Below, piece by piece: positions 1 through 64,000 of a DNA stretch of 64,000 nt. The stretch's first letter is position 1; each line of letters opens with the position of its first letter. The stretch is from NCBI RefSeq assembly GCF_013368755.1, contig NC_049565.1, forward strand, positions 1 through 64,000. Direction: 5' to 3'. Below the pieces are notes generated by a model that saw nothing but the letters and a program-made list of their open reading frames with translations, searched no databases and was not told the origin of the DNA. This DNA comes from Talaromyces rugulosus. Lineage: Eukaryota > Ascomycota > Eurotiomycetes > Eurotiales > Trichocomaceae. A program made the translations under genes and the position numbers.

Positions 1-86
1 CCTAACCCTAACCTAACCCTAACCCTAACCCTAACCCTAACCCTAACCCTAACCCTAACCCTAACCCTAACCCTAACCCTAACCCT
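1..86. repeat. Telomere, CCCTAA repeats
   Basis: About fourteen tandem CCCTAA units, with two early CCTAA variants, run from base 1 and stop abruptly at 86. The C-rich strand reads 5' to 3' into the window, so the window starts at a left chromosome end and the G-strand overhang would be on the minus strand. Confidence 0.97.
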
Positions 87-1683
87 CCTTTTCCTTTCCC
101 GTTCACTTCTCTCTTTCTCTTTTTTCTACTCCATATACTTGCCTCTCGCTGGGGTAACCACTGGATTATACTCCTCGCACCATCATTGGTAACCCTAACC
201 CTGACCATGATCGACCCCTCTTCCTAACCCTGACCGACACCCTTTCCTTTTATTTTCCATTTCCCCGTCTTTTTCTTCTGCATCGATGCTGGTCCACACT
301 CTTCGCGGTCTTTCTGACAACCCCGAATCTGGCCCCGTGCACCATCATTGGCAACCCTAACCCTGACCTTTTCCTTTTCTCTCCTTTTCTTTTCCTTTTC
401 TTTTCCTTTTCTTTTCCTTTCCTTGTCTTTTTCCTGTTCTTTTCCATTCCTTTTCTGTTCTCTGTCTTTCCTTTTCCTTCCCTATTCTTTTTCTTTGCCT
501 TTTCTGTCCCGTTCCTTTCTCTCTTATATTCCTTTTCCTTTGTTTACTTTTCCTCTCTTTCTCTGTCTTTTTCTGTTCTTTGTACTTTCGTCCTTCTCTT
601 CTGGTTACTGTGTATAATAACCTTTTTGCCGGTAAAATCATGATATTGTACCTCTTATACCATCATTAATAACCTGAACCCTGACTCTCTCCATTCTATC
701 TCTGGTACGATCATTGGTAATCCTAACCCTGACTGCACTGTATTACTACTTGGTCTGTTTTTCCATCCTTTCTGCCTTTCCTATCCTTCCTATCTTTTCG
801 GCTTTTTTGCTTTATCTACTTTCTCTGTTGTTTCACTTCTGTCCTTTTTCTTTATTATATATAACTGCCTCTCGCTGGGATCACTGCCGGATTGTGCTCC
901 TGGCACCATCATTGGTAACCTTAACCCTGACCTTTTCCTTTCCTTTTCCTGCCTGTCCGACCTTTCCTGCTCTTTCAACCTTTCTAATTTTTTCTGTCTT
1001 TCTGGTCTTTTCTACTTTTTATATTTTTCTTCCTGTTTGTGCTATTCCTATTCTTTCATTTCCGTCTTTCTTTTTTTTCTATTATATATAATTGTTTCTC
1101 ATGGGGATGACAACCGCATTGTGCCCCTTGCACCATCATTGGTAACCCTAACCCTGGCCACCATGGGCCCCTCTCCCTAACCCCAACCGATACGTCATCC
1201 TCTCTCTTTCCTTTTCATCTTCTCCTCTGCTTCTCCGAACTCGTCATGACACTCTGCCGTCTCCCCGATGATGCCTCAATTGGGCCCTGTGCACCATCAT
1301 GGGTAACCCGAACCCTGGCCTTGGACAACGATGTCCCTCTTTGCAACACTCTCCTTTCCTTTCTTTCTGGTCTTGCCATTTCTTTTTCTCGCTTTCTTTT
1401 GGTATTCTGTTATATATATATTATCTATGTCGATCTGTGTATATATATATCACTCTCTTGATTCAATATTCAAAATATATATTCCTCGGACTGGTTTATA
1501 TTGACATCTGTAAATATATATAATCACTGAATAATGCTTTTATTGATCTGGTAAAACCCCTGCTTCATGCGTGTATATTCTATGCCTTCCTATTGAACTT
1601 TCTGTCTCATCCATGTATATACCTGATCTGGGTTCTGATAATCTACCTGATCCTGATGCATCTATGCAAATATTTGGAACTGC
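87..1683. repeat. Telomere-associated sequence (TAS), pyrimidine-rich with degenerate telomere-like motifs
   Basis: The plus strand is extremely rich in CTTTT and TTCC. About every 100-350 bases a conserved motif recurs, beginning ACCATCATTGGTAA and continuing into CCCTAACCCTGACC. I see it near 179, 341, 659, 707, 905, 1132 and 1293. In three places it is preceded by a block resembling GCCTCTCGCTGGGG. The long reading frames here are low-complexity artefacts (Leu/Phe/Ser or Lys/Arg/Glu) and not genes. Bases 1400-1560 are AT-rich with TATATA runs. RIP-mutated copies of this segment occur at 20451-21670 and in part at 26495-27460, so it is a mobile part of the end module. Confidence 0.85.
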
Positions 1684-2110
1684 CTTGACCGTCATGCGGG
1701 CCTATGCCTACAAACCTCTGCTTGACCGTCATGCGGGCCTATACCTACAAACCTCTGCTTGACCGTCATGCGGGCCTATACCTACAAACCTCTGCTTGAC
1801 CGTCATGCGGGCCAATGCCTACAAACCTCTGCTTGACCGTCATGCGGGCCTATACCTACAAACCTCTGCTTGACCGTCATGCGGGCCAATGCCTACAAAC
1901 CTCTGCTTGACCGTCATGCGGGCCTATGCCTACAAACCTCTGCTTGACCGTCATGCGGGCCTATACCTACAAACCTCTGCTTGACCGTCATGCGGGCCAA
2001 TGCCTACAAACCTCTGCTTGACCGTCATGCGGGCCTATGCCTACAAACCTCTGCTTGACCGTCATGCGGGCCAATGCCTACAAACCTCTGCTTGACCATC
2101 ATACGGGCAT
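1684..2110. repeat. 37-bp minisatellite, about 11.5 units
   Basis: The unit starts CTTGACCGTCATGCGGGCC and continues with TATGCCTACAAACCTCTG. Unit starts fall exactly every 37 bases from 1684 to 2091, and the last unit is degenerate. Three unit types differ at two or three positions (GGCCTATGCC, GGCCTATACC, GGCCAATGCC) and are interspersed irregularly: A,B,B,C,B,C,A,B,C,A,C. The array lies between the TAS and the 3' end of the helicase gene. Decayed versions sit at the same place in A4, A5 and A6. Confidence 0.95.
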
Positions 2111-2160
2111 TTTGTGCTTATGGAACCTCCTCTATTTCTATATTATTGTGGTGTATGTAT

Positions 2161-5100
2161 CTACATATGGCTTATGATTGAATTGGAATCCTCACTGCTC
2201 TCGACATCTACCTGCATCGTATCGTCGACCCATGAACACATCCACGTCATCTCTTCTACCAACCCACTACGCTCCTCTCCACGTTTTCCAAACTTCCGCT
2301 GAAAATGACGAATCAACGCGGCCTGGTTCTCATGGGGGACCCCTCCCCCGGGCATCTGCGCCAACCGCCGCTCCCATGCTGGCTGGATCACCTCCCGCAT
2401 CGGTCCATGCAACAACTGCGCCATGGTGTGCGCCGCCGTCTCCAAATATCGACATGCTTCTTTGGTACGCTGATATCCACCATGATCGACACGAACCCAT
2501 CGTGGACATATCCACTGCGGCGAATGGCACTGAAAACATACCGCATAATCCTCATACCCGTTCCTCCCATCTTCGCGTTGATTCCCGGTCACCTTGCGGA
2601 TGGTCTCCTCGATCCACGCCGCCGCCTGTTGGCCTTCGGCCCGGGGACATTGATACGTGAAATGCTCGCTGGGTGCCTCGTGCATCGCGCAAATCCGGCA
2701 TCGTCCCACCCACCGGTCAAAATGCTCCCGGATGGAATCCACCGTTCGCGCCTCACGCTCGATGTGTGATCGTAATTGCTCCCATGGCTCGTTGTATCCT
2801 CTCCGCCGGGCATGCGGCATTGTCACCATGGTGAATGCCTCGCTTAACTTTCGTTTCGGGGACCGCGCCGGTGCCGGGACTGGTGATCTGGCCTGGACCT
2901 GAACCCGCCTGGCCGGTGATATGGCCGGGGTCTCACTCTGCGTGGTCGGTGATGTGGCCTGCGTCTCAACCGGTATGGCTGCCGCACAACATCCATCACA
3001 CGCCGCTTCACCCTCCTCGCACTGCTGCCGCTGGTACCCATCCACCTCCCCATCCAAATATGGATCGAACACGCCTCGTCGACATGGCTGATCAATGTAC
3101 CGCTGTACCTGCTCCAATGCCCGCAATGATCCCGCATCTCGATCGGTCACTGGGTCCCCCCATCCACCACCACTACCGTCCAAAACCATCACCGCCGTGC
3201 TGCCCTGCCCATCTCGCCCGGCACGCCCACTCTCCTGGGCATAATCCAACAACGATCGGGGACGCCCAACGTGGATCACACACCGGATGTCGGGGATATC
3301 GATGCCCATGCCTAATGCACTGGTGGCCACGATGACGCCGCTGGGCGTCTGTCGGAATGTGCTCAACATCCCGGCTCGATCAATCGTGTGGGAATGGTAT
3401 GCACCGCATCCCAATGCCTCCGCGACCTGCTCCGTCTGGTGCCGGCTGTTGGCGTACACCACCACCTTGCCGGGCGAATATCGCGGGATCTCCTGTTCAA
3501 TCCACGCCATGATGGCCGCTCCCACGTCACCACGTCGGCCATGCTCCTGCGGCCGCGCAATGCGGACCACCCGATATGCAATGTTGTGACGACTGGTACG
3601 CGCGCGGATCCAATGCACGGTGCTGGGGGGGAAATACATCCGCTGGCACAATCGCTCCTCGTCCTCTCGGGGCATCGTCGCCGTCAACAACAACATGGGG
3701 GCACGGTACCGGACCAACTGCCCCAACTGCGTCATCGACTTGCGGAAATCGTACTGGTCGTGCAATGCGATGTGGCATTCATCGATCACGATCCGGTCCA
3801 ACTGGCCGGTGAACTGCTTGCGGTTTAAAAACGTGCTGAATGTTTCGTCACGTACGGCGGACTCGGGCGTGATTAACACAATCGATGCACCATCGGCGGG
3901 TTGCCGGTTGTTCCATGCGACACATTGAATGTCTAATTCCGCGCATCGACGCTGTAAATCATCTCGTAACGACACCAATGGGATGATAACGACCGTCGTG
4001 CCACCGCGGGCCATCCATGCCGGCAACATGAACAACAAACTCTTGCCACCACCGGTGGGCATCACGCCGATGACCGGGCTCTGTCCTTGGATCACGGCCT
4101 GCACAATCTGCTTCTGTGGCCCGCGAAATGCGGCGTCCGGTCCCATCATGTCGCGCAACGCCTGGTCGACATCCATGCGCTGCATCCGCTGCCACCGTTC
4201 CTCCCGGCTGCGCTGCGCCTCGTCCGTGAACCACGATGTGCTGGATGCTGGGGGCGCGCTAAATGGATCGGCATCCGGGTCGGACGGCGGCTGGCATGAT
4301 GCAAACCCTAACCATGTATGCCAATCCTGACTGCTACCACGATATCGTTCTCGCATGGACGCCATGGCGCCAAACAACTCGCGGCTCTCCCGGGCGTATA
4401 TGCCACCGGCCGTGTGTGGATCATGCCCGGCCTGACGATCGGCGGCATCGGCCAACAATTGCACCTCGTCCATGGCCTCGGGGTCGTCTCCATCATCCGC
4501 CGCAAATCGATATTTGTTGCGTAAATACCGCCGGCTGATGGCAATCGCAACCTCACGATATGATGCAATGTGCAATGATTGACCGCGCAATCCCATGGCA
4601 CTCTCGCGCTGCAATATGTGTCGTAATCGTTCGGAATTCCATTTCGCTTGGTGTGGGTGGGCGGTCCAAATATGGCTGGACACCTGGTCCCGTTGATATA
4701 TATTTCCACTGACCACCCGCTCGAACGGCTGCACCAACCACAAATACCACACTAATAACTCACCCACCTCGCGTGGTAAATATCGATGGATGATCTTAAC
4801 GTCGCCGCTCAATTGGTAACCCTTGTGGTACTGCGCGACCAATACCACCATGCCATCCTCGATAAACATATTACGGATCCCACCCATGGGACTGTTCTCG
4901 TGCCGGATGCTCAACAACTCGGGGGCCCGCGCCGGTTGACCCCATGTGAACTGGATGGCCACCAACAACTTCTCTAAAAACGCAGTGATCCGGTTCTGAT
5001 ACGCCATCCATCGCGCCGGATGAAACCCTTGCCCGTCGGCCTGGATGAATCGACGCCGCACGGCTGGGTCCTGACGGATTCGATGCCACATCCAATGCTC

Positions 5101-7146
5101 CCCATCCACGGGCCATTGCGTTCGGGTGTCCTGTAAAAAACTCCATCGTGCCTGGTTATTGCTGGGGTCGTCATACAAACGGTCCCATGGAATGGCTGGC
5201 ACGGCGTCGGACGGGCATCCTAATATGTCGTCGATCAATATCCGCCGCGCGTCCTGGACCACCGCGTGCACCATGCCACGAAACTCATTCATGGTGAACT
5301 GCCGGTCCTTATAACATAACTCGTCCCCATTCTGCCACTGTACATGGCCGGCGCTGGTCGTGTTGTAATGGATCTTCAACCCATATGTGCGCAAATCCAA
5401 CATCCATTGCGTGGGGCCTTGCGATCCGCGCACCATGAACCGATCCATCATCTGGGTCACCCACTGCAAACATCCTTTGCGGCCTGGCGAACTGGGTGGC
5501 GGCGATCCACCATATGCGCTGTCCCAATCCGTGTGGTCCATGGAACTGGGCAACTCGGCCGCATCCTCCTCCTCGGGCTCGTCACTCAATTCGACGGCTT
5601 TCTTCACCACCATGAACCGCGCGACCTTGATCACTCGCGATAAAATGGGCGGGTAATCCTCGGGCGTACGGAAACCGCCCTCACGAACCCCCAATACGGC
5701 TGCGGCACACACTAATGCGCTGTCGTACTCCCGTCGGGTGATGCGCTGGTTCAACAATTCGATGCAAAAATCCAAACACGCCCGCTCCACGGGGCTCAAT
5801 GGCGGCACGGTGATGTTGCTGGCTTCCTCCTCATTCTCCGGGGGGCGCTCAATATCAAATATGGCATCCACATCAACCGTTCTCCCCATGGCCGTCTCCT
5901 CCATCGTCTTCTCTATCCCGTCACTCCTATCATTGAAAAAATCGGGTTCGTTGCTGTCCACGGACAACGAATCAATCGACATGGTGTCTCTCTCCTCCTC
6001 CTCCTCCTCCTCCTCCTCCCCCTCCTCTTCCTCCTCTTCCTCCACCCACGGTGCCCGCGTGGCCCCGGATCGCGTGATCACCTTACCCTTGCTCACCTGG
6101 CGGGTGGGTGGAATCCGCACCGCGTCGACCAACCGCTCCCATGCCATGCGCTGTCGTCGCGTGAATCGATACGGGGGACTGGTCCACTCGTGCGGCTGCT
6201 GCGTACGCCAAAAAAACATCAACATCTCCTGCCACGGCCGCACCTGCTTCACGATTGACTCCTCATCCTGGTACGCCTCTAACGGGGTGTACCGCGTCTG
6301 ATGCTGCTCGGTCCGGATGGCTTCCAACCGCACAAACACCCCAATCTGGTGAATCACGGACAACTGGCTGATCGTGGCCAACCGCGCCATGGCCGTCCAA
6401 ATGGCGTGGGCTTCCGGCTCGATGGACGGCTGGCCGTCGATATCCGCGGGGGGTGGGCTCACACTCTGTATCAAATCGGGGATGTCGAACTCCCCCAAAT
6501 ACTTCACCCACTCGGTTCGCCGTAACCACGGGTTGGCCTCGTCGACCTGGCCGGCCTGGATCTTCCGATCCGCGGCCTCCTGCACGCTGCGCCAATGCGC
6601 CTGCATGTTCTGGATTAACGTCTCGCACGCATCACCGTCGGGGGCCACGGCTTCATCCGTCTCGGGAATAATCGCAAAATACTGCGAGTTGGCCTTGACG
6701 GGAAACAACCGCTGGCATTGAACGGGACGGCATGCCTGGTCCTGCTCGTGCTGAATCTGTTTCTGCTCCATGTGGGTGGGCTGTCCGATCTTTCGGGTCC
6801 GGGACCACTGATGATGCTTGATCCAATGCTGCCGCATGGTGGGCATGGTAGTGCATATGTATTGGCACGAATGGGAACTCAATTGACATCGATATCCATC
6901 AACGGGCGCGACCAACTGTTGGATCGCTGTGGTCCGGGTGGCCGGGATATTCAACTCGATCGGGTCATGCGCGATGTTGGGCCATGTACGAACATCATCG
7001 GCCAATGTGACGCGCATGGTGGTGGACACATAACGGTGCGCGCGACGCAAATGCGTTTCAATCTGGCTGGGCCACACGGCATGGCGACACTCCCGGCATA
7101 CCACAATGGGAAACTCCTCTAGTTGCTCGAAAAACGTGTTATACAT
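2161..7146 (-). CDS. Telomere-linked RecQ-type helicase with embedded tyrosine recombinase-like domain (TLH-A1), intact
   Basis: 1661 aa, no introns needed, the only undamaged helicase copy. Order of parts: a C2H2 finger (C17, C20, H32, H37) and a second Cys/His group (C87/C94/C98, H107/H111); a poly-Glu tract at 369-385; a recombinase-like region about 720-925 (R740-APELL box, K775, R864 in SYRE, G907-H908, Y917); and a superfamily 2 RecQ motor with motif 0 FRGPQ 1007, Walker A PTGGGKS 1030-1036, DECH 1122-1125, TAT 1155, motif V near 1271-1290 and motif [12 protein letters not shown] 1304-1313. A RecQ-type zinc cluster follows (C1355, C1376, C1383, C1386), then two C-terminal Cys/His clusters (C1483/C1486/H1495/C1500 and C1537/C1540/H1541/C1547). 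RecQ helicases unwind DNA 3'-5'; a role at chromosome ends is inferred from position. The ATG at 7146 is followed at once by sequence conserved in all copies; TATA-like sequence lies about 90-100 bases upstream. There is no RIP damage. Confidence 0.93.
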
Positions 7147-7651
7147 GATGATAATAATGAATTGCCCTGGTAAATGTGATAAATACTAATGCTATCTATA
7201 ATGGTAATGGTAATCTGTAGTATGGACAATATATGATTATATATAACCATGCCCTAATACGTCGGAACCCCTGACGATCCGTCATGGCGCGCACGCGATA
7301 TATCCTGGCCACTAGCGCCCGTCGCACCCCAACCAAAACAACCTGAAAAACCCGTCCTTTTCAATTAACCACGACAGCGGCACGATAACTTGAATATCGC
7401 TCATTCTCCGGTGACGAGCGATTTAATGGTATGAAAATAACTGGTCCAATTTTGAGGGCGATCAGGCGACAAAACCTGATTGTAGTCTACAAAAGTTCGT
7501 GATTGTAGTCTATGACACTAACCCTAGATTTAACTAGCAAAAATAACCCTAAAATAGAGTTTGTGATTGTAGTACAGTTCACTACACTCAGGTATTTTGG
7601 TTAGAGTTTGTGATTGTAGTACAGTTCACTACACTCAGGTATTTTGGTTAG
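7147..7651 (-). promoter_or_regulatory. TLH-A1 upstream region and conserved centromere-side module edge
   Basis: About 500 bases between the helicase start and the TAG that ends the module (7649-7651), repeated behind every family A copy. It holds TATA-like sequence near 7231-7245, a 7-bp stem ATCGCTC/GAGCGAT (7396-7402 with 7416-7422), several GATTGTAGT motifs, and two tandem 47-bp edge units (7558-7604 and 7605-7651). Each unit contains the hairpin TGTAGTACAGTTCACTACA and ends GGTATTTTGGTTAG. It is probably both promoter and element end. Confidence 0.7.
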
Positions 7652-9383
7652 GGCCTTGCGATCCGCGCACCATGAACCAATCCATCATCTAGGTCACCCA
7701 CTGCAAACATCCTTTGCGGCCTGGCGAACTAGGTAGCGGCGATCCACCATATACGCTGTCCCAATCCGTATAGTCCATGGAACTGGGCAACTCAGCCACA
7801 TCCTCCTCCTCGGGCTCGTCACTCAATTCAACGGCTTTCTTCACCACCATGAACCGCGCGACCTTGATCACTCGCGATAAAATAGGCGAGTAATCCTCGG
7901 GCGTACGGAAACCGCCCTCACAAACCCCCAATACAGCTGCGGCACACACTAATGCGCTGTCATACTCCCATCAAATGATGCGCTGGTTCAACAATTCAAT
8001 GCAAAAATCCAAACACACCCGCTCCACAGGGCTCAATGGCGGCACAGTGATATTACTGGCTTCCTCCTCATTCTCCGGGGGGCGCTCAATATCAAATATA
8101 GCATCCACATCAACCGTTCTCCCCATAGCCGTCTCCTCCATCGTCTTCTCTATCCCGTCACTCCTATCATTGAAAAAATCGGGTTCGTTACTGTCCACGG
8201 ACAACGAATCAATCAACATGGTATCTCTCTCCTCCTCCTCCTCCTCCTCCTCCTCCCCCTCCTCTTCCTCCTCTTCCTCCACCCACGGTGCCCGCGTGGC
8301 CCCGGATCGCATGATCACCTTACCCTTGCTCACCTAGCAGATGGGTGGAATCCGCACCGCGTCAACCAACCGCTCCCATACCATACGCTGTCGTCGCATA
8401 AATCGATACAAAGGACTGGTCCACTCGTACAGCTGCTGCGTACGCCAAAAAAACATCAACATCTCCTACCACGGCCGCACCTGCTTCACAATTAACTCCT
8501 CATCCTAATACGCCTCTAACAGGGTGTACCGCGTCTAATGCTGCTCAGTCCAGATGGCTTCCAACCGCACAAACACCCCAATCTGGTGAATCACGGACAA
8601 CTGGCTGATCGTAGCCAACCACGCCATAGCCGTCCAAATGGCGTGGGCTTCCGGCTCAATAGACGGCTGGCCATCGATATCCGCGGGGGGTAGGCTCACA
8701 CTCTATATCAAATCGGGGATGTCGAACTCCCCCAAATACTTCACCCACTCGGTTCGCCGTAACCACGGGTTGGCCTCGTCGACCTGGCCAGCCTGGATCT
8801 TCCGATCCGCGGCCTCCTGCACGCTGCGCCAATGCGCCTGCATATTCTAGATTAACGTCTCGCACGCATCACCATCGGGGGCCACAGCTTCATCCGTCTC
8901 GGGAATAATCGCAAAATACTGCGAGTTGGCCTTAACAGGAAACAACCGCTGGCATTGAACGGGACAGCATGCCTAATCCTGCTCATACTGAATCTGTTTC
9001 TGCTCCATGTGGGTAGGCTGTCCAATCTTTCAGATCCAGGACCACTGATAATGCTTGATCCAATACTGCCACATAATAGGCATGGTAGTGCATATATATT
9101 AGCACGAATAGGAACTCAATTGACATCAATATCCATCAACAAACGCGACCAACTGTTGGATCACTATGGTCCGGATAGCCGGGATATTCAACTCAATCAG
9201 ATCATGCGCGATATTAGGCCATGTACAAACATCATCGGCCAATGTGACGCACATGATAGTAGACACATAACGGTGCGCGCAACGCAAATGCGTTTCAATC
9301 TAGCTAGGCCACACGGCATGGCGACACTCCCGGCATACCACAATAGGAAACTCCTCTAGTTACTCGAAAAACGTGTTATACAT
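7652..9383 (-). pseudogene. TLH-A2, 3'-truncated and lightly mutated helicase copy
   Basis: Matches TLH-A1 bases 5415-7146, the N-terminal third including the poly-Glu tract. It starts right after the TAG at 7649-7651, so everything beyond about residue 577 (recombinase domain and motor) is missing. Differences from A1 that I compared are all G-to-A on the plus strand (TGG to TAG, CCGA to CAA) and create in-frame stops. No plus-strand C-to-T was seen. Open stretches at 7689-7949 and 7971-8333 are remnants. Confidence 0.9.
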
Positions 9384-10104
9384 GATGATAATAATGAATT
9401 GCCCTGGTAAATGTGATAAATACTAATGCTATCTATAATAGTAATGGTAATCTGTAGTATGGACAATATATGATTATATATAACCATGCCCTAATACGTC
9501 AGAACCCCTGACGATCCGTCATGGCGCGCACGCGATATATCCTGGCCACTAGCGCCCGTCGCACCCCAACCAAAACAACCTGAAAAACCCGTCCTTTTCA
9601 ATTAACCACGACAGCGGCACGATAACTTGAATATCGCTCATTCTCCGGTGACGAGCGATTTAATGGTATGAAAATAACTGGTCCAATTTTGAGGGCGATC
9701 AGGCGACAAAACCTGATTGTAGTCTACAAAAGTTCGTGATTGTAGTCTATGACACTAACCCTAGATTTAACTAGCAAAAATAACCCTAAAATAGAGTTTG
9801 TGATTGTAGTACAGTTCACTACACTCAGGTATTTTGGTTAGATTTAACTAGCAAAAATAACCCTAAAATAGAGTTTGTGATTGTAGTACAGTTCACTACA
9901 CTCAGGTATTTTGGTTAGGCGACAAAACCTGATTGTAGTCTACAAAAGTTCGTGATTGTAGTCTATGACACTAACCCTAGATTTAACTAGCAAAAATAAC
10001 CCTAAAATAGAGTTTGTGATTGTAGTACAGTTCACTACACTCAGGTATTTTGGTTAGAGTTTGTGATTGTAGTACAGTTCACTACACTCAGGTATTTTGG
10101 TTAG
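9384..10104. repeat. Module edge of A2 followed by three short truncated edge copies
   Basis: After the A2 upstream region ends at TAG 9839-9841 come nested partial edges: 9842-9918 (starts ATTTAACTAGC), 9919-10057 (starts GCGACAAAACC) and 10058-10104 (the 47-bp unit). Each ends GGTATTTTGGTTAG and begins at a different point of the parent edge. The edge is almost unmutated compared with the adjoining gene: two G-to-A changes in the first 420 bases. Confidence 0.88.
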
Positions 10105-10965
10105 GGTGTACCGCGTCTAATGCTGCTCAGTCCAGATGGCTTCCAACCGCACAAACACCCCAATCTGGTGAATCACGGACAACTGGCTGATCGTAGCCAA
10201 CCACGCCATAGCCGTCCAAATGGCGTGGGCTTCCGGCTCAATAGACGGCTGGCCATCGATATCCGCGGGGGGTAGGCTCACACTCTATATCAAATCGGGG
10301 ATGTCGAACTCCCCCAAATACTTCACCCACTCGGTTCGCCGTAACCACGGGTTGGCCTCGTCGACCTGGCCAGCCTGGATCTTCCGATCCGCGGCCTCCT
10401 GCACGCTGCGCCAATGCGCCTGCATATTCTAGATTAACGTCTCGCACGCATCACCATCGGGGGCCACAGCTTCATCCGTCTCGGGAATAATCGCAAAATA
10501 CTGCGAGTTGGCCTTAACAGGAAACAACCGCTGGCATTGAACGGGACAGCATGCCTAATCCTGCTCATACTGAATCTGTTTCTGCTCCATGTGGGTAGGC
10601 TGTCCAATCTTTCAGATCCAGGACCACTGATAATGCTTGATCCAATACTGCCACATAATAGGCATGGTAGTGCATATATATTAGCACGAATAGGAACTCA
10701 ATTGACATCAATATCCATCAACAAACGCGACCAACTGTTGGATCACTATGGTCCGGATAGCCGGGATATTCAACTCAATCAGATCATGCGCGATATTAGG
10801 CCATGTACAAACATCATCGGCCAATGTGACGCACATGATAGTAGACACATAACGGTGCGCGCAACGCAAATGCGTTTCAATCTAGCTAGGCCACACGGCA
10901 TGGCGACACTCCCGGCATACCACAATAGGAAACTCCTCTAGTTACTCGAAAAACGTGTTATACAT
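10105..10965 (-). pseudogene. TLH-A3, short helicase fragment identical to part of A2
   Basis: Corresponds to A1 bases about 6286-7146, the first 287 codons. It begins immediately after TAG 10102-10104. Over its whole length it shows the same G-to-A changes as A2 (8523-9383) with no offset, so it was copied after A2 was mutated. It lacks the recombinase and helicase domains and is not functional. Confidence 0.9.
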
Positions 10966-11618
10966 GATGATAATAATGAATTGCCCTGGTAAATGTGATA
11001 AATACTAATGCTATCTATAATAGTAATGGTAATCTGTAGTATGGACAATATATGATTATATATAACCATGCCCTAATACGTCAGAACCCCTGACGATCCG
11101 TCATGGCGCGCACGCGATATATCCTGGCCACTAGCGCCCGTCGCACCCCAACCAAAACAACCTGAAAAACCCGTCCTTTTCAATTAACCACGACAGCGGC
11201 ACGATAACTTGAATATCGCTCATTCTCCGGTGACGAGCGATTTAATGGTATGAAAATAACTGGTCCAATTTTGAGGGCGATCAGGCGACAAAACCTGATT
11301 GTAGTCTACAAAAGTTCGTGATTGTAGTCTATGACACTAACCCTAGATTTAACTAGCAAAAATAACCCTAAAATAGAGTTTGTGATTGTAGTACAGTTCA
11401 CTACACTCAGGTATTTTGGTTAGAGTTTGTGATTGTAGTACAGTTCACTACACTCAGGTATTTTGGTTAGGGCGATTAGGCGATAAAACCTGATTGTAGT
11501 CTATAAAAGTTCGTGATTGTAGTCTATGATACTAACCCTAGATTTAACTAGCAAAAATAACCCTAAAATAGAGTTTGTGATTGTAGTACAGTTCACTACA
11601 CTCAGGTATTTTGGTTAG
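10966..11618. repeat. Module edge of A3 plus two truncated edge copies
   Basis: The A3 upstream region ends at TAG 11421-11423, followed by a 47-bp unit (11424-11470) and a 148-bp partial edge (11471-11618) that begins GGCGATTAGGCG. Both end GGTATTTTGGTTAG, and the last TAG at 11616-11618 joins A4. Confidence 0.87.
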
Positions 11619-14600
11619 GCCTATGCCTACAAACCTCTACTTGACCGTCATACAGGCCAATGCCTATAAACCTCTACTTAACTATCATACGGGCATTTTA
11701 TACTTATGGAACCTCCTCTATTTCTATATTATTATAGTATATATATCTACATATAGCTTATAATTGAATTAGAATCCTTACTACTCTCAACATCTACCTG
11801 CATCATATCATCAACCCATGAACACATCCACATCATCTCTTCTACTAACTCATTACGCTCCTCTCCATGTTTTCCAAACTTCCACTGAAAATGACAAATC
11901 AACGCGGCCTAGTTCTCATAAGGGACCCCTCCCCCAGGCATCTGCGTCAACCGCCGCTCCCATGCTGGCTGGATCACTTCCTGCATCAGTCCATACAACA
12001 ACTACGCTATGGTGTGCGCCACTGTCTCCAAATATCAACATGCTTCTTTGGTACGCTGATATCCACTATGATCGACATGAACCTATTATAGATATATCCA
12101 CTGTGGCGAATGGTACTGAAAATATACCGCATAATCCTTATACCCGTTCCTCCCATCTTTGCGTTGATTCCCGGTCACCTTGCGGATGGTCTCCTCGATC
12201 CACGCCGCCGCCTGTTGGCCTTCGGCCTAGGGACATTGATATGTGAAATACTCGCTGGATACCTCATGCATCGCGCAAATCCGGTATTGTCCCACTTACC
12301 GGTCAAAATGCTCCTGGATAGAATCCACTGTTTATACCTCATGCTCAATGTGTGATCGTAATTGCTTCCATAGCTCATTATATCCTCTCTGCCGGGTATG
12401 CAGCATTGTCACCATAATGAATACCTTGCTTAACTTTTGTTTCAGAGACTGCGCTGGTGCTGGGACTGGTGATTTAGCCTGGACCTAAACCCGCCTAGCT
12501 GGTGATATAGTCAGGGTCTCACTCTGTGTAGTCAGTGATGTGGCCTGTATCTTAACCGATATGGCTGCTACACAATATCTATCACACGCCACTTCACCCT
12601 TCTCACACTGCTGCCACTAGTACCTATCCACCTCCCCATCCAAATATAGATCGAACACGCCTCGTTAACATAGCTAATCAATATACCACTGTACCTGCTC
12701 CAATACCCATAATAATCCCACATCTCAATCAGTCACTGGGTCCCCCTATCTACCACCATTACCGTCCAAAACCATCACCACCATACTGCCCTGCCCATCT
12801 CGCCCAGCATGCCCACTCTCCTGGGCATAATCCAACAATGATCAGAGACGCCCAACATAGATCACACACTGGATATCGGGGATATCGATGCCCATACCTA
12901 ATACACTGATGGCCACAATGATGCCGCTAGGCGTCTGTCAGAATATACTCAACATCCCGGCTCAATCAATCATATAGAAATAGTATACACCGCATCCCAA
13001 TGCCTCCACAACCTGCTCTATCTAATACCGGCTATTAACATATACCACCACCTTACCAGGCAAATATCGCAGGATCTCCTATTCAATCCACACCATAATA
13101 GCTACTCCCACATCATTATATCAGCCATACTTCTACAGCCACATAATACAGACCACCTAATATACAATATTATGACGACTAGTACACACACAGATCCAAT
13201 GCACAGTACTAAGAGAGAAATACATCTGCTGACATAATCGCTCCTTATCTTCTTAGGACATCATCGCTGTTAACAACAACATAGAGGCACAGTACCAGAC
13301 CAACTACCCCAACTGCGTCATTGACTTATAGAAATCATACTGATCATATAATATGATATGATATTTGTCAATCACAATCCAGTCTAACTGGCTAATGAAC
13401 TGCTTGTAGTTTAAAAATATACTGAATGTTTCATTATATATAATAGACTTAGGCATGATTAACACAATCAATGCACCATCAGTAGATTGCTAGTTATTCT
13501 ATACAACATATTAAATATTTAATTCTATATATTAACGCTATAAATTATCTTGTAATAACACTAATAGGATAATAACAACTATTATGCTACCACAGGCCAT
13601 CTATATTGGCAATATAAACAACAAACTCTTACTACCATTAATAGACATCACACTGATAACTAGGCTCTGTCCTTAGATCACAGCCTACACAATCTGCTTC
13701 TGTGGCCCACAAAATACAGTATCCAATCCCATCATATTGCACAACACCTGATCAATATCCATACACTATATCTGCTGCCACTATTCCTCCTAGCTACGCT
13801 ACACCTCGTCCATGAACCATGATATACTGGATGCTAAGGGCGCGCTAAATGGATCAGCATCTGGATCAGACAGTGACTGGCATGATACAAACCCTAACCA
13901 TATATACTAATCCTGACTACTACCACAATATCATTCTTGCATAGACACCATAGCGCCAAACAACTCGCAGCTCTCCCGGGCATATATACCACCGGCCGTG
14001 TGTGGATCATGCCCAGCCTAATAATCAGCGGCATCGGCCAACAATTACACCTTGTCTATAGCCTTAGAGTCGTCTCCATCATCTGCCATAAATCGATATT
14101 TGTTGCATAAATACCGCCAGCTGATAGCAATCGCAACCTTATAATATGATGCAATATACAATGATTGACCACATAATCCCATAGCACTCTCACGCTGCAA
14201 TATGTGTCGTAATCGTTCAGAATTCCATTTTGCTTAGTATAGGTGGGCGGTCTAAATATAGCTGGACACCTGGTCCTGTTAATATATATTTCTACTAACC
14301 ACCCGCTTAAACAGCTGTACCAACCATAAATACTATACTAATAACTCACCCACCTCACATAATAAATATTGATAGATGATCTTAACGTTGCTGCTCAATT
14401 GGTAACCCTTGTGGTACTGTACAACCAATACCACCATACCATCCTCAATAAACATATTACGGATCCTACCCATGGGACTGTTCTCATGCTGGATGCTCAA
14501 TAACTCAGGGACCCGCGCCGGTTGACCCCATATGAACTGGATAGCCACTAACAACTTCTCTAAAAACGTAGTGATCTAGTTCTAATACGCTATCCATCGC

Positions 14601-16714
14601 GCCAGATGAAACCCTTGCCTGTTGGCCTAGATAAATCGACGCTACACAGCTGGATTCTGATGGATTCAATGCCACATCCAATGCTCTCCATCCACAGGCC
14701 ATTGCGTTCAGATGTCCTGTAAAAAACTCTATTGTACCTGGTTATTGCTGGAATCGTCATATAAACAGTCCCATGGAATAGCTAGCACGGCATTGGACGG
14801 GCATCCTAATATATCATCGATCAATATCTGCCACGCGTCCTGGACCACCGCGTGTACTATACCATAAAACTCATTTATAGTAAACTGCTGGTCCTTATAA
14901 CATAACTTGTCTCTATTCTACCACTGTACATGGCCAGCGCTAGTCGTGTTGTAATGGATCTTCAACCCATATATACGCAAATCCAACATCCATTGCATGG
15001 GGCCTTGCAATCCGCACACCATGAACTGATCCATCATCTGGGTCATCTACTACAAACATCCTTTGCGGCCTGGCGAACTGGGTGGCAGCGATCTATTATA
15101 TGCGCTGTCCCAATCCATATGGTCTATAGAACTGGGTAACTCGGCTGTATCCTCCTCCTCAGACTTATTACTTAATTCGACGGCTTTCTTTATCACTATG
15201 AACCGTGCGACCTTGATCACTCACGATAAAATGGGCAGGTAATCCTTGGGCGTACAGAAACCGCCCTTACAAACTCCTAATACAGCTGCAGTATACACTA
15301 ATGCGCTGTCATACTCCTATTAGATAATGCGCTGGTTCAACAATTTAATATAAAAATCCAAACACACCCGCTTCACAGGGCTCAATAGCGGCACAGTAAT
15401 ATTGCTGGCTTCTTCCTCATTCTCCGGGGGACACTCAATATCAAATATGGCATCCATATCAACCATTCTCTCTATAGCCATCTCCTCCATCGTCTTTTCT
15501 ATCCCGTCACTCCTATTATTGAAAAAATCAGATTCATTACTATCTATAGACAACAAATCAATTAACATAATATCTCTCTCTTCCTCTTTCTCCTCCTCTT
15601 CCTCCTCCTCCACCCATGGTACCCACGTAGCCCCAGATCACATGATCACCTTACCCTTACTCACCTAGCAGATAGATAGAATCCACACCGTGTCGACCAA
15701 CTATTCCCATGCCATGCACTGTTATTGTGTGAATCAATACAGAGGACTAGTCCACTTATACAGCTGCTGTATACACCAAAAAAACATCAATATCTCCTAT
15801 CACAACTATACCTATTTCACGATTAACTCCTCATCCTAATACACCTCTAATAGGGTATACTACGTCTAATACTACTCAGTCCAGATAGCTTCTAACCACA
15901 TAAACACCCCAATCTAGTGAATCACAAACAACTAGCTAATCATAGCTAACCACACCATAGCCATCTAAATAGCATAGACTTCCAGCTCAATAGACGGCTA
16001 GCCATCGATATCCACAGGGGATAGGCTCACACTCTATATCAAATTAGGGATATCAAACTCCCCCAAATACTTCACCCACTCGATTCACCATAACCATAGG
16101 TTGGCCTCATCAACCTAGCCAGTCTAGATCTTCTAATCCACAGCCTCCTACATACTGCGCCAATACACCTATATATTCTAGATTAACATCTCACACACAT
16201 CACCATCAGAGGCCACAGCTTCATCCATCTCAGAAATAATCGCAAAATACTGCAAATTGGCCTTGACAGGAAACAACCGCTGGCATTAAACAGGATAGCA
16301 TGCCTGGTTCTGCTCATACTGAATCTGTTTCTGCTCCATATAGATAGGCTGTCCAATCTTTTGGATTCGGGACCACTGATGATGCTTAATCCAATGCTAC
16401 TATATGGTGAGCATGGTAGTGCATATATATTAACATGAATGGGAACTTAATTAATATTGATATCCATCAATAGACGCGATTAACTGTTAGATCACTATAG
16501 TCTAGATAGCTGGGATATTTAACTTAATCGGGTTATGCGCGATGTTAGGCCATGTATAAATATTATTAGCCAATATGACGCATATAGTGGTAGACATATA
16601 ACAGTGCGCGCGACGTAAATGCGTTTTAATCTGGCTAGGCCATATAATATGGCGACATTTTCGGCATACCACAATGGGAAACTCTTCTAGTTGCTTGAAA
16701 AATGTGTTATATAT
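11619..16714 (-). pseudogene. TLH-A4, full-length RIP-mutated helicase copy with remnant of the 37-bp repeat
   Basis: Begins within the 37-bp minisatellite (two decayed units, 11619-11700) after TAG 11616-11618, then follows A1 colinearly. The stop equivalent is near 11747 and the start equivalent near 16712-16714, where ATG has become ATA. Both C-to-T and G-to-A changes are frequent, and stops are scattered through every domain. Parts of the motor and of the upstream domains can still be read, for example the segment at 14333-14554 over the R740/K775 region. It implies at least two rounds of mutation. Confidence 0.9.
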
Positions 16715-17320
16715 GATGATAATAATGAATTGCCCTGGTAAATATGATAAATACTAATGCTATCTATAATGGTAATGGTAATCTGTAGTATAGACAATAT
16801 ATGATTATATATAACTATGTCCTAATACGTTGGAACCCCTGACGATCTGTCATGGCGCGCACGCGATATATCCTGGCCACTAGCGCCCATCGCACCCCAA
16901 CCAAAACAACCTGAAAAACCTGTCCTTTTTAATTAACCACGACAGCGGCATGATAACTTGAATATCGCTTATTCTCTGGTGATGAGCGATTTAATGGTAT
17001 AAAAATAACTGGTCTAATTTTGAGGGCGATCAGGCGATAAAACCTGATTGTAGTCTATAAAAGTTCGTGATTGTAGTCTATGACACTAATCCTAGATTTA
17101 ACTAGTAAAAATAACTCTAAAATAGAGTTTGTGATTGTAGTATAGTTCACTATATTTAGGTATTTTGGTTAGGGCGATTAGGCGACAAAACCTGATTGTA
17201 GTCTATAAAAGTTCGTGATTGTAGTCTATGACACTAACCCTAGATTTAACTAGCAAAAATAACCCTAAAATAGAGTTTGTGATTGTAGTACAGTTCACTA
17301 CACTCAGGTATTTTGGTTAG
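16715..17320. repeat. Module edge of A4 plus a 148-bp partial edge
   Basis: Moderately mutated copy of the A1 upstream region ending near 17172, then a partial edge (17173-17320) that is less mutated than the one before it. The final TAG, 17318-17320, joins family B sequence starting AATCCTAAAAAC. Confidence 0.85.
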
Positions 17321-19880
17321 AATCCTAAAAACTAATGCTATCGCTCACTAGTCTGCCGGAACTGCTCCTACATCGCTGCTAACGTCCTAGCTGCTTAGTA
17401 CATCTTCTAGACATATATCCCTTTAGCAATATAACTACCATACCCAGCCTATATATTAATCACTACGTTCTCTGCTGTCTACCAACATCCATCTTCATTC
17501 TTGATAGCCTCCTCCTCGTCATCATCAACCTTAAACCCGGCTATAGGCCCTAAATATCACCGCGCGATCATAATCATGATCTGCCAATATACACTGATAT
17601 TCAACTACTTCTCTATACCTATCTTACTCTCCCGCTGCATGGCCCATTTCATGCAGTCCAACATCCATGTCCAGCCATCCACCTCCTACAGTAGCCATAT
17701 AAACCTACTCTGCTCAGGATACCCGTACACCATAATCTCAATGTGCTGCTGGAATAGCATAACCAACCATTGGAAATATATAAACAACTCATCCACTAGC
17801 TGCGGTACATATTAATAAATAATCTTCAGCCACCTATTGATACTATACCCCTTATAATATAATACCATAAACAATATCAACCCTTTCTCAATGAATTGAT
17901 TGCGGATACTGCTAAACTTAGTATTCTAATATCAGATACTCAACACCTCAGGTCCCTGCCTAGGGCCACTGCCTGTCTAATGCTTTAATACCAATATCTG
18001 TTCCTTACTCCGTCCGATAGCCTGTATCTACCACTATATCTATCTCTCTCACTATTGCCTATCTGGCTGAATCTATTCCTGGCGTAACTAGAGAGTATTC
18101 TAAATCTAGTAATATAACCATTACTGGTTGTCTAACACCCACCGATTACAGAGATCCCGGGCATAATACTATTGGGGCTGGTCCTTGGCCGTGTTATCTT
18201 CTATGGTGTTCTATATAATAGAAGATAACTATTCAGCCTTCTCTAGCATCAATAATAATACCTTCTACATCAAATGCTCCTATGCCTAGTTAACCAACCT
18301 GTATACTATCTCCTGAAACTGATCTATAGTGAACCAGTAATACTGATATATGATCTAGTCATCCTGCCATACCACTAACCTGTTAATAGTAATGTTATAC
18401 TAGATCTTTAATCTGTATGTCCAGACATCCAATATCTACTTTATTAGTGTAGCCTCCATAATGGTTATAAACTGCATTACTATAGCCTATAATAGATTTA
18501 AACAATATTTGGTTTTAGCTATCTTTTTCTATATCTACTGGGCTATCAACATCTGTGTGATCTTGATTATCCCAGATAATTGGGGGGTGGACATTAATGT
18601 ACTCTTCTATCTATTTTGTTTTTTAATGTCCATGACGGTCAATCCACTGATAATACCACTATGGTATTTATATTTGGCTTGGCCACCTAATTAATAATCT
18701 AACATGTTGATATACTACTGTAATATAGCCTGATCTGTAGGATTTAATAGTTGATTGGCTGGGTCCTGTGTCTTTTTAATTAGGTCCTCACTGGCTGTAG
18801 ACTTATTGTCTTTCTTTATGATGGCTTTAATCATCTGTTCTATGGCTGTTTGCTGGTCTGTTGTCAACTAAAATTGGGTGGTCTGCTGCTGCACGCTCTG
18901 TGTAATGTATTGAATTATGTGCTGTTACACGTCCTGGTATTTTGTTATAGTGCTGGGGTCTATTCATGCCTGGAATGGGGTGCTGGGTATCTAGTCTATC
19001 TGTTTCTGGTGTATCTTATACCAACTGAACATATTTAACCGTGTTAATGTGGTCCGCTGGGCTATTATAATGATCTGGGTGAATTGTTTTCTGATTTTAA
19101 CCAACACCAGTTCCTTCTTAGGATCTGGCTGATCTAATAACGCCTGTAATATCTTCTGGTGCTTGTTTAATAAATACACAGCTTATTCTATGTGTTCTAT
19201 CTATAGGTTTACCTCGCGTAGCTTATAGACCTAGATGCGTGTCTTCTTAGCTTCTTCAATCTGCTGTTTATATTGTATAATTATCTGCTTTATAGCCTGC
19301 TTAGCTATATCCCACAGGGGCTGCTCGCTGGACCATATGAGGACTAGATTGTTAGTGGCATCGATATTAACAACAAACTGCTGGGACCTGGATCTGTAGC
19401 GTATAAATTGCTGGCTATAGATGACCTGCTATAGACAATTAGGTTTGGGGGTATAGATTGCACGCTTATGGGGTTAACTGCGTACTTGGGAATTCTTCTA
19501 TGCATGTTAGGTATGATAATGTTACTAGATCTAGGTGACTGTCTTGACCACTAAATGGTACCTAGGATAACGACATTAGTATGTGGGATATTAAAGATCA
19601 TCTAATAACACAATGCGTGCAATAGGCTTGTGGGGAATAGTAATATGGGTGGCTTATTACATGCATTTGGGGTACTGATTATAATACTCGCAGAATAATA
19701 ATATATATCAGCTATAGCGCTCAGTCTGATATACAGGTCGACGTAAATATTTGTCTAATTGACTATCTAATACTACCTAGTAATATAAACAACAAATTAT
19801 AATCTAGTATTTGGGCTTGTACTGTAATATCTATGCAATATTTGGTATTGCTATGTTTCTATGAATGTATTAAATAATGG
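17321..19880 (-). pseudogene. TLH-B1, truncated paralogous helicase relic (N-terminal part only)
   Basis: A second helicase family, homologous to TLH-A at protein level but diverged. The fragment starts within the recombinase-like domain. On the minus strand near 17401-17470 the decayed GIYA box is recognisable, and near 17551-17590 the equivalent of SYRE reads with Trp at the Arg position. The N-terminal end is near 19880, where NTFIE resembles NTFFE of TLH-A. Stops are abundant. Plus-strand open frames at 17501, 18461 and 18850 are chance products of the AT-rich decay. Confidence 0.75.
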
Positions 19881-20450
19881 ATAGTGGTCCCCCTAACCAG
19901 GATATAAAAACAACTCTAAAATTATACTAAAATAACCTTAAACTTTTATCACTTTTCTACTTTAAGTAATGGTTGTGGTCTTAATCAGATATAATACTTC
20001 TATACTCTAACTATCTCAAAATATAACCCTAACAATTTTTAATAACTTGTAATAACATAGCTAATCAATTAAATGTACTTAAACTGATACTATATATTAA
20101 TAGCGGCGTCATATATCCCTAGTCTAAATTTAAGCCTCTACCCTAATATAAATATAGGCGTGGGAAGTTAGTTAAATTAAAAAAAACTAACTAACTCCCT
20201 TTTGCCTAGTATAATACTAATATTTATTAACAAAATAAAATTAATAGACTAGTCAGTTGCTTTTCTATTGATGATAGCGGCATCACATATCCCTAGTCCA
20301 AATTTAAGCCTCTACCCTAATATAAATGCAGGCGTGGGGAGTCAGTTGAATTAAAAAAACCAACTAACTCCCTTTTGCCTAGCACAACGCTAACGTTTGT
20401 TAACAAAATAAAATCAACAGACTAGTTGGTTGCTTTTCCATTGATGATAG
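19881..20450. repeat. Family B module edge with two 173-174-bp terminal units
   Basis: About 220 bases of AT-rich upstream sequence, then two tandem units bounded by TAG at 20101-20103, 20275-20277 and 20448-20450. Each unit holds two inverted-repeat pairs built from AGTCAGTTG-like arms, the second pair flanking ACTAGT, and ends ATTGATGATAG. The last TAG joins a copy of the TAS. Confidence 0.88.
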
Positions 20451-21670
20451 TAATTCTAATCCTGACCTTTTCTTTTTCTCTTTTTTTCTTTTTCTTTTCT
20501 TTTCTTTTTTTTTTTTCTTTTTCTTTTTTTTTCTTTTCTTTATCTTTTTCCTTTTCTTTTTTATTCTTTTTCTATTCTTTGTCTTTCCTTTTTCTTTCCT
20601 ATTCTTTTTCTTTATCTTTTCTGTCCTGTTCCTTTCTCTTTTATATTCTTTTTCTTTTGTTTACTTTTCCTCTCTTTCTCTGTCTTTTTCTGTTCTTTGT
20701 ACTTTCGTCCTTTTTTTCTGATTACTGTATATAATAACCTTTTTGCTGGTAAAATCATGATATTGTACCTCTTATACTATCATTAATAATCTGAACCCTG
20801 ACTCTCTCCATTCTATCTCTGGTATAATTATTAGTAATCCTAATCCTAACTACATTGTATTACTATTTTATCTGTTTTTTCATCCTTTCTGCCTTTTCTA
20901 TCCTTTCTATCTTTTTAGCTTTTTTGCTTTATCTACTTTCTTTATTATTTCACTTCTATCCTTTTTCTTTATTATATACAACTGCCTTTTACTAGGATCA
21001 CTGCCAGATTATGCTCCTGGCATTATTATTAGTAACCTTAACCCTAACTTTTTCTTTTCCTTTTTCTACCTGTCTAACCTTTTCTGCTTTTTCAATCTTT
21101 CTAATTTTTTCTGTCTTTCTGGTTTTTTCTATTTTTTATATTTTTCTTCTTGTTTATGCTATTCCTATTCTTTTATTTCCATCTTTTTTTTTTTTTTTAT
21201 TATATATAATTGTTTCTTATAGGGATAACAACTGGATTATGCCTCTTGCACTATTATTGATAACCTTAATTCTAGCTACTATAGGCCTCTCTTCTTAATT
21301 CTAACCAATACATTATCTTTTTTCTTTTTTTTTCATCTTCTCCTCTGCTTCTCCAAACTCGTCATGACACTCTGCTGTCTCTCTAATGATGCCTCAATTG
21401 GGCTCTGTACACTATCATAGGTAACCTAAATCCTGGCCTTGGATAATAATGTCTCTCTTTGCAATACTCTCCTTTCTTTTCTTTTTAATCTTGTTATTTC
21501 TTTTTCTTAGTTTCTTTTGGTATTCTGTTATATATATATTATCTATGTTGATCTATATATATATATATCACTCTCTGGATTCAATATTCAAAATATATAT
21601 CCCTTAGACTGGTTTATATTGATATCTCTAAATATATATAATCACCGAATAATACTCTCACTAAACTGAT
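20451..21670. repeat. Internal RIP-mutated copy of the telomere-associated sequence (B2)
   Basis: Colinear with 350-1660: CT-rich runs, decayed ACCATCATTGGTAA motifs (for example ACTATTATTGATAA) and the TATATA block before 21600. No helicase or minisatellite lies between it and B2. The open frames at 20426-20734 and 21011-21298 are low-complexity artefacts. It marks a former chromosome end now internal. Confidence 0.87.
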
Positions 21671-24600
21671 AAAATACCTGGATTATGCACGTGTATTCTA
21701 TCCCACTCCATCAAACCTTCTGCCCTAACTATGTATTAACCTGGTCCGTACAGATGATGTCAATATCATCATTATGTATCTATGTCAATACTGGATCAAT
21801 ACATACATCGGGCCTGTATTTAATAACACTAAATACCATGGAGATAATAATATTGGGAAACTGGTAATCACGTCCATTTATTATATGCCATCCACTCTGT
21901 CTATTGCTTTTAAACTGCTGATATACCGCCTGGAGGACGCTGTATAGAAAATAATACAAATATGGGGCATATTTCTGCTTATTATATATCACTCAGGTCA
22001 TTGTTGTAATCTCCTGTCACACTTCATCTATATTGGCCTACCAGCAATGCTCAATCCGATGTATGAATATCTGGGGATCTACTGTGGCCATGGAACATAT
22101 AGGACATCGCTGTGTCCATGCCGTTAACTGCCATTCCAATGCATTGACCTCAATCACCGCCTGCGCGTGTATGGACTATCTTTACTAGGCTATTCACTGC
22201 TTCAACCATTCCTAGATTATCTACGCCGTCAACGCTAGCTTTGACCTTGGTTTGGATATAGATAGCTATTCTGATGCCTGGCACTGATTACATGCCACCT
22301 TGCTGGCCACACACCCCTTATGCTGATTGTATGAATCCAAATACTTATCTAATACCACCCGTCAGTATCCTGACTCCTGAAAATATCACTATATCACCTC
22401 TTTACCTTCCTGCTATCCACACTCTCACTATCCCCATCCACATCTCTAGACCATCCGCGGCACAATAATCACCGCTTCACTATCCTACCCATCCTATCCA
22501 GCACACCCACTTTCCTGACTATAATCCCACAACATACTTAGTATATTGACGTGGATCACATATCACATAGCTAGGATATTAATGCCTACTCCCAATATGT
22601 TCATCACCATGATCATAATCTTACTAGCTATCTTGCTGAATACCTGCAATACCTGCCGCTTGGCTACCTTAGCCATTTATCTATAGTATACCAACATCCC
22701 CAATGTCACTGTTAATATGTCGACATCTCCTATCAACTTGTGGTAAATGATTACCTTCTCTTTCTAAAGATGCCATTAGGCCTTCTGCTGTTAAATAAAT
22801 ACTATCTATGCTGCTTTATCCGGCTTTATTGGCTCTATACAGTATGTAATGTTTGTTTATATTATATATAGGCTGCAGTATTATTATACTACTATGGATG
22901 TTAACTGCAATATCTGCAACAACCAGGCCTTATTAATCATCAGTAATATCACTGTCAACATGATCACAGAGATGTCTATAGTTATTAACTAGAACAACTT
23001 CTATATTTTAGATTAAAAATCCGCCCAGCTGTTTAATATCATGTGGCATTTATTGATCATAATCCAGTTTAATTAGTTCCAGTCCTGCAATCGACCTAAA
23101 TATGATTAAAATTTTTTGTTGATGGCTGACTCAGGCGTTACCAACATAATATGTGTGGTCTTGGGTGGTTGATAGAAATTCTATGATATATATAATATCT
23201 TAGCCTACTTGCACTCCTGCTGTATGTCCTGCCGCAATGATACTATAGATATTACTATAATCAATGTACTGGCCTGCTTCTATACTACCAGCATTATGAA
23301 TATCATGCTCTTGCCCCTGCCGGTGCCTATTACCACTAATATCCACAGCACGCCGCTCATGATGGCCTCAATAGCGGCCGTCTATATGCCCTGAAACTGT
23401 GCTATAGGTCCTTTAATACAGGTTAATAATAGCTGAATAGCTGCCTGCCACATTACCTGCTAATAAGCCACCTGCCGTGTCTGGTTCTGCTCAATAACCC
23501 GCCATCCACACTTCCCCCTAGCTCCCCGCGTTAATAGGAATCCTAAAAACCAGTATCATTACTTACTAGCCTGCCGGAACTACTCCTACATTACTACTAA
23601 CATCCTAACTGCTTAATGCATCTCCTGGGCATATATCCCCTTGGCAATGTGACTGCCATGCCCGGCCTGCATATCAATTACTACGTCCTTTGCCGTCTAC
23701 CAACATCTATTTTTATTCTTGGTGGCTTCTTCCTTGTTATCGTCGACCTCAAACCCGGCTGTGGACCCTAAATATCGCCGCGTAATCGTAATCATGATCT
23801 GCTAGTATATGCTGATATTTAACCACTTCTTTATACTTATCTCACTCTCCTGTTGTATGGCCTGTTTCATGCAGTTTGATGTCTATATCTAGCTATCCAC
23901 CTCCTGCGGTGGCTATATGAACCTACTTTGCTCAGGATGCCCGTACACTATGGTCTTAATATACTGCTAGAATAGTATAACTAACCACTAGAAATATATA
24001 AATAACTTGCCTACCAGCCGCGGCATATATCAATAAATAATCTTTAGCTGTCCACTAATACTATACCCCTTATAATATAACACTATAAACAATATCAACC
24101 TTTTCTTAATAAATTGATTATGGATGCCGCCAAACTCAGTATTCTGATATTAGATACTTAATACCTCAGGTCCCTACCCAGGGCCACTGCCTATCTAATG
24201 CTTTAATACCAATATCTATTCCTTACTCTATCTAATAGCCTATATCTACTGCTGTACCCACCTCTCTCACTATTACCCGTCCGACTAAATCCATTCCTAG
24301 TGCAATTAGAGGGTGTTCTAAATCTAGTAATATAACCATCACTAGTTATCCAACACCCACTGATTATAGGGATCCTGGGCGTAATACCATTAGGGCTAGT
24401 CCTTGGCCATGTTATCCTCTATAGTATCCTATACAATAGGGGGTAACTATTTAGCCTCTTCTAGCATCAACAACAATACCTTCTATATTAAATACTCTCA
24501 TATCTAGTTGACCAACCCATACATTATTTCCTAGAACTGATCTATAGTGAACTGGTAATACTGGTACGTGATCTAGTCGTTCTGCCACGCTACTAACCTA

Positions 24601-26100
24601 TTGGTAGTGGTGTTATACTGGATCTTCAATCTGTATATCTGGGCATCTAATATCCACTTTATTGATATGGCCTCTATAGTGGTCATGAACTGCATCATCA
24701 TGGCCCATAATGGGTTTGAACAATCCTTGGTCTCAGCTGTCTCTTCCTATATCTGCTGAGCCACCAACATCTATGTAATCTTGATCATCCCAGATAATTA
24801 GAAGATGAATATCAATGTACTCTCCTATCTATCTTATTTCTTGATATCTATGACAGCCAATCTACTGATAATGTCACTATGGTATTCATATTTGGCTTGG
24901 CTATCTAATTAATGATTTAATATACTGATACACTACCATAATATAGCCTGATCCGCAGGATTTAATAGTTAATTGACTGGGTCCTGTATCTTTTTAATTA
25001 GGTCCTTACTGACTATAGACTCGTCATCTTTCTCTATAATAGCCTCAATTATCTGCTCTATAGCTGTCTATTGGTCTGTTATTAACTAAAACTAGATGAT
25101 CTGCTACTGTATATTCTATATAATATATTAAATTATATACTGCCACATGTCTTGATATTTTACTATAGTGCTAGGGTCTATTTGCGCTTAGAATAGGGCA
25201 TTAGATATCTAGTCTATCTGTTTCTAATGTATCTTATACTAACTGAATATATTTAACTATGTTAATATAATCCGCTAGGCCACCATAACAATCTAGGCGA
25301 ATCATTCTCTGATCTTAGCTAACACTAGTTTCTTCTTGGGATTTGGCTAGTCTAATAATATCTACAATATCCTTTAGTGCTTGTCTAATAAATGTATGGC
25401 CTATTCTATATATTTTATTTATGGATTTATCTCGCGTAGCTTATAGGCTTAGATGTGTGTCTTCTTAGCTTTTTTGATCTGTTATTTGTATTATATAATT
25501 ATCTGCTTCATGGCTTGCTCAGCTATATTCTATAGGGGCTACTTGCTAGACTGTATAGAGACTGGGTTATTGACAGTATTAATATTAATAATAAACCGCT
25601 AGGACCTGGGTCTGTAGCGTATAAATTGCTGACTATAGATGACCTGCTATGGATAATTAGGTTTAAGGGCATAGATCATATATTTATAGGATTGACTGTA
25701 TATTTAGGAATTCTTTTATATATATTGGGTACAATAATGCTGCTAGATCTAGGTGACCGTCTTGACCACTAAATGGCACCCAAAATAACAATATTGGTAT
25801 ATGGGATATTAGGGATTATCTAATAACACAATGTGTGCAATAGGCTTATAGGGAATAGTGATATAAGTAGCTTATTGCATATATTCAGAGTACTAGTTAT
25901 AATACTTATGGAATAATAATATATATCAGCTATAGCGCTTAGTCTAATATGCAGATTAATGTAAATATTCATCTAATTAACCATCTAATACCACCTGGTG
26001 ACATAAACAATAAATTATAACCTAATATTTAGGCTCGTACTGCAATATCTATGTAATATTCAGCATTACCATGTTTCTATAAATATATTGAATAATGGAT
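21671..26100 (-). pseudogene. TLH-B2, most complete copy of the paralogous helicase, RIP-mutated
   Basis: Read on the minus strand from about 26100 to about 21700. Recognisable parts: the N-terminal region; a segment near 24031-24180 matching the R740-K775 region of TLH-A (a YYKGY-like Lys motif); near 23740-23790 the LNISIY..IMITITRRYL segment; near 23615-23690 the QAGHGSHIAKGIYAQE box; Walker A near 23300; and motif VI near 22510. A C-terminal C-x2-C...H...C cluster lies near 22040-22100. Stops occur throughout. The helicase part is interrupted enough that exact ends cannot be fixed. Confidence 0.78.
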
Positions 26101-26494
26101 GATAGTCCTTCTAACTAGGATATAAAAATAACTTTAAAATTACACTAAAATAATCTTAAACTTTTATCACTTTTTTACTTTAGATAATGATTATAGTTCT
26201 AATTAGATATAACACTTCTGTACTTTAACTACCTTAAAATATAATCCTAATAATTTTCAATAACTTATAACAACATAGCTAATTAATTAAATATGCTTAA
26301 ATTAATATTATATATTAATAGCAGTATTATATATTTCTAGTCCAAATTTAAGCCTTTATCCTAATATAAATATAGACATAGAAAGTTGGTTGAATTAAAA
26401 AAACTAACTGACTCTCTTTTGCCTAGTATAATACTAACATTTATTAACAAAATAAAATTAATAGACTAGTCGGTTGCTTTTCTATTAATGATAG
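26101..26494. repeat. Family B module edge with one 173-bp terminal unit (B2)
   Basis: Same layout as behind B1 but with a single unit between TAG 26319-26321 and TAG 26492-26494, heavily mutated. The end reads ATTAATGATAG and joins a TAS fragment beginning GATAACTGC. Confidence 0.85.
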
Positions 26495-27460
26495 GATAAC
26501 TGCTGGATTATGCTCTTAGCACTATTATTAATAATCTAAACCTAGATCTTTTCCTTTTCTTTTCCTGTCTATCCGACCTTTCCTACTCTTTCAATCTTTC
26601 GAATTTTTTCTATCGTTCTAGTCTTTTCTACTTTTTATATTTTTCTTCCTATTTCTACTATTCCTATTCTTTTATTTCTATCTTTCTTTCTTTTTTCTAT
26701 TATATATCATTGTTTCTCATAGAGATGACCACCGGATTATGCCCTTTGCACCATCATTAGTAACCCTAACCCTAGCCTAGCCTCATTGCTGGACTTTATC
26801 ACTCTTACCTTCATATCTCCTGTATGGGGAATTTAACTATATAATTAGGTCTAATCTAGATCTTTATATGGATCTCTTATATCTATTAAATCTACCTTAG
26901 CCTTTATACAGGCCTTCTATATCTTTTAGATCTTTTCTTCTCTTACTTCTACTTCTTTCTTTTTCCTATTGACTTCCCTCTTTTTGTTTCTAATCCTACT
27001 ATTGTTTGCGTCTCTTAGATCCTATATAATCACTAGAATAGGCCCTGTGTACTATCATAGGTAATCCTAACTCTGGCTACCATAGGCCCCTTTTCCTAAC
27101 CTTAACTAATACATCATCCACTCTCTTTCCTTTTCATTCCTTTCTTTTTGGTCTTGCCATTTCTTTTTCTCGTTTTCTTTTAGTATTCTGTTATATATAT
27201 ATTATCTATATCAATCTATATATATATATATCACTTTCTTAATTTAATATTCAAAATATATATTCCTCAGACTGGTTTATATTGACATCTATAAATATAT
27301 ATAATCACTAAATAATGCTTTTATTAATCTAGTAAAATCCCTGCTTCATGTGTGTATATTCTATGCCTTTCTATTGAACTTTCTGTCTCATCCATATATA
27401 TACCTGATCTAGGTTCTAATAATCTACCTGATCCTGATATATCTATGCAAATATTTAGAA
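26495..27460. repeat. TAS fragment of module A5 with an extra internal segment
   Basis: Corresponds to about 868-1680 of the terminal module. At about 26775-27050 it holds roughly 270 bases absent from the terminal copy, beginning after CCTAGCC. The AT-rich TATATA block before the minisatellite is conserved at 27190-27310. Confidence 0.8.
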
Positions 27461-27780
27461 CTATCTTGACTGTCATATAGGCCTATACCTATAAACCTCT
27501 ACTTAACCATTATACAGGCCTATGCCTACAAACCTCTATTTGACTATTATACAGGCCTATATCTATAAACCTCTACTTAACCATTATACAGGTCAATACC
27601 TATAAACCTCTGCTTAACTATTATATAGGCCAATACCTATAAATCTCTACTTAACTGTTATATAGGCCAATGCCTATAAAACTCTACTTAACTGTTATGT
27701 AGGCCTATATCTACAAACCTCTGCTTGACTGTCATATAGGCCAATGTCTATAAACCTCTGCTTGACTATCATACAAGTAT
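27461..27780. repeat. Decayed 37-bp minisatellite (A5)
   Basis: Eight to nine units such as CTTAACCATTATACAGGCC with TATACCTATAAACCTCTA, every position explained by C-to-T or G-to-A change of the 1684-2110 unit. Period stays 37. Confidence 0.88.
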
Positions 27781-27830
27781 TTTATGTTTATGGAACTTTC
27801 TTTATTTCTATATTATTATGATGTATGTAT

Positions 27831-30800
27831 CTATATATAGCTTATAATTAAATTGGAATCCTTACTGCTCTTAACATCTATCTACATTATATTATCAACC
27901 TATGAATATATCCATATCATTTTTTCTATTAATCCACTACACTCCTCTCTACGTTTTCTAAACTTCCACTGAAAATGATGAATCAACATGGCCTAGTTCT
28001 TATAGAAGACCTTTCTTCTAGATATCTGCGCCAACCGCCGCTTTTATGCTGGCTAGATCACCTCCTACATCAGTCTATACAATAACTGCGCTATGGTGTG
28101 CACTGCTATCTCTAAATATCAACATGCTTCTTTAGTACACTGATATCCACTATAATCAATATGAATCTATTATGGATATATCCACTGCGGCAAATAGCAC
28201 TGAAAATATACTGTATAATCTTTATATCTATTCCTTCCATCTTCATGTTGATTCTTGGTTACCTTATAGATAGTCTTCTTAATCTACACCACCGCCTGTT
28301 GGCCTTCAGCCCAGGGATATTGATACGTGAAATACTCATTAGATGCCTTGTACATCATATAAATCTAGTATTATCCCACCCACCAGTCAAAATGCTTCTA
28401 GATAGAATCCACCATTCACGTCTCACGCTTGATATATAATCATAATTACTCCTATAACTTGTTATATCCTTTCTATTAGACATACAGCATTATCACTATA
28501 ATAAATGCCTTATTTAACTTTTATTTCAGGGACTGTATCGATACCAAGACTGGTGATCTAGCCTAGACCTAAACCCACCTAGCTAGTGATATAGCCAGGG
28601 TCTCACTCTGTATAGTCGGTGATATAGCCTGTGTCTTAACTGGTATAGCTGTTATATAATATCTATCACATACTGTTTCACTTTCCTCGCACTATTACCA
28701 CTGGTACCCATCTATCTCCCTATCTAAATATAGATTAAACACGCCTCATCGATATAGCTGATTAATATACCACTATATCTACTCTAATATCTGCAATGAT
28801 CCCATATCTTAATTAATTACTAGGTCCCTCTATCCATTACTACTACTGTCCAAAACCATCACTGCTGTGCTGTCCTACCTATCTCGCCCAGCACACCTAC
28901 TCTCCTAGGCATAATCCAATAATAATCAGGGACGCCCAACATAGATCATATATTAAATGTCAAGGATATTGATACCTATACCTAATATACTAGTAGCCAT
29001 AATAACGCCACTAGGCGTCTATTGGAATATGCTCAATATCCTGGCTTAATTAATTATATAAAAATGGTATATACTACATCCTAATACTTCCACAACCTGC
29101 TCTATCTAGTGCCAGCTGTTGGTATACACTACTACCTTGCCAGACAAATATTATAGGATCTCCTATTTAATCCATACTATGATAGCTGCTCCCATGTTAC
29201 TATATCAGCTATGCTCCTACAGCCGCGTAATATGGACTATCTAATATATAATATTATGACAACTAATACACGCGCGGATCCAATATACAGTGCTAGAAGG
29301 GAAATATATTTGCTAGTACAATTGCTCTTTATTCTCTTAGGGCATCATTACCATCAACAACAACATAGAGGTATAATACTGGACCAACTGCCCTAACTAT
29401 ATTATTGACTTATAGAAATTATATTGGTTGTATAATATAATATAGTATTCATTAATTATAATCTAGTCTAACTAGCTAATAAACTACTTACAGTTTAAAA
29501 ATATGTTAAATATTTTATTATATACAGCAGACTTAGATGTAATTAATATAATTGATACACTATCAATAGGTTATTAGTTGTTCTATGCGATATATTGAAT
29601 ATCTAATTCTGTGTATTAATGCTGTAAATCATCTTGTAATAATATTAATAGAATAATAATAACTATTATGCTACTACAGGCTATTTATGCTGGTAATATA
29701 AATAATAAACTTTTACCACCACCAGTAGGTATTACGCTAATGACTGGGCTCTATCCTTAGATCACAGCCTGTACAATCTGCTTCTATAGCCCATGAAATG
29801 CGGTGTTTAGTTTTATCATGTTATGTAATGTCTAATCAACATCTATATGCTATATCTGCTGCTATTATTCCTTCTAGCTGTGCTGCGTCTTGTCTGTGAA
29901 TCACAATATGTTGGATACTGGGGGTGTGTTAAATAGATTGGTATCCAGGTCGAACAGCAGCTGGCATGATATAAACCTTAACCATATATGTCAATCCTGA
30001 CTGCTATTATGATATTGTTCTTGTATAGACGCTATAGCGCCAAATAACTTGTAGCTTTCCTGGATGTATATGCCACTGGCTATATATAGATTATACCCAG
30101 TCTGATAATCAGTGGTATTGGCCAATAATTGTATCTTATCTATGGCCTTGGGATCATCTCTATTATCTACCGCAAATCGATATTTGTTATGTAAATACTG
30201 CCAACTAATGACAATTATAACCTTATGATATGATATAATGTGTAATAATTGACTATATAATTCCATAGCACTCTTACGCTGCAATATATATTGTAATCGT
30301 TCAGAATTCCATTTCGCTTGGTATAGGTAGGTGGTCTAAATATAGCTGGACACCTGGTCCCGTTGATATATATTTCCACTGACCACCCACTTGAATGGCT
30401 GCACCAACTATAAATACTATACTAATAACTCACCCATCTCATATGATAAATATCAATAGATGATCTTAATGTTGCTGCTTAATTAGTAACCCTTATGGTA
30501 CTACACAACTAATACCACTATGCTATCCTTGATAAACATATTACAGATTCTATCTATAGGACTGTTCTCATGCTGGATACTCAACAATTTAGGGATTTGT
30601 ATTGATTAACCCTATATGAACTAGATAGCTACTAACAACTTCTTTAAAAATATAGTGATCTAGTTCTGATATGCTATTCATTACACTAGATAAAACTCTT
30701 ACCTGTTAGCCTGGATAAATCAATACTGTATAGCTAGATCTTAATAGATTCAATACTATATCTAATATTCTCTATCCATAGGCCATTATATTTAAATGTC

Positions 30801-32831
30801 TTGTAAAAAACTCTATTATATCTAGTTATTACTGGGGTTATCATACAAACAGTCCTATAAAATAGCTGGCATAGTATTAGATAGACATCCTAATATATTG
30901 TCAATTAATATCTGCTACACATTTTAGACCACTATATATACTATACTATAAAATTTATTCATAGTAAACTACTAGTCTTTATAACATAACTTATCTCTAT
31001 TTTGTTACTATATATAGCCAGTGCTGGTTATATTATAATAGATCTTTAATCTATATATATGCAAATCCAACATCTATTATATAGAGCTTTATAATCTGTG
31101 TATTATAAACCAATCTATTATTTAGGTCATCTACTATAAATATCCTTTACAGCCTAGTGAACTAGGTAGTGGTGATCTACTATATGCGCTATCCTAATCT
31201 ATATAGTCTATAGAACTAGGTAACTTAGCTACATCCTCCTTCTTAGGCTTGTCACTCAATTCAATGGCTTTCTTCACCATTATAAACTACGCGACCTTAA
31301 TTACTCGTGATAAAATGGGCAGGTAATCCTTGGGTATATAGAAACTGCCTTTATGAATCTCTAATACAGCTGCGGTATATACTAATACGCTGTTGTATTC
31401 CTATTAGATGATATGCTGGTTCAATAATTTAATATAAAAATCTAAATACGCCCGCTCCATGGGGCTTAATGGTAGTATAGTGATGTTGCTGGCTTCTTCC
31501 TTATTCTCTGGGGGGCGCTTAATATCAAATATGGTATCCACATCAACTGTTCTCTCTATGGCTATCTCCTCTATCGTCTTCTCTATCCTGTTATTCCTAT
31601 CATTAAAAAAATCAGGTTCGTTGCTGTCCATGGACAATGAATTAATTGACATGGTGTCTCTCTCCTTCTCTTCCTCCTCTTTTTCCTCCTCCTCCTCCTC
31701 CTCCTCCTCCTCTTCCTCTTCTTCCTCCACCCATGGTGCCCGCGTGGCCCTGGATTGCGTGATCATCTTACCCTTGCTCACCTAGCAGGTGGATAGAATC
31801 TGTACCGCATTGACCAACCACTTCTATGCCATATGCTGTCGTCGCATGAATTAATATAGGAGACTAGTCCACTCATATAGCTACTATATATACTAAAAAA
31901 ATATCAATATCTTTTGTTATAGCTGCACTTGCTTCACAATTAACTCCTTATCCTAGTATATCTCTAACAGGGTATATTATATCTAATACTGTTTAGTCTA
32001 GATAGCTTTTAACTATATAAATATCCTAATCTAGTAAATTACAGATAACTGATTAATCATGGTTAACTGCGTCATGGCTGTCTAAATAGCGTAGGCTTCC
32101 AGCTTAATGAATAGCTAGCTATTGATATCTATAGAGAGTAAGCTTATACTCTATATTAAATTAAGGATATTGAACTTTTCTAAATATTTTACCTACTCAG
32201 TTCGCTATAACCACAGGTTGGCCTCGTCGATCTAGCTAGCCTGGATCTTCTGATCTGTGGTCTTCTATATACTGCGCTAATGCGCCTGCATGTTCTAGAT
32301 TAACATCTTGCATGCATCACTATCGGAGGCCATAGCTTTATCTGTCTCAGGAATAATCGCAAAATACTGCGAGTTAGCTTTAACAGGAAACAACCACTAG
32401 CATTGAATGGGATGACATGCCTAATCCTGCTTATACTGAATCTGTTTCTGCTCTATATAGGTAGGCTATCTGATTTTTTGGGTCCAGAACCACTGATAAT
32501 ACTTAATCCAATGCTACTATATAATAGGTATGGTAGTACATATATATTAGTATGAATAGGAACTCAATTAATATTGATATCTATCAACAGGCGCGACCAA
32601 CTGTTGGATTGCTATGGTCTAAGTAGCTAGGATATTTAACTTAATCAGGTTATATGCGATATTAGGCCATATACAAACATCATCAGTTAATATAATATGT
32701 ATGGTAGTGGATATATAATAGTGTACATGATATAAATATATTTTAATCTAGCTAGGCTATATAGTATAGCAATACTCCTGACATACTATAATAGGAAACT
32801 TCTCTAGTTACTTAAAAAACATATTATATAT
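27831..32831 (-). pseudogene. TLH-A5, full-length heavily RIP-mutated helicase copy
   Basis: Colinear with TLH-A1 from the stop equivalent (27831) to the start equivalent (32829-32831). Transitions occur on both strands and TA is strongly enriched. The acidic tract at about 31660-31735 is longer and reorganised relative to A1. Short remnants (28161-28439, 29991-30284, 31404-31781) align to TLH-A. Not functional. Confidence 0.88.
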
Positions 32832-33430
32832 AATAATAATAATAAATTGCTCTGGTAAATATGATAAATATTAATACTATCTATAATAATAATAGTAATC
32901 TATAGTATAGACAATATATAATTATATATAACCATGTCTTAATATATTGGAATCCCTGACAATCTGTTATAACGCATATATAATATATTCTAGCTACTAG
33001 CACCCATCGCACCCCAACCAAAATAATCTAAAAAACCTGTTCTTTTTAATTAACTACGACAGTGGCACAATAACTTGAATATTGCTTATTCTCTAATAAC
33101 GAGCGATTTAATAGTATAAAAATAACTAGTTTAATTTTAAGGATAATCAGGTGATAAAACCTAATTATAATCTATAAAAGTTTATAATTATAATTTATAA
33201 CACTAATTCTAGATTTAACTAGCAAAAATAACCTTAAAATAGAGTTTATAATTATAGTACAGTTCACTACACTTAGATATTTTAGTTAAAATTTATGATT
33301 GTAGTATAGTTCACTACACTCAGATATTTTAGTTAGAGTTTGTGATTGTAGTACAGTTCACTACACTCAGGTATTTTGGTTAGAGTTTGTGATTGTAGTA
33401 CAGTTCACTACACTCAGATATTTTAGTTAG
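32832..33430. repeat. Module edge of A5 with three extra 47-bp units
   Basis: Mutated copy of the A upstream region, then successive 47-bp units with different amounts of decay. The third is nearly pristine while its neighbours are mutated. The array ends at TAG 33428-33430 and joins a decayed 37-bp repeat. Confidence 0.84.
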
Positions 33431-33655
33431 ACTAATGTCTATAAACCTTTACTTGACTATTATACAGATCAATACCTATAAACCTCTACTTAACTGTTAT
33501 ATAGGCCAATATCTATAAATCTTTACTTAACCATCATATAGGTCAATATCTATAAATCTCTACTTAACTATTATATGGGCCTATACCTATAAATCTCTAC
33601 TTAACTATTATATAGACTAATATCTATAAACCTCTACTTGACCATTATACAGGTA
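33431..33655. repeat. Decayed 37-bp minisatellite (A6)
   Basis: Six units in the form ACTATTATATGGGCC or TATATAGACTAA plus TATCTATAAACCTCTA. It begins mid-unit after the TAG junction. Confidence 0.85.
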
Positions 33656-33706
33656 TTTTATATTTATAAAACCTTCTCTATTTCTATATTATTATAGTGT
33701 ATATAT

Positions 33707-36700
33707 CTATATATAGCTTATAATTGAATTGGAATCCTCACTGTTCTTAACATCTATCTGTATTATATTGTTGACCTATAAATATATCTATATTATCTCT
33801 TCTATCAATCCACTACGCTCCTCTCTATATTTTCTAAACTTCTGCTGAAAATGATAAATCAACGCGGCCTGATTCTTATAGAAGATCTTTTCCCTAGGCA
33901 TCTGCGTCAACCGCCGTTCCTATACTAGCTAGATCACTTTCTGTATTGATCTATACAATAACTGTACTATGGTGTATACTGCTGTCTCCAAATATTAACA
34001 TGCTTCTTTGGTACACTGATATCTATTATAATTAATATGAACCTATTATAGACATATTCATTACAGTGAATAGTACTAAAAATATACTATATAATCTTTA
34101 TACCTATTCTTTCTATCTTTATGTTAATTTCTAGTTACTTTATAGATAGTCTCCTTGATCCATACTGCTGCCTATTAGCTTTTAGCCCAAGGATATTAAT
34201 ACATAAAATGCTCACTGGGTACCTCGTGTATTACACAAATCCGGCATTGTCCTATCCACTGGTCAAAATACTCCTAGATAGAATTCACTATTCATGTCTT
34301 ACGCTCAATATATAATTATAATTGCTTTTATAGCTTATTATATCCTCTCTACTAGACATGTAGTATTATCACTATAGTGAATATCTTATTTAATTTTTAT
34401 TTTGGGGACCGTGCCAGTACTAGGACTAGTAATCTAGCCTAGACCTAAACCTGTCTAGCTAGTGATATGGCTGGAGTCTCACTCTATATAGTCAATGATA
34501 TAGTCTATATCTTAACTAGTATAGCTGCTATATAATATCTATCATATACTGCTTCACCCTTCTTACACTGCTGCCACTGGTACCCATCTATCTCCCCATC
34601 TAAATATAGATTGAATATGCCTTATTAACATAATTAATCAATATACTACTATACCTACTCTAATATCTATAATGATTCCATATCTTAATCAGTTACTAAA
34701 TCTTTTTATCCACCACCATTACTGTCTAAAACCATCATCACTATACTGCCCTGCCCATCTTATCCAGCACGCCCATTCTCCTGGGCATAATCTAATAATA
34801 ATTAGGAATACTTAATATAGATTACACACTGGATATTAAGGATATCAATGTCTATACCTAATATACTGATAGCTATAATAACGCTACTAGACATCTATTA
34901 GAATATGCTTAACATCCTAGCTTAATTAATTATATAAAAATAATATATACTATATCCTAATGCCTCTACAACCTACTCTATCTAGTGCTAGCTATTAACG
35001 TACACTACTATCTTGCCAAGCGAATATCGCAGGATCTCCTATTTAATCTATACTATAATAGCCACTCCTATGTCACTATATCAGCCATACTCCTGCGGCC
35101 ACGTAATATAGACTATCCAATATACAATATTATGATAACTAGTACACGCGCGGATCCAATATATAGTGTTAAAAGGAAAATATATCCACTGATATAATCA
35201 CTCCTCATCCTCTTAAGGCATTATCACTATTAATAACAATATAGGGACACAGTACCAGACTAACTGCCCTAACTATGTTATTAACTTATAGAAATTGTAC
35301 TGGTTATATAATATAATATAGTATTTATTAATTATAATCTAGTCCAACTAGCTGATAAACTACTTGTAGTTTAAAAATATACTGAATATTTTATTATATA
35401 CAGTGGATTTAGGTGTAATTAATATAATTAATATATTATTAGCAGGTTACTAGTTATTCTATGCAATATATTAAATATCTAATTCCACATATTGACGCTG
35501 TAAATCATCTTATAACAATATCAATAGGATAATAACGACCATTGTATCACCACAGGCTATCTATACTAGTAATATAAATAACAAACTCTTGCTATTACTA
35601 GTAGGCATCACGCTAATAACTGGGCTCTATTCTTAGATTATAGCCTGCACAATCTATTTCTATAGCCCGCGAAATGTGGTGTCTAGTCCCATCATATTAT
35701 ATAACACCTGATCAATATCTATGCGCTGTATCTGCTATCATTATTCCTCCTAACTATACTACGTCTCGTCTATGAACCATAATATGCTGGATGCTGGAGA
35801 CACACTAAATAGATTAATATCCAGATCAGACAGCAGCTGATATGATACAAATCTTAACTATATATATCAATCCTAACTACTACTATAATATTGTTCTTAT
35901 ATAGACACTATAGCGCTAAACAACTCATGGCTCTTCTAGGCGTATATACTACTGGCTGTGTGTAGATCATGTCTAGCCTGATAATTGGCGATATCAGCCA
36001 ACAATTACATCTCATCTATGGCCTTAGGGTTGTCTCTATCATCCATCACAAATCGATATTTATTGCATAAATACTGCTGGTTAATAGCAATTATAACCTC
36101 ACAATATAATATAATATACAATGATTAACCATACAATCCTATAGCACTCTTATACTATAATATGTGTTGTAATCATTCAGAATTCTATTTTGTTTGGTGT
36201 AGGTGGGCAGTCTAAATATAGCTGGACACCTAGTCTTGTTAATATATATTTCCACTGACCACCTACTTAAACAGCTATACCAACCATAAATACTATATTA
36301 ATAACTCATTTACCTCGCGTGATAAATATTAATAGATGATCTTAACGTCGCCACTCAATTAATAACCTTTATAGTACTGCGTAATCAATACCACTATATT
36401 ATCCTTAATAAACATATTATAGATCCTATCTATAAGACTATTCTCATGCTAGATACTTAATAACTTGGAGGCCTATACCAGTTGACTCTATATAAATTAG
36501 ATAGCCATTAATAACTTTTCTAAAAATATAGTGATCCAGTTCTGATACATTATCCATTACATTAGATAAAACCCTTATCTATTAGCCTGGATGAATCAAC
36601 GCTGCATAGCTAGGTCCTAACAGATTTGATGCTATATCTAATACTTTCTATCTACAGACTATTGCATTCAGGTATCCTGTAAAAAACTCTATCATATCTA

Positions 36701-38716
36701 ATTATTGCTAGGATCATCATATAAACAGTTCTATAGAATAGCTAGTACAGTGTTAGATAGGTATCCTAATATATCATTAATCAATATCCACCACATGTTC
36801 TAGACTACCGCGTGTATTATACCACAAAACTTATTCATAGTAAACTACTGATCCTTATAATATAACTCATCTCCATTCTGTCATTATATATAGCCAACGT
36901 TGGTTGTATTATAATAGATCTTTAATCTATATATACATAAATCCAACATTTATTATATAGGGCTTTGCGATCTATATACCATGAACTAATCTATTATCTA
37001 GATCACTCACTACAAATATCCTTTACGGCCTAATAAACTAGATAGTAGTAATCTACTATATACGCTATCCTAATCTATATAGTCTATAAAACTAGATAAC
37101 TTAGCCACATCCTTCTTCTTAAGCTTATTACTTAATTCAACGGCTTTCTTTATCACTATGAACCGCACAACCTTAATCATTTATAATAAAATAAATAGGT
37201 AATTCTTAGATATATAGAAACTGCTTTTATAAATCTTTAATATAGCTATGGTATATACTAATACATTATTATATTTCTATTAAGTGATGCACTGGTTTAA
37301 TAATTTAATATAAAAATCCAAACACGCCTACTTTACAGGGCTTAATGGCGGCATAATAATATTGCTGGTTTTTTCTTTATTCTTCGGGGGGCGCTTAATA
37401 TTAAATATAGTATCTATATTAATTGTTCTCCCTATAGCCATCTCCTTTATTGTCTTCTCTATCCCATCACTCCTATCATTAAAAAAATCGGGTTTATTGC
37501 TGTCTATAGACAATGAATCAATTAATATAGTATCTCTTTCCTCTTTTTCTTTCTTTTTTTCCTTCTTCTTCTCCTTCTCCTCCTCCTCTTTCTCTTCTTC
37601 CTCCTCTTCCTCCACCTATGGTGCCCACGTGGCCCTAGATCATGTGATTACCTTACCCTTGCTCACCTAATAGGTAGATAGAATCTGCACTATATTAACC
37701 AATCATTTCTATACTATGTACTGTCGTCGCGTAAATTAATATAGAGGACTGGTCTACTTGTGTGGCTACTGTGTATACTAAAAAAATATTAATATCTCTT
37801 ACCATAGCTGTATCTACTTCATGATTGACTCTTTATCCTGGTATACTTCTAATAGGATGTATTATATCTAATGCTATTTAGTCTAGATAGCTTCTAACTA
37901 CATAAATATCCTAATCTAGTGAATTATAGACAACTGGCTGATTATAGCTAACCGCGCTATAGCCATCTAAATAGTGTGGACTTCTGGCTTGATAGACAGC
38001 TAGCTATTGATATCTATGGGGAGTGGGCTTATACTCTATATTAAATTAGGGATGTCAAACTCCTCTAAATATTTTACCCACTCGGTTCGCTATAACCATG
38101 GATTAGCCTTATCAATCTAGCTAGCCTGGATCTTCTGATCTATGGCCTTCTATACGCTGCGCCAATACGCTTGCATATTTTAGATTAATATTTTATATAT
38201 ATCACCATCAAGGGCTATAGCTTTATCTATCTTAGGAATAATCGCAAAATACTACAAGTTGGCCTTAATAGGAAATAACCATTGGCATTGAATAGGACAG
38301 CATACCTGGTCCTACTCATACTGAATCTGTTTCTGCTTTATGTAGGTGGGCTGTCCAATCTTTCAGGTCTAGAACCACTGATAATGCTTGATCCAATGCT
38401 ACCATATAGTAGGTATAGTAGTGTATATATATTAACACAAATAGAAACTCAATTGATATTGATATCCATCAATAGACGCGACCAACTGTTGGATTACTAT
38501 AGTCTAGATAACTGGGATATTCAACTCAATCAGGTTATATATGATATTAGGCTATGTACAAATATTATTAGCTAATATGATATGTATAATAATAGATATA
38601 TAATAATGCGTGTGACGCAAATATGTTTTAATCTAGCTAGGCTATATAGTATAGCAACACTCTTAGTATATTATAATAGGAAACTTCTCTAGTTACTTAA
38701 AAAACGTGTTATATAT
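33707..38716 (-). pseudogene. TLH-A6, full-length heavily RIP-mutated helicase copy
   Basis: Colinear with TLH-A1 from stop equivalent (33707) to start equivalent (38714-38716). Very AT-rich from transitions on both strands. The poly-Glu tract (about 37530-37615) is expanded, with more AAG codons. Remnant frames at 34121, 34985, 37328 and 38282 align to TLH-A. Not functional. Confidence 0.88.
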
Positions 38717-39221
38717 AATAATAATAATGAATTACTTTAGTAAATATAATAAATACTAATATTATCTATAATAGTAATAGTAATCTGTAGTATAGATAAT
38801 ATATAATTATATATAACCATGCCCTAATATATTAGAACCCTTAATAATCTGTTATGATGTGTATATGATATATCCTAGCTACTAGTGCCTGTTACACTTT
38901 AACTAAAATAACTTAAAAAACCTATTTTTTTTAATTAATCATGATAGCAGTATAATAACTTGAATATTACTTATTCTTTAGTAACAAATGATTTAATGGT
39001 ATAAAAATAACTAGTCTAATTTTAAAGGTGATTAGATGATAAAACCTGATTATAGTCTATAAAAGTTCATAATTATAGTCTATAACACTAACCCTAGATT
39101 TAACTAGTAAAAATAACCTTAAAATAGAGTTTATAATTATAGTACAGTTCACTACACTCAGGTATTTTGGTTAGAGTTTGTGATTATAGTACAGTTCACT
39201 ACACTCAGATATTTTGGTTAG
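38717..39221. repeat. Module edge of A6
   Basis: Mutated A upstream region plus an extra 47-bp unit, ending GATATTTTGGTTAG (TAG 39219-39221) and followed by truncated module A7. Confidence 0.82.
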
Positions 39222-39649
39222 GCTATGTATAAATGTTAGGGTCTTAGCCCCTGGGATACTCAGGCTTCGCTCTCGTAGAATAACCGCACCTGGTCCGCAC
39301 CTGGTTCGCCATAGAAGAACCCCCTGACGCTACACCAGATTCGCTAGGGCGCCCCCGGGACCCACACTCGCCTGTATCGACATTCGACAATGCGAACCCC
39401 TGCGAACCTTTTCCTTCTCTTTCTCACGTTCGAATCTACTCAATTCCTGGACCTACATAAGGCCAGTAAGACGGGACCTAGCCCGTAACAATAAACATCA
39501 TCAGCCAATGTGACGTGTATGGTAGTGGATATATAATAGTGCGCGCGACGTAAATGTGTTTCAATTTAGCTAGGCCACACAGCATGGCGACACTCTTAGT
39601 ATACCATAATAGGAAACTCCTCTAGTTGCTCAAAAAATATGTTATATAT
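39222..39649 (-). pseudogene. TLH-A7, short N-terminal helicase fragment split by a solo LTR
   Basis: Matches A1 from about 6980 to the start codon. It starts at GCTATGTATAAA directly after TAG and is interrupted by the LTR at 39234-39490 with duplicated ATAAA. Only about 55 codons of helicase sequence remain. Confidence 0.85.
39234..39490 (+). mobile_element. Solo LTR of the gypsy element family found at 48703-54201
   Basis: 257 bp from TGTTAGGG to CCGTAACA, flanked by the 5-bp target duplication ATAAA (39229-39233 and 39491-39495). The same LTR bounds the element at 48703-54201. This copy is GC-rich and hardly mutated, so it is younger than the helicase relic it sits in. It was left by recombination between the two LTRs of a full element. 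Confidence 0.93.
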
Positions 39650-40327
39650 AATAATAATAATGAATTATTCTGGTAAATATGATAAATACTAATACTATCT
39701 ATAATGATAATAATAATCTGTAGTATAGATAATATATAATTATATATAACTATGCTCTAATATATTGGAATCTCTGATAATCCGTCATGGCGTATATATG
39801 ATATATTCTGGCTATTAGCATCCATCGCACCCCAACTAAAACAATCTAAAAAACCTGTTCTTTTTAATTAACCATAATAGTGGTATAATAACTTAAATAT
39901 TATTTATTCTCTAGTAACAAGCAATTTAATAATATAAAAATAACTAGTCTAATTTTAAAGGTGATTAGATAATAAAACCTAATTATAGTCTATAAAAATT
40001 TATGATTATAGTCTATAACATTAACTCTAGATTTAACTAGCAAAAATAATCCTAAAATAGAGTTTATAATTATAATATAGTTCATTACACTCAGATATTT
40101 TGGTTAGAATTTATGATTATAGTATAGTTCACTACACTCAGATATTTTGGTTAGAGTTTGTGATTATAGTACAGTTCACTACATTTAGATATTTTAATTA
40201 AAGTGATTAGGCAATAAAACCTGATTATAGTCTATAATACTAATCCTAGATTTAACTAGCAAAAATAACCCTAAAATAGAGTTTGTGATTATAATACAGT
40301 TCACTACATTCAAGTATTTTGGTTAAG
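39650..40327. repeat. Module edge of A7 with further truncated edge copies
   Basis: Heavily mutated A upstream region, two 47-bp units, and a partial edge beginning AAGTGATTAGGC. It ends GTATTTTGGTTAAG near 40327, where family B sequence starts. Confidence 0.78.
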
Positions 40328-42495
40328 CTATAATACCATTATATTACCACAGACATCAACTATAATATCTATAACAACTAAGCCTTATTAACTATCAATA
40401 ATATCGCCATCAATATAACTATAGGAGTGCCTATAGTTATTAATCAAAATAACTCCTGTATTTTAGGTCAAAAATCCGCCCAGCTATCTAATATTATATA
40501 ACACTTATTAATTATAATCCAGTCTAATCAGTTCTAATCCTATAATCAACCTAAATATAATCAAAACCCTTTACTGACGGCCAATTTAGATATTATCAAC
40601 ACAATATATACAGTCTCAGATAGTCAATAAGAATTCTACAGCACACATAATATCCTAGTCTGCTCGTATTCTCACTGCATATCCTGCTACAATAACACCA
40701 TAGATACCACTATAATCAATATACCGGCCTACTCCTATACTGCCAGTACTATAAATATTATACTCTTGTCCCCACTAGTGCCTATTACCACCAATGTCTA
40801 TAATACACTATCTATGATAGCTTTAATAGCGATCACCTATATATCCTAAAACTATACTATAGGTCCTTTAATATAGATTAATAATAGCTAGATAGCCACC
40901 TACTATATTACCTACTAATAAGCCACCTACTATACCTAGTTCTACTCAGTAATCCACTATCTACGCTTCTCCTTAGCTTCCCATATCAATAAGAATCCTA
41001 AAAACCAGTACCATTACTTACTAGCCTACCAGAACTACTTCTGTATCACTATTAATATCCTAGCTACTTAATACATCTCCCAGGCATATATCCTCTTGAT
41101 AATATAACTGCCATACCCAATCTATATATCAATTACTACATCCTCTACTATCTACTAATATTTATTTTCATTCTTGATAGCCTCCTCCTTATTATTATTA
41201 ACCTCAAACCCGGCTGTAGGCCCTAAATATCACTATGTAATCATAATCATAATCTACTGGTATACGCTAATATTTAACTGCTCTTTTATATCTATCTTAC
41301 TCTCCTACTGCATAGCCTATTTCATATAGTCTAATATCTATATCCGGCCATCCACCTCCTGTAGTAGCCATATAAACCCACTCTACTCAGGATACCTATA
41401 CACTATAGTCTTGATATACCACTAGAATGGCATGACCAACCGCTGGAAATATATAAACAACTCACCCACCGGCCACAGCATGTATCAATGAATGATCTTC
41501 AGCCATCTATTAATACTGTACCCCTTATGATATAACACTATAAACGATATCAACCTTTTCTTGATGAATTGATTGCAGATGCCGCCAAACTCAGTATTCT
41601 GATATTGGATACTCAACACCTCGGGTCCCTGCCTGGGGCCACTGCCTGTCTAATGCTTCAATACCAACATCTGTTCCTTACCCCATTCAATAGCCTGCAT
41701 CCACTGCTATACCCGCCTCTCTCGCCATTATCTGTCTGGCTAAATCTATTTCTGGCGCAATCGGGGGGTATTCTAAATCTAGTAATACAACTATCACTGA
41801 TCGTCCAATGTCTACTGATTGCAGAGATCCCAGGCGTAATACTATTAAGGCTGGTCCTCAGCTGTATAGTCTTTTATGATATCCTATATAATAGGAGATA
41901 ACTGCTCGGCCTCTTCTAATATTAATAATAATACCTTCTACATCAAATGCTCCTACACCCAGTTAATCAATCCGTGCACCATCTCTTGGAACTAATCTAT
42001 GGTGAACTGGTAATACTGGTACGTGATTTCATCATCCTACTATGCTACCAACCCTTTAGTGGTAGTATTGTACTGGATTTTTAATCTATATGTCTAGGTA
42101 TCTAACATCTATTTCATTGGTATGGTCTCTATAGTGGTTATGAACCACATCACTATAGCCTGTAATAGATTGGAATAATCCTTGGTCTCAGCTGTCTCTT
42201 TCTATGCCTGCTGGGCTACCAACATCTGTGTGATCTTGATCATCCTGGATAATTGGGGAGTGAACGTTAATACACTCTCCTATCTACCCTGCTCCTTGAT
42301 GCCTATAATGGCCAATCTACTGATAATACCACTGTAGTATTCATGCTCAGCTTTACTACTTAATTAATAATTTAATATACTGATACACCACTGTAATATA
42401 GCCTAATCCATAGGACTTAATGGTTGATTAGCTGGGTTCTGTGTCTCCTTGATTAGATCCTTGCTGGCTGTAGACTTGTTATCTTCCTCTATAAC
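40328..42495 (-). pseudogene. TLH-B3, part 1 (motor to recombinase-like region)
   Basis: Homologous to B2 from about 22870 onward: Walker A region near 40750, GIYA box near 41070-41130, SVY..IMIMI near 41260-41290 with Gln at the Arg position, and the R740/K775-like part near 41500-41620. It is truncated on the telomere side, RIP-mutated, and interrupted by the chromovirus at 42496, which duplicated ATAAC. The gene continues at 48403, 54202 and 58203. Confidence 0.8.
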
Positions 42496-42748
42496 TGTGA
42501 CGACGAGTCGATTCCTATCCTCTAAGAGTACTCTGCAACGAGAAAACCAAACATGAGAAGGGAAAGAGGAAGAGAAAGAACCTCCCCCGCTAGTTACATG
42601 AGAAATATTCCTTTGTGTGCGTCAGTCTATTCCCTTTATGGTTCCGCATGAGGTTATTCCCATCTCAGTACCGCTCTCGGTTCCCTTTCCCTGGTGGTGC
42701 CTCAGGCCGCCACTGCTGGTTCCCGAGGCCTGGGTCAGGACCGTCACA
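42496..42748 (-). repeat. 3' LTR of the chromovirus
   Basis: 253 bp, begins TGTGACGACGAG and ends GACCGTCACA on the plus strand. Contains AAAACCAAACAT at 42543-42554. Confidence 0.95.
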
Positions 42749-45700
42749 CTACCCCCCCTTCTAGGCCATGCTTGCCCTCAAGCATGCTGTCATCTCCCCC
42801 GTCTGGCACGAATCTGTCCTCCTCCGCTGCCTTCAACCATTCCTGGAGGTGTTTCGGTGGTCCTGGCTTCTCTGGGTAGCAGTCATGGTACTCCTTCAAC
42901 ATGACAGGAGCGTTCTTGAAATTTCCGGCTGGGTACCACTCCATATCGATGTCATGACCTAACCATTTTATCCGGTAATAAAGCTTTTTCCAGCGTACCC
43001 GGGCGTCCAATACTTTTTCAACCACCCACTCATCCTGTCCATTCACCTCGATAGGCTCTGCCGGCTCTTCCAGCTGTCCTGGTAATGGTTCTGTGGTTGC
43101 CGCTCGCCTCAGTTTCTCCGGTGAGAATACAGGATGCACGTTGATCCCGTCCGGCAATTCCAGTTCGAAAGAGTTGCCAATTCGCTTCTTGATTCGGTAT
43201 GGACCATTTGCCTGGATGTCCAGCTTCCTACTAGGCCGCCCCGTTTCCCAGTGCTTCGTGGTAACCATGACATGATCACCTACATCGAAGTTGAGTGGTC
43301 GGCGCTTCCTGTTGGCCGTCAACTGCTGTCGCTCCTGACTCTTCTGGAGGTTCGTCCTCGCCACTTCCCAGGCGCTATGCATTCGACCTAGCCATGACTT
43401 GGCATCCTCTTCGTTCAGGGTTAGTTTCCTTGGTGGTTCAGGTGACTTCCAATCGAATGAGGTGCGTGGCTGGTATCCCCTCTCGACCATGAATGGCGAC
43501 AGTCCAATCGACTCTTGAGGTAGGGTTGCTGCTGCGTAATCCATCATCGGCAACCAGTCTGACCAGTCGTCCTGCGCGTGGTTCACAAATGCTCTCAGCT
43601 TCTGTGATAAGTACTGGTTGGCGATCTCTGTCTGTCCGTCGGTCTGAGGGTGGTGGGCAGTTGACAGCTTCAGCTTGATTCCAAGGCAGCGGCACACCTC
43701 CGACCAGAATTCTGACACGAATTGACCACCCCTGTCTGATACAATAGAGTCAGGGGGTCCTGTCCAGCGGAGCACATTCTCCAACCACAACCGGGCCATT
43801 CCCTTGGCCGTGGTCTCTTTCTGACAAGGTATTGACACTGGTGCTTTGCTAAGTCGGTCCACAATCACGAATACTGTGTTGTATCCTTTGCGGTCCTGCG
43901 GGTAAGTCATGAAATCCATTGAGATATGTTGCCAAGGTCGATCTGGGATAGGCAACGGGTTCAGCAGTCCGGGAGGCAGGTCCCTCCAAGTATTCGTCCG
44001 CTTGCACACCATGCAGTTGTCCAGGTAACGGTTCACATCCTTACTCCATGACTCCCAATAATAGCGTTCTTTAACCAAGCTCCGAGTCTTTGTCCTTCCA
44101 GGATGGGCAGTAGATGGTTGGCGATGGATCTCATCCAACAAACGTGTGCGCAGGTCTCCTTCCTCAGGAACGTATAAGCGGCCTTTGAATAGTACCGTCT
44201 CGTTGATAATTTGCCAGTCCTCTCCCGAGTGCTCTACTCGTTCCTTTGCTTCAGCTGTGGCAGCATATTGCTTATTAGCCATTATGGCGCGAGGCACCAG
44301 ATCGGTCCCAGCCATGACCACGTGGACTTCTGCTCCCAGGTTATCGGCCTGTGGATACTTTCCGCAGTTCAGCTCCTCAATGATTCTGCTATCTAAGACT
44401 TCTTCTGGGAGTAGAATCCTCTTCCGATGGTCCAGATTGCCTGCCTCATTACCATGTCGTCGGGTCAAGGTGTCCGCGAGTACGTTGGCCTTGCCCGGTC
44501 GATACTTTAGAGTGAAGTGAAACTCATGCAAGAATTCGCACCATCTCGCCTGTCGGGCGTTTAATGACTTTGTGGACATGAAGTATTCAAGAGCTCGGTG
44601 GTCGGATAGGATCTCAAACCGCTCCTCCCCTTGGAGCCCTATCAACTCGGGTCTCCATTCTTTCAGGGCCTTGATGATCGCGAGCATCTCCTTGTCATGA
44701 ATGTCGTAGTTCCTCTCAGCTGGCATCATTGTTGCCGAGTAGAACGCTACCGGATGCCACTTGTTATCCTCGCAACACTGCGACAAGACCGCTGCGACCA
44801 CCCCATCAGAGGCATCTGTTTCTACCCGTGTCGATCGCTCTGGTTGGTAGTGGCATAACACTGGAGCCTCGGTTAACAACTTCTTTAGCTTCTCAAATGC
44901 CAGTTCGCAGTCGCTGTCCCAGACAAAGGGGACATCTACCCGAGTTAGGCGGTTCAGGGGTTTGGCTATCCGACTATATTCCCGTATAAACTTCCGGTAG
45001 AAGTTGCAGAACCCTAGAAACGATTGCACTCCTCGCACAGTTCCTGGGGCCATCCATTTCAGGATAGTATCGATCTTAGTCGGGTCAACCTTGATTCCTT
45101 CTGGCGTGACGATGAATCCTAGATACCGTGTGGTTTTGACATGGAATTCGCATTTATGGATTGCAGCCTGCAGCCCAGCTGCTCTCAGTCTTTCCAGCAC
45201 GAATTTCACATGTGCCTGATGCTCAAGCTCATTCTCACTGTAAATCAGTAGGTCGTCGACGAACGCTACTAGAAACTTGTCAAGACAGTCCATAAAGATG
45301 TCATTCACCAGTCGCTGAAAAGTTGCTGGTCCATTTGTCAACCCAAAAGGCATCACCTTGTACTTGTATGTTCCATATCGACATCGGAAGGTTGTCAAGT
45401 CCTCTGACTCCGAGCTCATTCTGATGCGATGGAAACCTTGCCGTATGTCCAATTTGGTGAATATCTTTGCCTTGCTCAGCCGCTCAAAGACTTCTTCAAT
45501 TAGCGGCAGTGGATATCGGTCTTTCTTGGTCAGAGCGTTCAGCTTCCGGTAATCCACGCAGAATCGAAGTCCTCCATCTGGCTTGGATGCCATGAGAATT
45601 GGCGATGCGAAGGGTGCGTTGCTAGGCACAATAAAACCTTTATTCAGATTGTCCAGGATATATTCTCGCGCAGCCTCAAGCTCTTTCAGGTTCATTCGGT

Positions 45701-46739
45701 ATAAGGGGCTGTAACCTAGCTCTTGCTCGCTGGTTAGCTCAATCCGATGATCGTAGCCTTTATGATCTGGAAGCTTGTCTGATTCCCGTTTAGAGAATAC
45801 ATCCGCGTATTCCTGATACCTCTCGGGTAGTTTCTGCCTAATCTCAGCAAGCTCCTCAATTCCTAGGTGGTCTTCCTGTTTATCCTGTATGACCTTTTCG
45901 ATTTCATGGAAGCTCGTCATGAAGGTGGTTGTATTCTTATCCTTCAAGCACCTCACGAATCCTGTGGCCCCAATAAGTGCTATCTGCACCTCAGGCTTCG
46001 GTTTCGCAGGCTTGGCTTGTTTCTGGCGGTGTACTGGATTTGCCTTTTCCTCGGAGAGGTCATTACGCGCGCTGCTCAACTGTTGGTTCATCTTTGCCAA
46101 CGCCACGAGCTGTTCCTTTCGGTGGCTGGTCCAACGTGATCTGGGGATAGTATCCACAGGTGTAGTCTCACATAGTGCTTCACCAGTAGCCTCCTGTCTG
46201 ATTTCTTCATTAAAGAGACCATCTCGTCGATCGGCATCCTTCTGATGCTCTGTGGAAACTTTCTTCGGTCGGGAGAGGATTGCTTTGGGGATAAAGAGGT
46301 CTTGCTTGGACAACAGCTCATCCTTCAGGGAAACCTCTTCTGGCCAGAGTAACCGATGATGGCGACAGTCTATCAAGACACCGTGCTCTGCCATCCACAT
46401 TCGTCCAAGGATGACATCATGTTTCCCTAGCTCTACTATCAGGAAAGGAAGATGCTGCTGTACTCGTCCTTGTATCTTCAAAGTCAGGCGTATTAGGTGT
46501 GTAATCGGTGCGGCTGTCTTGCCGTCATACCCTTTCACTGCACAGGGTTGTTCCAAGGGGATTACGTGAGTTTGGAAATGGCGTGCGAGCTTCTCGGCAA
46601 GAAAAATATCAAGGAAAGCGTAACCATTTGCTCCAGTGTCCATTAACGCTTTGGTGGCAATAGAAAGTCCATTCTTAGCTAATCGAATAGGTGAGACTAG
46701 ACTATCCTGCTCTCTCCCCAATAACTGGGAAAGGTCCAA
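42744..46739 (-). CDS. pol: Pol polyprotein: protease, reverse transcriptase, RNase H, integrase, chromodomain
   Basis: 1331 aa. Protease DTG at 34-36; RT with FVDD at 493-496 in place of the usual YxDD; RNase H with D642, E684 and D713; integrase zinc ligands H872/H879/C909/C912 and catalytic D942, D1002, E1038 (DX35E); GPY module at 1179-1181; C-terminal chromodomain about 1237-1290. This order (integrase after RNase H, chromodomain last) defines Ty3/gypsy chromoviruses; the chromodomain is known to direct integration to modified chromatin in relatives. The ATG is 45 bases past the gag stop in the -1 frame relative to gag, so translation probably involves frameshifting or re-initiation. All key residues are present. 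The last codons run into the LTR. Confidence 0.95.
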   Translation of the reverse strand: MDLSQLLGREQDSLVSPIRLAKNGLSIATKALMDTGANGYAFLDIFLAEKLARHFQTHVIPLEQPCAVKGYDGKTAAPITHLIRLTLKIQGRVQQHLPFLIVELGKHDVILGRMWMAEHGVLIDCRHHRLLWPEEVSLKDELLSKQDLFIPKAILSRPKKVSTEHQKDADRRDGLFNEEIRQEATGEALCETTPVDTIPRSRWTSHRKEQLVALAKMNQQLSSARNDLSEEKANPVHRQKQAKPAKPKPEVQIALIGATGFVRCLKDKNTTTFMTSFHEIEKVIQDKQEDHLGIEELAEIRQKLPERYQEYADVFSKRESDKLPDHKGYDHRIELTSEQELGYSPLYRMNLKELEAAREYILDNLNKGFIVPSNAPFASPILMASKPDGGLRFCVDYRKLNALTKKDRYPLPLIEEVFERLSKAKIFTKLDIRQGFHRIRMSSESEDLTTFRCRYGTYKYKVMPFGLTNGPATFQRLVNDIFMDCLDKFLVAFVDDLLIYSENELEHQAHVKFVLERLRAAGLQAAIHKCEFHVKTTRYLGFIVTPEGIKVDPTKIDTILKWMAPGTVRGVQSFLGFCNFYRKFIREYSRIAKPLNRLTRVDVPFVWDSDCELAFEKLKKLLTEAPVLCHYQPERSTRVETDASDGVVAAVLSQCCEDNKWHPVAFYSATMMPAERNYDIHDKEMLAIIKALKEWRPELIGLQGEERFEILSDHRALEYFMSTKSLNARQARWCEFLHEFHFTLKYRPGKANVLADTLTRRHGNEAGNLDHRKRILLPEEVLDSRIIEELNCGKYPQADNLGAEVHVVMAGTDLVPRAIMANKQYAATAEAKERVEHSGEDWQIINETVLFKGRLYVPEEGDLRTRLLDEIHRQPSTAHPGRTKTRSLVKERYYWESWSKDVNRYLDNCMVCKRTNTWRDLPPGLLNPLPIPDRPWQHISMDFMTYPQDRKGYNTVFVIVDRLSKAPVSIPCQKETTAKGMARLWLENVLRWTGPPDSIVSDRGGQFVSEFWSEVCRCLGIKLKLSTAHHPQTDGQTEIANQYLSQKLRAFVNHAQDDWSDWLPMMDYAAATLPQESIGLSPFMVERGYQPRTSFDWKSPEPPRKLTLNEEDAKSWLGRMHSAWEVARTNLQKSQERQQLTANRKRRPLNFDVGDHVMVTTKHWETGRPSRKLDIQANGPYRIKKRIGNSFELELPDGINVHPVFSPEKLRRAATTEPLPGQLEEPAEPIEVNGQDEWVVEKVLDARVRWKKLYYRIKWLGHDIDMEWYPAGNFKNAPVMLKEYHDCYPEKPGPPKHLQEWLKAAEEDRFVPDGGDDSMLEGKHGLEGGVV

Positions 46740-46783
46740 AGATGATAAATCAACACTCGCAATGCCTAGAGAGGAGTCTTTCC

Positions 46784-48016
46784 CTAGGCATGGTCGTTTT
46801 CCGACTGACTCTCCGGTGGGCTGACTTCCTCAAGATTCTTCAGCTCTGGTGCTTTCTTCTTCAGAGGGCAATCAAATGCTCTGTGCCCTGGCAACTTGCA
46901 GTTAAAGCACTTGTTCTCCTCCATCAGCTTCTTTCGTTCCAACCACGGTAGGCCTTCTGATCCATTCTTCGCTTTCGGAGTTGCTGGATTTGGGTAGCTC
47001 TCGCCAGGTCTAGGGTATGTATCGGTCTTACGTGGGCGTGCACGCTTCTCGCTGGTGTTGATCTGCTCGAGACGATTGGCAGTGGTGCTGCATTCCTTGA
47101 CGAATTCCTGGTACGAGACGCGTGGGTCGTTACTCTCTTTGATCATTGCGCGCTGCAACTCAAAGGACAACTTGTAGAACAGGTCCTCTTTCCACTCGCT
47201 AGTGGCCAAGCCTGCATCCTGAGCAAGCAGTACGAATTGCGAGAGAAAAGGCTGGAACTTGGTGTCTCTCATCATGAGGCGTCGCAGTTCCATCTTGGCG
47301 TTGATGACCCTATTGGCGTCCTGGTACAGGGTACGAAGGTGGTCAAAGATGTCGTCCACATCATGATATCGATCAGGCGAGTCCTTTCTCATGCGAGCAA
47401 GCAGGTGATTCGCTGCTTCTCCTTTGCACATGCTCTTCACATAGGCCATGCGTGCCTGGGCAGTAGGATAGTGGTCAGCGTTGGCTTCGAGCTTCCCTTC
47501 GACATCGATAAGCCACGACTCAAACTTAGGGTCCTTCCCATCCACCAGCACCTGCCCATCTGGCAACTTGGTACTCTTGGTGTGCTTCCCTTCTGGAGCT
47601 GGAGTACCCCACCCAGTCCTGTCGGCTCTATCCTGAGCGGTGTCGCGCTCCTCAATGAGCTCCCTCATAGCAGCTGTCTGGTCACGGATGGTCTGCTTGA
47701 GGTTGGCGACTTCGACCATCAGGCTCTGCTGTTCTTTCTCGTTCTGGATCCTCAGATCCTCTGCTTGCTGTGCACTCTTGTCCTGCTGTTCGTACATCCG
47801 GTCGAACAACCTCTGGGGATCAGTGCGGCAAAGCGACAAAAATTCTTGTTCGTTCATCTGTGTAGGCGACAGATGTTCATCCAGCTCAAGGTCCTCCAGA
47901 CCAAAGGTCAAACGACGTCCCGGTGCTTCGCTCGACTCGTTTGCCCCCATCGGGTCTGCCTGTGCCTCTTGCACTGGCCCTTGGCGATCCTCACCCATGC
48001 TTACTGGTCGTACCAT
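46784..48016 (-). CDS. gag: Gag nucleocapsid protein with CCHC zinc knuckle
   Basis: 410 aa. A coiled-coil-like, Gln/Glu-rich stretch at about 70-130 precedes a helical capsid-like region (about 160-320, including FESWLIDVEGKL). A single zinc knuckle C370-x2-C373-x4-H378-x4-C383 follows in a basic tail. It forms the virus-like particle and binds the element's RNA. The start at 48016 lies about 130 bases after the 5' LTR. The gene precedes pol as usual in the family. Confidence 0.92.
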   Translation of the reverse strand: MVRPVSMGEDRQGPVQEAQADPMGANESSEAPGRRLTFGLEDLELDEHLSPTQMNEQEFLSLCRTDPQRLFDRMYEQQDKSAQQAEDLRIQNEKEQQSLMVEVANLKQTIRDQTAAMRELIEERDTAQDRADRTGWGTPAPEGKHTKSTKLPDGQVLVDGKDPKFESWLIDVEGKLEANADHYPTAQARMAYVKSMCKGEAANHLLARMRKDSPDRYHDVDDIFDHLRTLYQDANRVINAKMELRRLMMRDTKFQPFLSQFVLLAQDAGLATSEWKEDLFYKLSFELQRAMIKESNDPRVSYQEFVKECSTTANRLEQINTSEKRARPRKTDTYPRPGESYPNPATPKAKNGSEGLPWLERKKLMEENKCFNCKLPGHRAFDCPLKKKAPELKNLEEVSPPESQSENDHA

Positions 48017-48137
48017 CTTGGTCTTCCAGGCTCAGCGGTGATACAATAAAAGGATCAAGACGTAGCTTGAGCGATAGTCAGATTGCTGACACTGCTGTAC
48101 AAGCTTTGCAGTCTTGAGTAAAAGATAAAGGAAGTGA

Positions 48138-48149
48138 TGTTTGGTTTTA
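48138..48149 (-). other. Putative self-priming primer binding site of the chromovirus
   Basis: One base after the 5' LTR the minus strand reads AAAACCAAACAT. The LTR itself contains the exact complement ATGTTTGGTTTT (minus strand, plus coordinates 48197-48208), about 194 bases from the LTR start, a plausible transcript start. Twelve-base complementarity of transcript start and primer site is the arrangement used by self-primed Tf1-type elements. No tRNA match was tested. Confidence 0.7.
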
Positions 48150-48402
48150 TGTGACGACGAGTCGATTCCTATCCTCTAAGAGTACTCTGCAACGAGAAAA
48201 CCAAACATGAGAAGGGAAAGAGGAAGAGAAAGAACCTCCCCCGCTAGTTACATGAGAAATATTCCTTTGTGTGCGTCAGTCTATTCCCTTTATGGTTCCG
48301 CATGAGGTTATTCCCATCTCAGTACCGCTCTCGGTTCCCTTTCCCTGGTGGTGCCTCAGGCCGCCACTGCTGGTTCCCGAGGCCTGGGTCAGGACCGTCA
48401 CA
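48150..48402 (-). repeat. 5' LTR of the chromovirus
   Basis: 253 bp, same sequence as 42496-42748 as far as read. Followed by the target duplication ATAAC. Expected to hold the promoter for gag-pol on the minus strand. Confidence 0.95.
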
Positions 48403-48702
48403 ATAACAGCCTTAATTATCTGCTCTATAGCCATCTGCTGGTCTGTTATTAACTAAAACTAGATAGCCTGCTACTGCACACTCTGCACGATATATTAGAT
48501 TATATGTTGCTATATCTCTAGATACTTCTCTATGGTGCTGGGTTCTATTCGCGCCTGAAATAGGGCGCTGGGTATCTAGTCCATCTGTTTCCAGTGTATC
48601 TCATACTTACTGAACATATTTAACCGCATTAATATGGTCTACTGGGCCACTATAACAATCCAGACGAATTATTCCTTGATCCAGGCTAATATAGGCTCCT
48701 TC
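48403..48702 (-). pseudogene. TLH-B3, part 2
   Basis: Continuation of the B helicase relic between two insertions. It aligns with 25035-25340 of B2. It ends in CCTTC, the target duplication of the next element. Confidence 0.82.
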
Positions 48703-48959
48703 TGTTAGGGTCTTAGCCCCTGGGATACTCAGGCTTCGCTCTCGTAGAATAACCGCACCTGGTCCACACCTGGTTCGCCATAGAAGAACCCCCTGACGCT
48801 ATACCAGATTCATTAAAGCGCCCCTGAGACCTATACTCACCTATATTGATATTCAACAATATAAATCTCTATAAACCTTTTCCTTCTCTTTCTCACATTT
48901 GAATCTATTCAATTTCTGGACCTACATAAGGCCAGTAAGACAAGACCTAGCCTATAATA
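48703..48959 (+). repeat. 5' LTR of the decayed gypsy element
   Basis: 257 bp, starts TGTTAGGGTCTTAGCCCC. Its right half is RIP-mutated (ends CCTATAATA instead of CCCGTAACA). Confidence 0.92.
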
Positions 48960-49331
48960 TTAGATTTAAATGTCTCACCCCTCTTCTCTATTTAAAGGGT
49001 TAAGAACGCGCTACTTTTCTTACCTAAAGGATTAAGCTATACAATCACTCTTTATTTGTTTAAGTCAAGCCTCTAAGAACTATATCAACTCTCCTCATTC
49101 AGAGGATTAAATTATTATATTGCTGTTTCTTGACGACTGAGTTAAGCATTAAGAAATTTCCCTATTATGACGAATAGCCCACCGAGGGACGGCCCGGACC
49201 GAAGGGGTATACCTTTAGAATTGAACTAGCTGTTATTAGAATAAATACAATGAATAGAACTCCTTCTAATGAATATATCCACTTGTCTATCGCATATTAA
49301 AGGATAAGTTAATAATATAACCAAACTACCT

Positions 49332-52300
49332 ATGCCTGAGATCCCTACTGATACTACACCATCAGTAACCCTTATGTATAGTGTAAATAAACTATATTAC
49401 TCCCTTAACCATCCTGATAAATATGACAACTCTGATTATTCACAATATATACAGTTCATGACAATTCTATATGCAAAATTAACGGTTGATGTACTAGTAA
49501 TCAGAAGACTGTATAAGCAACTGTAGTACACCTATAGATGGTTGGCAGGAAAGGCCCAGACAAAGATCTATCCCTGGATACAGCTTCATAGAAATATAAA
49601 TACAGTCATCCTTACTACACTAGAAGCTTTCTTTACGCATCTTAACATACTGTTCAAAGATTATCAACTTATGGAAAAGACAAACCTTGAACTTAACCAT
49701 ATACAACAGGGGTACACTCCTTTCCAGAACTTTATCAGCAAATTTAAATGGATATTATTTCTTACAGGAGGTCAATCATAGACTGATGATATAAAAATCT
49801 CACAACTGAAAACTATAATTAACTAAGAAATAAGGCGTGTGATTATCAAGAACAACATGCCGAAGCAATACAAAGCTTTCTGTAAACACTTACACCGAGT
49901 AGCAAATAATCTTGAAGAGCTAAAAAGGATTGATAATATCCAGTTCTAATATAAGCAGAACACTTCCTGTCTACTTATAAAAAGAACCTCTCCCAACAGA
50001 GGACAGTCCTAAGTTATAGACTGGATACCTGTGGGCCTGCCAATTAATACTGTCAGAATAGACAACTATTTTCAATGTGGAAAACTGGGTTATATTATCT
50101 AATACTGCTCTAAATCTGCGCTGTTTTGTTGAGCGCTATCTCCAAGGAACCATAGCAAGAAGAAACATGATATGTTTATAAGAATATCTAACACCAAAGT
50201 AAAAAAGAATGAAACTGAATTTGATATAGACTCAGATAGCACATCAGAGTCAAAAGAGTAGCTTTTATACAAAGTCGCCCGCAGGAGCTAAAATATAAAA
50301 TAGCTCGTGACTTTGAGAATTTTAAGAAGATGGTTAGAAGGTTTGATGGACCCCTATTCAATATAGACGCATGGTTAGACTGTAGAACCAATGCCAATGC
50401 TTTAATTGATAGTGGGTGTCTCATCTATAGGATCATCAAAGAGACCTTCGCTCAAAAGAAAAAGCTGAATTATAGCGCTATTAAATCTAGACCTATTAAG
50501 GGATATGATGGTTCGGCACCTCAATATATTAAAGAAATTGTATGCGTGACATTAGATATTGGGGGAAATATACAGGAGAAAGCCTACTTCTATGTGGTTC
50601 CGAAGTGTGAATACGATATGATATTGGGTCTCTTATGGATGGAATACCAACATGTAAGAATTGACGCCACTGGAGGCTGACTGGAATTCGGGAATGGAAT
50701 ATCTGTTGATAAAAAGAATCTGTTACGATCTGAGTACATCCCCTGACAGATCGGTGCAGCTGTGGTGAACGCTTTGAAAAGGATGTGAAGTAGGAAAAAG
50801 GAGGTTGATATATTTATAGTCTCTATGTGGGATATTAAGAAAGCTCTAGCCTTGAAACCATAGACAGATCTAGGGAATAAGCTATCTAAGTATTATTATA
50901 AATTTCTAAAACTATTTAACCTGAAGAAAGCTGACAAGCTATCACCATTATGTCTGAATATCGACCATTAGATTAAACTAATTGACGTTGACGCGAAAAG
51001 ATATAAGCTAGAGATATTATAAGGCCTTTTCTATAATATATTATGGGAAGAACTGCTAGTCCTATAGAAAACTCTCTATGACTTACTATTGAAGGACTTT
51101 ATATATGTAAATAACTCATCTGCTATAGCACCAATACTGTTTATAAGGAAACCTGAAGGAGAACTGTGTTTCTGCGTCAATTATTAGGTACTTAACATTA
51201 TGATAAAAAGAGACTGATATCTACTACCATTAATACATAAGACTCTACAATAAATATCTAAAGTCTGATAGTTTACAAAGCTTGATATTACAGCGGCCTT
51301 CCATAAGATATGCATCATTAAAGAAGACAAGTAAAAGATAGCTTTCTGAACTAAGTTTAGACTTTATAAATAGTTAGTAATACTTTTCAGCCTTACTAAT
51401 ATGCTAAACATATTTTAATAATATATTAATTAGACTTTTTGTGAGTTCCTAGACGACTTTGTATCTGTTTATCTAGATAACATGTTTATCTTTATAGAAG
51501 GCAGCCGCGCGCACCATTAGAAATAAGTAATGAGGGTGCTAGAATACCTGCGCACTATAAGACTATAGCTAGATATCAATAAATATAAGTTTGAGGTGCA
51601 GATAATAAAATATCTTAGATTTATATTAAAAACTAGAAAAAGGATCTAAATAGACTCCACAAAAGTCTCTGTTATTTTAGAATAGAAAGTCCTAATATAT
51701 ATAAAAGATATATAATTGTTTCTAGGATTTATAAATTTCTATTAACAGTTTATCTAAAGATATTCTGATATAATCTGTCTGCTAATAGAATTAACTAAAA
51801 AAGAAACTATCTTTATTTAAACTAAGGCTGCTAATAAAGCCTTTAAACAACTAAAGCAAATATTTATAAGTAATCCAATACTAGTATAATTCAATCCTAA
51901 ACAGGATATAATTGTAGAAGCTGACTCTTTGGGATATGTTATAAAAGGGACATTATTACAGTATAATAACAAAGGACTTCTATAAACCTACGCCTACTTC
52001 TTCTGAAAGTACATGCCTGTGGAGTACAATTATGAGATCTATGATAAGGAGCTATTGGTAATAATAGTGTATCTGAAGCAATAGAAATCTGAATTAATTA
52101 ATATTAAGGAGTTTACTATTCTAATTGATTATTGGAATCTTAAATACTTTATACAGCTCTGATGATTGAATAAAAGGTAAATAAGATAGGCTGATATACT
52201 TTTACACTTCAACTATAAGCTTTAATACTGGCCAGGGCGACTAGCTGCTAGACTTGATACACTATTGCAATGCTCGCAAGATATGCCTGATGGGATTAAC

Positions 52301-53930
52301 GATGAACGCCTAGTATACTGAAATAAGCATCTTATTAATCCTAATAAGGTATGGAGAGACTATCTAGAATAATCTTCCTAGGGTTACTTATTGAACACCG
52401 CATCTAAACTTTATATCTATACTATTTATATAGAGTACTTAATGTTAATTAGAGAACAGTGGCGACTAGCCAAAGCCAAGGATAAGAATTATGAATGAAT
52501 CAAAGAGGCTATATGTTAGAAGCTTCTATAGTTTCTTTAAGATCTATAACTTTGCATTATAGTATTTAAATATACGATTAATACAGTGGACTGGTTACTA
52601 TTTTGAAACTGACAATAGGTACTAAACAGCAAACCACTCCGCACTTGTATTATATAAGATATGTATGACTTTTATCTCACTAGACACCCAGGTCAAAATA
52701 TAATCTATGCCATTGTGGCCTGACAATTATATTGGCCGAATCTATCTGAGGATATTTGAAGGTTTGTGAATAACTGCGATAAATATGGTGTGAATATTGT
52801 ATGGAGATAATGCTGATAAAGGTTATTAAAACCGCTCCCTGTTCTCTTGTGAATGTGGCGAGATATTAGTATGGATTTTATAGAGAAACTTTTAATGTCT
52901 GATGGGAATATAAATCTTATGGTAATTGTTGACTGACTGGGAAAAGGGATTATATTGGTACTATGCAAACACATAGATACTGAGATAGTGATATCGAAGT
53001 TCATTAACTGATTTATATGCGAATATAGGCTGTCTAGCAGTATTATATCGGATTGGGGCATACAATTTATTAATGACCTTTGGAAAGGTGTGTGTAAACG
53101 TCTAAAGATTATGAGATGATTGTCAACTGCGCATTATTCCCAAACTGATGGATAGATAGAACATGCTAACTCTGTGGTGGAAGAATATCTGCAGAACTTC
53201 TGTACCTACTTCCAAACCAACTAGAGCCTACTAACTGTAATTGCGCAACTCGTAATAAATAGGCATGATATTACTGTAATTAGTATTAGCCCTTTCTTCC
53301 TAATCTATAGATATAATATTGAACTACTCTAATTAGATGAAGCTATTCCTATATCTGAACAGCAAAGACCTGCTACTGAATATATAAATGATATAGTTAT
53401 TAAGCTACAGCAGGCCTTTAATATAGTGTAGACTAAGCTTGTCTTAACACAGCAGTGAATAAAAGATAGTGTGAATTGTTATTAAGAGACTTCTTTAAAG
53501 TATAAAGTAGAATAGAAGGTATAGTTAGACCTTTAGAATATTTAGACTGAATGATCTTTAAAGAAGCTAGATACCTGATATATGAAATATACTATACTAG
53601 AGAAAGTAGAATTCTATATATACTAACTTAATGTTTCTGGAACTATTTATAATGTTTTTTATATAATGTTCTTCTGCCCTGTAGACATATGTCTGCTCTC
53701 TTTATAGATCTAATATGATTACCAGCTACCAGCGCATCTAGTAGAAGGCAATAAAGAGTACCTAGTTAATAGTATACTTGATGAATGGATTATATATTAG
53801 GGCTGCAGATATATGAAGCAATATCTTGTCTGTTAGACTGGATATGTGTGATCTACATAGGAACCTGCCCAGTCTATAGAAGATACTAAAGTACTTGACC
53901 ACTGGCTCCAACACTACAACATCCTTGCCA
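49332..53930 (+). pseudogene. Gag-pol remnant of the decayed gypsy element
   Basis: Many in-frame stops and shifts from C-to-T and G-to-A change. Visible pieces: gag-like segments at 49332-49526 and 49542-49781; a zinc-knuckle remnant near 50070-50130; an aspartic protease with DSG in the open frame 50330-50680; RT near 51100-51500, in which the YxDD box reads YLDN at about 51469-51481; an RNase H remnant near 51900-52200; and an integrase with MDF near 52870, SDWG near 53050 and IEHAN near 53156. The second RT aspartate is lost. Not functional. Confidence 0.87.
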
Positions 53931-53944
53931 AAGGGGGGGAGTAA

Positions 53945-54201
53945 TGTTAGGGTCTTAGCCCCTAGGATACTCAGGCTTCGCTCTTGTAGAATAACTGCAC
54001 CTAGTCTGCACCTGGTTTGCCATAGAAGAACCCTCTGACGCTACACCAAATTCGCTAGGGCGCCCCTGGAACCCATACTCGCCTGTATCGACATTCAACA
54101 ATGTGAACCTCTGCGAATCTTTTCCTTCTCTTTCTCACGTTCGAATCTACTCAATTCCTGGACCTACATAAGGCCAGTAAGACGGGACCTAGCCCGTAAC
54201 A
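53945..54201 (+). repeat. 3' LTR of the decayed gypsy element
   Basis: 257 bp, TGTTAGGG to CCGTAACA, lightly mutated. It follows the polypurine tract and precedes CCTTC. Confidence 0.93.
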
Positions 54202-54430
54202 CCTTCTTAGAATTTAGCTGGTCTAACATCGTCTGTAATGTCACCCAGTGCTTATCCAATAAATATATGGCCTATTCTATGTGTTCCACCCACAGGTTTA
54301 CCTCACGTAGCTTGTAGACCCGGATACACGCCTCTTTAGCCTCTTTAATCTCCCACTCACACTGTGTAATCGCCTGCTTTATTATCTGCTCAACCATATT
54401 CCACAGAGGTCGCTCGGTGGGCTGCACCGT
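54202..54430 (-). pseudogene. TLH-B3, part 3
   Basis: About 220 bases of the B helicase between the gypsy element and the hAT element. It aligns with 19110-19330 of B1. The last eight bases, TGCACCGT, are the hAT target duplication. Confidence 0.82.
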
Positions 54431-57400
54431 TAGTCTTCCGCACGACCCAGTAAAACCCAGACCCAACCCAGACCCAACCCAGACTGGGTTGGGTTTTGGG
54501 TCAAACATGTCGACCCAGTAATGGGTCTGGGTTGGACTGGGTAACCCAGTACTGGGCCTGGGGCCCCAAATTGGGTTACAAACATAACAAATATACCAAG
54601 AATTCTAATTGCATAACTTATGCATTTTGTAGTTGTATTTTTGAGTATTTACTTTACAGATTTATTAGGAAAAAAGGTAAAAGAAAAGCCTTTATTTAGA
54701 ATTTACATATTTAACTAATGATATTCAAATATATCATCTTCCCGGCTCTTACGTTTCCGCCCTGATACCCGTGTCTGTGTACAGGTTGGTGGTAATGACG
54801 GTGAGCCTGGACTATCTGGTTCAGCAGCAGATAAGGAAGTCGTATCTAGTCCTATATCCTCCATTTCATTCTCTGGTCCATTTTCTAGCTCATCCTCTTG
54901 CTCCTCTGTATCACTAATTGGATTGATCTCATCCTTGTTAAGCTTCTCTTCCCTTTCTTCTTTCGCCGCCTCAAGCTCATCCTGTGAGAAGAATTTTTCA
55001 AGAAGCTTTGCTTCCTGTGCCTCTATATCGAATTTGGATGTACAAAGAAACATCATCAACTCCTCAATCGTCTCGGTCTTCATTCTCCCACGACGATAGT
55101 GACAAACATCTCGAGCAGTATTAAAGAGGCGTTCCACTCCTGCACCAGTGGCTGGGAAGGAGAGCGCATCTCGCGCAAGGGCGGCAATAGCTAGAAAGCG
55201 ATATTGATGCTCTTTCCAAAAGATAAGTGGCCCAACAGAAACAGTATCTAGTTTAAGATTAGTGAACTAGCAATACATAGGTAGTGGATAATCACTGACC
55301 ACTATCAAGATATTGACTAATTTCATCAGTCATCGCTCGTGGCTGTATATCCTTTCCATCAAGCATCTCCTCCAGCCTTGAGCTTGGTTGAGCTGCAGTG
55401 TGAGAGCTGTATGCATCCTGGCTTTGACTTTTTACTTGCGCTTGGTATGGGATGAGGGCTTGCTGAAAGGCGTTGCGATAGATATCTCGCCACTTCTGAT
55501 CCCAATCGCTAGAGAGAAAGAATCTAAATTTATTCACTGGTGCAAGCATCGTACTGACGGCATAGATATGCCCTCGAATAGTATCGGTTTGAGCGTAGTA
55601 CTCATCAAGCTTGGTCCGTCCAGCGTCCAGTGCGTCCAGCATTTGTTTCTTCCATGGGACACGCTTCCGTTGTAGCTGTGTCTGTGATCGCTCAAGATGA
55701 TCAAAAAGTCGGTTGTAAATCTTGAACACATAGTGGGCAGTGACGTCTCGAGTCTTTGATAACTGGGTTGTATAATCGAAGAACGGCTCAGTGATACAGA
55801 GAAGATAGTCAATTTGGCGCCACTCGTGCTCGCTAAGTAGCATCTCCTCACAGTCATACTCTGCACAAAATAAAGAGAAGATAGCACGTAGCCGTTTGGC
55901 CCGGCGAAGCATAAGAAATGTAGAATTCCATCGTGTTTTCACATCTTGGATGGGAACAATCTTGACGTTTGTTGTCTGAAGATTGTAGAATGTCTCTCGG
56001 CGCTGGGGGCTTGCATTTATATAAATTGCAAGATAACGTACTTTGTTCAATGTAGAAGAGATCTGACATTGCTTCGCATTCTCTTGAACCAGCCTGGACT
56101 GACTCTCTGTCCACTTTGTCTCCGCGGATTCATTGGATGGAACTGCCTTAATCCGAACAAGAAGCTGATTAAGACTGAGCTGGATAACATGGGCAAGGCA
56201 TGGTATTCGTGTAATAATGACACCATCTGATAAAGCTTGTTGGAGAGACGCAGCTAATGCCTTATTGTTTGATGCATTATCTGTGGTCAGCCCAAACACT
56301 CTATCTTCAATGTTGTTCTCTACCAGGGTTTCCATCAGAACACCACTTAAGTAAGACCCCGTATGTGTACCGTGAAGTGGCTTAAAACCAAGAAGCACCT
56401 CACGATAAACCCAATCACTGTCGATAAAATAACCAGTGATCGCCATAAATGCCTGCGAGAATGGAGATGTCCAACAGTCAAGCGCAATAGATATCTTTGA
56501 ACCAGCAGGTAGCGTACGAAGAACCCGCTGCTGCCGGTCTTTGACCAAGCTCCCTAATCGGCGACGGATTGTATCGGCAGACGGGATCACTGGAGCGACA
56601 AGAGCAGAACGCGCTTTGTAGATAATCCGCTTAAATGATGGATGCTCGATGAGGTGGAATGGTAGCCGATTGAGAGTCAGGAATTGCAAGATATCGTCTT
56701 CCCAGTCCTCTTGTAAAAAGGGTATATCTGCTGAGATTTCGCCCTAGGAAGACATACCATAGATTAGTATCTAAGTATCGTTTCACAGTCTAAAACATAC
56801 CTCTTTTTGGAGAAACTTTGTAATCTCTGCCTTCTTTCCCTTCTCCGACCGTAGGCACCCAGCTGTCTTCAGATGTTTCTGGATTGTTGATGTGCCGTGA
56901 TACTGCGCTTTGCCGGAACTGTTCAGACTCAGGGAATAAGGATGCTCAAGAATCTTTCCACAGCGTTTGCACATGACCTTTGGTGTGCCATCTACACCCT
57001 CAGCAACCTGGTTGTAGCTATTCCAGATCACCGTGTGGCGATGTGAATCCCAGTTGATCTTTCTTTTCCGCCCATAGTCCGTCTGTAACCACCAGTCGAT
57101 AAACTCGTTGTGTGACATCTTGTCGTAGAGAACAAACCTATTCCGGCGATCAGGTCCAACACGTATCAAAGAAGGAGGAACGAGGAGGTCATCTGGCCGG
57201 TGGAAGCCAGAATCAATTGTATGATGACTTGCGGATGGAGTGATTTGTTGCGTTGAGAGAGATGGAAGATCATCAATATCTCCACTATAAAGTGACGATG
57301 TGAAGTCGGAAAGCTGGCTTTGAGACATGACAAAAGATATGTAAGCATCACGAAGGGGAGAGGTAAAGGGAAAATATGAATAACATACTGAGATGGAAAA

Positions 57401-58202
57401 GCACTACAATTAGAAAAATGAGAAAAATGAGAAAGTCAAGTTAATTGATATGTCAGATGGAATGAATCCTTGTCCTCTCATTCATTGGTTTGGTATACTG
57501 ATATTATGTGGACCTAATGCATTATCCCTGTAATAACCCAGTAATAGCCCAGAGACAACCCAGAGAACCCAGTCAAGGCCCAGTCAAACCCCAGTCAAAC
57601 CCCAATTCCCACCCCAGTTTCCCCAAGCCTAGCCAAAAAAATTCATCCCGTCCTACTTTCAAAGTTGAAGCCTTCGACTTAAATGTAGATATCTAGGTAT
57701 TCTGACAAGCGTCGGAATTATCAATAGAACGGTTTGATATTCTGACAACAGTAGAACATTTAAACAGTTCAATACATTCTAATATTCCCCGAAATATTTA
57801 TTTGATTCATGTAGAAATGTATAATGTGTGAATATATGTTTAACATATATAACTACATCGGTACGACGATAGATGCGCATTTTCCCACCACACCGTAGAT
57901 ACGGCCTTTCCATGTAGAACGAGGCATTGTAAAAGATAAGCAACAGTGAATTCGATATGCCCTTTTCATATTTAAGAAATTCCTTAAAGATTTCATTGAT
58001 TTCCTGGTAGAAAGTGTTCTATTTCAGTGTAAACATCAAAACGGGAAAAATGACGGCGTGTAATTTAAATAATTATACCATAATTTATGCCGGAACTGGG
58101 TCGAAATGGGTTATTTCTGGGTTTTCTGGGGCCCCAGTGACTGGGCCTGGGTTGGGTTTTGGGTCGTGACCTTCGACCCAAAATGGGTTATGCGGAAGTC
58201 TA
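54431..58202 (-). mobile_element. Complete hAT DNA transposon
   Basis: 3772 bp with an 8-bp target duplication TGCACCGT (54423-54430 and 58203-58210) and imperfect terminal inverted repeats TAGTCTTCCGCA / TAGACTTCCGCA. Both ends carry dense subterminal ACCCAG and GGGTTGGG motifs (54440-54560 and 58085-58195), likely transposase binding sites. It carries one transposase gene on the minus strand. No RIP damage. Bases 57329-58085 and 58035-58085 hold no gene; the stretch 57520-57620 has GA/CCCAG-rich repeats. Confidence 0.95.
54715..57328 (-). CDS. hAT transposase, three exons
   Basis: Proposed exons 57328-56801, 56743-55300 and 55247-54715 join in frame to 834 aa. Introns are 57 and 52 nt, GTATGT...TAG and GTCAGT...TAG. 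Exon 1 has a BED zinc finger (CKRC then HGTSTIQKH). Exon 2 has the transposase core with DCWTS and TTDNASNNK, holding the first two acidic residues expected for the family. Exon 3 has the C-terminal dimerisation segment with FPATGAGVERLFNTARD. The enzyme cuts and pastes the element in the nucleus. No stop or shift remains after splicing, so it may be active. The intron junctions are inferred from frame and GT-AG sites, not from transcripts. Confidence 0.88.
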
Positions 58203-58760
58203 TGCACCGTGGCTAGAATACCATCAACGGAAATCGTCACGGTAAACCACTGGGACCCAGGCCTATAGGGCATAAATTGCTAACTGTGGATGACGTGCTA
58301 TAGCTGATTAGGCTCAGGTATATAGATGGCCTGTTTATTGGGTCGACCGCATATCTAAGGATTTATCTATGCGTGCTATTCATAGTAATACTATTAGATC
58401 TACTTAGCGATTTCTCTAATCCACTAATACCCAGGATAATCGCACTGATATGTGGGATAATAGGGATTATCTAATAAATCAATGTAGACAATGGTGTGAT
58501 GGGAGATATGAATGTATTCAGCCTTCTAAATATGATAGAGAAATGCGTCGAAATATTTCTAGCTAGATAATAATATATATTTACTATATTGCTCAGCCTA
58601 ATACATTAATTAACAGAAATAATAGATTAATTACCCATCAAATACCATCTAATAGCACAATCTATAAATTATAATCTAATACTTGGGCTGGTATACAAAT
58701 ATCTGCTCTATAATAGGTATTGTTATGTGGTTATTAATCATGAATAGTGATATCCCTGGA
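58203..58760 (-). pseudogene. TLH-B3, part 4 (N-terminal end)
   Basis: Continuation of the B helicase after the hAT target duplication, aligned to 19330-19880 of B1. Moderately mutated. The N-terminal end lies near 58755. Confidence 0.75.
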
Positions 58761-59310
58761 TAAGATATGATGATTAAATTAACCCTAATATTAAATTAAC
58801 CCTAAAATGTCACTTAACTGTATTAGGTAATAAATACTGTCCTAACTAGGTATAATATTCCTGAACCCTAACTATATCAAAAAATAATCCTAATAATTTT
58901 CAACAACTCACAACAACCAAACCAATTACTCAAATATATTCAAACTAATACATCGTCTTGATAGTGGTATCAAATATCTCTAGTCCAAATTTAAACTGCT
59001 ACCCCTACTGAATTACGGGCGTGGGGAGTATGGGCAATAATAAAAATGCCCCTACTCCCATTTACCTAGCACGGCGCTAGCAATTGCTAACAAAATTAAA
59101 TGCCTCTACTAGTACGGGCATTATCCATTGGTGATAGCGGTATCAAATATCTCTGGTCCAAATTTGAACCGCTACCCCTACTGAATTGCGGGTGTGGGGA
59201 GTACGGGCAATAACAAAAATGCCCCTACTCCCATTTGCCTAGCATGGCGCTAGCAATTGCTAACAAAATTAAATGCCCCTACTAGTACGGGCATTATCCA
59301 TTGGTGATAG
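58761..59310. repeat. Family B module edge with two 173-bp units; inner border of the subtelomeric array
   Basis: TAGs at 58962-58964, 59135-59137 and 59308-59310 delimit two units of exactly 173 bases. Each has inverted arms AGTACGGGCA and TGCCCCTACT in two pairs, one pair being TGCCCCTACTAGTACGGGCA, and ends CATTGGTGATAG. The sequence between arms is close to the B1 unit but the arms differ in concert. The last TAG abuts chromosomal chitinase sequence. Confidence 0.9.
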
Positions 59311-60564
59311 GCTCTGCAAACTATTTACAACGATGCTATGACTCAATACAATGACCTGATCTCGAGCGGGTACGACAGCAAGTTCAAGACCTATGCAGGA
59401 GTTGTTGTCGATCACGCCGGGGACTCTATGACTCAAATGATCTACGAGAACGGAACTAAATACTTTGATTGTGTCGTGGCCGAGATGAACTTTTGTTGCT
59501 CTGCCTGCCAGTCTGGTAACAACGGCTGTGCCTATTGTCGTAACGACACTTCGGGCTGTACAGAATATTGCAACCCGCGCTACGGCATCTGCACTCCGGA
59601 CAAGCGCGATTTGTATACTCGTGTATAGGATCTCGGCGGAGCAGGATTGTTTGCCCGTGACGTGAAACCTGTCCCTGGATACTCCAAGGAAAACGAACCG
59701 TGCCCGCCTGACTATTCAAAGCACGGTTATGGCGAAACTGACTATTTCGGGACCCCTATGAACTCTATCTGGTGGAGTTTCCAGGACGACACAAGCATGG
59801 CCAATTTCTACGCCGACCTTTACTCCCAGACAGCAATTCCTAAGAACAAGACAGCGCTCCAGACCCACGTTCGCAATACCAATGGTTGTCCGCCGTCGGC
59901 GAAACAAGGGGACGGTAATGACTGCTGGAACCTTGGTGTAGATTATACTATGCCATACGTCCAAAACTATACAGAGTCCGATGTCGTCAACCCCAAGGAT
60001 GTGGTAACGGCGGCCAATGCGAACGCAACCGATTTACTGGGCCAGATTGGCGATATCCTCGGTGCTATGAAGGCTGGATTATTCCAGGGCGATTTCACCG
60101 ACGTTGTCGATAGCATTTCCATCCCCATTATGATGATTAACTCGTCCATCGCAGAAATGGCAACCATTGAACACGTTGCGGACGAGATTACCAATGAGAA
60201 GCGTATGGAAATCATCATGGCCTTCTTTGGCGCTATCCTGTTTCTGGTTCCTATCGCTGGAGAACTCATTGGCTCTGTTACAGAACTGGCAGAGATTGGT
60301 GAAATCGTTTCGGCTGTTGGGGCCGTCGGAAATACCGCCTTTGACATTTATTCAGTTGCCAGCGATCCTCACAATGCTCCTCTCGCCATCATGTCAGCAA
60401 TTTTCGAGCCGTTGGCCTTACTGGATATCGCTAAGGTGGCCAAGGCAGCCTCGATCAGGAGAGGCATGTCTGACGTGGATGTTGCCAAGCTGGGTAATCA
60501 GGTCAAGCCTGTATTAGACACGATTTTCGCCATTAAGTCAGGATCTCGCTGTGTGAGAAAGTGA
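59311..60564 (+). pseudogene. C-terminal part of a killer-toxin-type GH18 chitinase, 5'-truncated and with one nonsense codon
   Basis: Reading is open in one frame from 59311, right at the array border, to the stop at 60562-60564, apart from a single TAG at 59626-59628. The retained part is the region after the catalytic domain of large fungal chitinases related to the killer toxin alpha subunit. It has a Cys-rich segment (four CxxC-like pairs, about residues 55-95 of the fragment), then a helical, hydrophobic C-terminus with a probable membrane-seeking stretch (IIMAFFGAILFLVPIAGELIG split near 60210-60280). The LysM and GH18 domains are absent. The family degrades chitin and in some members is implicated in antagonism. 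Without the catalytic part this copy should be inactive. Confidence 0.82.
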
Positions 60565-62154
60565 TATTAAAAGGAGGCTTCAGCAACATGCATACCGACA
60601 TAATCCCTCAGGATAGTCTTAGTGAATAAAAATACATTAGCCAGTCGCTTTAATTTATTTTGTTTTAGCTTTTTTTAATTATCTAGATAAGCCGACTAGT
60701 TGATTGGAATTAAAGGCTGTACTTGATTCATCAATTGATTGATTTATTTTTAGTGTTACGTGCCATTGTCGTCAACTGGTGTATGGTTACTCCTTAAGCT
60801 GTCAAACTTCGGGATCTTGGCACTGGCTTAATAATAGCGCGGAAATAGTACAAATTGGGGGTAAAAACATATATTAAATTAGTAAAACCTATAGATATAG
60901 AGAGAGAAAGAGAGAGAGAGAGATGTTGCATTATACCCTATTATAGCTCCCTTCCGAGGCACTTTCAGGGTCGGCGACGGCCAGAAGGCCCCTAGCTAAG
61001 CTTGCTCCTATTTGATGCCAAAATCTAATACATGCCCAGGATGTTCTATAAAAGCTGTAGTGACTCCCGCAGTGACTCCCGCTTTTACAGGCTATAGGCC
61101 TGGAGTGTTAGGCTTGATGCTATCTAACTGTTGGGGTTGTACAGGTCCCAAGGTCTGAATTCCTGCTTGTGATAGCGCTCAGCACGCTAGAGTCTAAATC
61201 CATGTCCTATAGACTGAATAACAATACAAGAGTGAATATCCAAAGCCCCCATGTCTGAGCAAGCCTCGCTAGGTTGTGGCCAGCTAGCTCGCATCACCAT
61301 TAGTGACTGGCGCCCCAGGGGTGAAAACCTATAGATATAGGATTTTAATTTATGTAAATATTTTTTCAATAATTTATGAAAATATATAGAAATTAATGGT
61401 ACTTTTGAAACTTAATGAGGGCTATTGCTAAGGTTGACCAAGAACCATACAAATGCTATATAGACTATATAGCGGCGATAGTATGGAAGCTAGCTACATC
61501 AAGTTAATTAGATCTTTATGTGACGGCTAAGGCTGAGGCTGAGGTTGAGGTTATCCCCAAGGGTAGGAGCTGCCTCGGAGCCGGGTGGGTGCCTCAGGCA
61601 GAAAGAGGCCTCAGGCAGGAAGGGCATCAACCCTAACCCGCGGTGCCAGATCTGGGAATAGCCTCACCCCGGGGTCAAGCTGGTTACCTAAGCAGACAAG
61701 GCAAAACCTTCCTGCAGGTCCTGGTAGTTATATTCCTTCCCCATGCTTGTTGTTTTAGAGAACCGCACCCCTAGATAGAAATCAACATCTTTGGAAAAGG
61801 CATGTCACACTTAACTACTACTGCTACTACTACTACTACTACTACTTTAACATCGCTTATTGATAGCGCACAAATGACGCTTAACATTGTATCTGTTAAT
61901 CTATCAATTTGTTTAATTGTTTTGAAGCGCGGTTGACACGCGTGTTCACAGTTTCCAACAGGCAGTATATACAGGTATCAAAACATTGATATGTACAATA
62001 ACAGAAGAGAAGAAATGGAGTGAGCTGTCTCTGGTTGTATTCATCCCGGCTTGTGGTGTTCCGAGACATCTAGAACCATGGACTACATCAGTATTAATAT
62101 CCATCTGAGATCAAGATAGTACATACTTGAGATCAGTCTGAAGAACCAAATCTA
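60565..62154. other. Intergenic region with microsatellites and a spaced direct repeat
   Basis: No convincing gene. It contains an AG-rich microsatellite (60899-60922), GGCTGA/GGTTGA iterations (61524-61552) and an ACT/CTA trinucleotide run (61815-61850). A 17-bp direct repeat AAAACCTATAGATATAG lies at 60884-60900 and 61324-61340. The 420 bases between the copies may be an old insertion. A lone CCCTAACCC occurs at about 61630. Confidence 0.6.
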
Positions 62155-62523
62155 TTACTTGCTGGTGCATTTCGAGCCATCACCAACGAAGCAATAGGCC
62201 ACGTATTCCTCCCAGACGACAAACTCAACTTTAGGGGGAGACTTGGAGAAGTCGGCGTTCACTGTGCCGTTGCAGACCGATGACTCGCCGGCCCTGTAAG
62301 CACCGATTTCCGAGCAGTAGGGGCCTGCATCGACAACTGCACTCCCCTTGCAGCCACCGTCGAACTCAGTCTCAATCTCGAGGGCGCAGCCTCCTCCGTG
62401 CGTGGTGTTGATGTTTACAAGGCTGAAGTTGGTGATGGGAGCAGTTGTGTTGGCAGCAGGGGTGGCAGAGGCAACACTGGCCAAGACGGCGAGGACAGCG
62501 GCGAGGGTCTTGGGCGCGTACAT
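62155..62523 (-). CDS. Small secreted cysteine-rich protein
   Basis: 122 aa from the Met at 62521-62523. It opens with a clear signal peptide (MYAPKTLAAVLAVLASVASA, likely cleavage after ASA or ATP). The mature part is about 100 aa with six cysteines, three or four possible Asn glycosylation sites (NTT, NFS, NTT, NGT) and no recognised domain. An upstream in-frame Met at 62637 is unlikely because a TATAAATA box (62619-62626) lies between it and the gene. Six cysteines, small size and subtelomeric position fit a secreted effector-like or defence protein, but the function is unknown. Confidence 0.75.
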   Translation of the reverse strand: MYAPKTLAAVLAVLASVASATPAANTTAPITNFSLVNINTTHGGGCALEIETEFDGGCKGSAVVDAGPYCSEIGAYRAGESSVCNGTVNADFSKSPPKVEFVVWEEYVAYCFVGDGSKCTSK

Positions 62524-62618
62524 TTTGGATTTTAATGTAATGGTTCCTGGAAGGGAATGTAAAATGTTTGTAATTGTATTGGTGGTGAAAAAAAATCTGC
62601 TCTGGGGATCAACGTCTT

Positions 62619-62626
62619 TATTTATA
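62619..62626 (-). promoter_or_regulatory. TATA box of the small secreted protein gene
   Basis: TATAAATA on the minus strand about 95 bases before the chosen start codon. It supports the shorter reading frame. Confidence 0.55.
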
Positions 62627-63223
62627 CTATCGATCATGGACTAGTTTGTAATAACATATCTTAAAGGGGTATGTCGTAACCTTTGTAGGAGCAATTTAAG
62701 GCCTACTTTAGATCCAACAAACTTCTGCGGTAGAATAAATATTGGGCTGAAAAAGAAGTCATCATACGCGGTTTGGCTTATATACCTGTCTAGATAGATC
62801 TAACTTGCGCTTTTTGAACCTGGGAATTCGTTTCTTCTATTGAAAATCGGCTAATGTTGATTTCTGTGGATATAATCCAAATCTATTGTTTTAGAGTAAA
62901 AGTATATAGTATAACTTGACGCCCAAGTCAAATATTGTGCAATCCTGGCCCAAATATTGAACTAGCTCTTTAAAATAACTCCCTAAATCTTGGATCAACA
63001 ACAATATAGTGACTAAAAGACTAAAAAATCAGTAAAAAGTACTAAAAACCATGCATCCGGTAATTTATGTTGGGTTTTGGCGAAGCCAAGCCACTACATA
63101 TGTATTGTTCAGGTTTTGTAGTCCATCCTTGCAGTTCTTTATCAATAGAGGGCCCGGTCTCAAGGGTAAATGCATAGTAAGCCTCAACAATATTAATTAT
63201 AGTCAGTATGTGTTGGATAATAA
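62627..63223. other. AT-rich intergenic region
   Basis: No supported gene. The short opposing frames at 63042-63239 overlap each other on both strands and lack codon bias. Confidence 0.6.
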
Positions 63224-63622
63224 TAGAGACTTTTAGCAAACGGCCCCTAAAGAAAATTTCTGGCCGAACTTCAAAATTGGGTCTAGTTGAAATAAATATG
63301 GTTTAGTCGATTTTAGAATTACACTGGCAGACTTATTTAAGAGCTATTCTACGGAGTAATAATTAGGATCTAATAAAATATTTAACATTAAAAAAACTAC
63401 ACTAAGCTATATTAAACGACACTAATTACAAGACCTTTCTAATTAAGAAGGTTTTCTACCTAAGAGAACTATTCTCCTATCTTAAACCCCTTTTTAGTCC
63501 TAGACAGTCTTCCTAATCGGATTATCGGATAACACCACTCACCACCTAAAATTCCCCACTACATCCCGATTTAGAAGGTCTCCCAAAAGTTCTCTTTGGG
63601 GGCCGTTTGCTAAAAGTCTCTA
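63224..63622. mobile_element. MITE, 399 bp, Tc1/mariner-like ends
   Basis: Terminal inverted repeats of at least 28 bp with one mismatch, starting GAGACTTTTAGCAAACGG and continuing CCCCTAAAGA on the left. The mirror copy ends CCGTTTGCTAAAAGTCTC. Each end is bordered by TA (63224-63225 and 63621-63622), consistent with a TA target duplication. The interior is AT-rich with no coding potential. Confidence 0.85.
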
Positions 63623-64000
63623 ATACGAACTGACCAAAGGGTGGAAGGCTTTTTGGTTACATATGTGGCGCGAACATACTGGGGTACATACTAGTTGACC
63701 AACTGTCCCGCCGCATTCAATAGGATAGGGTCAAAAAGATGACAGGGATAATGTTACTTCCGTTGGTATCACCTAAACCCTGGTTTTGTCTAGACTTGGA
63801 CAGGCGACCAGGTCACCTGAGGTCAGGTAATCGGGCTGTCACTTTTTGCGGATCAGTCGATCCGAAGAATCCCGATGGACCCTGTCATCATTTAGCTTCA
63901 ATAATACTTGTTTTGGGTAAATATTGATGTTTATTCAAAAAAAGGGTCGAAACTTACATTAAATAGATCTTAGCTTGGCACCAATACAAGGGTCACAAGA
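63623..64000. other. Intergenic sequence to window end
   Basis: No supported gene or repeat; the 62-codon frame at 63739-63927 has no recognisable features. Sequence continues beyond the window. Confidence 0.55.

Follow-up and report, generated by a model that had tools for sequence, protein, structure and literature searches.

The window, the whole 64,000-nucleotide stretch of Talaromyces rugulosus DNA analysed here, is the left end of contig C5 and a chromosome end, in a genome of six contigs and 35.76 Mb. It was compared with 10 kb from each of the other contig ends; one of these (C4 left) is all N, which leaves 11 readable ends including the window's own, and CCCTAA repeats open 11 of the 11. 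Next to the telomere at each of them lies a multicopy RecQ gene, the defining trait of a telomere-linked helicase (TLH), and TLH-A, the window's copy, is such a gene. It is transcribed toward the telomere, and the codon for residue n starts at 7146-3(n-1).

1..84, plus strand: terminal telomere, CCCTAA repeats, read from the sequence
2161..7146, minus strand: TLH-A, telomere-linked helicase gene of 1661 aa, an uninterrupted ORF
6808..7131, minus strand: OrsD (PF12013), TLH-A residues 6-113 (Pfam, E 3.4e-22)
4282..5079, minus strand: predicted tyrosine-recombinase (YR) catalytic domain, TLH-A residues 690-955 (predicted fold and conserved residues)
3661..4116, minus strand: DEAD domain of the RecQ motor, TLH-A residues 1011-1162 (Pfam)
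3208..3501, minus strand: Helicase_C domain of the RecQ motor, TLH-A residues 1216-1313 (Pfam)

The Pfam matches of TLH-A are OrsD, DEAD, Helicase_C and ResIII and no others, and the scan found no domain between OrsD and the motor. The RecQ-type DEAD/Helicase_C motor is present by both Pfam and PDB sequence matches. Residues 993-1388 match RecQ, BLM, RECQ5 and WRN structures, and among the PDB matches listed (60 of 168) all fall in the helicase part. There was no Pfam match in TLH-A to the RQC and HRDC domains; zinc-binding and RQC domains are likewise absent from the C. higginsianum helicase, according to PMC5576322. Just past the 3' end of the gene, at about 1680-2108, a tandem repeat of ~37 bp can be seen by eye, with self-matches at that offset.

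The predicted recombinase domain

A sequence-only reading had placed a tyrosine-recombinase-like catalytic domain directly before the RecQ motor, with five catalytic residues. The domain ends ~55 residues ahead of DEAD, and the residues sit where they had been put, in QPARAPELL (R740), YHKGY (K775), ASYREVA (R864), QAGHDPH (H908) and GGIYARE (Y917).

4927..4929, minus strand: R740, YR box-I arginine; R in 161/161
4822..4824, minus strand: K775, between predicted beta strands 2 and 3; K in 161/161
4555..4557, minus strand: R864, HxxR arginine; R in 161/161
4423..4425, minus strand: H908, His/Trp position; H in 159/161 (one Y, one gap)
4396..4398, minus strand: Y917, presumed nucleophile; Y in 160/161 (one gap), in register with the catalytic Tyr of solved YRs

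The counts come from an alignment of 161 distinct proteins, the window's own included, that are 33-100% identical to TLH-A. The protein searches found 310, 4 and 387 proteins, of which 120, 4 and 120 were listed and all of those listed were used. Free variation of the five residues among homologues, named beforehand as an outcome that would count against the domain, was not seen; they are invariant or nearly so. When residues of the same types are picked at random within 690-955, all fall on columns at least 98% conserved with P = 0.0022 (first, 120-row alignment). The fold evidence is independent of this estimate.

The nine-residue spacing from H to Y, which had been likened to that of XerD, is equal in Cre, lambda Int and XerD, whose sequences were checked. 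The other spacings of TLH-A are looser when set against these three: R-K 35 vs 23-28, K-R 89 vs 75-91 and R-H 44 vs 22-23. Alanine had been noted at the histidine position of HxxR, and residue 861 is indeed Ala. Over the 161 rows the six commonest letters of this column are A (86), Q (51), S (12), P (5), R (4) and H (2); the column is unconserved, and the histidine is truly missing from the signature. This position varies within the tyrosine recombinase superfamily.

Structure prediction gives the fold of a recombinase catalytic domain, and the unrelated fold that had also been named beforehand as refuting was not seen. In two models from two alignments, YR and topoisomerase-IB structures rank above unrelated ones, type IB topoisomerases being among the fold matches; the best E in Foldseek against PDB was 0.0084. 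K775, for which a beta-hairpin-like setting had been proposed, is model residue 86, between strands 77-85 and 94-100. The structure alignment of the model puts Y917 in register with the catalytic tyrosine of solved YR structures. This register was read from VIA-align, which gives the first and last aligned residue only, and it is uninformative where the alignment ends elsewhere, as for XerD 1a0p, SSV1 integrase and Flp. The tyrosine segment (model residues 221-232) has pLDDT <50. In the region tested for an N-terminal core-binding domain, some structure matches align from about model residue 13-21 (TLH-A 452-460) on, with rmsd 5.4-8 Å.

Sequence comparison was silent. Scans of Pfam, PHROGs and NCBIfam, and a domain-profile search of PDB sequences, gave no YR family match. 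In profile-profile comparison, hhalign against bacterial YRs was not significant, and the Pfam scan of TLH contained no DUF3435 or other YR domain. The hhalign match to 81 XerD sequences spanned 34 columns and was valueless. A mixed YR set was then assembled from the 22 of 30 integrase loci that passed a motif filter, XerD, Cre and lambda Int, and six more XerD loci, with four sequences of wrong or missing motif taken out; TLH scored 13.7 against it vs 15.7 for the reversed control, with R, K, H and Y roughly in register and HxxR misaligned, and this result was given no weight. Weak matches in 11 families, among them GP67 (the best, E 0.0039), Peptidase_S8 (3/13 members, 0.013) and HTH_62, a 'recombinase-like helix-turn-helix' (1 member, 0.23), were judged to be chance, as was one initiation factor from another of these searches (E 0.01).

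A Walker A motif and a DExH box are also found in 144 of the 161 proteins, so that the YR-RecQ fusion is the rule; the remainder include gene models without a helicase domain. The sources of the relatives listed include Talaromyces, Aspergillus, Alternaria, Pyrenophora, Didymella, Plenodomus, Hortaea, Cladosporium and lichen fungi, and the nearest named relative among the matches listed is Talaromyces marneffei P0002 (62%). Four intact relatives from elsewhere (P0122-P0125), found by the relic search and 38-42% identical to TLH-A, keep all five residues. P0008, an Aspergillus thermomutatus gene model, seemingly has two tandem YR-type regions and no helicase domain, and is perhaps a read-through of adjoining TLH blocks. 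P0022, recorded under the plant Tanacetum cinerariifolium, is a complete TLH with every domain and is likely fungal contamination of that assembly.

Taken together, the models and the alignment support a predicted YR catalytic domain in TLH that was missed by the sequence libraries searched. They likewise support TLH as a putative fusion enzyme of OrsD zinc finger, tyrosine recombinase and RecQ helicase. We infer that TLH may have the strand-exchange activity which the sequence-only reading had proposed.

The proximal edge and the older blocks behind it

From each readable end the sequence runs from the telomere through ~7.6 kb at ~99.2% identity or more to an abrupt edge. TLH-A residues 440-960, the YR region, are 100% identical at 11/11 readable ends, and the full coding sequence is identical in six of the 11, the window's counted. 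Small indels break the frame at C2 right and C4 right as assembled, and the exact 60-nt start of TLH-A was not found at either end of C1 or at C6 right. A slash marks the junction in what follows.

7457..7651, plus strand: attachment-site-like proximal edge with TGATTGTAGT motifs, inverted repeats and a 47-bp tandem unit, read from the sequence
7564..7590, plus strand: inverted repeat TGATTGTAGT-ACAGTTC-ACTACACTCA, copy 1; copy 2 at 7611-7637
7593..7604, plus strand: fixed element edge TATTTTGGTTAG/, common to 11/11 readable ends

The arms of the inverted repeat are 10 bp long, with one mismatch, and enclose a spacer of 7 bp. The edge reads ...TGATTGTAGTACAGTTCACTACACTCAGGTATTTTGGTTAG/ and carries 1 to 8 copies of the 47-bp unit; in the window a second edge lies one further unit along, at 7651. 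This unit is seen at 7557-10104 and at 7551-7907 of locus L126. With its tandem copies numbering up to 8 (at C1 left), it behaves as would a variable-number repeat arising at the edge of the element. Past the edge there are eight different flanks among the 11 ends; the pairs C1 right and C5 left, C3 right and C5 right, and C3 left and C6 left each have a flank in common. The exact cut point is uncertain by the 1-3 bases common to donor and acceptor.

The inner 22-mer of the inverted repeat has 82 exact matches genome-wide and 14 with 1-3 mismatches, and the reversed-pattern control has 0. Of these sites 95/96 lie within ~85 kb of a contig end and the other at 160 kb; all 96 have the same orientation relative to the nearer telomere, many of them sharing descent and so not being independent. 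Single-strand DNA folding gives the edge region a modest gain in stability over shuffled sequence (z -1.5 to -4.0 in five pieces), and 7457-7605 folds with z -3.95 on the minus strand and -2.84 on the plus strand.

Further in lie older blocks and a second family.

7652..9841, minus strand: older TLH-A block, telomere side cut off (starts at the equivalent of 5414), ends at the same edge
11750..16714, minus strand: decayed TLH-A relic (73% across the entire protein)
20353..20450, plus strand: TLH-B edge ...GGTTGCTTTTCCATTGATGATAG/, arms AACCAACTA and TAGTTGGTT; further edges at 20277 and 26494
22272..24728, minus strand: decayed TLH-B relic (28% identical to TLH-A), YR and RecQ regions both present
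27834..32831, minus strand: decayed TLH-A relic (57%)
33710..38716, minus strand: decayed TLH-A relic (55%)

The mapped flanks are older TLH blocks that start at some inner point and all end at the same edge. They are nested inward, increasingly decayed and with more stops, 21 of them in the YR part (13853-15415) of the 11750..16714 relic alone. The TA/AT ratio, 0.32 for the intact gene, climbs to 1.12 in the TLH-A relic that lies innermost. Repeat-induced point mutation is established for ascomycetes, and the rising stops and TA/AT ratio point to its action here. The 22-mer core of the edge is exact at 17281-17302 and 33344-33412, beside TLH relics only 57-73% identical, so that edges seem spared from decay or re-made. 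By eye, two adjacent long ORFs in the subtelomere (1331 and 410 aa, 42744-48016) look like Gypsy-type retrotransposon pol and gag, and a 465-aa ORF at 55292-56689 resembles a hAT-type transposase.

Nineteen distinct flanks follow exact AGGTATTTTGGTTAG copies in the window and the 10 kb of ten other ends, edges of changed sequence being outside this count. For ten distinct acceptors the position could be fixed to a single base: 2032 (within a tandem repeat, the coordinate being one of several), 3670, 4481, 5414, 6285, 6779, 7456, 7465, 7527 and 7557. The intact element contains no match to four of the flanks. The C1 left flank AATAAG... was left out because it aligned only from base 14, a straight extension putting C before the junction; the others repeat mapped positions. 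G precedes the junction in 10/10 acceptors (background 0.218, P 2.4e-7), with a purine before it in all ten. Four of the ten fall within the final 150 bp, next to the repeats (P 3e-5 for uniform, independent sites). At least 2 bp are common to acceptor and donor edge in 10/10 (background 0.111), a figure that depends on the donor continuing as GG; the preceding-G rule holds without that assumption. Telomerase healing of broken ends was rejected as the source of the edges, since in this orientation the junction would then show CCCTAA instead of TTAGGG. A loxP-like crossover inside the 7-bp spacer was rejected too, since the junctions fall 14 bp beyond the inverted repeat.

TLH-B was found in this genome as relics only, 25-34% identical to TLH-A. 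Its edge, with a 173-bp tandem unit, differs from that of TLH-A and is equally fixed. TLH-B edges lie in 20180-20450, 26397-26494 and about 59030-59140. In the variant near 59,030-59,140 both arms have changed together, to ATGCCC and GGGCAT from AACCAACTA and TAGTTGGTT, a paired change that hints at selection on pairing or symmetry. As single strands the TLH-B edges fold with z -1.4 to -2.3. The edge pattern has 3 matches in the window and 22 in the genome, 20 of the latter being no more than 95 kb from a contig end and sharing one orientation relative to the nearer telomere; the two interior matches are C6:822667 (2 mismatches) and C2:4922217 (3 mismatches). The acceptor at 26494, GCTGG/GATCAC, was mapped at base 1 and obeys the purine-G rule. 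That at 20450 was placed by eye only, and 20277 is followed by the element's own unit.

Mechanism and comparison with known systems

RecQ-like helicase genes at fungal telomeres have been known since the 1990s, and a 1998 paper on U. maydis is said to be among the early work on them; we know of no settled reason for their presence there. A conserved hidden recombinase would give TLH a candidate DNA-breaking activity and a defined DNA site to test it on. The homogenisation and rebuilding of fungal chromosome ends would become directly testable, and the tyrosine-recombinase superfamily would gain a motor-fused member.

We lean toward the reading that TLH edges are made by the element's own YR-helicase, and that these are mobile elements of chromosome ends whose copying is completed by break-induced replication. 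Its basis is the predicted YR fold, the near-invariant R-K-R-H-Y, the fusion in many ascomycete proteins and the fixed edge at every readable end. TLH would act on the terminal element that encodes it: it would bind the inverted repeats of the proximal edge, and Y917 would attack the strand at ...TAG/ to give a 3'-phosphotyrosine. In tyrosine recombinases the enzyme becomes attached to the 3' side of the strand that it cuts, as would suit a constant 3' terminus ...TAG linked to 5' acceptor sequence that varies. The held end could be passed to a chromosome end that has eroded or broken, at an (A/G)G/ site. The RecQ motor may open paired DNA or drive branch migration before resolution. Break-induced replication would complete the copying of the element, and the recipient chromosome would gain a new terminal element and telomere. 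More tentatively, and at somewhat less than an even chance, TLH elements may be a new class of mobile element at chromosome ends, in which a recombinase-helicase cuts the fixed ...TAG/ behind inverted repeats and joins the whole element and telomere onto purine-G sites of eroded ends, renewing and homogenising the ends while inner copies decay.

The main rival, which we consider rather unlikely, keeps the YR catalytic and assigns it to chromosome-end resolution, like Xer/FtsK or a topoisomerase IB acting on joint molecules or linked telomeres, the edges arising from microhomology-mediated break-induced replication in telomere failure. A motor-YR partnership is known in FtsK-XerCD, and both the type IB topoisomerases among the fold matches and the base pairs shared by all ten acceptors with a donor taken to continue as GG speak for it. 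Subtelomere capture with truncated tandem arrays after telomere failure is described for Pyricularia (PMC8381367). Break-induced replication alone, however, leaves the constant donor point unexplained. The diverged TLH-B also has one fixed edge ending TAG/ behind inverted repeats, and a fixed donor point in two families argues against such an origin. Moreover, the edge reads TTAG(GG), opposite in orientation to the terminal CCCTAA and unlike a telomere vestige.

It is quite improbable that the domain is catalytically inactive and only a DNA-binding fold derived from a YR, as in Ndc10 or SroF, holding TLH at subtelomeric repeats for helicase work, since dead copies would be expected to lose the five catalytic positions, which, tyrosine included, are kept in 159-161 of 161 proteins. 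A chance likeness in a domain of another fold is scarcely credible: the silent libraries, the non-significant hhalign result and the modest Foldseek E in PDB would suit it, but both models favour YR/topoisomerase-IB structures, the tyrosine is in register and R740, K775, R864, H908 and Y917 are conserved.

The mobile elements that we favour resemble subtelomeric helicase elements already described. C. higginsianum DHX_G198 and its kin are reported to have helicase and DUF3505 domains and a single orientation relative to the telomere, with full-length copies only at subtelomeres (PMC5576322), and full and truncated tlh-containing regions occur at chromosome ends of F. oxysporum (PMC12857005). 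The main texts of PMC8381367, PMC12857005 and PMC5576322 nowhere use the word 'recombinase'; that of PMC3585121 uses it once, for a sequencing kit. 'Telomere-linked helicase' and 'tyrosine recombinase' occurred together in no paper of the literature searched, and no description of a YR-RecQ fusion in telomere-linked helicases was found there in titles, the openings of abstracts or passages of PMC4522978, PMC5576322 and PMC3585121.

With XerH, XerD, Cre and lambda Int, TLH shares the predicted catalytic fold, R-K-R-H-Y and the tyrosine register; it differs in having no detectable sequence similarity, in the missing HxxR histidine and in its fusion to a RecQ helicase. Cryptons and Starship captains (DUF3435) are YR-encoding fungal elements, from which TLH differs in the lack of a DUF3435 or other YR Pfam match, in its chromosome-end location and in having the helicase in the same chain. 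There are 25 exon-wise matches to DUF3435, the Starship captain family, on C2, C4, C5 and C6, 24 of them over the family cut-off, so that conventional fungal YRs coexist in this genome. Helitrons, whose RepHel is an HUH nuclease fused to a Pif1-type helicase, offer an analogy only: a strand-cutting domain is fused to a helicase, and a repeat able to form a hairpin lies immediately within one fixed terminus. TLH has a YR rather than HUH and RecQ rather than Pif1, and its Pfam scan gave no match to an HUH Rep domain or Pif1 helicase. TLH may also be likened to the protelomerases TelA, TelK and ResT, which are YR-superfamily enzymes acting at DNA ends.
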